Shown: positions 1-64,000 of the stretch, one piece after another
Position numbering within the stretch: the first letter of the stretch is position 1
Layout of the letters: each line of letters begins with the position of its first letter
Assembly: GCA_020532085.1 (NCBI GenBank)
Contig: JAJBAV010000008.1
Coordinates: 1 to 64,000 of the forward strand
DNA: 64,000 nt
From: Candidatus Cloacimonadota bacterium
Lineage (GTDB): Bacteria > Cloacimonadota > Cloacimonadia > Cloacimonadales > Cloacimonadaceae
Reading direction: 5' to 3'
Program-made: the position numbers and the translations under genes
Notes under the pieces: model-generated
The model's input: only the letters and a program-made list of their open reading frames with translations
Database searches by the model: none
What the model was told of the DNA's origin: nothing

Positions 1-75
1 ACCACTTTCGACATCATCCACAACACGCAATTTGAAAGCCATGCTGTAACGATTTACGGGTTTCTTGTCTTCCAT
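1..75 (-). CDS. IS3-like transposase OrfA, N-terminus only (cut by window edge)
   Basis: Reading the minus strand from position 75 gives ATG and 25 codons that run off the window (MEDKKPVNRYSMAFKLRVVD...). An AAAGGAG ribosome-binding site lies 6-7 bases upstream. The 'RYSxxFKLxVV' opening resembles the helix-turn-helix OrfA of IS3-family elements, which binds the element ends and is joined to OrfB (DDE integrase) by frameshifting. The start lies 52 bases inside a TG...CA-type end at 106-127, normal spacing for such an IS. Only the N-terminus is visible, so family and completeness are inferred. Confidence 0.6.
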   Translation of the reverse strand, partial: MEDKKPVNRYSMAFKLRVVDDVESG

Positions 76-105
76 TTTTCTCACTCCTTTAAGTTGATGG
101 ATGTG

Positions 106-127
106 TCAACTTTTTTAGGACGAGACA
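106..127. repeat. IS terminal end (22 bp), also present as a solo copy at 54663-54684
   Basis: On the minus strand this end begins TGTCTCGTCCTAAAAAAG. The same 22 bases occur in the other orientation at 54663-54684. In both places the end lies exactly 3 bases from a copy of the long palindrome, and the 3 bases differ (ACC read on the plus strand here, CGA there). That fits an IS3-family end with a short target duplication, the palindrome being the target. Confidence 0.6.
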
Positions 128-130
128 ACC

Positions 131-217
131 CTCCCAATATCAATACGGTATCAATACGGAATCAATACGGATTTCATCCGTATTGATTCCGTATTGATAC
201 CGTATTGATATTGGGAG
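131..217. repeat. 87-bp perfect palindrome, copy 1 of 3
   Basis: Two 42-base arms match perfectly around the central TTC. The left arm starts CTCCCAATATCAATACGG, and each arm carries the unit TCAATACGG three times. Diverged copies lie at 37671-37749 and 54574-54659. The transcript of either strand could form a very long hairpin. It shows no U-tract and is not positioned as a simple terminator. Confidence 0.9.
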
Positions 218-662
218 CCGAACGTGTTTATACCTGGTATCTGTCACAAAAATACCGGATATATTACCTAAAGCCAATGAAAACAACCGGGGCGCGGAGT
301 AACGGAAGATGGAGTTTGGTCAACGCGGAAACCTGATCCATCCCGGATGCCGCCTGTGATGTTCATCGATCAGGAACAAGCTGTATATCTGGAACGTGGG
401 TTGGATGAGGACAGGCTGTCAAGGTCGAAATCCGCAAGCGTTTCCGCCCTGGGGTCCGCGGCTTCCGCGCGCGACCGGCCGAGATACGGGTTGCGTCAGC
501 CTCTGAAGCTCTGTCCCGCAGTTTTGTTCACCTTGGGGTTTTCCTGGGTCTGGCCGGGTTCTGGAAATGCGGGGCTGGCCACCTCTGGAGATTTCTGATT
601 GACAGAAACCGGCGGCCTTTATTTCATTGTTTGTTACATTAAATTTCAAGAGGTTGAAGCCG
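218..662. other. Leader region of the purine cluster; possible promoter near 599
   Basis: I see no convincing gene in this 445-base stretch; the short frames overlapping it look like chance. A perfect TTGACA lies at 599-604 with TTTCAT at 622-627 (17-base spacing), about 36 bases upstream of ssnA. This is a plausible but weak sigma-70-type promoter. No riboswitch fold was recognised. Confidence 0.35.
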
Positions 663-1991
663 ATGAAACCATACATCATCACAGGCGGGACCATTCTCAC
701 TTTTGCTCCCGAGCGGCCCGTTCTGCACGACGAGGCCATTCTGGTGCAGGATGGCAGGATCATCCGCGTGGCTCCCGACGCTGAACTTTCCCTGCTGCAC
801 TGCGAGCGCGTGGACGCCAGCGGCAAGATCGTGATGCCCGGGCTGATCAACGCGCACCACCATTTTTACAGCACGTTGGTGACGGGACTGGGCAAAGCCG
901 CGCCGGCCAAGGATTTCAATGCCGTGCTGGCCAATCTCTGGTGGCGGCTGGACAAAAAGCTGCTGGCGGAAGACATTTACATCAGCGCGCTGGTTTCGGC
1001 CCTTTCCGCCATCCGGCATGGCTGCACCACCGTGATCGACCATCACGCCAGCCCCCACACCGTGCCGGGTTCCCTGGCCCTGATCGCCAAAGCGCTTAAA
1101 GAAGCGGGGATTCGCGGCTCACTCTGTTATGAAGTTTCGGATCGCGACGGCGAGGCCATTTGCCAAAAGGGGATCCAGGAAAACGTGGATTGGCTGATGC
1201 GCATGCAGGCCGATCCGGAGCCCGGCCTTAAGGGCCTCTTCGGCATGCACGCGGCTTTCACGCTCAGCGACAAGACCTTGGGCCAGATCGCCGACTGGGT
1301 GCAAAAACTCGGCTGCGGCACCCACATCCACGCCGCGGAAGCTGAATCCGACGAACTTTACAACATCCGGCACCACGGCAAACGCGTGGTGGAGCGGCTT
1401 TGCGACTTCGGACTGGTGAATGAAGACAGCATCCTGGCGCACGGGGTGCATCTGAACGCCCGCGAAATGATGCTGGTGGCGGATGCCGGCGCCGCGATCG
1501 TCACCAACCCGCAATCCAACCTGAACAACGCCGTGGGCATCGCTGACGTTTGCAAAATGGCGGAACTCGGCATCACGGTTGGCCTGGGCACGGACGCCAT
1601 GACGGTGAACATGCTGGAGGAACTGCGGGTGGGACTCTGGGCCCAGCATCTGAGACAGCAAAACCCCGGCGCGGGTTTCATGGAGATCGCCTCCACCCTG
1701 CTTTTCAACAACCCCCTCATCGCGCAGAAATACTGGGGGCCAGGCCACGGCGTGATCGCCGACGGCAGCCCCGCCGACCTCATCTGGGTGGATTACGAAC
1801 CGCACACCCCGCTGAACGCGGAAACCTGGATCGGACACCTGATCTACGGCATTTCCCAAGCCCGGGTGGATACCACCATCTGCGCCGGCCAAACGCTGAT
1901 GTGGAACGGCCAACTGACCTTGGGCGTGGATGAAACAGAGGTCCGGGCCAAGTCCCGCGAACTGGCAACTGCCCTCTGGGATAGGTTTTAA
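663..1991 (+). CDS. ssnA: Putative aminohydrolase SsnA (amidohydrolase superfamily)
   Basis: A 442-residue metal-dependent amidohydrolase, the same length as E. coli SsnA. The metal-binding HxH lies at residues 65-67 (INAHHHFYSTL). Further ligands sit in GTHIHAAEAESDE, ILAHGVHL and GLGTDAM. I chose ATG 663 (MKPYIITGG) over an in-frame ATG at 627, because AAGAGG precedes 663 and family members start there. SsnA is a marker of the ygeW-ygeY-ygfK-xdhD neighbourhood and belongs to the gene set reported for anaerobic uric-acid degradation, where a deaminating or ring-opening step is likely but the exact substrate is unproven. It opens the cluster and is separated from ygeY by a RAYT/REP insertion of about 1.2 kb. 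Confidence 0.88.
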   Translation: MKPYIITGGTILTFAPERPVLHDEAILVQDGRIIRVAPDAELSLLHCERVDASGKIVMPGLINAHHHFYSTLVTGLGKAAPAKDFNAVLANLWWRLDKKLLAEDIYISALVSALSAIRHGCTTVIDHHASPHTVPGSLALIAKALKEAGIRGSLCYEVSDRDGEAICQKGIQENVDWLMRMQADPEPGLKGLFGMHAAFTLSDKTLGQIADWVQKLGCGTHIHAAEAESDELYNIRHHGKRVVERLCDFGLVNEDSILAHGVHLNAREMMLVADAGAAIVTNPQSNLNNAVGIADVCKMAELGITVGLGTDAMTVNMLEELRVGLWAQHLRQQNPGAGFMEIASTLLFNNPLIAQKYWGPGHGVIADGSPADLIWVDYEPHTPLNAETWIGHLIYGISQARVDTTICAGQTLMWNGQLTLGVDETEVRAKSRELATALWDRF

Positions 1992-1993
1992 GA

Positions 1994-2545
1994 TGTGTCA
2001 CCCCTGCGGGTTTACAGGTTTTGGGAAGGATCCTTTGACCCATGGTTCCGCTGCGCTGCACCCTGGACCAGGATGTTTCATCCCTGCGGGATGGGCCTCG
2101 ATTGATTCCATGAATTCAAATGTGTCACCCCTACGGGGTTTTAGGTTTCGTTTGTATCCTTGGACCCAGGGTTCCGCTGCGCTCCACTCTGGGCTAAGTT
2201 GTTCCATCCCTGCGGGATGGGCCTCCGATGATCGGGGATATGTAATGATGAGAACAGGAAAAAGCAGCCCCGCAGGGGCGGTACAATTTAGCCCAGGGTG
2301 CAGCGCAGCGAAACCCTGGGATAAATGGGATCATATGACAATGAAGAAAGACAAAAGCCCTGCAGGGGCGATACAATTTAGCCCAGGGTGCAGCGCAGCG
2401 AAACCCTGGGATAAATGGGATCATATGACAATGAAGAAAGACAAAAGCCCCGCAGGGGCGGTACAATTTAGCCCAGGGTGCAGCGCAGCGAAACCCTGGG
2501 ATCACAAGGCGATGAAGAAGAAAAAAAGCCCCGCAGGGGCGACAC
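1994..2545. repeat. REP-like palindromic repeat array upstream of the RAYT gene
   Basis: Two units in one orientation lie at about 1994-2100 and 2121-2223: CACCCCTGCGGG, then GGTTCCGCTGCGCTGCACCC, then TTCATCCCTGCGGGATGG. They are followed by units in the opposite orientation starting at 2266, 2356, 2446 and 2527, spaced 90, 90 and 81 bases (AGCCCCGCAGGGGCG ... CCCAGGGTGCAGCGCAGCG). Each unit contains G+C-rich imperfect hairpins. The same units lie downstream of the transposase gene, the usual REP/BIME layout of RAYT loci. Confidence 0.85.
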
Positions 2546-2556
2546 CTTGAACTAAC

Positions 2557-2997
2557 ATGGCACACTCATTATGTCAACTGTCAGTGCACATAATCTTCGG
2601 TCTGAAGAGGCATGGGAGGTATTTGAACGATTCTTTCCATCCCTACATAAACGGCATCATAACCAATCAGAACGGCCATTCTGTGGCCATCAACGGCACC
2701 GAGGACCATATCCATATTCTCTGTTATCTGCCGCGCGATATGTCCATCGCGGACTTTGTGAGGACCATTAAAAGCAATTCCTCCAAGTGGTTCAACGCGC
2801 AAGGCAAAGGCAGAATGCAGTGGCAGGAAGGATACGCCGCCTTCAGTGTGAGCCATACCAATATCCCCTTTGTGAAAAAGTATATTGAAAATCAGAAAGA
2901 GCATCACAAGACGTGTACCTTCGAGTCTGAGATGAAGACATATTTTGCGAAGCTTGGACAAGCAGATATCGGTGAGGATTGGTTTCAGGATGAATGA
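2557..2997 (+). CDS. REP-associated tyrosine transposase (RAYT, IS200/IS605-like Y1 HUH)
   Basis: A 146-residue single-domain Y1 transposase (Transposase_17/IS200-like). The HUH motif is H51-I-H53 (EDHIHILC), and the catalytic tyrosine is most likely Y109 in FVKKYIENQKEHH, followed by Q113. Such enzymes nick and rejoin single-stranded DNA at hairpins. There is no good ribosome-binding site before ATG 2557, as is common for RAYTs. REP palindromes surround the gene in both orientations, so it is probably the RAYT that mobilises those REPs rather than a classical IS. Its base composition is lower in GC than the neighbouring genes. It sits between ssnA and ygeY and so interrupts the purine operon. 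Confidence 0.88.
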   Translation: MAHSLCQLSVHIIFGLKRHGRYLNDSFHPYINGIITNQNGHSVAINGTEDHIHILCYLPRDMSIADFVRTIKSNSSKWFNAQGKGRMQWQEGYAAFSVSHTNIPFVKKYIENQKEHHKTCTFESEMKTYFAKLGQADIGEDWFQDE

Positions 2998-3239
2998 TTC
3001 GTATCACCCCTGCGGGGTTAAATATCACAGGCGTGAACCTATGACCCATGGTTCCGCTGCGCTGCACCCTGGGCTAAGATGTTTCATCCCTGCGGGATGG
3101 ACCTCGACCGGTGCCATGGTTTCAAATGTGTCACCCCTGCGGGGTTGTTTGTTACGCGTGTATCCCTGGACCCAGGGTTCCGCTGCGCTGCACCCTGGGA
3201 TCAAAGCCAACCAAGCCATGATCACAAGGAGATTAAACA
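2998..3239. repeat. REP-like repeats downstream of the RAYT gene
   Basis: Two more copies of the REP unit, in the orientation of the 1994-2223 copies, lie at about 3003-3110 and 3127-3210. Each runs from CACCCCTGCGGGG to GGTTCCGCTGCGCTGCACCC. The remaining bases lead into the AAGGAG site of ygeY. Confidence 0.85.
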
Positions 3240-4433
3240 ATGTATGACAAGATCTTAAGCCAGGCCAAGGCTTACGAATCCGAAAGCGTGCGCTACCTGC
3301 TGGACATGGTGCGCATTCCGGCTTTTTCCACCAAGGAAAAGGAAGTGGTGGAATATATTTTGGGTGAAATGCAAGCAGCCGGTTTTGACGAGGCATTCAT
3401 CGACCCCCTGGGTAACGTGCTGGGCCGCATCGGCGACGGCGACAGGGTGTTGGCCTTCGACGCCCACATCGACACCGTCTATCCTGGCGACCTAAAGCTT
3501 TGGGATTTTGATCCCTTCGACGCCCACGTGAAAGACGGCCAGGTCTGGGGCCGCGGCTCCGTGGACCAGGAAGGCGGCATGGCTTCGATGCTCACCGCCG
3601 CCAGGATCATCAAGGATTTGGGCCTGAACGAGAAATTCAGCATCTGGTTCACCGGCACCGTGATGGAGGAAGACTGCGACGGCCTGTGCTGGCAATACAT
3701 CATCCGCGAGGACAAGATCGTGCCGGAACTGGTTGTGATCACGGAACCCACCAATATGAACATCTATCGCGGACACCGCGGGCGCATGGAAATGCAGGTG
3801 CGCGTGCCAGGCCTTTCCTGCCACGGTTCCGCGCCGGAACGGGGCGACAACGCCATCTACAAGATCAGCCGCGTGGCCCTGGAGATCGAGAAGCTGCACG
3901 AACGGCTGCGTTTCGACGAGTTTTTGGGCAAGGGAAGCATCTGCGTTACAGAAGTTTACTTCACCGGGCCCTCGCAATGCGCGGTGCCGGACAGCGCCCG
4001 CGTCCATCTGGACCGCCGCCTCACCTGGGGCGAAACCAAGGACAGCGCGATCGCCGAGGTGCGCGAAGCCTGCGATCTGGCCGGGGTCGCGGACGCCGAG
4101 ATCGAGGTGCTCACTTACAACGAAGCCGCCTTCACCGGTCTGGTTTATCCCACCGAAAAGTATTTCCCCACCTGGGTCACGCCGCCGGAATCGCCCTGGC
4201 TGCAAGCCGCGGAGGAGGCTTACGCCAAGACCCTCGGACGCGCTCCCAAAGTGGATAAATGGACCTTTTCCACCAACGGCGTGGCCATCGCCGGACTGCA
4301 CGGCATTCCCTGCCTCGGACTGGGTCCGGGCAACGAAATCTACGCCCACGCGCCCAACGAAGCCACCCCCATCGAGCATCTCACCAAAGCCGCGGCCTTT
4401 TACGCCGCCCTGGTGCACCAACTCAACCAATGA
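3240..4433 (+). CDS. ygeY: YgeY-type M20 metallohydrolase
   Basis: A 397-residue M20/ArgE/DapE-type di-zinc hydrolase, close to the YgeY family length. Metal and catalytic motifs are in order: FDAHIDTVYPGD (H76), GRGSVDQEGG (bridging Asp), TVMEEDCDG (catalytic Glu pair), ITEPTNMN and YAHAPNE (C-terminal His). AAGGAG precedes ATG 3240. M20 enzymes hydrolyse amide bonds of small molecules; YgeY is tied to purine/uric-acid catabolic clusters and probably acts on an opened-ring or carbamoyl/amino-acid intermediate (inference). The stop overlaps the next start as ATGA, so the two are translationally coupled. Confidence 0.9.
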   Translation: MYDKILSQAKAYESESVRYLLDMVRIPAFSTKEKEVVEYILGEMQAAGFDEAFIDPLGNVLGRIGDGDRVLAFDAHIDTVYPGDLKLWDFDPFDAHVKDGQVWGRGSVDQEGGMASMLTAARIIKDLGLNEKFSIWFTGTVMEEDCDGLCWQYIIREDKIVPELVVITEPTNMNIYRGHRGRMEMQVRVPGLSCHGSAPERGDNAIYKISRVALEIEKLHERLRFDEFLGKGSICVTEVYFTGPSQCAVPDSARVHLDRRLTWGETKDSAIAEVREACDLAGVADAEIEVLTYNEAAFTGLVYPTEKYFPTWVTPPESPWLQAAEEAYAKTLGRAPKVDKWTFSTNGVAIAGLHGIPCLGLGPGNEIYAHAPNEATPIEHLTKAAAFYAALVHQLNQ

Positions 4434-5584
4434 GCCATTTCAGCCACTGGCGCTGCACTGATTGCGGGCGGGAATTCGCCCTCGACGAGGTCCGCTACCT
4501 CTGTCCGGACTGCGCCAGGGACTACGCGCCGGGAATTCCGCTGCCGGGAGTGCTGGAGGCGATTTTCGACTATCCCGCGCTGCGAGAAGCCTGGCTGGCC
4601 CAGCCGGACCCGCAGCTGTTCAGTGTGCTCCCTCCCGGGTATTATCCACCCCTGCCGGTGGGCAACACACCGCTGTTCCGGCCCGAACGTTTGGCCACAA
4701 GCCTTAATCTGCCAGAGCTTTACATCAAGAACGACAGCCTCAACCCCAGCGGCTCCTTCAAAGACCGCGCCTCCGAACTGGTGGTGGCGGACGCCATCCG
4801 CCTGGGGATGAATGAACTGGTCTGCGCCTCCACCGGCAACGCCGCTTCCTCGCTGGCCTGCCTCTGCGCGGCGGCGGGCAAACAGGCCGTGATCTTCGTT
4901 CCGGCAAACGCCCCGGCCGCCAAACTGGCCCAGATCCGGGTTCACGGAGCCGAACTGCACAGCGTGGCAGGCACTTACGACGCCGCCTTCGCCGCGGCCC
5001 TGGAGTATTCAGCCTGCCATGCCTGCCTCAACCGCAACACGGCCTACAATCCGCTCACCATCGAGGGAAAGAAGAGTGCCGGACTGGAGATCTTCCTCCA
5101 ACTGGGCGCGGTTCCGAACTGGATCGTGGTCCCCGTCGGCGACGGCGTGATCCTGGCCGGGATCCACAAAGCCTGGGTAGATCTGCGGAGGGCCGGCCTC
5201 ACGGACAGCCTGCCCCGGCTGCTGGCGGTGCAGGCCGCCAGTTCCGACGCCATCACATCCTATTGGGAGAGTGGAAGTTACCGAGATGCGGCCAATCCCT
5301 TCACCATGGCGGATTCGATCTCAGTGAAGACACCCTCGAACGCGAATTGGGCCGTCCGTGCTCTCAATGAAACCCGCGGCAAGGCCATCCGCGTGAGTGA
5401 CGGCCAGATCCTGCAAGCCCAGATAGAACTGGCCCGGCAGGCCGGGATCTTCGCTGAACCCTCCTCCGCGGCGGTGCTGGCCGGATTGCAGGGCGCCCTC
5501 GGCCAGGGCTGGATCGCGCCTGGCGACAGGGTGGTACTGCTGATCACCGGACACGGTTTGAAGGATATCAATGCCGTCAGCTGA
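4430..5584 (+). CDS. Threonine-synthase-like PLP-dependent enzyme
   Basis: A 384-residue fold-type II PLP enzyme. A zinc-ribbon-like N-terminus (CTDCGREF ... YLCPDC, four Cys) precedes the PLP domain, as in many threonine synthases. The Schiff-base lysine is K111 in PSGSFKDRAS, and the phosphate-binding loop is ASTGNAASSLA. ATG 4430 overlaps the ygeY stop, and the gene ends 14 bases inside the next one. In purine clusters this slot is taken by ygeX (diaminopropionate ammonia-lyase) or a related lyase. This protein may therefore be a beta-elimination lyase acting on an amino-acid intermediate rather than true threonine synthase; sequence alone cannot decide. Confidence 0.8.
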   Translation: MSHFSHWRCTDCGREFALDEVRYLCPDCARDYAPGIPLPGVLEAIFDYPALREAWLAQPDPQLFSVLPPGYYPPLPVGNTPLFRPERLATSLNLPELYIKNDSLNPSGSFKDRASELVVADAIRLGMNELVCASTGNAASSLACLCAAAGKQAVIFVPANAPAAKLAQIRVHGAELHSVAGTYDAAFAAALEYSACHACLNRNTAYNPLTIEGKKSAGLEIFLQLGAVPNWIVVPVGDGVILAGIHKAWVDLRRAGLTDSLPRLLAVQAASSDAITSYWESGSYRDAANPFTMADSISVKTPSNANWAVRALNETRGKAIRVSDGQILQAQIELARQAGIFAEPSSAAVLAGLQGALGQGWIAPGDRVVLLITGHGLKDINAVS

Positions 5585-6599
5585 GCTTTATCCCGGGATC
5601 TGCGACTTCCACGTCCACGTGGGCGAAAAGATCGGCGGCCTCGATCTGCGCGACGATTTCGCCGCCTTGGACCGCCTGGCCAAAAAAACCGGAGTGGCCG
5701 CCATCGGCGCCTTCGTCACCGAAGAGCCGGGTATTCCCCTCACGGACAAACTCCGGCGCATGCAAGCCGATGCCGCGCAACACTTTGAAGGCCATGTGCA
5801 GTGGCATCTCACCCCGGTGGCAGCTGAACTGAAGGAGGTGGAGCCTTTGCTGCGGGAAGGCTGCGACCTCAAGTTTTACACCACCTACAAGCAGGCGGGC
5901 ATCTACAAGTCCTGCCAGGAAATAGGCCGCTGGATGGAAGACCTGGGCCAGTTGAAGGCCCGCGTCCTGGTCCACTGCGAGGACGATGCCGTGATCGCCC
6001 AAACCAGTGCCGCCCATCCTTTCAAAACGGCTTGGGACCACACGCTGCGGCGTCCCGAACTGGCTGAGTACATCGCCGTGGAACGGGTGCTGGACCTGGC
6101 CGTGAAACACGTTCATCCCGTGCACATAGTCCACGTTTCCACCCCCGGGGCGGCCCTGCTGATCGCCGCGGCCAAACGGCACAATCCCCGCATCACCTGT
6201 GAAACCGCGCCGCATTATCTGCTTTACAACGCGGACAAGCTGAAGGAACCAGACGGGCACCGCTGGCTCTGCACGCCGCCACTGCGTTCCGAGGACAGCC
6301 GCGGCCTGCTGGTGGAACTGCTGCAGGACGGATTCTTCGATCTCATCGCCAGCGACCACTGCCCCTTCAGACCGGCCGACAAAGACCGCTATCAAGACAC
6401 TCCGGCAATGGTGCCGATGGGCCTTCCGGGGCTGGCCAGCCTGTTCCCGTCAACGTTTGACCTCTTGGTGGAGCAGGATTTGATCGGACTGGACGCCTTG
6501 CTGGATCTCTGCTGCCGGCGTCCGGCAGAACTTATGGGTTATATCAATCCAGCAACATACAGCTTGGAACAACTTTTGGGAAGGACAGACCATGAATGA
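5571..6599 (+). CDS. Dihydroorotase/hydantoinase-like hydrolase, minimal form
   Basis: A 342-residue amidohydrolase of the dihydroorotase/hydantoinase branch. Visible motifs are the metal HxH at H14/H16 (DFHVHVGE), the carboxylated-lysine candidate K101 (DLKFYTTY), VHCED, HIVHVSTP, CETAPHY and catalytic D262 (ASDHCPF). The HxH begins almost at residue 12, so the usual N-terminal beta-sandwich strands of about 50 residues are absent. The C-terminal part is also short (family members are typically 430-460). The gene overlaps both neighbours (14 and 8 bases). It occupies the position of hyuA in known purine clusters and probably opens a cyclic ureide or imide ring; the substrate is unproven. Confidence 0.8.
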   Translation: MPSAELYPGICDFHVHVGEKIGGLDLRDDFAALDRLAKKTGVAAIGAFVTEEPGIPLTDKLRRMQADAAQHFEGHVQWHLTPVAAELKEVEPLLREGCDLKFYTTYKQAGIYKSCQEIGRWMEDLGQLKARVLVHCEDDAVIAQTSAAHPFKTAWDHTLRRPELAEYIAVERVLDLAVKHVHPVHIVHVSTPGAALLIAAAKRHNPRITCETAPHYLLYNADKLKEPDGHRWLCTPPLRSEDSRGLLVELLQDGFFDLIASDHCPFRPADKDRYQDTPAMVPMGLPGLASLFPSTFDLLVEQDLIGLDALLDLCCRRPAELMGYINPATYSLEQLLGRTDHE

Positions 6600-8829
6600 A
6601 CCAGCCTGGCGCAACGACGCCCAAGCCAAAGTGACCGGCCGGGCGCGCTATACCGATGACCTTAAACTGCCGGGACTGCTGCACGCGGTGCCGATTTACA
6701 GCGAACTGCCGCGGGCCAGGCTGCTCTCCATCGATGCCGCTGAAGCCCTGAAACAGCCGGGTGTGGTGGCGGTTTTTACCGCCCAAGACATCCCCGGCAA
6801 CCAACGCTTTGGCCAGATCATCAAAGACTATCCCACCCTCGCCGGCGAGGACATCAATTCCACCGGTGACGTGCTGGCCCTGATCGTGGCCGCCACCCGC
6901 GCCCAGGCGATGGCCGCCATTCCTTTTGTGAAGGTGGATCTGGAGCCCCGGACCCCGATCCTGGATCCCGAAGCCGCGCTGAGACCGGAGGCGGAGATCC
7001 TGCATCCCTTCCACGGCTCCAACATCGCCAACCACCACCGGGTGCGGCGCGGAGACGTGGCCAGCGCTGAACAGGAAGCGGATTTTGTCATCGAAGAGGA
7101 ATTCTCCACTCAGAGGATCGAGCACGCCTATCTGGAGCCGGAAACCGCGCTCTGCCAGCTGCGGCCGGACGGCGTGATGGAAGTTTTCGGCAGTATGCAG
7201 CATCCCTTTTCCACCCGGCGTTTCGTGGCCTCCACTTTGGGCCTGGAACTCAAGGATGTGGAGGTGCGCACCATTCCCATGGGCGGCGGTTTTGGCGGCA
7301 AGGACGACACCGCGGCGCTCACCTGCGCCCGGGCCGCGCTCTGCGCCTGGCTGCTGCGGCGTCCGGTGAAGCTCACCCTCAGCCGCGAAGGGAGCCTGCG
7401 CGAAAGCTACAAGCGCCATCCCTACAAGCTGCAGTACCGCATGGGCTTAAGCCGTGATGGATTGATCCGTTCCGTCAAGGTGAGGATGGTGGCTGACGGC
7501 GGCGCTTATTGCAGCGTAACCCCTTGGGTGACATGGCGTTCCACGGTGCAATGCTGCGGCTGTTACGAAGTTCCAAACGTTCACTGCGACGTCTTCGGGG
7601 TCTATACCAACAACGTTTTCAGCGGCGCCATGCGCGGTTTCGGCTCGCCGCAGGTGAATTTTGCCATCGAACAACTGGTGGAGATAGCGGCTGATAAGTG
7701 CGGCCTCGACGAGCTGGAATTCCGCCGCCGTAATATGGTTAAACAGGGTTCCACCACCGTCACCGGCCAGGTGCTGGACACCCATGTGGTTTCGCTGCGG
7801 CAGGTTATGGACGCCGTCTTGAAAGAGATCGATTATGAGCACAAACGCAAAACCTGCTCCTTCGGTGATCCTGATAAAGATGAATGGTACGGCATCGGCC
7901 TCGCCCTCAGCTATCGCGGCATGAGCCTCGGAGCGGAAGGCACGGACGTCAATTCCGCCATCATCAACGTGCAGCCGGACGGCTCGGTGCTGATCGAGAC
8001 CGGCATTCACGAAAACGGCCAGGGCTCCGAATCCGCCATGATCCTGCTGGCCTCCGAACAGTTGGGTTTGCCTGTGGAGCGGATCCGCTACCGGATGCCC
8101 TCCACGGCCAACATCCCGGACGGCGGCACCACCGTCGCTTCGCGCGGTACCATCATGGGCGGTGGAGCCACGGTCAACGCCTGCAAGATACTCAAAGACA
8201 TCATTATCGAGGCCATGCGGGACCTGCGGGGACTGGACGTTGCCGGTTTCAGTGAACAGAACCTGGTGAATGCCGCCGGGCAGGTTTTGATCCCCTGGAA
8301 CGAGGCGATCCGGCTTTGCTACAACCATCAGATCTATCCCCATGCCTTTGGCGTGTTCCAAGCCCCGCGGGTAAGCTGGGATGAAGATACCGGGCAGGGT
8401 AACGCTTATTTCACATGGGTTTATGGCTGCCAAGCGGTGGAACTGAAAGTGGACCCAGCCACCAAAGCAGTCACGCTTTTAAACATCGTGGCCGCCCACG
8501 ATGTGGGCAAGGCTGTCAATCCCGCCCTGGTGAAAGGCCAGTTCTACGGCGGCCTGGCCATGGCCACAGGCTACGCGCTGTTCGAGGACTGCGCCTGCGA
8601 AAACGGCACTCCCAAACCCACCAACCTGCACAACTACCGCCTGGTGCGGAGCACCGACCTGCCGGAGATGACCGCCATCATCGTGGAAAACCCCGACCCC
8701 ACCTCACCTTCCGGCGCCAAGGGCATCGGCGAGCCCACCAACGAACTGCTGGCACCGGCCATCGCCAATGCTGTCTATCGGGCAACCGGACAAAGGTTTA
8801 ACCATCTTCCCATAAGGATGAAACCATGA
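6592..8829 (+). CDS. Xanthine-dehydrogenase-type molybdenum hydroxylase, Mo-binding subunit
   Basis: A 745-residue molybdopterin-binding large subunit of the xanthine oxidase family (Ald_Xan_dh_C then MoCoBD domains). It shows GGGFGGKDD at about 230-238, GAMRGFGSPQ from 345, HENGQGSE near 473 and the catalytic glutamate motif GAKGIGEP with Glu714. It hydroxylates a purine-type heterocycle with water, passing electrons to the 2Fe-2S subunit encoded next. It overlaps the upstream gene by 8 bases and the downstream gene as ATGA. It is shorter than E. coli XdhD (about 950), which carries a fused 2Fe-2S domain. The cluster contains no FAD-subunit gene (xdhB/ygfM). A selenium-dependent form is possible from context but cannot be seen in the sequence. 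Confidence 0.9.
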   Translation: MNEPAWRNDAQAKVTGRARYTDDLKLPGLLHAVPIYSELPRARLLSIDAAEALKQPGVVAVFTAQDIPGNQRFGQIIKDYPTLAGEDINSTGDVLALIVAATRAQAMAAIPFVKVDLEPRTPILDPEAALRPEAEILHPFHGSNIANHHRVRRGDVASAEQEADFVIEEEFSTQRIEHAYLEPETALCQLRPDGVMEVFGSMQHPFSTRRFVASTLGLELKDVEVRTIPMGGGFGGKDDTAALTCARAALCAWLLRRPVKLTLSREGSLRESYKRHPYKLQYRMGLSRDGLIRSVKVRMVADGGAYCSVTPWVTWRSTVQCCGCYEVPNVHCDVFGVYTNNVFSGAMRGFGSPQVNFAIEQLVEIAADKCGLDELEFRRRNMVKQGSTTVTGQVLDTHVVSLRQVMDAVLKEIDYEHKRKTCSFGDPDKDEWYGIGLALSYRGMSLGAEGTDVNSAIINVQPDGSVLIETGIHENGQGSESAMILLASEQLGLPVERIRYRMPSTANIPDGGTTVASRGTIMGGGATVNACKILKDIIIEAMRDLRGLDVAGFSEQNLVNAAGQVLIPWNEAIRLCYNHQIYPHAFGVFQAPRVSWDEDTGQGNAYFTWVYGCQAVELKVDPATKAVTLLNIVAAHDVGKAVNPALVKGQFYGGLAMATGYALFEDCACENGTPKPTNLHNYRLVRSTDLPEMTAIIVENPDPTSPSGAKGIGEPTNELLAPAIANAVYRATGQRFNHLPIRMKP

Positions 8830-9287
8830 TCAGGGTAAACGGGACTGAATATCTGGATTACGACCCCGACCGGAAGCTCTCCGCCTGGCTGCGTGAGGAC
8901 CTGGACCTCACCGGCACCAAGATTGGCTGCGACATCGGCGTCTGCGGCTCCTGCACCGTGCTGGTGAACGGCGAGCCGAAGCGTTCCTGCCGGCTGAAAC
9001 TGAAGGACGTGGAAGGCGCGGATATCCTCACCATCGAAGGAGTTCGGGCCCCGGACGGCGGACTGCACCCCATCCAACAGGCCTTTCTCGACGCCGGCGC
9101 CATCCAGTGCGGCTTTTGCACGCCGGGCATGGTTCTCGCCACCTATGCCCTGCTGGCCAAAAACCCCCATCCCACGCGGGCCGAGGCGCGCCAGGCCCTC
9201 AAAGGCAACCTTTGCCGCTGCACCGGCTATCAGCAGATCATCGACGCCGTGCTGCTGGCCGCCCAAAGCATGACCAAACCATCTTGA
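8826..9287 (+). CDS. Xanthine-dehydrogenase-type 2Fe-2S subunit
   Basis: A 153-residue iron-sulfur subunit with both clusters of the family. Plant-type [2Fe-2S] ligands are C35, C40, C43 and C55 (CDIGVCGSC...C); the second all-helical [2Fe-2S] domain has C95, C98, C130 and C132 (CGFC ... CRC). It carries electrons from the molybdenum centre encoded immediately upstream (ATGA overlap). The electron acceptor beyond it is unclear because no FAD subunit is encoded in the cluster. ygeW follows after 20 bases. Confidence 0.93.
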   Translation: MIRVNGTEYLDYDPDRKLSAWLREDLDLTGTKIGCDIGVCGSCTVLVNGEPKRSCRLKLKDVEGADILTIEGVRAPDGGLHPIQQAFLDAGAIQCGFCTPGMVLATYALLAKNPHPTRAEARQALKGNLCRCTGYQQIIDAVLLAAQSMTKPS

Positions 9288-9307
9288 TAAACGCATAAGA
9301 GGCAATC

Positions 9308-10480
9308 ATGAACAACATCGAAGCCATCAAGAACCGCCTGCGGGAACTGGAGAGCCTGCGCCCAGACCGCTACGGCAAAGATTTCCTGCTCACCTGGGAA
9401 CACAGCCGGGACGACCTCCAAGCCGTGATGCTGGTGGCGGAGATCCTCCAGCTGCTGCATAAAGAGAAGAAGCCCTGGCGCATCTTCGATTACGGCCTGG
9501 CCATCTCCATTTTCCGCGACAACAGCACCCGCACCCGCTTCAGCTTTGCCTCCGCTGTGAACGGCCTGGGCCTGGCGCTGTCCGAGCTCGACGAGGTGAA
9601 ATCCCAGATCGCCCACGGCGAAACGGTGCGCGAAACCGCCGCCATGATCTCCTTTCTCACCGAAGTGATCGGCATCCGCGACGACATGTACCCCGGCGAG
9701 GGCCATTCCTACATGCTGGAGGTGGCGGACGCGGTCACAGAGTCCTTTACACAGGGCGTTCTGGCCCAGCGCCCCACCCTCGTGAATCTGCAGTGCGACC
9801 TCGACCATCCCACCCAGAGCCTGGCCGACCTGCTCAAGCTGAAGGACTATTTCGGCGGCCTCGAAAATCTGAAAGGCAAAAAACTCGCCATGAGCTGGGC
9901 CTATTCTCCTTCCTACGGCAAACCGCTCTCCGTGCCGCAGGGCGTGATCAACCTCATGGGCCGCTTCGGCATGGACGTGGTTCTGGCCCATCCCGAAGGC
10001 TACGGCCTGCTGCCGGAAACGGTGGATTCCGCGAGCCGGTTCGCCAGGGAAAGCGGCGGCTCGTTCCGCATCACGCACAACATGGACGACGCCTTTAAGG
10101 ACGCCGATGTGGTCTATCCCAAATCCTGGGCGCCGATGACCGTGATGCAAGAGCGCACCAGATTGCTCAAACAAAGCGACCGTGAAGGTCTGAAGGCCCT
10201 GGAGCGGCACTGCCTGGCCGAAAACGCCCGCCACGCGGACTGGGAGTGCACGGAAGCGCGGATGAAGCTCACCAAAGGCGGCAACGCCCTCTACGAACAC
10301 TGCCTCCCAGCCGACATCTCCGGCGTCAGCTGCGCCCGGGGCGAGGTGGCCGGGTCCGTCTTCGAACGTTATCGCCTGCACACCTATCAGGAAGCGGGGT
10401 ACAAACCCTTCGTGATCGCGGCCATGATCTTCACGGCCAAGGTGCGCGAACTCGCTGCGAAACTGGAATCTTTTCTTTAG
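9308..10480 (+). CDS. ygeW: Knotted carbamoyltransferase YgeW
   Basis: A 390-residue aspartate/ornithine carbamoyltransferase-fold protein. The carbamoyl-phosphate loop is STRTR at residues 73-77, and the second signature is HPTQSLADLL at H167. Length and motifs match YgeW (396 residues in E. coli), whose carbamoyl acceptor is not settled. In fermentative purine breakdown it could run in reverse, releasing carbamoyl phosphate for ATP formation by a carbamate kinase; that is inference, and no such kinase is in the window. AAGAGG lies 6 bases before ATG 9308. The reading frame ends just where an AGAG-rich repeat begins. Confidence 0.9.
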   Translation: MNNIEAIKNRLRELESLRPDRYGKDFLLTWEHSRDDLQAVMLVAEILQLLHKEKKPWRIFDYGLAISIFRDNSTRTRFSFASAVNGLGLALSELDEVKSQIAHGETVRETAAMISFLTEVIGIRDDMYPGEGHSYMLEVADAVTESFTQGVLAQRPTLVNLQCDLDHPTQSLADLLKLKDYFGGLENLKGKKLAMSWAYSPSYGKPLSVPQGVINLMGRFGMDVVLAHPEGYGLLPETVDSASRFARESGGSFRITHNMDDAFKDADVVYPKSWAPMTVMQERTRLLKQSDREGLKALERHCLAENARHADWECTEARMKLTKGGNALYEHCLPADISGVSCARGEVAGSVFERYRLHTYQEAGYKPFVIAAMIFTAKVRELAAKLESFL

Positions 10481-10518
10481 CACAGAGAAAAGCAGAGATG
10501 GACAGAGAGAAGCAGAGC
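10481..10518. repeat. AGAGAAAAGCAGAG repeat, left flank of the GxxExxY gene
   Basis: The run CACAGAGAAAAGCAGAG directly after ygeW is repeated as a degenerate copy (GACAGAGAGAAGCAGAG) before ATG 10519. Its inverse, CTCTGCTTTTCTCTGTG, lies directly after the gene at 10986, so the gene is bracketed by inverted repeats of about 17 bases. Confidence 0.8.
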
Positions 10519-10968
10519 ATGAAAGCATTTACAGAAGATGAATTGAACAAACTGAGCTGGAAAATAATCGGCGCTTGTATCGAAGTACATAAGTTTTTGG
10601 GTCCGGGATTGCTCGAATCCATCTATTCCGATTGCCTTTCCCGTGAGTTCAGTTTGCGTAACATCAATTTCAAAAGAGAGGTATTCGTTCCCTTGATGTA
10701 CAAGGGAGAAGTGTTCAGCACCAAGTTAAGGGCTGACTATGTAGTTGAAGATTCTGTAATTCTGGAGCTGAAATCTGTCAGGGAAATGTTGCCCATATAC
10801 GAGGCTCAGCTGATGTCCTACATGGCTTTGAGCAATATTGAGCTTGGCTTGTTGATCAACTTTAATGTCAGCCTGCTTAAAGAGGGGATCATCAGGATGA
10901 GATTGAATCACGGTAAACTAACCGAGCATGACCAGAGTTTGCTGATGCAATCCAAGCCGCAGCTTTAA
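10519..10968 (+). CDS. GxxExxY protein, PD-(D/E)XK nuclease-like
   Basis: A 149-residue protein of the GxxExxY family. The signature is in LGPGLLESIYSDCL. The later DYVVEDSVILELKS followed by EAQLMSYM fits a PD-(D/E)XK nuclease core (Asp, Glu-x-Lys, then Gln). The family is common and often multicopy in environmental genomes, with no settled function. I chose ATG 10519 (MKAFTEDEL) because homologues start just before the KIIGxxIEVH helix; ATG 10498 is an alternative. The gene is clearly poorer in GC than ygeW and the downstream PLP gene. It is flanked by inverted AGAG repeats, then by a 118-base tandem repeat, and splits the purine operon. It looks like a mobile cassette rather than part of the pathway. 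Confidence 0.83.
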   Translation: MKAFTEDELNKLSWKIIGACIEVHKFLGPGLLESIYSDCLSREFSLRNINFKREVFVPLMYKGEVFSTKLRADYVVEDSVILELKSVREMLPIYEAQLMSYMALSNIELGLLINFNVSLLKEGIIRMRLNHGKLTEHDQSLLMQSKPQL

Positions 10969-10983
10969 AAAAATGTTCTTTAG

Positions 10984-11249
10984 AACTCTGCTTTTCTCTG
11001 TGTTGAAAAAACTTGACGACATGCTCAGAACCTAAACAAGATGAGCAAGGCACAAACTGACAGGATCGCTTGATTGCCATGATCTCTGCTTTTCTCTGCC
11101 AAACTCTGCTTTTCTCTGTGCTGAAAAAACTTGACGATATGCTCAGAACCTAAACAAGATGAGCAAGACACAAACTGACAGGATCGCTTGATTGCCATGA
11201 TCTCTGCTTTTCTCTGCCAAACTCTGCTTTTCTCTGTGTTGAAAAAAAT
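10984..11249. repeat. 118-bp tandem repeat (2.25 copies) downstream of the GxxExxY gene
   Basis: Copies start at 10984 and 11102 and differ at only a few bases; a partial third copy starts at 11220. Each begins AACTCTGCTTTTCTCTGTG and holds a unique stretch with TTGACGACATGCTCAGAACC. The ends are the inverse of the repeat upstream of the GxxExxY gene. A ribosome-binding site for the next PLP gene follows at once. Confidence 0.9.
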
Positions 11250-11262
11250 AATAGGAGTATAA

Positions 11263-12714
11263 ATGCCCAAGCTGATAACCCACAAAAACCCCGAAGTGAT
11301 CAAAAAGAACGCCCGCCGCTGCAAAGAGCGCGGCATCATCCTGCCCACCATCCGCCAGCAGATGTTCCCCGAGACCATCCCGGACGCCATCAAGCAAAGG
11401 CTGCAGCCCATCGGCCTCTGGGACATCGACCCCCTCAATCTCTTCCGCATCACCTGGAAAAACGACATCGAGACCGGCCTCTTTGGCCCACCGGACTATT
11501 TTGAGCTGCCTTCCTCCGTCACCGGCGTCCCGGCCCGGATCATCGGCCTGGTGGGAAAATATTTCCCCACCGGAGCCCACAAGGTCGGCGCCGCCTACGG
11601 TTGCATGGCCCCGCGCCTGGCCAGCGGCGAGTTCGATCCCGAGTTCGACAAGGCCGTCTGGCCCTCCACCGGCAACTACTGCCGCGGCGGCGCCTTCGAC
11701 TGCGCCCTGCTGGCCTGTCCCGCGGTGGCCATCCTGCCCGAGGAGATGAGCCAGGAACGCTTCACCTGGCTGCGCGAGATCGGCGCTGAGGTGATCGCCA
11801 CCCCGGGCTGCGAATCCAACGTGAAGGAGATCTTCGACAAATGCCACGAACTGCGCGCCGATCCCCACAACTTCATCCTCAACCAGTTCGACGAATTCGG
11901 CAATCCCTTCTGGCACTACCACGTTACCGGCGACGCCCTCAGCGAGGTCTGGGACCTGGTGAAAACACCCTCAAACCGCTTCAGCGCCTATATCAGCGCC
12001 ACCGGAAGCGCCGGCACCATCGCCGCCGGGGATTTCCTCAAAAAGCGCTTCCCCCTCATGAAAACCACCGCCGCCGAGGCCCTGGAATGCCCCACCCTGC
12101 TCAACAACGGCTTTGGCGGGCACCGCATCGAAGGCATCGGCGACAAACATGTGCCCTGGGTGCACAACGTGCGCAACACCGACGCCGTTGCCGCCATCCG
12201 CGATGAAGACTGTATGCGGCTGCTGCGCCTCTTCAACGAACCCGCCGGACATGAGTTCCTCGTCCGCGAAGGCGTGCCTGAGAACGTGGTGAAAAACCTG
12301 CCCCTGCTGGGCATTTCCTCCATCGGCAACCTGCTGGCCTGCATCAAACACGCCAAATACTTCGAGTACACCGGGGATGACATCATTTTCACCGTCTTCA
12401 CGGACTCCGCCGAGCTCTACCAGTCCAGGATCGTGGAGCAGCAAGCCCTCAAGGGCGCCTACACCCCGCTGCAGGCCGCGCTGGACCGCGAGGCCGCCCT
12501 CAACTGCCAGCAGACCGACAACTTCCTGGAACTCACCTTCACCGAAAAGAAGCGCGTCCACAACCTCAAGTATTACACCTGGGTGGAGCAGCAGGGCAAA
12601 ACCTACGAGGAGATCCTGCGCCAGTGGGACGATCCGGCCTACTGGACCGAGACCTTTGAGGACAACCTCGACGAGCTCGACCAGGCCATCGAGGAGTTCA
12701 ATGCCCTGCCCTGA
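11263..12714 (+). CDS. PLP-dependent lyase/beta-family enzyme (ygeX position)
   Basis: A 483-residue fold-type II PLP enzyme. The Schiff-base lysine is K107 in TGAHKVGAAYG, the cofactor phosphate loop is STGNYCRGG from about 136, and a glycine-rich segment is SATGSAGTIAAGDF. TAGGAG precedes ATG 11263. This cysteine-synthase/tryptophan-synthase-beta-like family recurs beside ygeY, ygeW and xanthine-dehydrogenase genes. It probably performs an ammonia-releasing beta-elimination on an amino-acid intermediate, comparable to YgeX (2,3-diaminopropionate ammonia-lyase), but it is not obviously an orthologue, so no symbol is given. It overlaps the next gene by 14 bases. Confidence 0.82.
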   Translation: MPKLITHKNPEVIKKNARRCKERGIILPTIRQQMFPETIPDAIKQRLQPIGLWDIDPLNLFRITWKNDIETGLFGPPDYFELPSSVTGVPARIIGLVGKYFPTGAHKVGAAYGCMAPRLASGEFDPEFDKAVWPSTGNYCRGGAFDCALLACPAVAILPEEMSQERFTWLREIGAEVIATPGCESNVKEIFDKCHELRADPHNFILNQFDEFGNPFWHYHVTGDALSEVWDLVKTPSNRFSAYISATGSAGTIAAGDFLKKRFPLMKTTAAEALECPTLLNNGFGGHRIEGIGDKHVPWVHNVRNTDAVAAIRDEDCMRLLRLFNEPAGHEFLVREGVPENVVKNLPLLGISSIGNLLACIKHAKYFEYTGDDIIFTVFTDSAELYQSRIVEQQALKGAYTPLQAALDREAALNCQQTDNFLELTFTEKKRVHNLKYYTWVEQQGKTYEEILRQWDDPAYWTETFEDNLDELDQAIEEFNALP

Positions 12715-13216
12715 CCTCGTGGCCATCATCCCCGCCGCCGGCAAAGGTGAGCGTTTTGGCGGCCCCAAAGCTGAGGCCGGCCTGGACAACTCCACTTTTT
12801 TGGACCGCGTGCGCGCCACGCTGGCCGCGGCGGGCGTTTCGGATGTGTATGTGGCCCAGGGCCTGAACACTCCGGACATGCTGGCCACGCTGCGCCACGC
12901 CGTTGGCGAACTGGCCTCGCCCGGGGTGAAAGGCTATCTCATCTTTCCGGTGGACCATCCCTGCGTGAAGCCGGAAACCGTGCAAGCCCTTTGCGCGGCC
13001 TGGAATTCATATCCGGACGCGGTTTACCGCCCCTCATGCCAGGGCAGGCCAGGGCATCCGGTGATCATTCCGGCCTGGCTGGACCTCGCTGCCGACGACG
13101 CTGGCCAAGGCCTGGCCGGCATCATCCGCTCCCGGGCCTGCAGCGTGATCGACGTCCCGGTGGACGATCCGGAGATACTGCGCAACGTTAACCGTCCCCA
13201 GGATTTGGAGAACTGA
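12701..13216 (+). CDS. MobA/MocA-like nucleotidyltransferase (molybdenum cofactor)
   Basis: A 171-residue NTP-transferase-3 protein like YgfJ/MocA, which attaches CMP (or GMP) to molybdopterin for xanthine-dehydrogenase-type enzymes. The nucleotide loop is IIPAAGKGERFGGPKAEAG, the metal Asp is in FPVDHPCVKPET, and the late loop is QGRPGHPVIIP. The loop lacks the usual S-x-R-M-G wording (here G-E-R-F-G). ATG 12701 was chosen because GAGGAG ends 5 bases upstream and the preceding stop overlaps by 14 bases. Its place in this operon fits cofactor maturation for the molybdenum hydroxylase encoded upstream. Confidence 0.83.
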   Translation: MPCPDLVAIIPAAGKGERFGGPKAEAGLDNSTFLDRVRATLAAAGVSDVYVAQGLNTPDMLATLRHAVGELASPGVKGYLIFPVDHPCVKPETVQALCAAWNSYPDAVYRPSCQGRPGHPVIIPAWLDLAADDAGQGLAGIIRSRACSVIDVPVDDPEILRNVNRPQDLEN

Positions 13217-13770
13217 TGGAACTGCCCGAATTGCTCGCCAGCCGCCACAGCGTGCGGGATTTCCTGCCCGATCCCATCCCGGATGAGATTTTGCGGGAGA
13301 TCCTGCAGGCCGGACGCCTCGCCCCCTCGGCCCAAAACCGCCAGCCCTGGCGTTATGTGGTCCTCCGCGACAACGCCCAGGTGAAAAAACTGGCCCTCAA
13401 CTGCGGCCTGATCGGGCTTTCGAACCTCTTCATCCGCAACGCGCCCTGCCTGATCGCGGCCTGCGCCGATTCCAGCAAAAACCTGCGCGTCAACCGGCAG
13501 GACTACTATCTGGTGGACACCGCCATCTCTTTGCAGCAGATGGTGTTGGCCGCCTGGAACCGGGGCGTGGGCAGCTGCTGGCTGGCCGCCTTCAGCGAGC
13601 CGGCGGTGAAAAAATACCTCCGGCTGCCGCCCAAATGGCGCGTGGTGGCCCTGCTGCCCCTGGGTTACCCCGCGGAAGGCAAAACCATCTACTCCAAGGC
13701 CCTCAGTTACTTTGCCAACAGCCGGGACCGCCTGCCGCTGGACCAGACCGTCACCTATTTCAAGGATTGA
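13216..13770 (+). CDS. Nitroreductase-family FMN oxidoreductase
   Basis: A 184-residue nitroreductase-fold flavoprotein. The N-terminal FMN phosphate motif is SRHSVRDF (R-x-S-x-R), followed by APSAQNRQPWRYVV. A later loop is GVGSCWLAAF, and the C-terminal part is VALLPLGYPAEGKT. The start overlaps the upstream stop (TGATG), so it is the last gene of the coupled operon. The true substrate is unknown; in this setting it may reduce a pathway intermediate or serve as an electron sink. Confidence 0.85.
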   Translation: MELPELLASRHSVRDFLPDPIPDEILREILQAGRLAPSAQNRQPWRYVVLRDNAQVKKLALNCGLIGLSNLFIRNAPCLIAACADSSKNLRVNRQDYYLVDTAISLQQMVLAAWNRGVGSCWLAAFSEPAVKKYLRLPPKWRVVALLPLGYPAEGKTIYSKALSYFANSRDRLPLDQTVTYFKD

Positions 13771-13777
13771 AGCCGAA

Positions 13778-13833
13778 GTCGTGAAGCTGGAGTCGTGAAG
13801 CTGGAGTCGTGAAGCTGGAGTCGTGAAGCTGGA
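13778..13833. repeat. Four exact copies of a 14-bp tandem repeat
   Basis: The unit GTCGTGAAGCTGGA is repeated four times without change, just after the nitroreductase stop, followed by a broken fifth start (GTCGAGC). It does not code and is likely slippage-prone. Confidence 0.9.
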
Positions 13834-13908
13834 GTCGAGCGAGCCAGCGAGCATCGACTCCAGCAGGATCCCGTTCCTTCGCTCTTGCCCTGAAAACTCA
13901 GCCGCTCT

Positions 13909-14097
13909 GTCATTCCGGGGAAGCGTGCGCCAGCACGCGGGGTCCCGGAATCCAGCCCTTCCGGGTAATGCCCTCAGAGGGTGTCGATGCAGACTGCGTC
14001 TGTATCGACCCCGCCTTGACCTGGGACCGGGACTGGCTATTCCCGCCAAACCTGGATTCCGGAACTCCGGCGCTGAAGCACCTGCGTCCGGAATGAC
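13909..14097. repeat. MITE-like inverted-repeat element (about 189 bp)
   Basis: The ends are GTCATTCCGG and CCGGAATGAC. Each arm (about 47 bases, imperfect) ends inward at CCGGAATCCAG / CTGGATTCCGG. The centre holds TGTCGATGCAGACTGCGTC. This is the layout of non-autonomous palindromic elements common in many bacteria. No transposase lies inside. Confidence 0.75.
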
Positions 14098-14227
14098 GTG
14101 CTTTCAAGCTGGGTGATGGATGTTTGGATCCGTGAAGACGTAAATCCGTGTGAAATGCGCATGCCCGGCCTTGCCGCAGCCGCTGCTCCCCCGCCGCCCG
14201 ACTTCAGCGTCACTCCCATTCTTCTTC

Positions 14228-14373
14228 TTTTTTCTGAACCCGTTTTCCCTGTTTCCGCGTTTTTCCGTGACCTATTCCCACGTCATTCCCATTCCCCTGC
14301 TTTTTTCTGATCCCGTTTTCCCTGTTTCCGCGTTTTTCCGCGACCTATTCTTTGCGGCATTCCCATTCCCCCG
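14228..14373. repeat. 73-bp direct duplication in the intergenic region
   Basis: TTTTTTCTGA(A/T)CCCGTTTTCC starting at 14228 is repeated from 14301 with few changes, including CCGCGTTTTTCCG. It lies between the purine cluster and the convergent secreted-protein gene. No coding function seen. Confidence 0.7.
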
Positions 14374-14404
14374 GGGTTCCCCCCGGCCTTGCCGCGGCCG
14401 GGGC

Positions 14405-17350
14405 CTACAGCCTCAGCACCTTCCGCGTCCGGATCTCGCTGCCGCACTGCAGCCGGATGAGATGGATGCCGGAGCCCACATCCCGCCCCTGGTCATCGTC
14501 ACCATTCCAGACCAGCTGATGTTCCCCGGCCCGGGCTTCCGCGGCGGGAAAGCGTTTCAGGAGTTGCCCGCGGATATTATAGACGGAGCAGTGGGCGGGC
14601 AGGTTCCGGGGCTGGGACCAGCTGATTTGAACCGACCGGCTGAAGGGGTTGGGATAACATGCCTTAACCACAAGCGCTCCGGGAAGATCCGGCTCCGGTG
14701 GAGTGGGTGAGCCGCCGCCGGAAAACTGCTGCGCGTAGATTCCCCAGAGAGGCTGGACCGAGGAGCCTCCGGCCCGGGCGTCCGCCCAGCAGAGGGTCAG
14801 GTCGTTTTCTCCGGAGCCGGCGATCAGGGGGGCGTTCTGGCGGAAAGGCCCGCCCGCCAGCAGCAGCGGCTTGCCTCCGGTCTGTTCTCCGGGCTCCAGC
14901 CGGCGGTACCAGAGGTCCAGGTTGTCGTCGTTATCCGGGTTGTAATTGCCGCTCCAGGCCACCAGCAGCCCGCCGTCCGCGAATCTGCCCAGGTCCATGG
15001 AGCCCGCTGCCAGCAGGTTGTTGCCATCCAGCAGCAGTCCGGGTTCTGGATAGAGCAGGTTGCCGCCGGGGTCCACGGTTTGCAGATAGGCGCCCCGGTT
15101 GCCGTTGGCGAAAAAACCATAGCCCACCGAAACTCCGCTGGCCTCAGCCAGGCAGCCCATGTACATGTGAGGTGCCGCGTGGATCAGCCTTCCGGCCTCG
15201 CCCCAGGGCAATTCTCCCCCGCTGTTCACCCTTTGGGCGTAAAAGTTTTCCAACGCGAAGCTTCCCGCGAAGATCAGCAGGTCCGCTCCGCTGAGGGCCA
15301 CGTCCGCCACCAGCAGATCGTTCAGCTCGCTGGTGCTGAAGATCAGATTGCTCCCGGAACTCCAGCCGGGCAGCTCCAGGCCGTTGGCGTCCAGCCTTTT
15401 GCCCCGGATCTGATAAGTTCCGGGCTGGCTCCGCACCGCCCAGGTGAAATACCTTCCCTCCGGCGCTCCCAAGTCGCGCGGGGCCTGGCTCAGATCGTCC
15501 GCCAAAACCACTCCCGCCGTTCCCCACATCAGCTCTCCGCCGCTGATCCGCTGGCCTTTCACGCGGTAAACGCCATTGTCCTGTTCTGTCCAAACAACGT
15601 AAATGTCTCCCTCGCACACAGCCATTCTGGCCCGGTTGGAGGCTGGGAAGCCCAGCAGGATGCCGCCGCCCGGGAAGAGGGCGTGGCCGGACAGGTCATG
15701 GTTTTGCAGATACAGGCCGTCATTTTTATAGATCACAGTGAAACCGGTGTCTCCCAGGGGCCGCGCGTCCACGAACGTTGTCATGGCGTCGCCGGAGCAG
15801 ATCAGCCTGCCTCCGGGCTCCAGTTCCAACTGGCCCAAAGCGTCAAGTTGCTGGTAATAATAGCGTTGATCCGTGCTGCTCCGGCTGTCGGAATGGATGA
15901 TCACGCTGTGGTTTCCCACCTTCAGGCAGCTGGAGGGCCAGGCGTGGCCGTTCCAGACGGTGGCGCAGATTTCCTGCGGAGGCGTGAGCAGCGGCTCCCC
16001 GGCCCGGTTGAATGCTCTGCGTTTCAGGCTGGTGGTCTCGCTCCCGGTTTCGGCAAAAATGGCCAGCAGCCCTGCCTCAGTGGCCAGGATCCCGGCCCCG
16101 GACCTTTCCTCCAGCGCCGGACTGAGGGTGAGGCCGCCCACCGGCCAGATCAGGGCTCCGTTCGCGAGGTTCAGCAGCTGCGCCTTCAGCACTCTGGCGC
16201 TGCCGTAGCCAGCCTGTTCCGTCCAGGCGCAGTGGAGCGTTCCCCTCTCGTCGGCGCTTTGGCCCAGGTCGTCCACTGCGTCCGCTGTGCTGAATATATG
16301 GCGGTTGAGGGTGGGAGCCAGCCCTTCGTCCAGCAGAAACTCGCGGAGGACTGATACCTCGTTCTGCCGGGTGGCGCTCAGGATCGCGAGGGTGCCGGTG
16401 TCCGGACGGAGCAGGGCCTGGAAGCGCGAATCTGACGCCGCCGGCAGGGAATTGACCACCAGGGCGGAAGCTTCTTCAGGGATCCACTGGCCCGTGTGCA
16501 GAGATAGGGCGCGGATGTTTATCCGCGTGTCGGCCTCCGCCGCCAGGGCCAGGTCCAGCACCTTGTCCGGCCCGGCTGGCAGCAGCTGGTGTTCGCCAAA
16601 TTCCCCGGGCTGGGGCTGGCAGTAAAGCTCCCAATCGTTCACGCCCTCCGGGCTGTAATGCCGGAAAACGTTGGTGACGCCCTGGCCTTCCAGGATCCGG
16701 TAAAGCAGCAGCAGGCCATTGTGGCCGGGGGTGGCCAGCAGGGAGTTCAGCACCGTGTAGCCGTTGTGCGTGATGGTGGGCGGGTTCGCGCCCCAGACGT
16801 CGCTGCCCTGGGCGTTCAGGTTGCAGCCAAAGGCCTGGGAAGTGTTGCCGTAGCCGGGATAGGCGTTCACGAAGAGGCAGGCTCCCCCCTCCGGATTGGG
16901 CGCCACCAGCCACTCGGGCGTGCTGTAAAAAGCCTCGCAGACCAAAACCCCCTCCTGGTTCCACAGCAAAGCGCCGTCCGCGCCCAGCTTCTGCGCCCTC
17001 AGCCGCTGGCGGCCGGGATGGGTGTCCTCCAGCCAGGACAGGAAATGGCCGCCGTCGGCGGTTCCGGCCAGCTTCACCCCGCTCTTGATGTCCTGCCCGC
17101 CCTTCACCAGCACCGGCTCCGGCCAGAGTTCCGCTCCACCGGAGCCCAGCTTGTTCACCAGCAGGCAATTCTCGCCCTGCCAGGACTGCGCCCAGGCCAA
17201 AACCACGCCGCCGCCCGGTTCCCGCCCCGACGCCCCTTCGTAAAGCAGGCTCTGCCCCTCGCGCGCCACCGCCTCCCGCGGCCAGGCCGGATCCGCCCAA
17301 ACCAAGCTCAGCGCCGCCAACAGCGCCACACACGTCACCGTGGATCTCAT
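14405..17350 (-). CDS. Large secreted protein with T9SS-type C-terminal sorting domain
   Basis: 981 residues from ATG 17350, which has GAGGAG upstream and begins a clear signal peptide (MRSTVTCVALLAALSLVWAD). An in-frame start at 17428 would only add a non-homologous leader. The body is a long run of repeated beta-strand units with recurring phrases such as 'G.L.W...G', resembling a beta-propeller or list-like repeat, without a catalytic motif I recognise. The last 80 or so residues form a FlgD/Por-type sorting domain (CYPNPFSRSVQISW ... YNIRGQLLKRF ... GSGIHLIRLQ). It is probably exported by a type IX system and fixed to or released from the surface. It stands alone, tail to tail with the purine operon. 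Confidence 0.8.
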   Translation of the reverse strand: MRSTVTCVALLAALSLVWADPAWPREAVAREGQSLLYEGASGREPGGGVVLAWAQSWQGENCLLVNKLGSGGAELWPEPVLVKGGQDIKSGVKLAGTADGGHFLSWLEDTHPGRQRLRAQKLGADGALLWNQEGVLVCEAFYSTPEWLVAPNPEGGACLFVNAYPGYGNTSQAFGCNLNAQGSDVWGANPPTITHNGYTVLNSLLATPGHNGLLLLYRILEGQGVTNVFRHYSPEGVNDWELYCQPQPGEFGEHQLLPAGPDKVLDLALAAEADTRINIRALSLHTGQWIPEEASALVVNSLPAASDSRFQALLRPDTGTLAILSATRQNEVSVLREFLLDEGLAPTLNRHIFSTADAVDDLGQSADERGTLHCAWTEQAGYGSARVLKAQLLNLANGALIWPVGGLTLSPALEERSGAGILATEAGLLAIFAETGSETTSLKRRAFNRAGEPLLTPPQEICATVWNGHAWPSSCLKVGNHSVIIHSDSRSSTDQRYYYQQLDALGQLELEPGGRLICSGDAMTTFVDARPLGDTGFTVIYKNDGLYLQNHDLSGHALFPGGGILLGFPASNRARMAVCEGDIYVVWTEQDNGVYRVKGQRISGGELMWGTAGVVLADDLSQAPRDLGAPEGRYFTWAVRSQPGTYQIRGKRLDANGLELPGWSSGSNLIFSTSELNDLLVADVALSGADLLIFAGSFALENFYAQRVNSGGELPWGEAGRLIHAAPHMYMGCLAEASGVSVGYGFFANGNRGAYLQTVDPGGNLLYPEPGLLLDGNNLLAAGSMDLGRFADGGLLVAWSGNYNPDNDDNLDLWYRRLEPGEQTGGKPLLLAGGPFRQNAPLIAGSGENDLTLCWADARAGGSSVQPLWGIYAQQFSGGGSPTPPEPDLPGALVVKACYPNPFSRSVQISWSQPRNLPAHCSVYNIRGQLLKRFPAAEARAGEHQLVWNGDDDQGRDVGSGIHLIRLQCGSEIRTRKVLRL

Positions 17351-17569
17351 CCTTTCGCTCCTCTGCCAAAATTGGGGAAAACCAGGCGGCCCGGCGGCCT
17401 CCGGACCTGCCGCAAGGCCTGAACCCACCCCCCAGCCGCGGGCCTGGCGTCCCCACCCCTTGTCTTTGCCGCCCGCCTGGCTGTCAAGGAATATTTCGCC
17501 TCCCCGCCGCTTTAGCGCAAATGCTTCGCGCGGACTGCCCCCGCCCCCGGATCAATCGCAGGGCCACGC

Positions 17570-19090
17570 TCAATAGCGGGCCGTCACCCGGAAAAACCGC
17601 CCCGACCCGGCGAAAACGGCGTATTCCGTTGCGCCAGCCCCAAGCTCCGCCAGCGGCTCATCCCCAAAGGAATCCGGGCTGTCCGCGGCAAAGACCCGAT
17701 AGCCGGTGGCCCCGGCCAAAACCTCCCAACTCAGCAGAACTTCAGACCCCTGGAGGCTGATGCTCACTTCCGGCGATGGATACACCCCCACGGGACGCGG
17801 CCCCACCACCTGGTCCAGAAAGACAAAAGGATTGCTCGCTCCCCCGGCGTTATAAGCCTCTATCCCCAGATGGCAGCTCTGCCCCGCCAGGCCAGCCAGG
17901 TCCACCTCATAGCGCTGCCAGACGTTGGCGGCGCTGATGGCCGGCAAGGTTGCCACCTCGATCCAGTTGGTGCCGTCGGTTGATCTTTTTATCCTGAACC
18001 CCGCGCTGCCTTGTGCAGACGGGCTCAGAGCCATGAACTCCAAAGTGGAGCAGATGGTCAGTTGCAGCAGGGGCGTGCCCAGCAGGTTCCCCGCCGTTCC
18101 GGCTGAAACCTGCGCGCAATGGCTGCCGTGATAAGGATAAAACTGATCTGGAGGAAAGTACCAACCACCTGGATTGGTCCACTCCCCAGGAAGCCCGGTC
18201 TCAAAACTCTCGGCCAACTGACCATCCTCCGGCACCTGGAAACTCCACAACGGAACGCTCGCGGGACTGCCGCTGGGATTGGAGGGAACTATCTGCCAAT
18301 GGTAAGTCTCTCCGGCTGCCAGTTCCGGCTGATACCAGGCGCTGGTTTGCCCTGAGCTCACCGAGGGCGGCGGATCAACGGTACCAAAATGAACGTTATA
18401 AGAGGTAGGGCAGCCGCCTCCGCTCTTCCAAAGCAACCACGAACCTGGCAGAGCATAGCCTCCATCGCTGGGATAAACCGCCACAGTTGGTGAAGGAGGC
18501 ATGGGCGTGATCAGTTGCAGATTGGGACGCCGTTGATCTGGAACTGCACTCTGAGTGGGAAAGGATCCGTTAACTCCGGCAAAGGCCAGTTTAAGCACCG
18601 AACCTGTCGATGTATATCTGAATTTCGGAGCTGTAACCGGTGCGCTTCCTCCAAGGTTTTTCCAAAGAACCTCGATATTTTGGCTGCCGTTCCACTGAAA
18701 AGGAGCTGTGAAGGCCAGTTGCTGCCAATCCCCATCCCGAAAAGATACCTCTCCAGCATAGACCAGGCTGAACCCAGTGCTATCAGGGCCAATGTTTCCT
18801 GTATAAGCGGAAAGATCGGTGTGTCGCAGAAATATCCGCTGCTGGGTAAAGCTGCAGTTGGATACTGGATTGTAAAGCTGGAAGCCCATCCCGGCAATGT
18901 ATGAGGCACTATCCAGACCGGCGGAGCTGATCTCCGCAGCGGTATAGATCATCTTGCTCCAGCCATATTCGTAGTTACCGTCGACCGGGGCTTTGTTAAA
19001 GCCGTCAGTTCCTGCTCCAATCGTGTAAACAGCCGCGTTTATGCCCATTGCTGCCAAGGCCAAAACAAGCACCAAACTCAAACTCTTCAT
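17570..19090 (-). CDS. Secreted modular protein (LHGQSVYTAAEL-type module, jelly-roll, Fn3)
   Basis: 506 residues with signal peptide MKSLSLVLVLALAAMGINA and AAGAGGAG before ATG 19090. Residues about 20-200 are a diverged copy of the module shared with the three large proteases (IYTAAEIS ... FQWNGSQNIEVLW ... RRPNLQL). Then comes an Fn3-like stretch (about 205-300) and a MAM/'choice-of-anchor J'-like domain (SFETGLPGEW ... YPYHGSHCAQVS ... FVFLDQVVG). The C-terminal Fn3-like domain ends FFRVTARY. No enzymatic motif is visible. It is probably an adhesive or structural surface protein. Codon use in its 5' half is somewhat AT-richer than in neighbours. Confidence 0.7.
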   Translation of the reverse strand: MKSLSLVLVLALAAMGINAAVYTIGAGTDGFNKAPVDGNYEYGWSKMIYTAAEISSAGLDSASYIAGMGFQLYNPVSNCSFTQQRIFLRHTDLSAYTGNIGPDSTGFSLVYAGEVSFRDGDWQQLAFTAPFQWNGSQNIEVLWKNLGGSAPVTAPKFRYTSTGSVLKLAFAGVNGSFPTQSAVPDQRRPNLQLITPMPPSPTVAVYPSDGGYALPGSWLLWKSGGGCPTSYNVHFGTVDPPPSVSSGQTSAWYQPELAAGETYHWQIVPSNPSGSPASVPLWSFQVPEDGQLAESFETGLPGEWTNPGGWYFPPDQFYPYHGSHCAQVSAGTAGNLLGTPLLQLTICSTLEFMALSPSAQGSAGFRIKRSTDGTNWIEVATLPAISAANVWQRYEVDLAGLAGQSCHLGIEAYNAGGASNPFVFLDQVVGPRPVGVYPSPEVSISLQGSEVLLSWEVLAGATGYRVFAADSPDSFGDEPLAELGAGATEYAVFAGSGRFFRVTARY

Positions 19091-19206
19091 CTTTTTTTTA
19101 CTCCTCTTGGCATTTTGCCCTGTTCCAGCGGGGTAAAGCCAAAGAACCTCGCCAGAGGGAAAAACAAATTCGGTTGATGTTGTGGAAAACAGAGAAGATA
19201 TGTCAA

Positions 19207-19241
19207 GAAAAAAATAACCGCCCCCGGTTTTGGGGGGCGGT
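19207..19241 (-). terminator. Intrinsic terminator, minus strand (second in tandem)
   Basis: Stem ACCGCCCCC (19217-19225) pairs with GGGGGCGGT (19233-19241). On the minus strand the stem is followed by TTATTTTTTT. It lies about 190 bases beyond the first terminator of the C25 gene. Confidence 0.75.
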
Positions 19242-19430
19242 CATTCACACTATCGTTAAGGAGACTGGGATCGATGAACACGGGAACCACGTGGGGCATC
19301 GGGCCGGAGCTCCGGTCCGTTAGCCAACTCATTCCATCAGAGCCAGTTGGGTATTTGGGACGGATATTGGCAAAAGCCTTGTCTGTCAAGGATTTTTTTT
19401 CAGGGCAGTGGTTTAGGGATTTGGGCGGCG

Positions 19431-19459
19431 GAAAAAAAGGGGCGGAAGGATCCGCCCCT
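19431..19459 (-). terminator. Intrinsic terminator of the C25 protease gene
   Basis: Stem AGGGGCGGA (19438-19446), loop AGGA, TCCGCCCCT (19451-19459), followed on the minus strand by a run of seven T. It lies just after the stop of the gingipain-like gene. Confidence 0.85.
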
Positions 19460-19479
19460 GGAAGCTGGGAGTTGCTGGT

Positions 19480-22400
19480 TCAGTCGCGCAGCGCCACAAC
19501 TTTATAGAAGGCCCGGGAGAGGCCGCGGGTGTCGGTGTAGCCGGGCGTGGTGATGGCCGTGGGGGTGAGCAGGGTGAAGGCGCCGTAGGGGTCGGAGGCG
19601 CTCCAGACCTGGTAGGCGGTGGCGTTGGAGACCGGCGGCCAGCTGAGCACGGCGTTGCCGCCGATTCTGCTGATGCTCAGCGCGGGGGTGTCCAGGCTGA
19701 GGCTGATCCCGGTGCCGTTCACGGGGATCTGGAGGTTGGCCTCGCCGGAGGCGTTGCTGTTGATCACCAGATTGCCGGGATAGTCCTGCGCGGCGGTGGG
19801 TGTGAAGGCGAGGGTGAAGGCGGAGGCCGTGCCGGCGGGGATGGAGAAGTTCAGGGTGTTGCGCTGGGCCGCCTCCCGCTCCCGGCCGCCCGGCCTGGCT
19901 TCGCCGGAGGCCTTCCGCGCCGCCGCTTCGCCCACCGTGTAGCCGGTGGGGGCGGTGATGCTGCCGGAGAGGAGGGCATCGCCGCTGTTGGTGATGCTGA
20001 ACTGCTGCACGCTGCCGGAGCCCAGCTCCACCTCGCCGAAGTCCAGGCTGAGGGGGTCCACCGCGATCTCCGGGCCGGTCTGGAAGGGAAGCAGGGCCAG
20101 CTTCAGGTTGGGGCGGTTGGGGCTGGTGTAGGTGCCGGAGAAGACGTTGGTCTGGTCGCTGTAGTCATCCCTCGCGCAGCGGTAGCCGCTGGCAACGGAG
20201 CTGTAGCGCACCGTGCCGGACTGGGTCCATTCCTCGGTGAGGTTGAAGGCGGTGTCCACCACGATGTTCTGGCTGCCGTTCCAGAGGAAGGGGGTTTGGA
20301 AGGTGAGCATGTCCCAGCCTCCGGCGGTGGGCAGGTAGTTGTCCGCGCTGAAGACGGTCACCATGTCCGTGGCGCCCTGCCAGTTGGCCACGTTGGCGTC
20401 GGTGGTGTGTTTGAGGCGGATGCGGAAATCCGGCAGGACATAGTCCGGCGGGGTGTTCACCCAGAAGGCCAGGCCGGTGATGTAGAGGGGTCCGGAAACG
20501 CCCTGGGCGTTCAGCTCGGCGGCGGTATAGACCGACTGGCCGTGGAGGCTCTTGTAGGTGATGTTGATGGGGCAGGCCGTGCTGATGCCGGTGCTCGAGG
20601 TCCCGTCGCCCAGCACCACCTCGGAGATGAGGTTGGGGGTGGCGCTCACGGTGTTCGAGGGGGCGGATTCCCCGGCGGGACCGCTGTAGAGGGTGGTAAC
20701 GTAATAGTTGTAGGTAACGCCATTGGTGAGGCCGGCATCCTGGAAGGTGGTGGCGGCCACGGTGGTGAGGGGGCTGCCGTCGCGGTAGATGCGGTAGCCG
20801 CTGATGTCGCGGCCCGGGTTGGCGGCGAAGGCGGAGCGGGCTCCGCGTCCTTCAGCGGCGGTCCAGCTGAGGTCCACCACGGTGTTGCCGGGCAGGGCGG
20901 CCAGAGCGGTGGGGGGATACGTATTGGGGGTGGCGGAGGCGGTGGCGGTGGGATCGGAATCCCCTTCGGGATAGGACGCCACCACATAGTAGTTGTAAGT
21001 GGTTCCGTCGTTGACTGAGTAGTCCGTGTGGGAGAGATCGGTCACCGAGGTCAGCAAGGCGGAATCGCGGAAGATCTTGTAGCCGGAGGGTGTCCCGTAA
21101 AGCGGCGCGGTCCAGTTGAGCAGCACCAGGCCGTGGCTGGCGGCAGCGCTGAGGTTTTCGGCTGGATAATGGACGCTGGGGTTGGTGGAGGCGGGGAAAA
21201 CGATGTCGTCGATCCAGGCACAGTCGGAGCCGCTGGTCATGGCGTAATCCTTGCTGTACACCCATTTCAGCACCCTGGTGCCGGTGGCCAGGGTGTAAGT
21301 GGCTTGGGTCCAGTCCACTTCTCCGGACCAGCTGCCCTGTTGGACTCCGTCCACATAGAACTTCAGAAAGTCGTAGTTGGATTCTGACGAAACCTTGTAC
21401 CAGAAGGACAGCTGGCCTGAAGCCGGGAGCACCCTGGTGACCTCCAGCGAAGTGAGGGATGAGTTCCCTATCGTTCCGCTCCGGGCGGAGTTGGCGCCGG
21501 CGTGGAAGGTGGAGCTGTCGATCACCCAGGGATTGGCGCCCTGCACCCAGGGCAGGGAATTGAAGTTTCCGGTTTCGAAAGTTTCCATGATGATGCCCAC
21601 CACCGCGTACTCCGTGCGGCTGAGGCTGATGCTTCCGGCAGAGGCGGCGAAGGCCAGCTCCACGATGGTGCCGAGGGCTGTGGCCGGGCTGGCCGAGATG
21701 GTGAAGCTGAGGCTGGCCATCCCGTCCGGGCCGATGGGACCGAAACTGTCCGTTCCGCCCAGGATGGAAATTCCGGGGGTGGAACTGGCCAGAGTGGCAG
21801 ATCCGGCCTCGGAGGCCACCTCCCCGGAGTTCAGGAGCGGGATGGAGACGGCCACGGTTTCCCCGGGGTCCAGCACGCCGTCGCCATCGCCGCCGGGATC
21901 GCTGATGAGGTAAGAGCCGAATTGCAGTTCGGGGGCGTACACGCGCAGGGGGAGGTTGTAGCTCCAGGTGCCGCTGTCGGCTGTGACATCGAGGGTGAAA
22001 ACGAGGTCGTGGGCCGGAGGGCAGTTGGCCGCCACCTGGATGGCAAAGTTGGTGTGGGGATAAGCCACATCCTGTGCCAAAACGGTGCCGTAAGCGGCGC
22101 TGGCGGCGGTCACGCTCACATGGGGATCGGCGCTGCTGAGCAGGGCTGAAACGTTGGTGGCGTCCACCAAGCCGCGGTTTCTGAGGCTGATGGGCAGCAG
22201 GGCGGATTCCCCCGCCTCCAGATGCCCGTTGGCATTTGTGTCATTGATCTCCACTTGGTTGATGGACAGATAGGCGCTGTCCGGCAAGATGGGACGGGTG
22301 GTGATGAAGAGGGCGCTCTCGTCGGTCAGCGGGGCGGCGGCGGTGGGATAGGAGTTGCCGAAGGTGTATTCCAGGCCGATGGTCTCCGTGTGGTCCTCGA

Positions 22401-25400
22401 TGCCTATGGTGCAGTAATTGGCGTGAGGCCAGTGGTCTTCGGAATTTCCTGTGTCGATATTGTTGAAGTCCTTGTACTGGAGCTTGATCTGGCCGTCGCC
22501 GGTGTGGGTGGGGTAATAGGTGGGGTCGTAGAGGATGGCCTGGAAGGTCTCCGGCGAAATGCTGTCGTAGCCAGAATAGAGGCCGTGCCACTGGACCACG
22601 TAGTAGTTCAGGGCGCTGTTGTACCAGGTGTAGACAGCGCTGCCGGTGCCAAGCTCCAGGTCATCCCAGAAGACGGCGAGCATGGGGTGGGCGCCGCCGG
22701 GTCCGGGCAGGCGCAGGTTGCGCCAGTCGGAGTTCTGGGTGGCGCCAAAGGCGATGAAGCCGTTTGAGGAGATGGAGGCCTGGCTGTAATCCACGCCGTA
22801 ATATTTGAAGGTGAAGGGCAGGTTGACGGTCTGGATGGAGACAGCGCCGTTCTGGTCGCCTTCATCGCCGGCATTGCCGGGATCGGTGAGGTTGAGGGCG
22901 GTGCCGCTGCCTCCTTCCGCGGGGGCGATGCCGATCCAGTCGTAAACGGGGCACTGGTCGTAGCTGGTGTCTCCCATGTCGAAGATGAAATAGCCATAGG
23001 CGTCCTGGCCCAGGGGATCGGTGACCGCGGTCTGGCCGAGGGTGAAGCTGAGGGGGATGCTCTGGGTGAAGCCGTCAGCGAAGAGGTCCAGCTGCAGGGG
23101 GATCACCATGCCGTCCAGGCTGGTGCTTCTGGCGTGGATGCTGAAGGTGTTGGCAGAGTTGGCTACACTGGAGCCGCTGGCAAGGCTGCCCCAGGCGCCC
23201 TGGGCATCGGTGACTTCAAAGAAGCTGTCCAGGGAAGTGAGGGTGCCCTGAACTCCGGTGAGGGGGGCACTGCCGCTGTTTTTCAGGGTGAGGGTGAGAG
23301 GCCAGCTGTCGCCGGGATTTACCAGGTTGCCGGGTGAGCCCACAAAAGCGTGGGAAAGGATCTCAAGGTGGCCGCTGGAGACTGTCACGGGTATTGATAT
23401 TTGCCACTCGGCGTGACTGAAGCCCAGGTTAAAGCTGTGTTGGTCCGGGCAACCGCTATCAATCTGCAGCTCCACTCCGGAACTGAGGGCTGAGGAATTT
23501 GGCAAGATGGGGTCAAACTCCACCCGGTCATCGATAAGCGTCACATAAGGATCGGATTCAGTTGCCACTCCCGAGGGAGTAATGGTTGACGAACTGGAGT
23601 TCCTCAATGCGAAATAGAGCAACAAGGTTTCGCCTGGGTTGGCTTCTTCATCACCGTTGCCACCGTTGCTGTCATCGATCACGATCCCGTCCAGAAGCAA
23701 GCCGCCGGTGGAGGCGATGGATACGCTCTGGATGAAGGGCTTGAAGTCGTTTTGGCTAACGGTGAGCTGCAGGCTGCCGGAAAGGTTGGCGGCAAAGGCC
23801 AGGTAGGCGAGGCCAGAGGCGTCGCTGAAAGCCAGGGCGGCCTGCTGCCCGGAGCTGTCGGTGAGCGCCACGGTCGCGCCCTCCACCGGCTGGTCCGCGG
23901 CGTCTTTGACCACCACAGCCATGCTGGTGGTGCCGGCGGGGATGCCGGCGGGGGCGGATACGTTGAAGGTGGACGGAATGCCCACGTAGACAGGGGCGGT
24001 GGGATCGCCGATGAGGTTGCAGTAGGCAGCGAAATTGTAAGTTTGGTCCGGGTTGCTGATGCCATAGATGGCGTTAAGGTACAATTTGCTGTAGTGCAGG
24101 GCGGAACTCATGTCCCTCATGCCCAGGTTGTACAAAGCGTGGAAAATGCCCACGTTCAGCGTGTTGTTTTGGGGGGTGGCCGTGGAAGAGGTTGCCATGC
24201 CGATGGCGGTGATGGCGCCTGTGTATTGGATATCAGTGCCCAGCCTTACCACCGCTTCGGTGGCGGAGGTTCCGCCGAAATCACCGGTGGCGCAGGTGAT
24301 GAGGACCGCGTGGAAGAGCTTGCCGTAATTGACCAGGCTGGAGCTTGGCGACCATCCGCTCATCCCGATGTAGCCGCGATAGTTGAAAAAAGACACCCCC
24401 TGGTTGATTTCGCTGTTCATGGAGCTGGGGGAAGGCGAGTCCCCGTATATCTCCTCATAAGTGTAAGCGGGATTCACCCGGGAGGAAATCTCCTTGATGT
24501 ACTGGTTGGTGTAGACAGTGGAGATCCCGGAGGGGGAGGTATCGCCCACCAGGAGCATGTTGTTCAGCCAATCGCCCGTACCGGCATACACTTCCCTCTC
24601 GTAAAACATCAGCTTGGCCATGTATTTGGTCATCTGATCGGTATCCGCCACGGAGATGCGGCCGATGGACACATCGCCAAGGTTGTCCCCGCCGGCCAGC
24701 CAGGTGTAGTAATAATCCGTGTAGGAGCCGTAGGTGGGCACGGATATTGTTCCGGAGGCATCGCCGATGAGGACAATGTAGTCCGGCCGGGTCTCCGGGT
24801 TGTCGTAGCGGGTCTGAATGTAGGCCTTGATGGCGGAGTTGCTGGTTCCGGTGGTGGCGGTGCTGGCGGCCTCCACCAGGTAGCCTTTCTGGCGTTTCCA
24901 GGCCACGTATTCGTCCACCTTGCCCTGATATTCGGCATTCACGTAGTTGCCGTAGATCACCAGCAGGCGGGGGGAATGGTAGTCGGCATTTCTGCCCGCC
25001 GCCTGGTCGTAGTTGAGGATGAGGCCGCGGTAGATCTTCTCGAAGGCCGGGGACAGGCTGGGGGCTGGAATCGTCTCGTTGACGGAGGGGCCATTATCGA
25101 AATCGAGGTTGAGGGTCAGGTGGTCCCGCACCAGCAGTTCACCCGTGGCGCTGTCCCACTGGAAGGGATGGACGTTGAGGCTCACCACGCGGAAGTCGCG
25201 CAGCACCTGGGGGGCGGAGATGAGGGCGGGCGCGGCCGGATAGAGGGTTTCCGGATGGCGGCCGCTTTGGCGTTCCGCGGCCAGGGCGGCGGCGAAATCG
25301 GGCTGGAGGCCGGAGCGGCTTGCGGCAGCAGCGCCGGAAACGCGCAGGCTCACTCCGCCGCGGGCGGGGATGGCCACCATGGCGCTGAAGACCGGCAGGG

Positions 25401-25641
25401 TCTCCTCTTCGCCGATGAAGAGCTTGGGAATGCCGTCCAGGCGGACGCGGGCGTAACTGGCGCCGTCGCGTTCCACGGCCTCCAGTTCCCAGGCGGGAAG
25501 CTGGAAGTTGATCTGGATGCCGTCGCCGCTGTCGCGGGTGACGGTGAAAGCTGATCCGCCGGGCAGGCTTTGGCCGGCCAAAAACAGGGGTGTCAGCAGG
25601 AGCATGGCCAGCAGGGGCCAGGCGCAGATGGTTTTCCTCAT
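19480..25641 (-). CDS. Gingipain-like (C25) giant secreted protein, catalytic His not conserved
   Basis: 2053 residues from ATG 25641 (AAAGGA upstream, signal peptide ending ...LLLTPLFLAGQ). A propeptide-like region (30-200) precedes the C25 domain (about 224-600): PRLLVIYGNYV, DYIVLIGDASG and GDVSIGRI. The catalytic Cys region is LITCATGDFGG (C450), but the expected His site (Y-x-G-H-G) reads FFNYRGYIGMSGW (418-430), with no His. After it come an invasin/CarboxypepD-like domain (about 605-690), Ig-like repeats, a second beta domain with DTSYDQCPVYDWIG, a jelly-roll, two Fn3 domains, one LHGQSVYTAAEL module, a 'choice-of-anchor D' Ig-like unit and a C-terminal Fn3 ending FYKVVALRD. It may be an inactive or altered peptidase acting as an adhesin. 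Terminators follow. Confidence 0.82.
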   Translation of the reverse strand: MRKTICAWPLLAMLLLTPLFLAGQSLPGGSAFTVTRDSGDGIQINFQLPAWELEAVERDGASYARVRLDGIPKLFIGEEETLPVFSAMVAIPARGGVSLRVSGAAAASRSGLQPDFAAALAAERQSGRHPETLYPAAPALISAPQVLRDFRVVSLNVHPFQWDSATGELLVRDHLTLNLDFDNGPSVNETIPAPSLSPAFEKIYRGLILNYDQAAGRNADYHSPRLLVIYGNYVNAEYQGKVDEYVAWKRQKGYLVEAASTATTGTSNSAIKAYIQTRYDNPETRPDYIVLIGDASGTISVPTYGSYTDYYYTWLAGGDNLGDVSIGRISVADTDQMTKYMAKLMFYEREVYAGTGDWLNNMLLVGDTSPSGISTVYTNQYIKEISSRVNPAYTYEEIYGDSPSPSSMNSEINQGVSFFNYRGYIGMSGWSPSSSLVNYGKLFHAVLITCATGDFGGTSATEAVVRLGTDIQYTGAITAIGMATSSTATPQNNTLNVGIFHALYNLGMRDMSSALHYSKLYLNAIYGISNPDQTYNFAAYCNLIGDPTAPVYVGIPSTFNVSAPAGIPAGTTSMAVVVKDAADQPVEGATVALTDSSGQQAALAFSDASGLAYLAFAANLSGSLQLTVSQNDFKPFIQSVSIASTGGLLLDGIVIDDSNGGNGDEEANPGETLLLYFALRNSSSSTITPSGVATESDPYVTLIDDRVEFDPILPNSSALSSGVELQIDSGCPDQHSFNLGFSHAEWQISIPVTVSSGHLEILSHAFVGSPGNLVNPGDSWPLTLTLKNSGSAPLTGVQGTLTSLDSFFEVTDAQGAWGSLASGSSVANSANTFSIHARSTSLDGMVIPLQLDLFADGFTQSIPLSFTLGQTAVTDPLGQDAYGYFIFDMGDTSYDQCPVYDWIGIAPAEGGSGTALNLTDPGNAGDEGDQNGAVSIQTVNLPFTFKYYGVDYSQASISSNGFIAFGATQNSDWRNLRLPGPGGAHPMLAVFWDDLELGTGSAVYTWYNSALNYYVVQWHGLYSGYDSISPETFQAILYDPTYYPTHTGDGQIKLQYKDFNNIDTGNSEDHWPHANYCTIGIEDHTETIGLEYTFGNSYPTAAAPLTDESALFITTRPILPDSAYLSINQVEINDTNANGHLEAGESALLPISLRNRGLVDATNVSALLSSADPHVSVTAASAAYGTVLAQDVAYPHTNFAIQVAANCPPAHDLVFTLDVTADSGTWSYNLPLRVYAPELQFGSYLISDPGGDGDGVLDPGETVAVSIPLLNSGEVASEAGSATLASSTPGISILGGTDSFGPIGPDGMASLSFTISASPATALGTIVELAFAASAGSISLSRTEYAVVGIIMETFETGNFNSLPWVQGANPWVIDSSTFHAGANSARSGTIGNSSLTSLEVTRVLPASGQLSFWYKVSSESNYDFLKFYVDGVQQGSWSGEVDWTQATYTLATGTRVLKWVYSKDYAMTSGSDCAWIDDIVFPASTNPSVHYPAENLSAAASHGLVLLNWTAPLYGTPSGYKIFRDSALLTSVTDLSHTDYSVNDGTTYNYYVVASYPEGDSDPTATASATPNTYPPTALAALPGNTVVDLSWTAAEGRGARSAFAANPGRDISGYRIYRDGSPLTTVAATTFQDAGLTNGVTYNYYVTTLYSGPAGESAPSNTVSATPNLISEVVLGDGTSSTGISTACPINITYKSLHGQSVYTAAELNAQGVSGPLYITGLAFWVNTPPDYVLPDFRIRLKHTTDANVANWQGATDMVTVFSADNYLPTAGGWDMLTFQTPFLWNGSQNIVVDTAFNLTEEWTQSGTVRYSSVASGYRCARDDYSDQTNVFSGTYTSPNRPNLKLALLPFQTGPEIAVDPLSLDFGEVELGSGSVQQFSITNSGDALLSGSITAPTGYTVGEAAARKASGEARPGGREREAAQRNTLNFSIPAGTASAFTLAFTPTAAQDYPGNLVINSNASGEANLQIPVNGTGISLSLDTPALSISRIGGNAVLSWPPVSNATAYQVWSASDPYGAFTLLTPTAITTPGYTDTRGLSRAFYKVVALRD

Positions 25642-25740
25642 GATCGATCCTTTGGAGTGAGAATGTATGATTGGATCGTTAATAATGCAATTCCCGGTGC
25701 AAAAGTTACAATTTCCTTTGTTCAACCTTTCCAGACAGGA

Positions 25741-25777
25741 AAAAAATCCCGGCCCATTCACCAGGGAACAGGCCGGG
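25741..25777 (-). terminator. Intrinsic terminator of the first subtilase gene
   Basis: Stem CCCGGCC (25748-25754) pairs with GGCCGGG (25771-25777) around a 16-base loop. On the minus strand it is followed by ATTTTTTT. It lies 19 bases after the subtilase stop. Confidence 0.8.
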
Positions 25778-25795
25778 CAGTTGATTCAGATCTTG

Positions 25796-31555
<5,760 letters not shown>

Positions 31556-31818
31556 GTTTTTCTCTCTTCGCCCCTTGGAGGGCTATGATGTATTCAAATA
31601 TCTGTTCACCTCCGCTGTAACCCGCGCGTTGTCCGCAGGGAGCGGCCTGAACGAAAACTGGTCGAAAATTTACTTCTCCCGGCTTTGAAAATCATGGGCG
31701 GGGATTTGTCAACCATTTTTTGCCAGTTCGATTTTTCCATTAAAGCCATTGCCTTCAAACACTTAAACCTGGCCAGCATTTGTTTGACAGGGGCAAACTT
31801 TGCTTAGGGTTAAAAGAC
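31556..31818 (-). other. Spacer between the two subtilase genes, possible minus-strand promoter
   Basis: No gene seen. On the minus strand a perfect TTGACA (plus-strand TGTCAA at 31707-31712) lies about 150 bases upstream of the 31555 start, but the -10 region is poor. The spacer is AT-richer than the genes. Confidence 0.3.
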
Positions 31819-31852
31819 TGGCCCCGCCAATCCTCGGAGGACAGCGGGGCCA
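31819..31852 (-). terminator. Intrinsic terminator of the second subtilase gene
   Basis: Stem TGGCCCCGC (31819-31827) pairs with GCGGGGCCA (31844-31852). The minus-strand tail is GTCTTTTAAC, a weak U-tract. It lies 18 bases after the stop. Confidence 0.7.
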
Positions 31853-31870
31853 GATATCGGAGTTGTTTGT

Positions 31871-34800
31871 TTATTGCTTGGCGGGAAGGTCCTCAAAAGC
31901 CGCCACGACCTTGTAGAAGGCCATGGGCAGGGCTTCGGTGTCCTCCCAGCTGGTGACGCCATATACTGTGGCGAAGGGCTCGTAATCGCCGTAGGGATCG
32001 GTGGCGCGGTAGATGTGGTAGCGGTTGGCATTGGTGACCGCGTCCCAGGAAACGGTGACGCCGCCAGCGCTTTTGCTGACCGCGATGTCCGGGATGGCGA
32101 GGTAACTCAGGATCACCCTCACCTCCACCGAGGCGTAGCCAATGGCATAGCCGTCGTCCACCACGAAGTTAAGGGTCTCGCTGCCGAACCAGTCGGCAGG
32201 CGCGGAGAAGGTGACCTGATGTCCGTCGATGGCGGCCTGGATGTAGGCGCTCTCACCCACGGTGAGGGTCACCGTGTGGCCGTCCAGGTCCTCGATGTAG
32301 GGGCCGAAATCCACCACCAAGTTGTCGTTCATGTCGAACTCGAATCCTTCCACAGGCAGGGTCAGGGTGGGGGCGTTGTTGGTGACGGTGAGGCTCACGG
32401 TTACGTAAACCTCGGGATTTTCCGGATCGTTTGAGGCCACCTTGATGGTGGTCTGGTATTCACCGGGGGCGAGGCCGGTGGCGTTGAAGCTGGCCACCAC
32501 TTCCTGGGAAGCGTTTTCCAGCAACGTTCCGGAGGGCGGGAACCAGCTCAGCCAGTCCGCCTGGGGGGATTCCGAAAGGATGAACTCGAGGTCCAGGCTG
32601 CCGGAATTGCCGATGGTGAAGCTGAGATTTTCCCCGCCGTTCACGGGCAGGGTGGCGGCCAGGCTGGTGGGATCCACGCTGATGCTGGGATCGGTGTACC
32701 CGCTGCCGCTGAGGGCGATGTTCACCGTGGGCTCATCCGCGTCGTTGCTGGAGATCACCACATTGCCAGGATAGACCTGCGCGGCGCTGGGAACGAAGCT
32801 GAGGTCGTAAGTGAGGGTCTGTCCCGCCGCGACGTTCAGAGTAATGGTGTTGCGCGTGTCCGCGAGGGCGGAACCGAGCATCGGCGCGCTCTTGCCGGTG
32901 GGGGCGGCGGATCTTGAGGCATTGCTACTTTTGGCTACGTGCAGGGCCACGCCGTAGCCGGCGGGAGTGCTGATGGTGCCGGTCAGAGCGGCTGTGCCGG
33001 TGTTTTGCACGGTGAACTGCAGCACGCTGGCCTGCCCGACCTCAACCGCGCCGAAATCCAGGGCCAGGGGTGAAACCACGATCTCCGGGGCCTCGGTCTC
33101 TTCCACCTCCAGGACCAGCTGGAGGTTGGGCCGGTTGGCGGTGTTGGTGCCACCGGTGAAGACTTCGGTCTGGTCGCTGTAGTCATTCCGAACGAAGCGA
33201 TAGCCGTTGGTAATGGAGGTGTATTGCGTGGTGCCGGATGAGGTGTAAGAGCCGACGAGCCCGAAGGCGGTGTCCACAACGATGTTGTCGGTGCCGTTCC
33301 AGGTGAAGGGGGTGGCCAGAGTCAGCATGTTCCAGCCGGTGGCGGTGGGCTGGTAGGATGCGGCAGTCCAGACGGTGCTGAGCCCGGTTGAGATCCAGCT
33401 GGAAGCGTCTGTGGCACTGGTGTGGCCCATGCGGATGAGGTAGTTGGGCATGGTCAGGCTGGGCAGGCCGGTCACGTTGAAGCCGATCTCGAGGATGTCG
33501 ATGGGCCCGAACACGCCTTTGGCATTGAGTTCGGCGGCTGTGTAAACCGCCTGTCCGTGCAGGCTCTGATACCAGACGTTGATGGGGCAACCGTCTGAGG
33601 TCCCGCTGCTGGAAGTGCCGTCGCCGATGATCACAGAGGTCACGAGGTCGGGCGTGGCCTGGACCGTGGCGGTGGGCTCGGCGTCTTCACCGGAGTAGGT
33701 GGCCACCACATAGTAGGAGTAGGTGGTTCCGTTCACCACGGCGTTGTCGGTGTATGAGAGTCCCGGCACAGTGGTGAGCAGGCTGCCGTTCCGGTGGATC
33801 TTGTAGCCGCTGGGGGTCCCGCTGAGGGGAGCGGTCCAGTTCAGCTCCACAAATCCGTTTCCGCCGGCCGCGGTGAGATCACGCGCGGGATAGAGAAGCC
33901 CCTGGGGCAGGTAGGCCTGCAGTTTCAGGTTGGGCAGGTTGGTGGAGGCCGTCAGGGATGTGGGCTGGGCGTCGTCGTTGCGGTTTTGGCGGGCCTGGTT
34001 GCCGGTTGTGGAGGTGTAGGTCCAGAAAGGATAGCCGCTGATCCAATCCTGGAAACCCTTGACGGTGAGGATGGCCAGGTTGGAAGTTCCGTCGTAGGCG
34101 AAGAGGTTGTTAAGCTCCACCTCCATCCAGCCTGAGGTCGCCGTATTCGGGAAGGTTCCGCTGTAAACCAGGGTGTAGCCGTCCGTGCTGTAAGCGCCGC
34201 TGGTCAGGGTGGAAGCGGTGGTCTGCTTCATGTAGATGCTCACCGCCTCGATGGGGTTCACATCAGCGCCGCTGGCCTTGTAGAAGCCCAGGGACTTGAT
34301 GGTGCAGACGCTGCCGATCTGCGAGGCCAGGTAGATCGCTTCGTGGCCAGAGTAATTGTAATAACGGTCGATGGGGTAGGTCTGGGATCCGGTGCCTTCA
34401 CCGATGATGATGGTGGAGAGGGGGTTGGCGGTGGGAAAGCCTGTCACGGCGTTCGAGGGATCGGATTCCTCAGAGCCGTAGATGGCCGTCACATAATACT
34501 CATAGTTGGTGTTGTTCACCACGTTGGTATCCGAGTAAGTGAGGCCGCCGGTGCTGGCCAGATAGCTGCCATCGCGGTATACCTTGTAGTTGGAGGGAGT
34601 TCCAGAGGCCGGAGCGTCCCAGGCCAGGTTCACGTATCCGTTGCCGGAAGCTGCGGTCAGGTTGCGCGGCGGGGCATAGTAGGTCCCCATGGGCGGGAAG
34701 ATGATGTGGTCCAGCCAGGCGCAGTCGCTGCCATTGGCCACAGAACTGTCTTTGGAATAGGTCCAGGCAAAGGTATGGTTGCCTGAGGTGACCGGATAAG

Positions 34801-36916
34801 AAGCTTCCGACCAGCCCGCGGAACCGGACCATGATCCTTGTTGCACCTCATCGATGTAGAAGCGCAGGAAGTCGTAATTGCTTTCGGAGGAAACTTTGTA
34901 CCAGAAGCTGATGTTCCCCGCGGAGCTGACCACCACAGGCAGGCTGAGGGTGGTGCTGCTGTTGTCGTTAATGTCGCCGGACTCGGCGGCGTAGGTGCCG
35001 GAAAAGACTTCCGAACTCTGCACGGTCCAGGGTACCGAGCTGTTGTTCACCCAGGGATACAAAGTGAAGTCGCCGGTCTCAAAACCCTCATCCGGAGGGG
35101 CCAGCAGGTTTACCGTGATGCTGCGGGTGGCGGTGTTGCTATCGTCATCGGTGGCGATCACCTTGATGCTGTGGGCGCCGCCGGCGTATCCGGCCGTGTT
35201 CCAAACCCAGGAATAGGGGCTGGAGGTGTCGGTACTTTTCAGCACGTCATCGATGTAGAAAGCCACGCCGGTGATGTAGCCGTCGGTGTCGGAGGCGGTG
35301 GCGGTGATGGTGATCACGCTGTTGAGGTCATGCACCGAACCACCGGCCGGGGAAGTGATGGAGACCGAAGGAAGGGTGGGATCGGTTGCCAGTAAAGCCT
35401 GGTAGGCATTGATGCGTCCGCTGCCCAGTTGGCCGATGTAGCTTTGGTTCACCGCGTAATGATCGTCAGCGCTGGATTCGAGGATATCCTCCACGTCCGC
35501 GCTGCTGAGGGTGCGGCCGTTGCGGTGGGCAAAGGAAACCACCAAAGCTGCCACGCCGGAAGCGTGGGGACAGGCCATCGAAGTGCCTTGGTAGAAGCCG
35601 TAGCTGCTGTTGCTCCAGCAACTGAGCACGCCTTCCTCAGTAACGCTGTTGGTCTCGCCACCGGGGGCGGAGACGTCCACCCAGGTGTCGTAGTTCGAAT
35701 ACCAAGCCTTGGTGTCTTCGTGCGTGGTGCCGGCCACGGCGAAAACGCCGCTGTAGCAGCCGGGATACCACTGGCCGCTGGATTCGCCGTTTCCCGCGGC
35801 GTAGATGGTGATCCCGTTGGACATCACGCTGCCGCCGCCGTTGGCGTTGAAATAGTCGATGGCGTCAAGCACTGACTGCTCGTAGCTTCCCACGCTGGTG
35901 TAGCCCCAGCTGTTCTGGGAAATGCAGGCGCCGTTGTCGGCGGCATAGACCGGGGCGTTTTCAAAGCCGCCGCCGCCGGAAGAGGGAGCAAAAACCTGGG
36001 TGCTCATCAGCCGCACACCGTTGCCGGTGCCGGAACCGCCGGCCACGCCGGAGATGCCCACGCCATTGTTGTTCACGCCAGCCACGGTTCCCGACACGTG
36101 GCAGCCGTGATCGCCGGCCACGATGGTGCTGGTGCTTTCATAAAAATTGTAGCCGTAAACGTCGTCCACATAGCCGTTGCCGTCATCGTCAATGCTGTTG
36201 CCGGCAATTTCGCCGGGATTGATCCACATATTCGCGGCCAGGTCCGGATGGTTGTACTGCACGCCTTGGTCCTGGATGCAGACCACCACGTCGGTGTGGC
36301 CTTTTTCGATGTCCCAGGCTTCGGGGAGGTCGATGTCGGCATCAACCGTTCCGCCGGTCTGGCCGGTGTTGTGGTAGTGCCACTGCTCGCCGTAGCGCGG
36401 GTCGTTCGGGGTCCAGCGGCTCAGGTCTTCCGCGATGGCGGCCACTTCGTCCTGGTTCACGCTGAGCAGGGTTTTCTTGTATTCGGGCTCGGCCCACTGG
36501 ACGTCTTTGGCCAGATCCCGGTAGGCCATCACGATCTCGCGGATGTCCGCGGCGCTGTCATATTCCAGCTCGAACCAGAGATGCAGGCCCCATTCCACGT
36601 GGCGCCAGCCCCATTTGAGGTTTTTGCTCACGTCGCCGAAGACGGGGCTGATCTTTTTCACCCCGTACTGGAGGTTGAGGGCGTCCAGTTCTTCGAGGCC
36701 GAAGCTGGCCAGGGCGCCGTCCTGATATCGAAAACCTTGGGCCAGCGCGGAATTGGCCTCGCTGAGCTTGATCCTGATGTGGCCTTGTTCCATGGCGCTG
36801 TCAGGAACCTGAAAGATGTCGATGAAGGGCCGTTCGCCAAAGCTGGGCGCGGCCGCCAGACCGAGCGTGCCAAAGATGACAAGCAGCAGGGTCAGCAATG
36901 TTTTCAATCTGGGCAT
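31871..36916 (-). CDS. Giant secreted subtilisin-like (S8) protease, paralogue
   Basis: 1681 residues from ATG 36916, which has AAGGAG upstream and starts signal peptide MPRLKTLLTLLLVIFGTLGLA; an in-frame ATG at 36955 is less likely. The triad is complete: D216 (VCIQDQGVQ), H270 (GDHGCHVSGT), S446 (YQGTSMACPH). After the protease come an Ig-like domain (VSITSPAGGSVHDL), a jelly-roll domain, Fn3 domains, a diverged and a typical LHGQSVYTAAEL module and a 'choice-of-anchor D' pair. One cadherin-like unit and a C-terminal Fn3-like domain ending FYKVVAAFEDLPAKQ complete it. It shares N-terminal and C-terminal regions with the neighbouring subtilase, a tandem duplication that has since changed its middle. 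Confidence 0.9.
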   Translation of the reverse strand: MPRLKTLLTLLLVIFGTLGLAAAPSFGERPFIDIFQVPDSAMEQGHIRIKLSEANSALAQGFRYQDGALASFGLEELDALNLQYGVKKISPVFGDVSKNLKWGWRHVEWGLHLWFELEYDSAADIREIVMAYRDLAKDVQWAEPEYKKTLLSVNQDEVAAIAEDLSRWTPNDPRYGEQWHYHNTGQTGGTVDADIDLPEAWDIEKGHTDVVVCIQDQGVQYNHPDLAANMWINPGEIAGNSIDDDGNGYVDDVYGYNFYESTSTIVAGDHGCHVSGTVAGVNNNGVGISGVAGGSGTGNGVRLMSTQVFAPSSGGGGFENAPVYAADNGACISQNSWGYTSVGSYEQSVLDAIDYFNANGGGSVMSNGITIYAAGNGESSGQWYPGCYSGVFAVAGTTHEDTKAWYSNYDTWVDVSAPGGETNSVTEEGVLSCWSNSSYGFYQGTSMACPHASGVAALVVSFAHRNGRTLSSADVEDILESSADDHYAVNQSYIGQLGSGRINAYQALLATDPTLPSVSITSPAGGSVHDLNSVITITATASDTDGYITGVAFYIDDVLKSTDTSSPYSWVWNTAGYAGGAHSIKVIATDDDSNTATRSITVNLLAPPDEGFETGDFTLYPWVNNSSVPWTVQSSEVFSGTYAAESGDINDNSSTTLSLPVVVSSAGNISFWYKVSSESNYDFLRFYIDEVQQGSWSGSAGWSEASYPVTSGNHTFAWTYSKDSSVANGSDCAWLDHIIFPPMGTYYAPPRNLTAASGNGYVNLAWDAPASGTPSNYKVYRDGSYLASTGGLTYSDTNVVNNTNYEYYVTAIYGSEESDPSNAVTGFPTANPLSTIIIGEGTGSQTYPIDRYYNYSGHEAIYLASQIGSVCTIKSLGFYKASGADVNPIEAVSIYMKQTTASTLTSGAYSTDGYTLVYSGTFPNTATSGWMEVELNNLFAYDGTSNLAILTVKGFQDWISGYPFWTYTSTTGNQARQNRNDDAQPTSLTASTNLPNLKLQAYLPQGLLYPARDLTAAGGNGFVELNWTAPLSGTPSGYKIHRNGSLLTTVPGLSYTDNAVVNGTTYSYYVVATYSGEDAEPTATVQATPDLVTSVIIGDGTSSSGTSDGCPINVWYQSLHGQAVYTAAELNAKGVFGPIDILEIGFNVTGLPSLTMPNYLIRMGHTSATDASSWISTGLSTVWTAASYQPTATGWNMLTLATPFTWNGTDNIVVDTAFGLVGSYTSSGTTQYTSITNGYRFVRNDYSDQTEVFTGGTNTANRPNLQLVLEVEETEAPEIVVSPLALDFGAVEVGQASVLQFTVQNTGTAALTGTISTPAGYGVALHVAKSSNASRSAAPTGKSAPMLGSALADTRNTITLNVAAGQTLTYDLSFVPSAAQVYPGNVVISSNDADEPTVNIALSGSGYTDPSISVDPTSLAATLPVNGGENLSFTIGNSGSLDLEFILSESPQADWLSWFPPSGTLLENASQEVVASFNATGLAPGEYQTTIKVASNDPENPEVYVTVSLTVTNNAPTLTLPVEGFEFDMNDNLVVDFGPYIEDLDGHTVTLTVGESAYIQAAIDGHQVTFSAPADWFGSETLNFVVDDGYAIGYASVEVRVILSYLAIPDIAVSKSAGGVTVSWDAVTNANRYHIYRATDPYGDYEPFATVYGVTSWEDTEALPMAFYKVVAAFEDLPAKQ

Positions 36917-37100
36917 TGTTTTTCTCCTTGTGAGAACGCAGGGTTGCTGTAACATTTTCTGATTTTTGCCTGTGAACGTTCACCGTGGCGCTGGGCGAAC
37001 GGGGCGGAAAAACTTCGGAGTATCGTCCTTTCCCATTCTGACCGGGAAGATCTCAGACGTTTTTGGAGAAGCGTGGGGAACACAATATTTTGTCAATCAA

Positions 37101-37207
37101 AAATTTGCCGCTTGGTCAATAAAGTGGCCTGGCAGGGATATCTTGCTCTCAATCCGAAATTTGCCGCTTGGTCATTTACGTGGCCGGGCATGAATATCTT
37201 GCTCTAT
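37101..37207. repeat. 56-bp direct repeat (two copies)
   Basis: AAATTTGCCGCTTGGTCA begins at 37101 and again at 37157. Both copies continue through GTGGCC and end ATATCTTGCTCT. Confidence 0.8.
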
Positions 37208-37255
37208 CTCACACCTTGGTTCGATCTGCCAAACTGGCCGGGGAAAGGGGTGACT

Positions 37256-37479
37256 TTCAGCCCGCACGGGCTGAAGTCCATCGTTTCAAGACGGAAGGCG
37301 GTGGCTTCAGCCACCGTGCCCCAAAACACCGGAGCATGAAAAAGACGATGTCCGGTCGGCTTCAGCCACCGGAGGTTGGATCGCCCTGCCCTGGTGAGGG
37401 AAAACAAGCCGGCGGTTAAAACCGCCGGAGATCGTGTCTCCCTGGCCGCTGATACCCGGGAACGGTGGCTGAAGCCACC
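37256..37479. repeat. Cluster of short GC-rich palindromes (REP-like)
   Basis: Perfect small hairpins lie at 37256-37275 (TTCAGCCC...GGGCTGAA), 37300-37315 (GGTGGCTTCAGCCACC), 37411-37426 (GGCGGTTAAAACCGCC) and 37464-37479 (GGTGGCTGAAGCCACC). The CTTCAGCC core recurs, which suggests one family of REP-like units different from those at 2-3 kb. Confidence 0.7.
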
Positions 37480-37670
37480 GCCTTCCGTCTTTCGCATCAG
37501 CGTTTCAGTCGGAGTGAATCAGGGATTTAATCACTGTTTCTATCCGGGTGAATCAGGGTTTCAGCCGGAGTAAATCGGCGTTTCGATCATGGTTTCATAT
37601 CAGAGTGGATCCGAGCAAATCCGAGCAAATCAAAGAACAAACTTGCAGATAAACCAGCTTGGCCCCGGAG

Positions 37671-37749
37671 ATCATTACGGTATCAATACGGAATCAATAC
37701 GGATTTCATCCGTAATGATTCCGTATTGATACCGTATTGATATTGGGAG
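37671..37749. repeat. Long palindrome, copy 2 of 3 (left end shortened)
   Basis: Same sequence as 131-217, but the outermost bases of the left arm are missing and each arm has one matching substitution (CGTAATGATT instead of CGTATTGATT), so the hairpin is kept. The right flank shows no IS end, unlike the other two copies. It lies 170 bases upstream of copA. Confidence 0.88.
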
Positions 37750-37920
37750 CCATCTGGGAGGCAGTGGTGTTTAATATTGAATGCCAGTGCGTTGCCTCCA
37801 TCATGGTGAACACGATATCCGAAGTGGGCGCAAAGCCGCCCAAGGACATGAACTTGAGCTTGCCCGGCAGCGCGATCGGGATATCCTATCAAATGGATAG
37901 ACGATCCAAAAGAGGAATCA

Positions 37921-40176
37921 ATGAAACGACAGATAAATCTGGGCATTGACGGGATGCACTGCGCGGCCTGCAGCGCTCGCTTGGAGAAGGCTTTGGCCAA
38001 AATGAAGGGGGTAAGCGCGGCGCAGGTGAACCTGGCCCTGGAAGAGGCCGCGCTGGAGTTTGACGACCGGCTGGTGGACGAGAGTGATTTCGCCCGGGCG
38101 ATCGCCGGGTTGGGTTTCTCGGTGCGGGAAAGCCCGGCATTGGAAGAAGATGCGCAGATCAAGAACATGCTGGTGGCGAGGGAGCGAATGTGGCGTATCT
38201 GGGCGCTGGCCCTGGCGGCGATGGCGCTGATGCTGCCCCTGATGCTGGTAAAACCCATGCCCGCCTGGCATCACTGGGGGGTTTGGGCCATCTTCGGCCT
38301 CACTCTGCTGGGAATGTTCTTCCCGGCCCGGGGAGTTTACGTATCCGCATACAAGTCTGTGCGTTCCGGCAGCGCGAACATGGATGTGCTGATCGCCCTG
38401 GGTACCCTGGCCTCCCTGCTGGTAACGCCGCTCTCGCTGGTGGTGAAAGGCATCAGCGCCCACGATTTCAGCGGCATCGCTTTGATGATCCTGGCCTTCC
38501 ACCTCACCGGGCGCTATCTGGAAAGCCGGGCGCGCGGCAAAGCCTCCGAGGCGATCCGCAAATTGCTCAATCTGGGCGCGAAAACCGCGCTGCTGCTGAT
38601 CGACGGGGTGGAAACGGAGGTGGCGGCCCACAAGATCAGGGTGGGCGACATATTTGTGGTGAAGCCGGGGATGAAGGTGCCGGCGGACGGGGTGATCGTG
38701 GAGGGGGCGGCTAACCTCGACGAGGCGATGGTGACAGGCGAATCGATGCCGGTGCGGCGCCAGAGCGGGGACAAAGTCACGGGCGCCACGGTGAATCTGG
38801 ACGGCTATTTCCAGGCCCGGGCGGAAAAAGTGGGCCGGGACAGCTGGCTGGCGCAGGTGGTGAAGATGGTGCAGGACGCCCAGCATTCGCGGGTGCCGGT
38901 GCAGCTGCTGGCGGACAGGGTTACGGCGGTGTTCGTGCCGGTGGTGCTGGTGCTGGCGGCGCTCACCTTCGCGGCCTGGCTGGTGATACCAGATGTGATG
39001 GGCGCCGGGGGCGACTGGCTGCGGCAACTTATCCCCCTAAGCAGCGCCAAAACCGGGCTCGCGGCAGCGCTGATGGCCGCCATTGCCACTTTGGTGATCG
39101 CCTGTCCCTGCGCTTTGGGGCTGGCCACGCCCACGGCGCTGATGGTGGGCAGCGGGCTGGGCGCCGAACGCGGCATCCTGATCCGTAACGGCGAAGCTTT
39201 GCAGAGAATGAAAGACATCCGGGCGATGGTGTTCGATAAAACCGGGACCCTCACCCACGGCAGGCCCAAGCTCTTAAAATTCAAGGGAGTTGGGGTTCCG
39301 GATGAGGAAGCTCTGAATCTGGCGCAGAGCCTGGAAACCGCCAGCGAACACCCTTTGGCCAGGGCGATCGTGGCCGCCGCTGTTGAACAGGGCCTGAAAC
39401 CGCGGCAGGTGAAGGATTTCCAAAACCACAGCGGACGGGGGGTGTCCGCTTTACTCGGCGGCATAAAGTACTGGCTGGGAAGCGCTTCGCTGCTGCGGGA
39501 AGAAGGCGTGCAAGGCCTGGAAGAATTGCCGGAAGAGGCGGAACTGAAACACGCCAGCCGGGTGTATCTGGCTGACCAGGAAAAGGTTCTGGGAATATTC
39601 TCTTTGGCCGACACGGTGCGCCCGGAGGCGATCGGGGTGGTGAAGACATTGAAAGGCATGGGAATCGAGAGCATCATGCTGAGCGGAGACAACGAATCCA
39701 CCGCCGCCGCCATCGCCGCCCAGCTTGGCATCGCCAGGTTCCGGGCCCAAGCCCTGCCGGCCGACAAAGCCAGGATCATCGGCGAACTCCGGGCCGAATA
39801 CGGTCCGGTGGCCATGGTGGGCGACGGCATCAATGACGCTCCGGCGCTGAAATTGGCCGATATCGGCATCGCCATGGGCCAGGGCACCGACATTGCCATC
39901 GAAGCGGCGGATATCACCATCCTGCGCGACCAGCTGGAACTTATCCCGCAGGCGGTGCGGCTTTCCGTGGAAACATTCCGGAAGATCCGCCAAAACCTTT
40001 TCTGGGCCTTCTTCTACAACCTGGTGGCCATCCCGTTGGCGGTGTTCGGGGCCTTGCATCCGGTGATCGCGGAAATCGCCATGGCCACGAGTTCCGTGAC
40101 GGTGGTGAGCAATGCCAACCTGCTCCGGCGGGGGTTTCTAACACAGAGACACAGAGGCGGGGAGACACTGAGTTAA
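37921..40176 (+). CDS. copA: Copper-exporting P1B-type ATPase (CopA)
   Basis: 751 residues. One N-terminal heavy-metal domain has the Cu-binding GMHCAAC (C14, C17). The P1B-1 signatures are complete: CPC at 395-397, YN in the seventh membrane helix (FFYNLVAIPL), and M-x-x-S-S in the eighth (MATSSVTVV). The actuator loop is VTGESMPV, the phosphorylation site D439 (DKTGTLT), the HP locus SEHPLA and the hinge GDGINDAPA. It pumps Cu+ from the cytosol using ATP. AGAGGA precedes ATG 37921. No copper regulator or chaperone gene is next to it. The last 11 residues (TQRHRGGETLS) are encoded by an ACACAGAGACACAGAGG repeat, which suggests repeat insertion replaced the original C-terminus. Confidence 0.93.
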   Translation: MKRQINLGIDGMHCAACSARLEKALAKMKGVSAAQVNLALEEAALEFDDRLVDESDFARAIAGLGFSVRESPALEEDAQIKNMLVARERMWRIWALALAAMALMLPLMLVKPMPAWHHWGVWAIFGLTLLGMFFPARGVYVSAYKSVRSGSANMDVLIALGTLASLLVTPLSLVVKGISAHDFSGIALMILAFHLTGRYLESRARGKASEAIRKLLNLGAKTALLLIDGVETEVAAHKIRVGDIFVVKPGMKVPADGVIVEGAANLDEAMVTGESMPVRRQSGDKVTGATVNLDGYFQARAEKVGRDSWLAQVVKMVQDAQHSRVPVQLLADRVTAVFVPVVLVLAALTFAAWLVIPDVMGAGGDWLRQLIPLSSAKTGLAAALMAAIATLVIACPCALGLATPTALMVGSGLGAERGILIRNGEALQRMKDIRAMVFDKTGTLTHGRPKLLKFKGVGVPDEEALNLAQSLETASEHPLARAIVAAAVEQGLKPRQVKDFQNHSGRGVSALLGGIKYWLGSASLLREEGVQGLEELPEEAELKHASRVYLADQEKVLGIFSLADTVRPEAIGVVKTLKGMGIESIMLSGDNESTAAAIAAQLGIARFRAQALPADKARIIGELRAEYGPVAMVGDGINDAPALKLADIGIAMGQGTDIAIEAADITILRDQLELIPQAVRLSVETFRKIRQNLFWAFFYNLVAIPLAVFGALHPVIAEIAMATSSVTVVSNANLLRRGFLTQRHRGGETLS

Positions 40177-40260
40177 CAGAGGATTTTTCACCACAGAGGA
40201 GCAGAGTTGGGCAGAGAAGAAGCAAGCGGAGGGTTTTCTAACAAAGAGACAGGGAGAAAA
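40137..40260. repeat. ACACAGAGACACAGAGG repeat, overlaps the copA 3' end
   Basis: An AGAG-rich tract (TAACACAGAGACACAGAGG, CCACAGAGGAGCAGAG, AACAAAGAGACAGGGAG). The same word family occurs at 10481-11249, 51411-51720 and 61387-61430. It starts inside the copA reading frame. Confidence 0.7.
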
Positions 40261-40308
40261 GGGAAAAGGGGAAAAGGTTGGTGAATGGGTGAAAGGGTGA
40301 AACGTAAC

Positions 40309-40753
40309 GCTCTCTTTCAAACCGGGCGGGTAGTGGCCGGAGGAACCCCTCGCCAGAGGGGTGCAGCACTATAGGCGGGGTGTTTCAACCCCCGTGGCAG
40401 AAAGCCTCGATCGAAAGCAAGCAAACCCCGCTCGCGGGGTGAAGGAATTTGCGGAGCGATCAATCGCTTCGCCATAATGTTCGGGGATTTAGCAACACAT
40501 CTCTGATCCGCGATAAATCACGAACCTAAGTCCTGCACCCCTCTGGTGAGGGGTTTTCAGGGATTCGCGCGGCTGCTTTTGCGGGGGTTGAAACACCCCG
40601 CCTATAGTGCTGCACCCCGCGCAGGGCGGGGTTGTGTGTCTGGGTTAAGCTTCTGCTGCTGTGCAGAGTCAGCGCAGGGATTTGGCAACCCAGGATAGGT
40701 TGGCATGGTTCACAACGGGTTGCTTCAGTCACCCGCTTGGTTTGAAAGAGAGC
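40309..40753. repeat. Nested-palindrome element, copy 1 (about 445 bp)
   Basis: Outer inverted ends GCTCTCTTTCAAACC (40309) and GGTTTGAAAGAGAGC (to 40753) match at 21 of 23 bases. An inner perfect inverted repeat of about 35 bases contains GCAGCACTATAGGCGGGG (left, about 40360-40394) and its inverse (40582-40617). Small GC-rich hairpins (AACCCCTCGCCAGAGGGG, ACCCCGCTCGCGGGGT) fill the rest. A related copy lies inverted at 54690-55168. No protein-coding gene inside is credible. Confidence 0.85.
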
Positions 40754-40754
40754 C

Positions 40755-40802
40755 AAAAAAGAGATGCGGGCCTCCGGGTGTTCCGGATATCCCGCATCTC
40801 TA
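40755..40802 (-). terminator. Intrinsic terminator of the polA-PPDK-like-GAPDH operon
   Basis: Stem GAGATGCGGG (40761-40770) pairs with CCCGCATCTC (40791-40800) and is followed on the minus strand by six T. It lies about 20 bases beyond the GAPDH stop and directly abuts the nested-palindrome element. Confidence 0.88.
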
Positions 40803-40820
40803 TATCAGCCGATCTGCCGA

Positions 40821-42074
40821 TCAGGGTGTGCTGGCTTCGATGTAGTTCACCAAACGGGAGAGGGAGTTGGTGTAGGATCCGAGTTCGTTGTCGTACCAGC
40901 CGAAGATCTTGGCGTGGGTGACGGGCATGGTGACTTCGCGGCCGGCTTCCACTCCCAGGGCGGCAAGGGTCTGGCGGGGAACAGGGATGAAGCTGGTGCG
41001 GGTGTGGGTTTCGTGGGCCTCAAGGGTGGCGGCGGCCATGGAACCGATGAGGTCGGCGGAGACGTTCTGGCGTTCGGAATAGACCAGCAAGCCCTTTTGC
41101 GGTCCTTCCGCGGCCTGTTTGTAGATCTCGTTGATGAGGCGGCGGCTCACCAAAGGCTGGCCAAGTTCGTTAAGTTCGGTGTGGAAAGTCACATTGAGGT
41201 TGATAAGCGAAACCGTGGAGGTGGGGATGCGCACGGAATCGGCCATGAAGCCCACGGATTTGATCTGCGGCATCACCAGTTCCAAGGCTTTGGCTGCGCC
41301 GGTGGTGGAAAGGATGATGTTGTTGAGCACGCTGCGGGTTTTGCGCAGGTCGGTGGCGCCGGCCTTGGGCACGGAATCCAGGATGCTCTGGGTGTTGGTG
41401 GCGGCGTGGATGGTGCTCATGGAGGCGGTCATGATGTTGGCCGTGGCCTCGTTTTCCAGCAGGGGCTTTATCAGGTGGGCGAGGCCGGTGGTGGTGCAGC
41501 TGGCGGCCGAGATCACGTGGTGCTGGGCGGGTTTGTAATTCAGATGGTTGATGCCGTAGATCATGGTGAGGGCGTCAGGGGAGTTGGTGACGCCGGCGGT
41601 TTTGCTCTTGAAGGGGGCGGAGCAGACCACTTTGAGGGCGCCTGCTTCCAAATGCCCGCGCAGACAAGGTTTTCCCTGTTCGGGAGTGGCGTTTGGATCC
41701 ACAAAATTGCCGGTGCAGTCCACCACGATGCGCACGCCTTCGTTCAACCAGTTGATGTCCTTGGGGTCGCGGGCGCTGCGGAGGACCTTCACGGGAATGC
41801 CTTCGATGGAGATCAGAGGCTTGTCCGGATCCAGCACCTGGATCTCGGCGCGGCGTCCGACCATGCCGAAAAGGAATTTATGGATGTTGCCGTAGGTGGA
41901 GTCGGTCTCCATCACCTGGATGAGGTCGTCCAGGGTTTTGCCCACTTCGCGGCCGCAATTTACGATGATCCCGTCGAAATGGCGGAGGTTGATCTGATTC
42001 CAGAGCAGCAGCTTGCCGATCCGGCCCAGCCCGTTGATCCCGAGCAGTTTTTTGTTTCTCAGGTCGAGGTTCAT
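40821..42074 (-). CDS. Atypical glyceraldehyde-3-phosphate dehydrogenase
   Basis: 417 residues, about 80 longer than ordinary GAPDH (about 335). The NAD loop is GINGLGRIGK and the catalytic Cys is C193 in AASCTTTGLAH. Canonical enzymes read SCTTNCLAP, so the conserved Asn is Thr here. The catalytic His is H223 (TIHAATNTQ), and STGAAKALELV is kept. Extra length comes from insertions in the NAD domain and a longer C-terminus. AAGGAG precedes ATG 42074. It lies 35 bases after the PPDK-like gene and before a strong terminator. Glycolytic G3P oxidation is the likely reaction; a GAPDH-like variant with another aldehyde substrate is possible. Confidence 0.82.
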   Translation of the reverse strand: MNLDLRNKKLLGINGLGRIGKLLLWNQINLRHFDGIIVNCGREVGKTLDDLIQVMETDSTYGNIHKFLFGMVGRRAEIQVLDPDKPLISIEGIPVKVLRSARDPKDINWLNEGVRIVVDCTGNFVDPNATPEQGKPCLRGHLEAGALKVVCSAPFKSKTAGVTNSPDALTMIYGINHLNYKPAQHHVISAASCTTTGLAHLIKPLLENEATANIMTASMSTIHAATNTQSILDSVPKAGATDLRKTRSVLNNIILSTTGAAKALELVMPQIKSVGFMADSVRIPTSTVSLINLNVTFHTELNELGQPLVSRRLINEIYKQAAEGPQKGLLVYSERQNVSADLIGSMAAATLEAHETHTRTSFIPVPRQTLAALGVEAGREVTMPVTHAKIFGWYDNELGSYTNSLSRLVNYIEASTP

Positions 42075-42109
42075 GCGATACTCCTTGTCTGTGTATTTTT
42101 TAAAATTGC

Positions 42110-45100
42110 TTAGCTGCGAATGGTTTCCACCGGATAGTGGCCCAGGAAGATGGCGCCGCTGCTGGCGTCGATGGCGATCTCATCTCCCGGCTGGAGCAGG
42201 GTTTCGCCGATGCGGCAGTGGTTTTCGTCTTCGAACACCTTGAGCTGGCGGCAGTTGACGATGCCCACCAGGCCGAGGCGGATGGCTGTGACCGCGGCGT
42301 GGGAAGTGACGCCGCCGCGCGAGGTGAGCAGGCCCTGGCAGTCGAAGAGCAGTTCCATATCCTCAGGAACGGTATCCGGCCGCACCAGGATCAGCGGCTG
42401 GCCGCGGTTCTTGAGGGCGTCGATGTTGGCGCGGGAAATGGCGATGAGGCCGTTGATGACGCCTTTGCCGATGCCGATGCCGTTGCCGAGGGGTTTCAGA
42501 TCGCGCTTGGGCACATTGAAAACCGTGTAGGCGCGGGCTTTGGTGATCACCTGGTTGCGGGTTTGGAGAATGAAAAGCTGTTCACGGGAGGGGCCTTCGA
42601 AGGTGAATTCCATCTCCTGATGGGGGTAGTCGCGCTCGTCCAAAAGCTGGCGGGCCAGGCTGAGCAGACGGGTGTAGATCTGGGGAAAGTCTTTTTCCAG
42701 AGAGAGTTCCAGCCTTTGTTTGGACTGCTTGCGCTCCTGTTCGGAGATGGGCAGGGTATGCACCAGGCCGGCCACGACGTCCTCGCCCTGGCTGCAGAGG
42801 GTGAAATCGCCGTTGAGGGTGATCCCCGGCGCCTTGCTCCAGGGCGCGTGGGTGAAGAGCACTCCGGTGCCGCTGTCCAGGCTGATGTTGCCCAGCACCA
42901 TTTTCTGGATGGTGACGGCGGTGCCCCAGTCGTCGGCGATCTGCAGTTTCTGGCGATAGAGCCGGGCCCGGTCCGTATTCCAGGAATCCAGCACGTGGAG
43001 AATGGCCTGTTTCACCTGCAGGAAGACGTCCTGCTCCAGCTTAAGCTTGTGCCTGGCCAGCACCTTTTTATAGGCTTCAGACATCTGCCGCATCTGCAGA
43101 GGGGTGAACTGGGTTTTGAGCTTCACCTTGTGGCGGCGCTTGAAGGCGATCATCACGGCGTCGAATTCGTCGCGGTCGATGCCGTAGGCCATGCCCCAGC
43201 TTTGGATGAGGCGGCGGTAGCAATCCCAGGCTGTCCAGCCGTAATTGGGGCGGGCGCTGAGTTTGAGGGTTACCTCGTCGTTGAGGCCGATATTGAGGAA
43301 GGTGGTCATGGCGCCGGGCAGGCTCATGGGCGCGCCGGAACGCACGGAAAAGAGCAGCGGGGACTCCGGATCGCCGTAGCGGAGGCCGGTCTGGCCTTCG
43401 AGGCGGGCGATGTTGAAGCGGAGCAGTTCATCCATCTCGCGTTCGATGCCGGGATGTGAGCGCACGATCTGGCTGAAGCGATGCAGTTCGGTGGTGATCA
43501 CAAAACCGGGCGGAATGGGGAATTCGTATTGGCGCATCTTCTTGAGGAAGAAGGCTTTGGAACCCAGCAGCACCTGGTTGTCGAGCCGGCCGAAACTGGT
43601 TTGCAGCGGAATGAACATCAGGTCCGGATCGTAGCTCATCACGCGGCTGAGTTCGGCGGAACCGAAGACCTGTTTCATGGCCGCGAGCGAGACCAGGATC
43701 TGGGCGATGAAATTGTCCATCGGCTGCACCAGGAATGAAGTGGCCAGCAGCTTGCGGAAAAACTCCTCGGCGAACATCTGCTGGGCGGTCTGGCGCTTGT
43801 ATTTGCCGGCCACGCCCTTCACCGGGGCGTGTTCGAGTTCCTGCTCGTAAAAGCGGTAGAAGTATTCGTTGATCAGCTCGGTGATGCTGTCCTTGATCTG
43901 TTTGAAGAGGTCCAGATACTGGTCCAGCGAGAGGTTCACGATCCTCTGGCCGGATTTGAGCATCTCCAGGGCGCTGGAAAAAGCCTCGCTGGTGAGGCCT
44001 TCGCGGGCGAGGCCGAGTTCGAAGAGCTCGAGGATGCGAATGATGCGCTTGAGGGTTTTTGCCGTGATGTAGTCCAGGTTCAGCTGCCTGATGTTCTGCT
44101 CCACGAGGCGTTCCACCAGGTTCTCCAGGCGGAAGATCATGCCCATGGCCTCCAGCTTCGGTTCGCGGTATTGCCCATACATGGAGGGAATGCCGGCCGC
44201 GATGTGGCGTTTGTAGTAGATGTTTTCCCAAGCCTGGGTGGGATTGGGGTCCAGGATCACCTGGTTGAGGCGGCCAATGTAGTCCAGCATCTGGCGGATG
44301 CCGCTGTCGAAATCCTTGCGGGCCAGGCTTTGGCGCAGGCGCAGCTGCTCCTTTTCGTCGAACCAGTTGAAGCGGCCCAGGAATTTGGCGATATCGTAGG
44401 GATCGAGCTGATATTTGTCCAGCAGCATGTAGTAGATGCGCACCAGCAATTCAAGGCGGCGGAGGGAAAAGTCCTCCTTTTTCACCTGGCGGAACAGCGG
44501 CGCCACCACCTGCCAGGATTGGCCCAGCAGGTCGTCGGCCCCGGTCGCGTTGTCTTTGAAGAATTTCCGCACCGTCTTTTGCTGGGCTTTAGTGCGTTCG
44601 TCCGGGCTCTGGATGAAGAGGGCCACGTCATCCGGCAGCAGGCCCTGCAGGTGACCGGGATCGAGGTCGGTCCAGTAGTTGAGGATCTGGCGAAGGAGGT
44701 TGATATGGGTGTTGTTGCTTTCGGTGTGCACCTGTTTGCGCACGAAATGGATGAGGCGATCCTTGCGGGAGCTCATTTCGTCGATCTCGGTGCTGAGGTC
44801 GCGGATCTCGCCCTCGGCGCCGATCTCGTGGTAGAAGACCGGGAAGAGCCGCAGCAGATGTTTGGTCTGCACATACAGCGGTTTGACGTTGCTGTTCAGA
44901 AACTGGGAAACGTCCTTTTGGAAGAGGTCGGTGTCCGAAATGAAGATGCCGCCTTGGGTGAGGTTGATGATCAGCGCCGCCAGGAGGTCCTTGCAGAGGA
45001 TGGGATCGAGGCTGATCAGCTCCAGCCAGGCGCGGATGTTCTTGATGTGGTTTTTGTTGGCCACGATCTGCCAGTCCTGGTTGATCTTGATCTCGCCGGG

Positions 45101-46177
45101 CGGGATGAAGCCGAGGTCGATGATCTTGCTCAGGCAGCGGCGCGCGAGTTCCGGCTCGGCAGGATCCAGCACGGCTTTGCCGATGGTGAGCACGCAGTCC
45201 AGCACGATGCTGCTGTGCTGGTCGCGGAATTCGGCCAGGTTGTCGAAGATGCTGTCGATCAGCAGGTTGAGCTCTTTCACGGAGAGAGATTCGTGCAGGT
45301 CCGCCAGCAGGCGGTTGAGGTCCCAGAGCAGGTGGTCGCTGAGGGCGTTCATCGGGGGCAAACTCAAGAGGTAGAAAAGGTAATGGATCTTTTCCGGCAG
45401 GCCGGTGAAGGAGGCCAGCAGGTCGCGGTGGCGGGTGGCAATATCCGAGTAGGAAGGTATGGCGGCGAAATCCTGCAGGGTTTGGGCGGTTTGAAGCTGT
45501 TTGAGGCAGCCCGTGAAGAATTTTCCGCCCACGGCCTGTTCCAGCCTGGCTTTGTCCAATGTAACCAGATCGTCGTATTTGTCGTGCCACGCGGCGATGG
45601 CAGCCTTGGCCCGCCAGAGTTTGATGGAGGCTTCGTAGATGCCGCGCAGCAGGGCCACGGCCTCGTCCTGACGGCGCAGGCGTTCCGAAAGCTTCAGCAG
45701 GGTCTTGAAACACTGTCCGGAAGCGGCGATAAAGAGTTCCGGGGCCTGTCCGTGCAAATCCTCCAGAAGGTCGAAAGACTGGTCCAGAATGGTTTGCGGC
45801 ACCTTTTCCTGGTCGGCCAGGGCGGCGATGAAATCCAGATATTCGTTCAAGCAGCGCTGTCTTACGCGGTTTTCCTCCGCGCGGGCAAAGATGTTGCCGA
45901 AGATGCCCAGGATCAGTTCCAGGGCGTGTTCGCTTTCCTCCAGCTGCAGGTAGAACCAGAGGTCGCCCATGATGCTCTGGCGCATCAGTTCCAGGGCGGA
46001 ATCGAGGTTCGCGAAGGGATGGTGCAGCTCTTCCAGAAAGAGTTTGGTGCGCTGCTGAATGCCGAAGTAACTGGCGCTGCGTTCCAGCAGCCACAGGCTG
46101 TCCGGCGACAGCACGATCTGTTTTACCTGGGTCTGGGCAAGGTTGCTCGCCAGGGCCTGGGATTCGATCTTATCCAA
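42110..46177 (-). CDS. PPDK-like phosphotransferase without PEP-binding barrel, large N-terminal domain
   Basis: About 1355 residues. The C-terminal part is clearly PPDK-like: ATP-grasp start LLGSKAFFLKKM (about 867), LLFSVRSGAPMSLPGAMTTF (about 946) and QGEDVVAGL (about 1130). The phosphohistidine domain is RGGVTSHAAV with His1293. The protein ends right after that domain, so the PEP/pyruvate TIM barrel of PPDK is absent. The first 800 or so residues are helix-rich, without a family I recognise. The start is uncertain: GTG 46237 lacks a ribosome site and sits only about 12 bases after the likely transcription start, while TTG 46177 has GAGG upstream, so I chose it. By analogy with other dikinases it may autophosphorylate from ATP and pass the phosphate to an unknown acceptor. 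Confidence 0.8.
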   Translation of the reverse strand: MDKIESQALASNLAQTQVKQIVLSPDSLWLLERSASYFGIQQRTKLFLEELHHPFANLDSALELMRQSIMGDLWFYLQLEESEHALELILGIFGNIFARAEENRVRQRCLNEYLDFIAALADQEKVPQTILDQSFDLLEDLHGQAPELFIAASGQCFKTLLKLSERLRRQDEAVALLRGIYEASIKLWRAKAAIAAWHDKYDDLVTLDKARLEQAVGGKFFTGCLKQLQTAQTLQDFAAIPSYSDIATRHRDLLASFTGLPEKIHYLFYLLSLPPMNALSDHLLWDLNRLLADLHESLSVKELNLLIDSIFDNLAEFRDQHSSIVLDCVLTIGKAVLDPAEPELARRCLSKIIDLGFIPPGEIKINQDWQIVANKNHIKNIRAWLELISLDPILCKDLLAALIINLTQGGIFISDTDLFQKDVSQFLNSNVKPLYVQTKHLLRLFPVFYHEIGAEGEIRDLSTEIDEMSSRKDRLIHFVRKQVHTESNNTHINLLRQILNYWTDLDPGHLQGLLPDDVALFIQSPDERTKAQQKTVRKFFKDNATGADDLLGQSWQVVAPLFRQVKKEDFSLRRLELLVRIYYMLLDKYQLDPYDIAKFLGRFNWFDEKEQLRLRQSLARKDFDSGIRQMLDYIGRLNQVILDPNPTQAWENIYYKRHIAAGIPSMYGQYREPKLEAMGMIFRLENLVERLVEQNIRQLNLDYITAKTLKRIIRILELFELGLAREGLTSEAFSSALEMLKSGQRIVNLSLDQYLDLFKQIKDSITELINEYFYRFYEQELEHAPVKGVAGKYKRQTAQQMFAEEFFRKLLATSFLVQPMDNFIAQILVSLAAMKQVFGSAELSRVMSYDPDLMFIPLQTSFGRLDNQVLLGSKAFFLKKMRQYEFPIPPGFVITTELHRFSQIVRSHPGIEREMDELLRFNIARLEGQTGLRYGDPESPLLFSVRSGAPMSLPGAMTTFLNIGLNDEVTLKLSARPNYGWTAWDCYRRLIQSWGMAYGIDRDEFDAVMIAFKRRHKVKLKTQFTPLQMRQMSEAYKKVLARHKLKLEQDVFLQVKQAILHVLDSWNTDRARLYRQKLQIADDWGTAVTIQKMVLGNISLDSGTGVLFTHAPWSKAPGITLNGDFTLCSQGEDVVAGLVHTLPISEQERKQSKQRLELSLEKDFPQIYTRLLSLARQLLDERDYPHQEMEFTFEGPSREQLFILQTRNQVITKARAYTVFNVPKRDLKPLGNGIGIGKGVINGLIAISRANIDALKNRGQPLILVRPDTVPEDMELLFDCQGLLTSRGGVTSHAAVTAIRLGLVGIVNCRQLKVFEDENHCRIGETLLQPGDEIAIDASSGAIFLGHYPVETIRS

Positions 46178-46255
46178 TGATATCCTCGATCTGTAATTGA
46201 TCCGGGCGGACCGCCGTAGCCGGCAAATTGATTCCACATCCGCGCCGCCATCGGC

Positions 46256-46284
46256 TACATAATAATTCCGCGTTTAAATGTCAA
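46256..46284 (-). promoter_or_regulatory. Likely promoter of the PPDK-like gene
   Basis: On the minus strand a perfect TTGACA (plus-strand 46279-46284) is followed after 17 bases by TATGTA (46256-46261). The -10 is imperfect. It falls in the 116-base gap after polA and favours the downstream TTG start at 46177. Confidence 0.5.
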
Positions 46285-46293
46285 GCCTCATTT

Positions 46294-49065
46294 TCAGTGG
46301 GCTTCGAACCAGTTGGCCCCGCTGGCGATGCCGGTCTTCAACGCCACCACCTGCCGATATTGCTGCGGCAGAGCGTTTTCCATCTCCGAGCGGACCAGCT
46401 CTTCGGCCTCCGCCAGAAAGTCCCGGCGCACTTCGAAAACCAGCTCGTCGTGCACCTGCAGCACCATGCGGATGCGGGGATCGTCCCCGGTCCGCGCGTG
46501 GATGGCGATCATGGCCAGTTTGATCAGGTCGGCGGCGGTGCCTTGGATGGGCATGTTCACCGCCACGCGTTCCGCTTCCGCGCGCAGGCCCTGGTTGCCG
46601 CTGCCGATGTTTTTCAGGTAAAGCTTGCGCCCGAAGATGGTCTGACTGTAGCGGTGCAGCCTCGCCTCGGCCTTGCAGTCGTTGATGTAGGCGCTGATGG
46701 AGGGGAAGCGCTCAAAATAGTGCCTGATCATGGTTTTGGCGTCTTCCAGCGAAATTCCCAGTTCGCGCGAGAGCTTCTTCTGCCCCATTCCGTAGAGGAG
46801 GCCGAAATTGATCACCTTGGCGCGGCGGCGTTCCTCGCCGCTCACCTGGTCCAGCGGTTTCCCCGTGATCAGAGAGGCCGTCTGGCGGTGGATGTCCAGG
46901 TCGTTTTGGAAAGCCTGCACCAAAGCTTCGTCGCGCGAGAAGAGGGCCAGCAGCCTCAGCTCGATCTGGGAATAATCGGCGCTCAGGATGGCCCAGTCCG
47001 GGTTCGAGGCGATGAAGGCCTTGCGGATGGAGCGGCCCAGCTGTGTGCGGATGGGGATATTTTGCAGATTGGGATTGGAGGAGGAGAGCCGGCCGGTGGA
47101 GGCCACGGTCTGGTTGAAAGAGGAGTGGATGCGCCCGGTGGCTGGATTGATCAGCTTTGGCAGGGCGCCCACATAGGTGGATTCCAGCTTGGTGAGGCTG
47201 CGGTATTGGATCAACTTGTCCGCGATCTCATGATCCTCCGCCAGTTCCTCCAGCACCGTGATATCGGTGGAATAGCCGCTTTTAGTCTTCTTTTTGGCAG
47301 GGATCTTCATCTCTTCGAACAGCAGTTTGGCCAGCTGCTGGGTGGAATTGAGGTTGAATTCCCGGCCCGCAAGGCCGTAGATCTGCTCCGTGAGTTCCTT
47401 CAGTTCCAGATTGATGGCGCGAGAGATTTCCCGCAGTACGGGTGTGTCGATGCTCACACCGTTTTCCTCCATGCGCTGCAGCACCGGCACCAAGGGCAGT
47501 TCGATGCTCTTGTAAAGCTCTGTCAAACCGCTGTGGGAGAGGCGCCTGGCATAGAGGGGCTGCAGCCGGAACACCGCCCAGGCGTCCTCAGCGGAGTAGG
47601 CGCAGGCGGCTTGAACATCCACGAGGTCGAAGCTGGTCTTGTTTTTCTTGTCCAGCAGGCTGGAGATGAGGATCATCGTGTGCCCAAGTTCCGCGGCGGC
47701 ACAGGCGTCCAGGGAATACTGGTTGGTGCCGGGATCCAGCAGGTAGGCGGCCAGCATCGTGTCCCAGAGCGGATTGTCCAGTTCCCAGCCGTGGCCGCGC
47801 AGCACGATGAGGTCATACTTGAGGTTGTGGCCAAGGATGGTTTTTCCCGCCGTGGCGTCTTTCAGGGCGGCCAAAGTCGCTTCCAGCGGCAGGTTGTCGT
47901 GCAGCTGGTGTCCCAGGGGCAGATACCAGGCCTCTTCCGTCTTCACGCATAGCGATATTCCCACCAGTTTGGCCCCCACGGGCTCCAGTGAATCGGTCTC
48001 CGTGTCCAGGCTTACCAATTCCGCCTGCCGTAGTTGCTCCAGCAGGCGGGGCAGGTTTTCGGGAGTGGCAAGTATTGGCGTGAAAGAGAGTTGACGCTCC
48101 GAAGAACCATCCTTTCCAACAGGCTCCGTGGCGAAAATGTCCCCCTGGGTGAGCTGTTCCTCACTCACGGCGGAAGCTGCCTCAAGCGGTCCCGGACCGC
48201 CCTGTCCGAAGCGGTTTTCGATCCTGCGCCTGAGCTGATACAGTTCGTAGCGGCCAAGAAAATCCGTCGCCCGCAGAAGGCTGGCGCCGTCGAAGGCAAG
48301 CTTGTCAACTTCCGGCAGCGGGATTGGCACATCGCGGATGATCTGCGCCAACTGCCTGGAAAGAAAAGCGTTGTCTCTGTTTTCCGTGAGTTTTTTGCGC
48401 GTCGTTTCCCCAATCTCGTCCAGATGCGCGTAGATCCCGTCCAGGCTTTGGTATTGCTGCAGCAGCTTTTCCGCGCCCTTGGGTCCGATGCCCCGCACCC
48501 CGGGAATGTTGTCGGAGGCGTCACCCACCAAGGCGAGGTAATCCACGAACTGTTCGGGATAGACGCCGAATTTGCCGAAAATCCCCTCCCGGTCGTAACT
48601 CAGGTCCTTGGCGGGATCGAAGATTCCCACCCGTTCCTCCACCAACTGCGAATAATCCTTGTCCGAGGTCACGAACACAATGTCAAAGTCCTCCTTGAAA
48701 CGTTCCCCCAGCGTGGCCAGCACGTCGTCGGCCTCATAGCCGTCGAGCGAGATCTCCGGCAGGCCGATGAGCTGGAAAAACCGTTGCACCGGCTCGATCT
48801 GCGCCACCAGCTCATCCGGCATCGGAGGCCGGTTCGCCTTGTAGTCTTCACTCAGTTCGTGCCGGAAGGTGGGTGCCTTGCGGTCGAAACTGATCAGGAT
48901 GTGCTCCACCTGTTTCAGCTCCAAAAAATGCAGAAAGGAATTCACCACGCCGAAGATGGCGCTGGTGTGTTCCCCGCGCGAATTGACCAGCGGATTTTTG
49001 ATGAAGGCGAAATGCGAGCGGTACAGCAAGGCCGTGCCGTCGATCAGATAAAGAGTTGGGCGCAT
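46294..49065 (-). CDS. polA: DNA polymerase I
   Basis: 923 residues with all three domains. The 5'-3' nuclease domain (1-270) has DGTALLYRSHFAF, EADDVLA and GDASDNIPGV...GPKGAEKLL. The 3'-5' proofreading domain (about 345-510) keeps its acidic residues: DTETDSLE, NLKYD and the YSAEDA motif. The polymerase domain (about 560-923) has motif A DYSQIELRLLA, motif B RRAKVINFGLLYGM and motif C QVHDELVFE. It fills gaps and removes RNA primers in replication and repair. GGAG lies 8 bases before ATG 49065. The retained exonuclease residues suggest working proofreading, unlike Taq-type enzymes. It is first in a minus-strand row with the PPDK-like and GAPDH genes. Confidence 0.97.
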   Translation of the reverse strand: MRPTLYLIDGTALLYRSHFAFIKNPLVNSRGEHTSAIFGVVNSFLHFLELKQVEHILISFDRKAPTFRHELSEDYKANRPPMPDELVAQIEPVQRFFQLIGLPEISLDGYEADDVLATLGERFKEDFDIVFVTSDKDYSQLVEERVGIFDPAKDLSYDREGIFGKFGVYPEQFVDYLALVGDASDNIPGVRGIGPKGAEKLLQQYQSLDGIYAHLDEIGETTRKKLTENRDNAFLSRQLAQIIRDVPIPLPEVDKLAFDGASLLRATDFLGRYELYQLRRRIENRFGQGGPGPLEAASAVSEEQLTQGDIFATEPVGKDGSSERQLSFTPILATPENLPRLLEQLRQAELVSLDTETDSLEPVGAKLVGISLCVKTEEAWYLPLGHQLHDNLPLEATLAALKDATAGKTILGHNLKYDLIVLRGHGWELDNPLWDTMLAAYLLDPGTNQYSLDACAAAELGHTMILISSLLDKKNKTSFDLVDVQAACAYSAEDAWAVFRLQPLYARRLSHSGLTELYKSIELPLVPVLQRMEENGVSIDTPVLREISRAINLELKELTEQIYGLAGREFNLNSTQQLAKLLFEEMKIPAKKKTKSGYSTDITVLEELAEDHEIADKLIQYRSLTKLESTYVGALPKLINPATGRIHSSFNQTVASTGRLSSSNPNLQNIPIRTQLGRSIRKAFIASNPDWAILSADYSQIELRLLALFSRDEALVQAFQNDLDIHRQTASLITGKPLDQVSGEERRRAKVINFGLLYGMGQKKLSRELGISLEDAKTMIRHYFERFPSISAYINDCKAEARLHRYSQTIFGRKLYLKNIGSGNQGLRAEAERVAVNMPIQGTAADLIKLAMIAIHARTGDDPRIRMVLQVHDELVFEVRRDFLAEAEELVRSEMENALPQQYRQVVALKTGIASGANWFEAH

Positions 49066-49167
49066 GAGCTTGCTCCTGGCTGAATTTTGGACTGTGCCGC
49101 AGGATATAAACAGGCGGGATTATTGTCAAACTTTTTCCTCCGTCACCGCCCCCGCGCGCTTTTCCGC

Positions 49168-49196
49168 TTGACAGAATTGCACGGCTGAAAATAACA
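49168..49196 (+). promoter_or_regulatory. Likely promoter of the phosphate-uptake operon
   Basis: TTGACA at 49168-49173 and ATAACA at 49191-49196 (17-base spacing), about 40 bases upstream of the DUF47 gene and divergent from polA. No PHO-box-like repeat was recognised. Confidence 0.5.
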
Positions 49197-49236
49197 TGAA
49201 AGGTTGCATTGACTATCACAGAGAACAGGAGTTCAC

Positions 49237-49881
49237 ATGGCACTGGTGCTGAAGACCACCAAGTTCGTGGAGTCGCAGATCGACTCTTTCCTGGACGTGG
49301 TCAGCGATTCCGCGCTGCTCTTCCAGCTTGGCGTGGAGGATTATCTGATGGGCAGGTTCGAGCAGTTCGAGGAACGGCTGAACCTGATCCGCGAAAACGA
49401 AAAGAAGGCCGACGACCTGCGCGTGGCGATCGAGCGTTATCTTTACGAGCGCACCCTGATCCCGGAAAACCGCGGCGACGTGCTGGCCATTCTGGAAAAC
49501 ACGGACGAAGTGATGGACAACATCAAGGACACGCTGATGCAGTTTTCCGTGGAAATGCCGACGATCCCGCAGGAAGTGAACGACCTCTGGCTGCAGACCA
49601 CGCGCGCCTCCACCGCCGCGGTGGAGCAGCTTACCTACGCCGTGCGCTCCTTTTTCCGCGACCTTTCCCAAGTGAACAACTACATCCACAAAGTCTACTT
49701 TTTTGAGCGCGAGGCCGACCAGTTGGGCGAAAAGCTGCGCCGCCTGATCTTCGCCCAGGGGATGGACCTGGCCCAAAAAACCCACCTGCGCTGGTTCGCC
49801 CTGCACATCGAACAGATCTCGGATTACGCCCAGGCCGTTTGCGACCGGCTCTCCATCTACACCATCAAAAGGCAGCTCTGA
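49237..49881 (+). CDS. DUF47/PhoU-like phosphate transport regulator
   Basis: A 214-residue, nearly all-helical protein of the DUF47 (TIGR00153) family, related in fold to PhoU. It shows the family pattern of long amphipathic helices with E/D-rich metal-contact motifs (RENEKKADDLR ... FEREADQLGEKL). CAGGAG precedes ATG 49237 by 6 bases. DUF47 genes almost always lie next to low-affinity PiT phosphate transporters, as here (7-base gap), and are thought to restrain or adjust phosphate flow through them. Confidence 0.93.
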   Translation: MALVLKTTKFVESQIDSFLDVVSDSALLFQLGVEDYLMGRFEQFEERLNLIRENEKKADDLRVAIERYLYERTLIPENRGDVLAILENTDEVMDNIKDTLMQFSVEMPTIPQEVNDLWLQTTRASTAAVEQLTYAVRSFFRDLSQVNNYIHKVYFFEREADQLGEKLRRLIFAQGMDLAQKTHLRWFALHIEQISDYAQAVCDRLSIYTIKRQL

Positions 49882-49888
49882 TCCCGGC

Positions 49889-51373
49889 ATGATCTACGTT
49901 TTTCTGATCAGCGGCCTGTTCATAGGCTGGTCCATGGGGGCCAATGACACCGGCAACATCTTTGGCGCCGCGGTCTCCACCCGCATGATCAGATTCCGCC
50001 AGGCCGCCCTGATCGCGGCCGTCTTTTATTTTCTGGGCGCGGTTTTGGAAGGCAGCGGGCCCTCCGGCACCCTGGGCCGGTTGGGTTCCGTGGACGCCCT
50101 GGGCGGGGCCTTCACCGTGGCGCTGGCCGCCGCGCTGGCCATTCTGGTGATCGTGCGGCTGGGCATTCCCGTCTCCATCTCGCAGACCATCGTGGGCGCC
50201 CTGATCGGCTGGAACTACTTTTCAGGACGGCTCACCAACTTCAGTTCCCTGCTCACCATCGCCAGCAGCTGGGTCACCGCATTCGTGGCCGCTGCCGGCA
50301 TCGCGGCTTTGCTCTTTTACCTCGTGCGCGGTTGGATCAACAACTCCAAACGCCATCTGCTGGAACAGGACATGATCATCCGCTCCGCCCTGATCCTCTT
50401 CGGCGCTGTCGGGGCCTACTTTCTAGGGGCCAACACCATCGCCAACGCCGTGGGGGTCTTCGTTCCGGTTACACCCTTCCGGGATCTGGCGCTGGGCCCC
50501 TTCCTCTTTATCACAGGCGTGCAGCAGCTTTACATCATCGGCTCGCTGGCCGTGGTATTGGGCATCTACACCTATTCCCACCGCGTGATGGGCACCGTGG
50601 GCAAGGACATCTTTCAGCTTTCGCCCGCAACCGCGCTGGTCGCCCTGCTCACCGAGACCATCGTGCTCTTTCTCTTTTCCTCCCGTGCCTTGCACGATCT
50701 GCTTGTGGCGGTGGGACTTCCGCCCATTCCGCTGGTGCCCATCTCCTCCACCCAGGTGATCGTGGGCGCTGTGATCGGCATCGGCCTGGCCAAAGGCGGC
50801 AAAAACATCCGCTACAACGTGCTGGGCAAAGTCACCCTGGCCTGGATCGCCGCCCCCGCCATGGCCTTTCTCTTTTCCTTCGTCGCTCTCTTCATCACGC
50901 AGAACGTCTTTGAACTCGAGGCCTACCATCCCCTCACCTACAGCGTGGACAAGAGCGCGGTGCAGGAGATCGCGCGCCGCGGGATCGACACCAACAAGCT
51001 TAGTTTCGTGAATCTGCGCACCTTCAAGACCGAGCTCGAACTCTACAGGGAACTCACTTTCGAGGAAACCTATCCGCCCGAGGCGGCCAAGGAGATCATT
51101 TCCATCAGCGAAAACCACCCCCTGCTGGTGAAACTGGAACTGCTGCAAAAACGCGGACTGGACAAGCGTTTGAACCAGGAACAACTGGCCGCGCTCAGCC
51201 AATTGGAGGACAAGAGCTTCAAACGCAGATGGAACCTCGCCCAGACCCTGGCCAAAGACCCTTCCTGGCAACTGGTCGAGGCTCCCCAAACCCAGGCTGA
51301 TGAAAGTTACAACGCCGATCTGCAGGCCGATCTGGACCTGCTTTACAAGGTCTTTTACCATCCCAAGGACTAA
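49889..51373 (+). CDS. PiT-family inorganic phosphate transporter with long C-terminal tail
   Basis: 494 residues. Two inverted PiT repeats each carry a GAN-type signature: SMGANDTGNIFG near the N-terminus and FLGANTIANAVG in the middle. About ten membrane helices are seen up to about residue 345. PiT proteins import phosphate with H+ or Na+. An unusual charged, helical tail of about 140 residues follows the last helix (...YSVDKSAVQEIARRG to the end). It contains no membrane segment and is a candidate docking surface for the DUF47 partner. The gene lies 7 bases after the DUF47 gene. Confidence 0.93.
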   Translation: MIYVFLISGLFIGWSMGANDTGNIFGAAVSTRMIRFRQAALIAAVFYFLGAVLEGSGPSGTLGRLGSVDALGGAFTVALAAALAILVIVRLGIPVSISQTIVGALIGWNYFSGRLTNFSSLLTIASSWVTAFVAAAGIAALLFYLVRGWINNSKRHLLEQDMIIRSALILFGAVGAYFLGANTIANAVGVFVPVTPFRDLALGPFLFITGVQQLYIIGSLAVVLGIYTYSHRVMGTVGKDIFQLSPATALVALLTETIVLFLFSSRALHDLLVAVGLPPIPLVPISSTQVIVGAVIGIGLAKGGKNIRYNVLGKVTLAWIAAPAMAFLFSFVALFITQNVFELEAYHPLTYSVDKSAVQEIARRGIDTNKLSFVNLRTFKTELELYRELTFEETYPPEAAKEIISISENHPLLVKLELLQKRGLDKRLNQEQLAALSQLEDKSFKRRWNLAQTLAKDPSWQLVEAPQTQADESYNADLQADLDLLYKVFYHPKD

Positions 51374-51375
51374 GG

Positions 51376-51727
51376 CCGGGCACCCAACCAGCTGAAGCTT
51401 ATGGCACATAGCCCTCTGTCTCTCTGTCCCTCTGTTTTTAAAATCCCTCTGCTTTTACTCCGCTTTTGCTCCGCTTGGCTCTGTGGTAAAAAATCCTCTG
51501 TTAACTCCGCGTCTCGCCGCCTCAGCGCCTCTGCGGTAAGTTATTTTGTGCCTCGAAATGAATTCCGGGCACCCAACAGACTAAAGTCTATGTTACGCAA
51601 AACTCTGTCTCTCTGTCTCTCTGTTTTTAAAAAACCTCCGCTTTTACTCCGCTTTTGCTCCGCTTGGCTCTGTGGTGAAAAAACGCTTCCCGATTTCCCC
51701 CTCTCTGCGTCTCTGGGTTAGAAAAAC
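51376..51727. repeat. Duplicated about 190-bp repeat rich in CTCTGT words
   Basis: CCGGGCACCCAAC begins at 51376 and again at 51565. Both copies continue through CTCTGTCTCTCTGT, then ACTCCGCTTTTGCTCCGCTT and GGCTCTGTGGT. No coding sequence is supported in this gap. These words are the inverse strand of the ACACAGAG repeats near copA and the GxxExxY gene. Confidence 0.8.
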
Positions 51728-52618
51728 ATGACTGAACAAAACCTCACCCTCATCCTCTCCTTCGCCCTCGGCTTTGCCCTGAAAAGCCTGAAACTCCTGT
51801 CCAAAGAGGACGCCGCGGTGCTCCTGCGCTTCGTGCTCAACGTCTGCCTGCCCCCGCTGATGATTTTGGCCATTTACCGTGCCACCCCTTCCGCGGATAT
51901 GCTGCTGGTGACGCTTAGCGCCATGCTGGTGATTTTCATCCTCTACTTCATCAGCTCTTTCATCGGCAAAAAACTGGCCCTGCCCCGCCCCACTTTCGGC
52001 TCTTTCCTGGTGGGCACGATGATCATGAACACCGCCTTTGCCCTGCCCTATTTCAAGGCGATCGGCAGCGAGGAACTGGCCCGCGCCTCGCTGTTCGATA
52101 TCGGCAACACCGTCCTGATCTTCACTTTCAGCTATTACAACGCCATCAAATACGGCGCCAACGCCCACACCGACCGCATCCAGCTGAAGAAATTTCTCAC
52201 CCTGCCCCCGCTTTGGGGCATGCTGATCGCTTTTGCCATCAAGGGCTTGGGTGTGAACATCCCGCCCGCCGCGGTTTCCTTTCTGGAGGTCTTGGGCCAG
52301 CCCACCGGATTGCTGATGATGGTGGCGCTGGGCCTGGCTTTCGCGCCCCAGGCCTCGCATCTGGGCAAGGCCCTGATCGCCGTCTTCATCAGGATGGGCC
52401 TGGGTTTCGCGGCCGGATTCACACTCTCCCTGCTCTTCGGATTGCAGGGCGTCCCGCGCCTGGTGGTGCTCACCTGTTCCGCCCTGCCCGTGGGCTTCAA
52501 CACCTTGATCCTGGCCGACCGCGAGAACATGGACCGCCCCTTCGCCGCCACCATGGTCTCGGTTTCCACCCTCATCGCCCTCTTCACCACGCCGCTGCTG
52601 ATCCGCCTCTTTTCCTGA
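51728..52618 (+). CDS. AEC-family transporter (auxin efflux carrier/malate permease type)
   Basis: A 296-residue integral membrane protein with about ten helices in two five-helix halves, typical AEC (Mem_trans) length. It has the early LRFVLNVCLPPLMI helix with the conserved N-x-x-L-P-P and the late LPVGFNTLILADRE segment. AEC carriers move organic anions such as malate, or other small solutes; the substrate cannot be read from the sequence. There is no clear ribosome-binding site because the start lies in the repeat tail. It stands alone. Confidence 0.88.
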   Translation: MTEQNLTLILSFALGFALKSLKLLSKEDAAVLLRFVLNVCLPPLMILAIYRATPSADMLLVTLSAMLVIFILYFISSFIGKKLALPRPTFGSFLVGTMIMNTAFALPYFKAIGSEELARASLFDIGNTVLIFTFSYYNAIKYGANAHTDRIQLKKFLTLPPLWGMLIAFAIKGLGVNIPPAAVSFLEVLGQPTGLLMMVALGLAFAPQASHLGKALIAVFIRMGLGFAAGFTLSLLFGLQGVPRLVVLTCSALPVGFNTLILADRENMDRPFAATMVSVSTLIALFTTPLLIRLFS

Positions 52619-52654
52619 TCCAGCCAAAGTTGCGCCCCCACCGGCGAAACTTCC

Positions 52655-52684
52655 TTGACAAATTGGCGCAATATCTGCTTATAT
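52655..52684 (+). promoter_or_regulatory. Likely promoter of the C10 protease gene
   Basis: Perfect TTGACA at 52655-52660 and TTATAT at 52679-52684 (18-base spacing), 21 bases upstream of the start, with TCAGGAG between. Confidence 0.6.
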
Positions 52685-52704
52685 CAGCCGTCAGGAGCGT
52701 AACC

Positions 52705-54435
52705 ATGAAAAGATTTATTGTTGGACTGACGCTGATCCTGCTCTGCGCATGCGTTTTAGCGAAACCGGTAAGCCCTGCCAGGGCGGAAAGTGCCGCCCGT
52801 ACACAGTTGCAAAGGCTGGATCGCAGCGAAACCCTGCTGCCGCCGCGTCCCCTGGGCGAAGCAACCTCCCCCCTGGCCTGGATCTTCGGCCTGCAGCCCC
52901 AGGGCTACATCGTGGTTTCCGCCGACGACGAACTGCCTCCCGTGCCGGCCTATTCTTTCACTTCAGATTTTGATCACGGCGGCAATACCTGGCTGGCGGA
53001 ACTCATCGCGGCCGATCTGGCTTTTCGCGCCGCCGGGTCCGGTCCCGCAGAGCGCCTTGAAAGCTTTCAGATGTGGCAGAACCCCGTCTCTTACCGCGAC
53101 GATTTTGAGCAGTGGCCGCCGCCGGGCTATTCGCCCTCGGGCGGTTGGCTGAAAACCGAATGGCACCAGAGCGCCCCCTACAACGCGGATTGCCCCATCG
53201 ATCCGGTCTCAGGCCAGCGCAGCGTGGCCGGCTGTCCCGCCGTGGCCATGGCCCAGATCGTCAACTACCACCAAAGCTTGAATGGAACCAGGTTTACCGA
53301 CGCCGATGACTACCATCACAACTACGCCGGACGCAATTTCTGGATCGACAACGACCACAGCGCGCGCGATTTCCCCTCCTGGCCGGACCTGAACACCGCG
53401 CTGGACACCCTCACCACCCATTACGCCCTGCAGCAGGCCACCACAAGTGACGACGCCGCGGCGCTGATCTGGGCTTGCGGGGTGGCCGCCGAACAGGTTT
53501 ACACCTCCGAAGGCAGCGGCACCTTCGCCGTAAGCCAGGCTTTTAGCGCTTTCCAGCGCTTCGGTTTTGACTTTTGCGAACTGCTCACCGCCTCCGCTAT
53601 CGATCTCAATTCCCGCATGGCGCAAAACATCAAGGACGCCCAGCCAGTGCACCTGGCTGTGGTCACGCCGGCCTGGGACGCCGGACACAATGTGGTGGTG
53701 GACGGCTACAACACCGACGGATTCTTCCACGTCAATTTCGGCTGGGGCGGCTCCCAAAGCGGCTGGTACCTGCTGCCGGACCAGCTGCCCTACAACCTCA
53801 CCGTGGTCGAGGGCGCTATCGTGGACATCGAACCCCGCCAGTATCTGATGGCCATTCCGGATACCCTGTTCTTTCTTGACAACGCCTCCATTCAGGAATT
53901 CCACGAGTTGGAACTGGTGAATATCAGCGACACCAGCCTCACCATTAGTGACATCAGCTCGACACCCTATAACGTGGTTGACGCCTTTCTGGTCTGCGAA
54001 TGGTATCCCGGCCTGCCCCGTGTCCTGGAACCCGGCCAAAGCATGATCGTCTATGTCCACTTCGTAGTTGTGGAAGGCGGGCCCAGGGAAATCATCACCG
54101 GAAGCGTCTCCATCGCCCACGGCTGCGGCTGTTACCTGGTGCCCATCCTCATCGACAACAGCCTGCCCGCGCTCCCGGCTGAAGATGAGGTCGCGCCCCA
54201 CGCGAATCTCAGTGCCTGGCCCAATCCCTTTGTCGACCAACTCGAACTGGCCTCAGCCACCCGCGGGCCGCTCCGCGTGAGCGTTTACAACCTCAAAGGC
54301 CAAAAACTCGCCACCCTCGAAGGCGAGGGTGAACTGAGCTGGTCACCCGATCCCGGAACTCCCGCCGGAATCTATTTCATCCAAGATGAGTCTGCCAAAA
54401 ACAGCCGTCCCCTGCGCGTGGTGAAGATCAGATAG
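52705..54435 (+). CDS. Streptopain-like (C10) cysteine protease with T9SS-type tail
   Basis: 576 residues. Signal peptide MKRFIVGLTLILLCACVLA and a propeptide of the SpeB-inhibitor kind (about 20-140, ...GYIVVSADDELPPV). The C10 catalytic Cys is C177 in SVAGCPAVAMAQ, the catalytic His is H328 in DAGHNVVVDGY, and FHVNFGWGG follows. A beta-rich linker leads to a Por/FlgD-type sorting domain (SAWPNPFVDQLEL ... YNLKGQKLATL ... PAGIYFI). It is expected to be secreted by a type IX system and to cleave extracellular proteins. GGAG precedes ATG 52705. An in-frame upstream extension inside the AEC gene is rejected because the signal peptide begins here. Confidence 0.9.
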   Translation: MKRFIVGLTLILLCACVLAKPVSPARAESAARTQLQRLDRSETLLPPRPLGEATSPLAWIFGLQPQGYIVVSADDELPPVPAYSFTSDFDHGGNTWLAELIAADLAFRAAGSGPAERLESFQMWQNPVSYRDDFEQWPPPGYSPSGGWLKTEWHQSAPYNADCPIDPVSGQRSVAGCPAVAMAQIVNYHQSLNGTRFTDADDYHHNYAGRNFWIDNDHSARDFPSWPDLNTALDTLTTHYALQQATTSDDAAALIWACGVAAEQVYTSEGSGTFAVSQAFSAFQRFGFDFCELLTASAIDLNSRMAQNIKDAQPVHLAVVTPAWDAGHNVVVDGYNTDGFFHVNFGWGGSQSGWYLLPDQLPYNLTVVEGAIVDIEPRQYLMAIPDTLFFLDNASIQEFHELELVNISDTSLTISDISSTPYNVVDAFLVCEWYPGLPRVLEPGQSMIVYVHFVVVEGGPREIITGSVSIAHGCGCYLVPILIDNSLPALPAEDEVAPHANLSAWPNPFVDQLELASATRGPLRVSVYNLKGQKLATLEGEGELSWSPDPGTPAGIYFIQDESAKNSRPLRVVKIR

Positions 54436-54573
54436 AGCATCAGGAACCCTTCGCTGAAACAAAGACTCAATGGCTTGATAAGCAATCAATAACCCCATGG
54501 CTGATGACATCTATTCAGCATATCTGCGTAAGACACTGTCAATGAACGTTATGGCTGTTGGTTCCTAATCGGC

Positions 54574-54659
54574 CCCCAATATCAATACGGTATCAATACG
54601 GAATCAATACGGATTTCATCCGTAATGATTCCGTATTGATACCGTATTGATATTGGGAG
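54574..54659. repeat. Long palindrome, copy 3 of 3
   Basis: Same element as 131-217 with one arm base changed (CGTAATGATT). The right end GGGAG is followed after 3 bases by the IS end at 54663. Confidence 0.9.
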
Positions 54660-54662
54660 CGA

Positions 54663-54684
54663 TGTCTCGTCCTAAAAAAGTTGA
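54663..54684. repeat. Solo IS end (22 bp)
   Basis: Identical, in the opposite orientation, to the IS end at 106-127, but no transposase follows. Similarity stops after AAAAAAGTTGA and the nested-palindrome element starts 5 bases later. Confidence 0.65.
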
Positions 54685-54689
54685 TAAGG

Positions 54690-55168
54690 GCTCTCTTTTA
54701 AACTGAGTGGGTAACTAAAGAAACCCGTAATGAAAGTCGATCCAGAACCTTGAGATGCCAAATCCCTGCGTTGACTCTGACAGCCGCAGAGGCTCAACAG
54801 AGGCAAGGAACCCCGCCTCGCGCGGGGTGCAGCACTATAGGCGGGGCGTTTCAACCCCCGTATCCGGTCGCGTAAAGAGAAATTCAAACCCGCTTGCGGG
54901 TGCAGGACTTTGATGCGTGATTTATCGCGGATCGGATGTGCTGGATGCTGACCTGATCATATGGCGAAGCGATGAATCGCTCCGCAAAGTCCCGCACCCC
55001 TCTGCGAGGGGTTACGAATCTATCGGCCACGTGGCCTGTTGCGGGGGTTGAAACACCCCGCCTATAGTGCTGCACTCCTCTGACGAGGGGTTCCTCCGGT
55101 CATTTCCCACTTTGTTTGAAAGAAAGCTTTGTGTTCAGCCCATTTCCCACTCAGTTTGAAAGAGAGCC
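54690..55168. repeat. Nested-palindrome element, copy 2 (about 480 bp, inverted relative to copy 1)
   Basis: The outer end GCTCTCTTTTAAACT (54690) pairs with AGTTTGAAAGAGAGC (to 55167); a second, weaker right end lies at 55107-55127. The inner inverted repeat is GCAGCACTATAGGCGGGG (54829) and its inverse (55041-55076). The arm with GCCAAATCCCTGCG at 54758-54771 corresponds to the right arm of copy 1, so the two copies are inverted. Confidence 0.85.
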
Positions 55169-55343
55169 GAACTTTAAACCAACAATTCTCAAATCGTCAT
55201 TCCGGACATTCAAGCCACTCCTTCCCTTTTGAGCCGAGCCCGCCGGAGTTGAGCAACGCAGGAGCATCCACTCCAGCCAAATTATCCGCCCAGCCCCAAA
55301 CGCACGTCATTCAGGAGCGGAGCGCCTCTGGGTTCAAAATCCC
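55169..55343. other. Spacer between repeat element and smpB
   Basis: No gene seen. It contains TCGTCATTCCGGACATTC near 55194, which resembles one end of the MITE at 13909, and no matching partner end. Confidence 0.4.
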
Positions 55344-55778
55344 TTAATCCTCCCGGGCACGGTCGCGTTCGAGGTCTTTTTGGTGCAGGGATTCCCGCTT
55401 GTCGTAGAACTTTTTGCCCTTCACGAGGGCGATGGTCACCTTGCAGAAGCCTTTTTCGTTGATGAAGATCTCCAGGGGGACTATGGTCATGCCCAGCTCC
55501 TCGGTTTTGGCCCGCAGGCGGCGGATCTCGTGTTTGTGGAGCAGCAGTCTGCGTTTGCGGGTGGGATCGGGGCTGAAGTGGGTGGATTTTTCGAAGGGGG
55601 AGATGTGGAGGTTGAGCAGCCAGCATTCGCCGTCGATGACGCGGGCGTAGCTGTCCTTGAAATTCACCTTTCCGGCGCGGATGCTCTTGATCTCGCTGCC
55701 CATCAGGGCGATGCCGGCCTCGAATTTCTGGATCACGAAGTATTCGTGCAGGGCGCGCCGGTTCTTTAGCTGCACCAT
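55344..55778 (-). CDS. smpB: SsrA-binding protein SmpB
   Basis: 144 residues, normal SmpB length. It has the family core NRRALHEYFVIQKFEAGIAL, GSEIKSIRAGKVNFKDSYAR and the basic C-terminal tail (VKGKKFYDKRESLHQKDLERD). SmpB binds tmRNA and brings it to stalled ribosomes for trans-translation. The start lies 13 bases inside the upstream mtaD gene, so the two are coupled. The tmRNA gene itself (ssrA) is not in the window. Confidence 0.96.
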   Translation of the reverse strand: MVQLKNRRALHEYFVIQKFEAGIALMGSEIKSIRAGKVNFKDSYARVIDGECWLLNLHISPFEKSTHFSPDPTRKRRLLLHKHEIRRLRAKTEELGMTIVPLEIFINEKGFCKVTIALVKGKKFYDKRESLHQKDLERDRARED

Positions 55779-57091
55779 TGGCCCAGTTCCTTCAGCATCA
55801 GTTGTTTCCAGCTTTTGGCGGTCTCCACCAGTTCCGCCTCGTCCACTTTGGTGAGCTGTCCGTCACGCAGCACGATCTCGCCGGCGATCACCACGTCGCG
55901 CACCTGTTTGGCGCCGAGGGTGTAAACCACGTGGGACCAGGGATTGTAAACCGGCTGGCTTTCCAGGCCGCTAAGTTCCAAAATGCAGAGGTCGGCGTCC
56001 TTGCCGATCTCCAGCGAGCCGCGTTTGTCCTCCACTCCCAGGGCCCGGGCGGCGTCAAGAGTGGCCATCTGAACGGTTTTAACGGCTGGAAGGAAGGCGG
56101 GATCGTTGTTCACGGCCTTGTGCAGTTTGGCGGTGAGGTCCATTTCGGCCAGGAGGTCGAGGTTGTTGTTGCTGGCCACGCCGTCGGTGGCGAAACAGAG
56201 GTTCACGCCGAGTTCCAGATATTGAGCCAGAGGTAGAATGCCGGAGGCAAGCTTGAGGTTGGAATCCGAGCAGACCGCCACGGAAGCGGGACTGGCGGCC
56301 ATGAGCGCGATCTCGTCGGGATCGGTCCAGATGGCGTGGGCGTACACCGCCGGGAGTTCCAGGATGCCCAGTTTTTGCAGATAAAACACGGGTTTGAGGC
56401 CGTGTTCCCTGAGGCAGTCCTCCACCTCGCCGCGGGTCTCAGAGAGGTGGGTGTGCAGCCGGATCCCGTGTTGGGCGGCCACTTCGGCGCATCGGCGCAA
56501 GGTTCGTTCCGAGCAGGCGTAGATGGAGTGCGGGGCCAGGTTGAAATCCAGCAAGGGGTCGTCCGCGTAGCGCTGACGCAGTTCCAGCACCTTGTTGCCC
56601 AGGGTGGCGTGCTCAGGTTCGGATTTGCCATCCAGCACCGCTTCACCGATGATGGCCCTCAGTCCTGCCCGGGAACAGGCTTCCGCCACCGCCGGCATGT
56701 TGAAATACATGTCCTGGATCTGGGTGATGCCGTTTTTGATCATCTCAGCGGCGCCGTGGAGGGCGGCCTGGCTGATGAATGCGTGGCTCAGCATTTTGGC
56801 CTCGAGCGGCCAGATGAAGTCGTGCAGCCAGGTTTGCAGCGGCAGGTCGTCCGCCAACCCGCGGAAATAGCTCATGGGCAGATGGGTGTGAGCGTTGATC
56901 AGCCCCGGCATCACAATGCAGCCGGAGGTGTCCAGCGTGCGGCGGGCCGGCCAGGTCTTTTCCCGGGGGTCGAAGAAGTCCAGGATGCGGCCTTTGTCGA
57001 TGGCGATGGCCTGGTCTTCCAGCACCCGCAGCTCACCGTCCAGGGTGAGGATGGTGCCGCCCTGCATCACCAGATCGATGTTTTCGGCCAC
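55766..57091 (-). CDS. mtaD: 5-methylthioadenosine/S-adenosylhomocysteine deaminase (MtaD)
   Basis: 441 residues of the amidohydrolase superfamily, starting at GTG 57091. Metal motifs: H68/H70 (INAHTHLPM), LHTHLSETRGEVED, YAHAIWTDP and catalytic Asp in FATDGVASNNNLDLL. The last motif is typical of MTA/SAH deaminases. It converts MTA or SAH to the inosine derivative plus ammonia. The gene sits 4 bases after mtnA and overlaps smpB. With mtnA it suggests recycling of MTA from polyamine or SAM-radical chemistry. A general aminohydrolase is possible, and it is a distant paralogue of SsnA at the other end of the window. Confidence 0.87.
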   Translation of the reverse strand: MAENIDLVMQGGTILTLDGELRVLEDQAIAIDKGRILDFFDPREKTWPARRTLDTSGCIVMPGLINAHTHLPMSYFRGLADDLPLQTWLHDFIWPLEAKMLSHAFISQAALHGAAEMIKNGITQIQDMYFNMPAVAEACSRAGLRAIIGEAVLDGKSEPEHATLGNKVLELRQRYADDPLLDFNLAPHSIYACSERTLRRCAEVAAQHGIRLHTHLSETRGEVEDCLREHGLKPVFYLQKLGILELPAVYAHAIWTDPDEIALMAASPASVAVCSDSNLKLASGILPLAQYLELGVNLCFATDGVASNNNLDLLAEMDLTAKLHKAVNNDPAFLPAVKTVQMATLDAARALGVEDKRGSLEIGKDADLCILELSGLESQPVYNPWSHVVYTLGAKQVRDVVIAGEIVLRDGQLTKVDEAELVETAKSWKQLMLKELGQWCS

Positions 57092-57095
57092 GCTA

Positions 57096-58130
57096 TCAGC
57101 CCTGCACCTTCTGGGCGGCCTCGCCGGGGGTGAAAACGCCTCTGGGGGTGATGATGCCCCGGATCAGTTCAGCCGGAGTGATGTCGAAACCAGGATTCAG
57201 GGCGGGTGAGCCGGGATTGGCGGTGATCTGTCCGCCGTAGAGCTTGAGCTCTTCCTCGCTTCTGAATTCGATGGGTATCTCGGTTCCCTGCCGGCAGGCG
57301 AAATCGAAGGTGGAAAGTGGCGCGGCCACGTAGAAGGGAATGCCGTGGAAGGTGGCCAGCACGGCCTTGTCGTAGGTGCCGATCTTGTTGGCGATGTCGC
57401 CGTTGAGGCAGACGCGGTCAGCACCGGTGATCACCAGGTCGATCTCTTTCTTCCAGAAATAGTAGCCACTGGCGCTGTCAGGAATGATGGCGTGCGGAAT
57501 GCCTTCCTGCTCCAGTTCCCAGGCCGTGATCTTGGAACCCTGGTGGCGGGGCCGGGTTTCGCTTACATACACAAAGATGTCGCGGCCCTTGCGGTGGGCC
57601 AGCCGCACCACGGCCAGCGCGGTGCCCCAATCCACGGTGGCGAGGGCGCCGGCGTTGCAATGGGTGAGGATCCTGGCGCCCTGGGGGATCAGCGGCAGGC
57701 CCTGCTCTCCGATCAGGCGGCAATCTTCGGCGCTGCGGTTGGCGAATTCCTTCGCGGCCAGCAGAGCCACTCTGCGGGCGTGGGCCAGGTCCGGAATGAA
57801 TTTGATGGTCTGTTCGTAAACGTAGTTGACGCCGCTTTGGAGGTCAACCGCGGTGGGGCGGGTGGCGATCAGCAGATCGTGGGCCTGGCGGATGTGGTTG
57901 CGGAAACGCTGGTCCGGAGCGTTCTTCGCCGCCAGGGCGAGGCCGAAAGCGCCCGCCGCTCCGATGGCCGGGGCTCCGCGCACATTCATGTTGCGGATGG
58001 CCTCCGCCACCTGGAGGTGGTCGGTGAACTCCATCAGGGTAAAATCCTGCGGTATCCTGTTTTGGTCTATCATCCGCAGGCGTCCGTGTTCCCACCAGAC
58101 GCTGCGGTATTCGCGTCCGTCAACGATCAT
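57096..58130 (-). CDS. mtnA: S-methyl-5-thioribose-1-phosphate isomerase
   Basis: 344 residues from ATG 58130 (MIVDGREYRSVWW); a longer in-frame start at 58199 would lie inside the upstream gene and is not conserved. MtnA signatures are NVRGAPAIGAAGAFG, the catalytic Cys in HCNAGALATVDWGTAL, ETRPRHQGSKITAWEL and the catalytic Asp in GADRVCLNGDIANKIGT. It isomerises methylthioribose-1-phosphate to methylthioribulose-1-phosphate in methionine salvage. In some anaerobes the same protein serves 5-deoxyribose disposal. It overlaps the YfhO-like gene by 11 bases. Confidence 0.93.
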   Translation of the reverse strand: MIVDGREYRSVWWEHGRLRMIDQNRIPQDFTLMEFTDHLQVAEAIRNMNVRGAPAIGAAGAFGLALAAKNAPDQRFRNHIRQAHDLLIATRPTAVDLQSGVNYVYEQTIKFIPDLAHARRVALLAAKEFANRSAEDCRLIGEQGLPLIPQGARILTHCNAGALATVDWGTALAVVRLAHRKGRDIFVYVSETRPRHQGSKITAWELEQEGIPHAIIPDSASGYYFWKKEIDLVITGADRVCLNGDIANKIGTYDKAVLATFHGIPFYVAAPLSTFDFACRQGTEIPIEFRSEEELKLYGGQITANPGSPALNPGFDITPAELIRGIITPRGVFTPGEAAQKVQG

Positions 58131-60792
58131 CGGCCGCTTTTTCCAAGGCAGCAGGGGCGGGACGTCGTTTGATGCGCGGGTAGGCCAGGCCTCCGCCAAG
58201 GGCCAGCAGGCTCGCCAGCAGCCCGATCAGGCTGAGGCTGACGCCGGTTTTATACGAGGCGGGAGCGAAAACCAGCTCCAGTTTGTGCGCTCCGGCGGGG
58301 ATCTGCAATCCGCGCAGGATGTAGTTCGCGGCGTGGATGGGGATCTCTTTGCCGTCCAGCGTGGCCTTCCAGCCGGCGGGGTAGTAGATCTCGCTCAGCA
58401 CCAGGAAGGCGGGCTTGTCGGAGTAAAGGTCGTAAGCCAGTTTGTGCATCTCCGCGGCGGTCTGCGTGACTCTGGCTGAATCAGGCGCCTGGATGCCGGG
58501 GAGGTCTGTTTCCACATAGGCAAGGCGGCGGGGGTCGAAACTTTCAGATCGCAGCAGCGGCAGGATGGAATCCGCCGGAGCCACTTTCCGCACGGAGTCC
58601 ACGAACCAGGCCCGGGGCAGGGCGGTCTCGTTGCGGTAAACCGAGGTGCCGTCGAAGCCCTTGAAAACAGGGGTTAGCTTATTGTAGAATTGGTCCAGAG
58701 GCGGTGTATTAATAGTGAACAGGGAATCGTTAGGAAGTGGCTGAGGAAACACTAAGTACTTAGTTGAAAGCATATCAATCAGCGGAGTTGGTTTATCCAC
58801 AGGGAACACCCCTTCTTTATCAGGATACATGCCTGTTAACATAACGTTTACTTCGCCAGTTATGCTCTTCTGTTGGTCTCCTTGAATATGTTTAAGCAAG
58901 TTGTCATATCGTTTCAGCTTGGCAGCTGAATAACCATTTATCGTTTGGTGGTAATATGCCCACTCGCCTGGAAATCTCTCATGTCCGCGTCCTAAATCTA
59001 TTGGATAAATCCTGAAATTATCCTTATCTGTCAGCAGATACTCATCGTAGTCCTCTATATCAAACTTAGCTTGATACTGCTGCTGATCCTGCATGTTCTC
59101 GCTCTTAAGGTTTTTGCCAGTATAAATATAGAGGTCAACGAAAACAACAAAAGTTGTGAGCAGTATAAACGCTGTTTTGTTTAACTTTCGGATACTAGCT
59201 AAGTAGGCAAGACCCATGCTAATAGTTAAAAACAGCAAGCTTAGAATTCCGCTTTTATAAAGCATATCCAGTCGGATCTCTTTCAGCTCCTGTAGCTGGT
59301 AACTGGCGTTGTTCTGCGCATAAGTCGCTATTTGTTCAGCAGTTGCAAAGCTTAGTCCCTTAAAAATGCCTTTGGCAGATATTAACCAAACAATAAACAA
59401 CGCACCGCAGGCCCAGAATACTTTTAGTATATTCTTGGACCATTTAGAGTTTAATTGTGCGGCGTTTTGAACAATCCCATCCAAACCGAGAGCTGCTAAT
59501 ATTACAGCATTAACCTGAACCATAGTCAGAATCATCGATGGCACTCTGAATTTATTGAAATAGGGCAGATACTTCATGAATATATTTGACAACCAAGGCG
59601 TTGCACTGCCGAATGACATTATCATAAACACAAACGAAGACGCGCATAGAAAAATTGCCAACCTACGATGCTTCTTATAGAAGAGAGGAAACAACCCCAA
59701 AACCAAAACTGCCAAGCCGAAGTAATTATATATCTGTGTGCTCGGCATATAACCCCAGTAGTTGTTAACTCCTTGTCCATTTTCCAAGTGAGCCACTCCA
59801 CCGTAAAAGTCAGGAATGATCAAGGTAAGTATCTCTAGCGGATGGAAACTCCAGCCTTGGGCATAGCTTGTTTCCAGGCCTGCGCTGCCGCCGCGTTGGG
59901 TGAATTTGCTGTATTCCATCGTGCTCAGGTAGGGGTTCAGCACCGCCAACAGGGTCAGCCCCACCGCCACCACGGCCAGGGCGGTGAAGAGCCAGAAGCG
60001 TTTATGGTCTTTGGCGCGGATGCTTTCCGCCAACTGCCAGAGCCAGTACAGACCTAGGAACAAATAGAGGTAATAGCTAATCTGGGGATGGTTTTCCCGC
60101 AGCTGCACGATCAGCGCGGTGGCCAAAAACCCCAGGCTGAGCAGTCCGGGTTTCTGGCGCAGGCGCATGAAGGCCCAGATCACCCAGGGGATGTACATGA
60201 TGGCCCGGAATTTGGTGTTGTGGCCTATCTCCACCAGTCCCAGCCAATGGCAGGAAAACATGAAGGCCACGGCGCCGAAAAAGCTGGTCCAGACGTCCAG
60301 TTTGAGGAACCGGAGCAGTAAAAACATCCCCAGCGCGCCGATGAAGAGCAGGAAGATGCGCCAGTTGATCAGCTTGTCTGTGAGCCGGGAAATGTTTTCC
60401 AAAAAGGGCCAGCGGTTCGGGAAGGAGATCATGTAGGCGGGCATGCCGGAAAACATGCTCTGGGTCCAGAGGGCATTGTCCGTATGGTTTTCGTTGTATT
60501 CGATGATCTTGTTGGCCGCGCCCTGCCACTGCGAGATGTCCGAAGCCTGCGGGGTTTTGCCGCCGAAGGCCACCGGGAAATAGAGCAGGCTGACGCACAC
60601 CAGCAGAAAGCCCATCAGCGCCCAGGGCAGCCAGGGCTTGTGCGTCAGGATATCCATCCAGTTGGAAGTCTCCGCGGCCGCGGCCACCTGCTTGTGGTGC
60701 TTCGCCAGTCCCGCCCGGATGTCTTTGGCGTGGGGGGCAGGCTTGCTTCCGCCTTTATGCTGAATTTTGGGGTTGACATTTTTCTTGGCCAT
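58120..60792 (-). CDS. YfhO-like polytopic membrane protein (GT-C-type fold)
   Basis: 890 residues. After a basic N-terminal stretch come about a dozen membrane helices, the acidic extracytoplasmic loop DISQWQGAANKIIEY typical of YfhO/GT-C glycosyltransferases, and later a soluble domain (about 570-860) before a final helix. YfhO-family proteins are thought to add sugars to lipid- or wall-linked polymers; the substrate is unknown. The coding region between about 58,680 and 59,860 (residues about 314-704) is AT-rich with different codon use, while both ends are GC-rich like the genome, so the gene looks mosaic. It leads the mtnA-mtaD-smpB operon. Confidence 0.85.
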   Translation of the reverse strand: MAKKNVNPKIQHKGGSKPAPHAKDIRAGLAKHHKQVAAAAETSNWMDILTHKPWLPWALMGFLLVCVSLLYFPVAFGGKTPQASDISQWQGAANKIIEYNENHTDNALWTQSMFSGMPAYMISFPNRWPFLENISRLTDKLINWRIFLLFIGALGMFLLLRFLKLDVWTSFFGAVAFMFSCHWLGLVEIGHNTKFRAIMYIPWVIWAFMRLRQKPGLLSLGFLATALIVQLRENHPQISYYLYLFLGLYWLWQLAESIRAKDHKRFWLFTALAVVAVGLTLLAVLNPYLSTMEYSKFTQRGGSAGLETSYAQGWSFHPLEILTLIIPDFYGGVAHLENGQGVNNYWGYMPSTQIYNYFGLAVLVLGLFPLFYKKHRRLAIFLCASSFVFMIMSFGSATPWLSNIFMKYLPYFNKFRVPSMILTMVQVNAVILAALGLDGIVQNAAQLNSKWSKNILKVFWACGALFIVWLISAKGIFKGLSFATAEQIATYAQNNASYQLQELKEIRLDMLYKSGILSLLFLTISMGLAYLASIRKLNKTAFILLTTFVVFVDLYIYTGKNLKSENMQDQQQYQAKFDIEDYDEYLLTDKDNFRIYPIDLGRGHERFPGEWAYYHQTINGYSAAKLKRYDNLLKHIQGDQQKSITGEVNVMLTGMYPDKEGVFPVDKPTPLIDMLSTKYLVFPQPLPNDSLFTINTPPLDQFYNKLTPVFKGFDGTSVYRNETALPRAWFVDSVRKVAPADSILPLLRSESFDPRRLAYVETDLPGIQAPDSARVTQTAAEMHKLAYDLYSDKPAFLVLSEIYYPAGWKATLDGKEIPIHAANYILRGLQIPAGAHKLELVFAPASYKTGVSLSLIGLLASLLALGGGLAYPRIKRRPAPAALEKAADDR

Positions 60793-60890
60793 TTTATCCT
60801 CAATTCAAAGATGATTTTTTCACCAGAATTGCGCCGCCCCTATCGGTCAAGCACAAAATGCGGCGGCTGGCGCCAAAAGGGAGACAGACA

Positions 60891-61304
60891 ATGGTTTTCG
60901 AGTTTCGCAAGAGGATCTACGGTTTCGAGTGCGACATCTACGGGCACCTGAACAACGCCAACTACCTCCAGCTGCTGGAAAGCGCGCGCTCCGAGGCCAT
61001 GATCGGAATGGGCATGTCCGTGGCCCGGATGCGGGAGCTCAACCTCCAGATCTTCATCCGCAACTTCACCCTGGATTACCGCCTGGCCATCGAACATGAA
61101 GACATCGTCATCATCAAAAGCTGGTTCGACGACATGAACCGCGTGAAAGGCCACTGGACGCAGCGGATCTACAATTCCCGCGGCGAACTCTGCTTCGAGG
61201 CGCAGATGATCGGCGTCTTTGCCAGCGGCGGCAAGGCACGGCGTCTGCCTCCGGAAGTGTGCGAACTCTTTTTGTCATACCTGGAACCTCCCGCCGCGGA
61301 ATGA
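60891..61304 (+). CDS. Acyl-CoA thioesterase, hotdog fold (4HBT/YbgC family)
   Basis: 137 residues. The active-site motif is CDIYGHLNNANYLQLLE (Asp, then HxNN), as in YbgC/4-hydroxybenzoyl-CoA thioesterases, followed by the IEHEDIVI and MIGVFAS strands. AAGGGAG precedes ATG 60891, which I prefer to the in-frame ATG at 60858. It hydrolyses acyl-CoA esters; the acyl group is unknown. It diverges from the YfhO-like gene with a gap of about 100 bases. Confidence 0.88.
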   Translation: MVFEFRKRIYGFECDIYGHLNNANYLQLLESARSEAMIGMGMSVARMRELNLQIFIRNFTLDYRLAIEHEDIVIIKSWFDDMNRVKGHWTQRIYNSRGELCFEAQMIGVFASGGKARRLPPEVCELFLSYLEPPAAE

Positions 61305-61386
61305 AGCGGGGATAAATGGAACGCGGATGACGCTGATCAAGAAAATCCGCATAATCAGACATATCCGTTGAATCAGTAGGGAAACT

Positions 61387-61430
61387 CATTTCTCTGTGTC
61401 TCCCCACCTCTGTGCCCTCTGCGTTGAAAC
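61387..61430. repeat. CTCTGTGTCTCCCC repeat fragment
   Basis: TCTCTGTGTCTCCCCACCTC and GCCCTCTGCGTTGAAA are words of the ACACAGAG family seen at three other places in the window. The remaining part of the 61305-61531 gap shows nothing else I can name. Confidence 0.6.
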
Positions 61431-61531
61431 CCAACCCCCACCACTGAATATGAGCATTGAATTATAATACTTTACAAAATCAGCCCGGAAAAAATCCTGA
61501 CTTCAGTTAAATCAATTTAAGGAATCCCCAC

Positions 61532-63424
61532 TTGTTAAACTTCACCGATATCTCCCTTCCCGAGCCACTGCTCAGAGCAGCCGCCAACCTGAATTACATA
61601 AGCCCGACCCCGATCCAGGCTTCCACGATCCCCTGGCTGCTGGAAAACGATGGCGACCTCATCGCCCTGGCCCAAACGGGCACAGGCAAGACCGCCGCGT
61701 TCGGTTTTCCCATCCTCAGCCAGACCGACATAGAAAAACCCTGGGTGCAAACCCTCATCCTCTGCCCCACCCGCGAACTCTGCCTGCAGATAAACAGCGA
61801 TTTCAACGCCTACGCCAGCTTCATGCCCCGCCTGAAAACCACTGCTGTCTATGGCGGCGCTTCCATCCAGAAGCAGAAAGACGCCCTCAAAGCCAAACCC
61901 CAGACCGTGGTGGGAACTCCCGGACGCGTGCTGGATATGATCAAGCAGGGCGCCCTCAAGATCGAACAGATCTCGCGCCTGGTGCTGGATGAAGCGGACG
62001 AGATGCTCAATATGGGCTTCAAGGACGACCTCTTCGAGATCATGAGCCACGCCCCGGCCGACAAGCAGATCCTGCTCTTTTCCGCCACCACCACCCGGGA
62101 GGTGGCCAAGCTGGCCAGCACTTTCCTGCGCGAGCCCCACCGCATCAGCGAAGGCAACGAACAGCAAGGCGCCGAGAACATCCAGCATTTCTTTTACCGG
62201 GTGCACGCCCGGGATAAATATCTGGCCCTCAAACGCATCGCCGACATGAACCCCAAGATCTACGGCATCGTCTTTTGCCGCACCCGCACCGAAACCCAGG
62301 AGATCGCCACCAAACTCCAGCACGACGGCTACAACGCCGACGCCCTCCACGGCGACCTCAGCCAGGGCCAGCGCGAACTGGTGATGAACCGCTTCCGCTC
62401 CAAATACGTGCAGCTCCTCATCGCCACCGACGTCGCCGCCCGCGGCCTCGATGTGGACGACCTCACCCACATCATCAACTACCATCTGCCCATGGAGCCG
62501 GAAATCTACATCCACCGCTCCGGGCGCACCGGCCGCGCCGGCAAGAGCGGGGTCTCCATCAGCATCATCCACCCCCGCGAAAGTGCCGCCCTCAAGGCCG
62601 TGGAAAAGCGCCTCAACCGCGAGATCGTCTATTCCCCCGTGCCCACCGGACGCGAGATCTGCGAAAAACAGCTCTTCAACTTCATCGACGTTGTGGAACG
62701 CGTGGAAGTGGCCACCGCGGAGATCGAGTCCTTCTTGCCCAACGTCTATAAGAAACTCGGCTGGATGAGCCGCGAAGAGCTGATCCAGCGCTTCGTCTCG
62801 GTGGAATTCAACCGCTTCCTCAGCTATTACAAAGACAGCGCCGACCTCACCCAGGCCACCCAGCGCCAGTCCCCCCGCGATAACGCGCAGGTGGTCTTCA
62901 AGACCTTCAGGCTGGCCGTTGGCCGCCGCTACGGGGTTACCAAACGCGATCTGATGACCTTCATCAACCGCCTCAAGATCGCCCGCAGCATCGAGATCGG
63001 ACGCATCAACATCGCCGAGGGCCACACCCTCATCGAACTCGACGGCGCCTACGAAAGCCAGATCATGAAAGCCTTCGCCCGCAACAACTACAACGGCGAA
63101 GCCATCAACGCCTCGGTGCAAACCTCCTCCCGGGATGACAGCCCGGCCCCGGAACGCGAGCAGAAATATGCCCGCAAAACCCCGGCCAAACCTTACGGCG
63201 ACCGCAACGAGGCCCATTCCCGCTCCCGGGACGACAAACCCGAACGCAAATACGGCAAAACCCGGGACGACAAACCCGAACGCAAATACGGCAAACCTCA
63301 GGGCGAAAAACCCAAACGCGCCTACACCAAAGCGCCCAAGGGCATCACCACCGCCAAAAAGGCCTACGCCGGCCCCGGCAAAACCCCGGCCAAACGCAAA
63401 AAAACCAGCTCCCGGGACGCCTGA
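61532..63424 (+). CDS. DEAD-box ATP-dependent RNA helicase with DbpA-type domain
   Basis: 630 residues from TTG 61532; AAGGAA lies about 8 bases upstream and no ATG fits. Motifs in order: Q motif PTPIQAS, AQTGTGKT, PTRELCLQ, TPGRVLDM, DEADEML, SAT, FCRTRTET, ATDVAARGLDVDD and HRSGRTGRAG. A DbpA-type RNA-binding domain spans about 455-535 (FRLAVGRRYGVTKRDLMTF). A basic low-complexity tail repeats DDKPERKYGK. Together this resembles CsdA/DeaD, helicases that unwind rRNA and mRNA in ribosome assembly and cold adaptation. typA follows after a short hairpin; both genes link to ribosome assembly at low temperature. Confidence 0.94.
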   Translation: MLNFTDISLPEPLLRAAANLNYISPTPIQASTIPWLLENDGDLIALAQTGTGKTAAFGFPILSQTDIEKPWVQTLILCPTRELCLQINSDFNAYASFMPRLKTTAVYGGASIQKQKDALKAKPQTVVGTPGRVLDMIKQGALKIEQISRLVLDEADEMLNMGFKDDLFEIMSHAPADKQILLFSATTTREVAKLASTFLREPHRISEGNEQQGAENIQHFFYRVHARDKYLALKRIADMNPKIYGIVFCRTRTETQEIATKLQHDGYNADALHGDLSQGQRELVMNRFRSKYVQLLIATDVAARGLDVDDLTHIINYHLPMEPEIYIHRSGRTGRAGKSGVSISIIHPRESAALKAVEKRLNREIVYSPVPTGREICEKQLFNFIDVVERVEVATAEIESFLPNVYKKLGWMSREELIQRFVSVEFNRFLSYYKDSADLTQATQRQSPRDNAQVVFKTFRLAVGRRYGVTKRDLMTFINRLKIARSIEIGRINIAEGHTLIELDGAYESQIMKAFARNNYNGEAINASVQTSSRDDSPAPEREQKYARKTPAKPYGDRNEAHSRSRDDKPERKYGKTRDDKPERKYGKPQGEKPKRAYTKAPKGITTAKKAYAGPGKTPAKRKKTSSRDA

Positions 63425-63470
63425 CCCCTCCGCGGGCAGCCTCCCCTCTTCGGTACGGCCCCGAGCCGTC

Positions 63471-63495
63471 AACAGGACCCGTGCGCGGGTTTTTG
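63471..63495 (+). terminator. Possible weak terminator between helicase gene and typA
   Basis: ACCCG and CGGGT pair around TGCG (63477-63490) and are followed by TTTT. The stem is only 5 base pairs, so read-through into typA is likely. Confidence 0.4.
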
Positions 63496-63507
63496 CAAGG
63501 ATAAACA

Positions 63508-64000
63508 ATGCACAAGATAAAAAACATGGCCATCATCGCCCACGTGGACCACGGCAAAACCACCCTGGTGGACGCCATGCTCCGCCAGACCGGCGTGTTC
63601 CGCAGCAACGAAGCCGTGGTCGAGCGCGTGATGGATTCCAACGCCATCGAAAAAGAGCGCGGCATCACCATCTTTTCCAAATGCGCCTCCCTCACCTACA
63701 ACGGCTACCGGATCAATCTGGTGGATACCCCCGGCCACTCCGACTTCGGCGGCGAGGTGCAGCGCATCATGAAGATGGTGGATTCCGTGCTGCTGCTGGT
63801 GGACGCCTTTGAAGGCCCCATGCCCCAGACCAAGTATGTGCTCAAAAACGCTCTGGACCTGGGCCTCAAACCCATCGTGGTGATCAACAAGATCGACCGC
63901 GCCAACGCCCGTCCCCACGATGTGCTGGACATGATCTTCGAACTCTTCCTGGAACTCAACGCCCAGCCCGAACAGCTGGATTTCCCCGTGATCTACGCCT
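63508..64000 (+). CDS. typA: Translational GTPase TypA/BipA, N-terminal part (cut by window edge)
   Basis: ATG 63508 with AAGGA 7 bases upstream; 164 codons run off the window. The GTPase motifs are G1 AHVDHGKTT, switch I ERGITI, G3 [12 protein letters not shown] and G4 NKID. The wording [15 protein letters not shown] and [19 protein letters not shown] is typical of TypA/BipA rather than EF-G or LepA. TypA binds the ribosome and supports 50S assembly and stress responses. Confidence 0.95.

Follow-up and report, generated by a model that had tools for sequence, protein, structure and literature searches.

The question raised by this locus is which acceptor, if any, is served by a PPDK-like protein that has no PEP barrel and carries a large helical region in front of its catalytic domains. 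The gene, here called dik, lies within the window, that is the whole stretch of 64,000 nucleotides analysed, from a Candidatus Cloacimonadota bacterium. The best clue to its function is the gene directly downstream, gapX, a divergent GAPDH homologue; the two genes probably encode a step or a switch of sugar metabolism that has not been described before. The absence of the barrel, on which the initial annotation of dik was built, stands, but the near-obligate partner had been overlooked.

Gene structure and catalytic domains of dik

The gene dik occupies an open minus-strand frame that extends from a GTG at 46237 or a TTG at 46177 to a stop at 42110, the GTG adding 20 residues. Since close homologues align from the TTG and a GAGG-type ribosome-binding site precedes it, the likely gene is 42110-46177, with a TTG start and 1355 aa. 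The protein had been described as a PPDK-like phosphohistidine protein without the barrel, and this is borne out by the Pfam domains, namely PPDK_N (90 bits) and the PEP-utilizers/His domain (52.9 bits). The PPDK-type ATP-grasp domain is encoded at 42539-43582 on the minus strand (residues ~866-1213) and the phosphohistidine (swivel) domain at 42134-42493 on the same strand (residues ~1229-1348), with His1293 in the motif GGVTSHA. The two domains occupy the last ~490 residues. The motifs SVRSGAPMSLPG, QGEDVVAG and GGVTSHA are all found, as had been read from the sequence, and the C-terminus lies a few residues past the PPDK His-domain match, in agreement with the claim that the protein stops directly after this domain.

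Two defining features of PPDK are present in dik: an ATP-grasp domain with the nucleotide and Pi residues and a phosphohistidine swivel domain with the TSH motif. The equivalents of PPDK K22, R92, E323, Q335 and H455 are invariant across 29 dik homologues, those of R337 and T453 are retained in 28 of the 29, and the equivalent of D321 is E in all of them. Modelled residues 203-1355 superpose on PPDK (1kbl) with an rmsd of 4.1 Å over 549 alignment columns (E 4e-24), and the catalytic domains are ~35% identical to those of PPDK. It can be said that the catalytic half of dik is of a known kind.

A frameshifted or truncated PPDK was considered as the identity of dik and rejected, because about 50 homologues exist and most are open over ~1350-1390 aa; the same finding removes the concern that a frameshift had hidden a barrel. 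Purifying selection on the gene is clear, with dN/dS of 0.10-0.19 for the two protein halves, each taken as a whole. No Pfam match to the PEP-utilizers_C barrel (PF02896) was obtained in the protein, and a PF02896 search of the genome revealed no stand-alone barrel gene of the kind that had been suggested as a check; the only matches were a complete canonical PPDK of 906 aa and a 575-aa open frame, which has the size of PTS enzyme I. Barrel-bearing homologues across the phylum, which would have spoken against the initial annotation, were not seen in Cloacimonadota, where 50 of 125 genomes carry a homologue.

The N-terminal solenoid and its conserved loops

The remainder of the protein, residues 1-862 (43592-46177, minus strand), is an alpha-solenoid of no known family. 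It had been described as a large helical region of ~800 residues, for which structure prediction and a fold search were proposed; AlphaFold2 gives an all-helical solenoid of ~860 residues with a mean pLDDT of 84. The first ~860-880 residues of dik have no match in Pfam, and the solenoids of its homologues have only scattered weak ones. A PDB sequence search with the solenoid returned nothing beyond a designed helical repeat (E 0.77), and Foldseek found no specific fold, the matches being generic proteins of HEAT/armadillo type with TM-scores ≤0.23. The usual role of alpha-solenoids is that of a protein-binding scaffold. Some Myxococcota homologues carry an additional N-terminal hemerythrin domain, which leans slightly to a sensing function.

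Two segments of the solenoid are conserved to the same degree as the catalytic motifs. The first, EIGAEGEIRD...HF.RK..H.ESNNT, comprises residues 451-490 (44708-44827, minus strand; dN/dS 0.014-0.033), and the second, ENIYYKRHIAAGIPSMYG.Y.E.K, residues 651-674 (44156-44227, minus strand; dN/dS 0.015-0.035). Both are invariant or nearly so across 20 sequences, with solenoid identities of 29-85% to dik, and they remain invariant from Cloacimonadota through Myxococcota. Their dN/dS values (0.014-0.035 taken together) compare with 0.10-0.19 for the whole halves of the protein. Lys, Arg, His, Glu and Asn are frequent in both segments, which contain loops of low confidence in the AlphaFold2 model, as is common for loops which become ordered by a ligand or partner. 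Judged by this conservation, the two loops fit a candidate acceptor or ligand site.

The partner gene gapX and its linkage to dik

The gene gapX (40821-42074, minus strand, 417 aa) starts ~35 nt downstream of the dik stop, behind AAGGAG. A plus-strand ORF at 40764-42113 (449 aa), considered as a neighbour of dik, was dismissed as spurious, since it has no family match and overlaps the conserved gapX. The gapX product resembles type I GAPDH (TIGR01534) in having both GAPDH domains (N and C; PF02800 92 bits), the catalytic Cys and His and the WYDNE motif; the Arg of VRIPT, which is the substrate-phosphate Arg, is also kept. It differs in its length (417 versus ~332 residues, i.e. ~80 extra), in insertions, in SCTTT in place of SCTTN around the Cys and in an altered NAD-binding loop, and it scores 304.7 bits against the GAPDH-I model, under the equivalog cut-off of 367.2. 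The loop reads VN.GR.VGK at the canonical GAPDH IND, and the loss of the Asp presumably points to use of NADP, going by general knowledge of GAPDH. Among GAPDHs gapX forms a clade of its own (support 100/97).

Homologues of dik, most of them intact at ~1350-1390 aa, occur in 50 of 125 Cloacimonadota genomes and also in Delongbacteria, Ignavibacteria, Myxococcota and Planctomycetota. A search with the solenoid profile detected them in 3 of 13 Delongbacteria genomes, in 8 of 331 from the phylum of the Polyangiaceae match, in 3 of 343 from that of the Planctomycetota match and in 1 of 396 from that of the Ignavibacteria match. The search for conserved neighbours, proposed at the outset, identified gapX as recurring with dik across distant taxa: it lies directly downstream in 25 of 26 loci. 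In an order-level set of 41 genomes gapX is present in 25/25 with dik and 0/16 without it (Fisher p 1e-11), and among the 125 Cloacimonadota genomes dik occurs in 50, gapX in 53 and both in 49 (p 8e-29), although these p-values overstate independence, the genomes being related; within single families, however, the distribution is patchy. The sole dik without gapX (genome G022) is a decayed remnant. Three of the four gapX genes without dik start near a contig end, so that the position of dik falls off the contig, and the fourth belongs to a genome that is 67% complete (G1174).

Outside Cloacimonadota gapX adjoins dik in the fetched loci with enough downstream sequence, and in the one Polyangiaceae genome where dik has no gapX beside it, gapX lies on a different contig; both genes occur together in all five phyla. 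Their trees are correlated (r = 0.95 for 29 pairs), a value reached in 0 of 2000 permutations. No other conserved neighbour was noticed, as only these two genes recur across distant taxa; polA upstream and phosphate-transport genes are recurrent in near relatives only. An ordinary GAPDH was found in every relative searched and PGK in 39/41, and dik-gapX is for this reason regarded as an additional module.

In the Cloacimonadota genomes G039 and G026 and the Delongbacteria genomes G044, G1117 and G1121 a second GAPDH paralogue, of normal length, lies directly upstream of dik, with an overlap of ~4 nt or a gap of 2-3 nt. These paralogues form one clade (100/100) apart from the housekeeping GAPDHs. 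It is difficult to see why two different GAPDH paralogues should flank a single dikinase unless the proteins take part in a common reaction or complex. On one contig gapX stands among genes for glycogen phosphorylase, GAPDH, PGK, TPI, PGI, PPDK, Kinase-PPPase and phosphoglucomutase. That contig belongs to a related bin, in which it is probably foreign.

Possible functions and comparison with known dikinases

The reading that we prefer, tentatively and with a probability of about 0.4, is that dik is a phosphotransferase descended from PPDK, with the solenoid in place of the barrel as its acceptor site, and that it acts together with gapX on a triose phosphate. As in PPDK and RPH, the ATP-grasp domain would use ATP to phosphorylate His1293, and Pi would probably be used as well, given the retained equivalent of R337. 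The phospho-His domain would then swivel to a second site, which in PPDK is the C-terminal PEP barrel and in dik may be in the N-terminal solenoid, where it would be lined by loops 451-490 and 651-674, both invariant. The acceptor, or the donor should the flux run in reverse, would most likely be a phosphorylated C3 compound also handled by gapX, for example the pair 3-phosphoglycerate and 1,3-bisphosphoglycerate. In favour of this reading are the conserved catalytic residues of both the ATP-grasp and the His domain with the model match to PPDK, the two motifs of the solenoid, with their extreme constraint, phosphate-binding types of residue and low-confidence loops, and the precedent of RPH, whose acceptor domain has been replaced relative to PPDK (PMC4844700). 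Coupling to gapX is indicated by the 49/50 co-occurrence, the presence in five phyla and the matching trees, by the catalytic Cys, His and substrate-phosphate Arg kept in gapX, and by the second GAPDH paralogue upstream of dik in two phyla together with the single glycolytic gene run.

To our knowledge no carboxylate acceptor has been described in the PPDK-type dikinase superfamily, which counts against the preferred reading. The most specific version of the preferred reading, in which dik is an alternative to PGK, exchanging 3-phosphoglycerate, ATP and Pi with 1,3-bisphosphoglycerate, AMP and PPi via phosphohistidine and the solenoid site and partnered by a GAPDH of its own, which may use NADP, is unlikely on present evidence. 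Such a bypass is not obviously needed, with an ordinary GAPDH in all relatives and PGK in nearly all; if true, several bacterial phyla would have a new route through lower glycolysis or gluconeogenesis. The chief rival, somewhat less probable, is that dik is a VadK-like regulatory histidine kinase: His1293 would be autophosphorylated, the solenoid would dock gapX (and the upstream GAPDH where present), and the phospho-state would activate, inhibit or sequester GAPDH, no metabolite being phosphorylated. The scaffold role typical of solenoids speaks for this explanation and against a catalytic one, a physical complex would be in keeping with the strict gapX pairing and the congruent trees, and the hemerythrin domain of some Myxococcota homologues is sensor-like. 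VadK (Rv1127c) of Mycobacterium tuberculosis, a PPDK without the barrel and functionally the closest such precedent, autophosphorylates at its His, interacts with the methylcitrate enzymes encoded next door and appears regulatory (PMC13400623). Nevertheless, the invariant loops resemble a ligand site more than a protein interface, VadK is much shorter and has no solenoid, and the regulator would have to be specific to a divergent, additional GAPDH. Phosphorylation of His1293 and coupling to gapX are predicted by both the regulatory and the phosphotransferase reading.

It is improbable that dik phosphorylates an unphosphorylated precursor, such as glyceraldehyde, glycerate or another short sugar, whose product gapX would oxidise or reduce, so that the pair would serve as an entry into triose-phosphate metabolism and not as a bypass. 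The known dikinases of the superfamily (PPDK, RPH, GWD) phosphorylate hydroxyls or enols, and GAPDH-type enzymes, whose catalytic residues gapX keeps, use phosphorylated aldehydes, both of which suit this proposal; no recurring transporter, sugar-oxidising or salvage gene was found among the neighbours at dik loci, which does not. Finally, dik could be a spare ATP/His half of PPDK that hands its phosphate to the barrel of the canonical PPDK encoded separately, as its ~35% identity and the PPDK in the same genome might invite one to think. This is very improbable, because that PPDK is complete and needs no helper, PPDK is also present in genomes without dik, no free barrel gene exists in the genome studied, and both the solenoid and gapX would be left unexplained.

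Should dik be catalytic, as we prefer, it would represent an uncharted AMP/PPi-linked step in the central carbon metabolism of mostly uncultured bacteria; should it be regulatory, it would add to VadK a second example of a dikinase that has come to control a metabolic enzyme. Due to the near-strict pairing the question is directly testable with two proteins. Among open-licence PMC papers nothing was found on a PPDK-GAPDH pair or on the dik protein, nor any description of its architecture, partner or distribution.

Of the known kinds, PPDK and VadK, a PPDK derivative without the barrel, come closest to dik, and by membership features dik is not PPDK, RPH, GWD or VadK. It shares with PPDK (TIGR01828; PDB 1kbl) the order of ATP-grasp and His domains, but the PEP barrel is missing and a solenoid of ~860 residues stands in front; it scores 340 bits against TIGR01828, the cut-off being 843, and the dik and PPDK sequences that were compared fall into separate groups. 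The kinship with glucan water dikinase and rifampicin phosphotransferase families originally proposed was not upheld. Glucan and phosphoglucan water dikinases have carbohydrate-binding modules and a His domain ahead of the ATP-grasp domain, whereas in dik the ATP-grasp precedes the His domain and no carbohydrate-binding Pfam match is found. Against the RPH family model dik reaches 32 bits with a cut-off of 999, which places it outside the family. RPH resembles dik in its C-terminal His domain, and its acceptor site, as is proposed for dik, lies within the same polypeptide in a domain that is not a barrel (PMC4844700). The order differs, with ATP-grasp first, the acceptor (rifampicin-binding) domain in the middle and His last in RPH, and an unrelated helical domain first in dik.

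With VadK dik has in common the ATP-grasp and His domains, the missing barrel and a gene near associated metabolic enzymes (PMC13400623). Autophosphorylation of the His in VadK depends on ATP and Mg, and the residues for such a reaction are conserved in dik. VadK is a protein of ~50 kDa consisting of these two domains only, while dik has 1355 aa and a solenoid, and the partners are methylcitrate enzymes in the former and a GAPDH (gapX) in the latter. A Nonomuraea match considered as a possible VadK-like sequence proved to be a full PPDK. PPDK-type dikinases have repeatedly changed their acceptor through one domain, and the outcomes have been inactivation of drugs, phosphorylation of starch and, in the case of VadK, a regulatory role; the dik family would be another such domain change, to a solenoid, and in at least five phyla it is associated with GAPDH, which carries out the redox step of glycolysis.

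Variation and apparent loss of the dik-gapX pair

A remnant of the dikinase-like gene dik, with a large internal deletion, was found at L147:2776-3462 (genome G022, contig C38), and gapX, its co-inherited divergent GAPDH homologue, is absent from the same genome, which suggests that both genes were lost as a pair. In the Myxococcota-phylum genome G990 a degenerate GAPDH-like protein of 287 aa (L134:10341-11204, minus strand; 23% identity, SCTGN motif) is encoded immediately upstream of dik and is perhaps a third GAPDH-type partner. The dik homologues of three Myxococcota-phylum genomes (L129, L131 and L135 of G862, G1084 and G1059, respectively) possess an additional hemerythrin (HHE) domain at the N-terminus (29-49 bits), possibly as a means of sensing metal or oxygen.

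gapX in a glycolytic gene run

On contig C203 of genome G004 (L151:1-14670) gapX is located in a glycolytic/glycogen gene run together with genes for phosphorylase, GAPDH, PGK, TPI, PGI, PPDK, Kinase-PPPase and phosphoglucomutase, and no dikinase adjoins it there. This contig is probably foreign to its own bin.

Other genes of the dik genome

Three consecutive giant peptidase genes occupy positions 19480-36955 of the window (minus strand). One product, 2093 aa long, is a C25 (gingipain-type) peptidase; the other two, with 1919 and 1694 aa, are S8 subtilases. Ig-like domains are numerous among them. A further, unassigned PPDK_N family is represented in the same genome by a tandem pair of 980-990 aa proteins (L150:1768-4710 and 4732-7698, minus strand; G000, contig C18), both of which combine the PPDK_N domain with an N-terminus resembling a response regulator.
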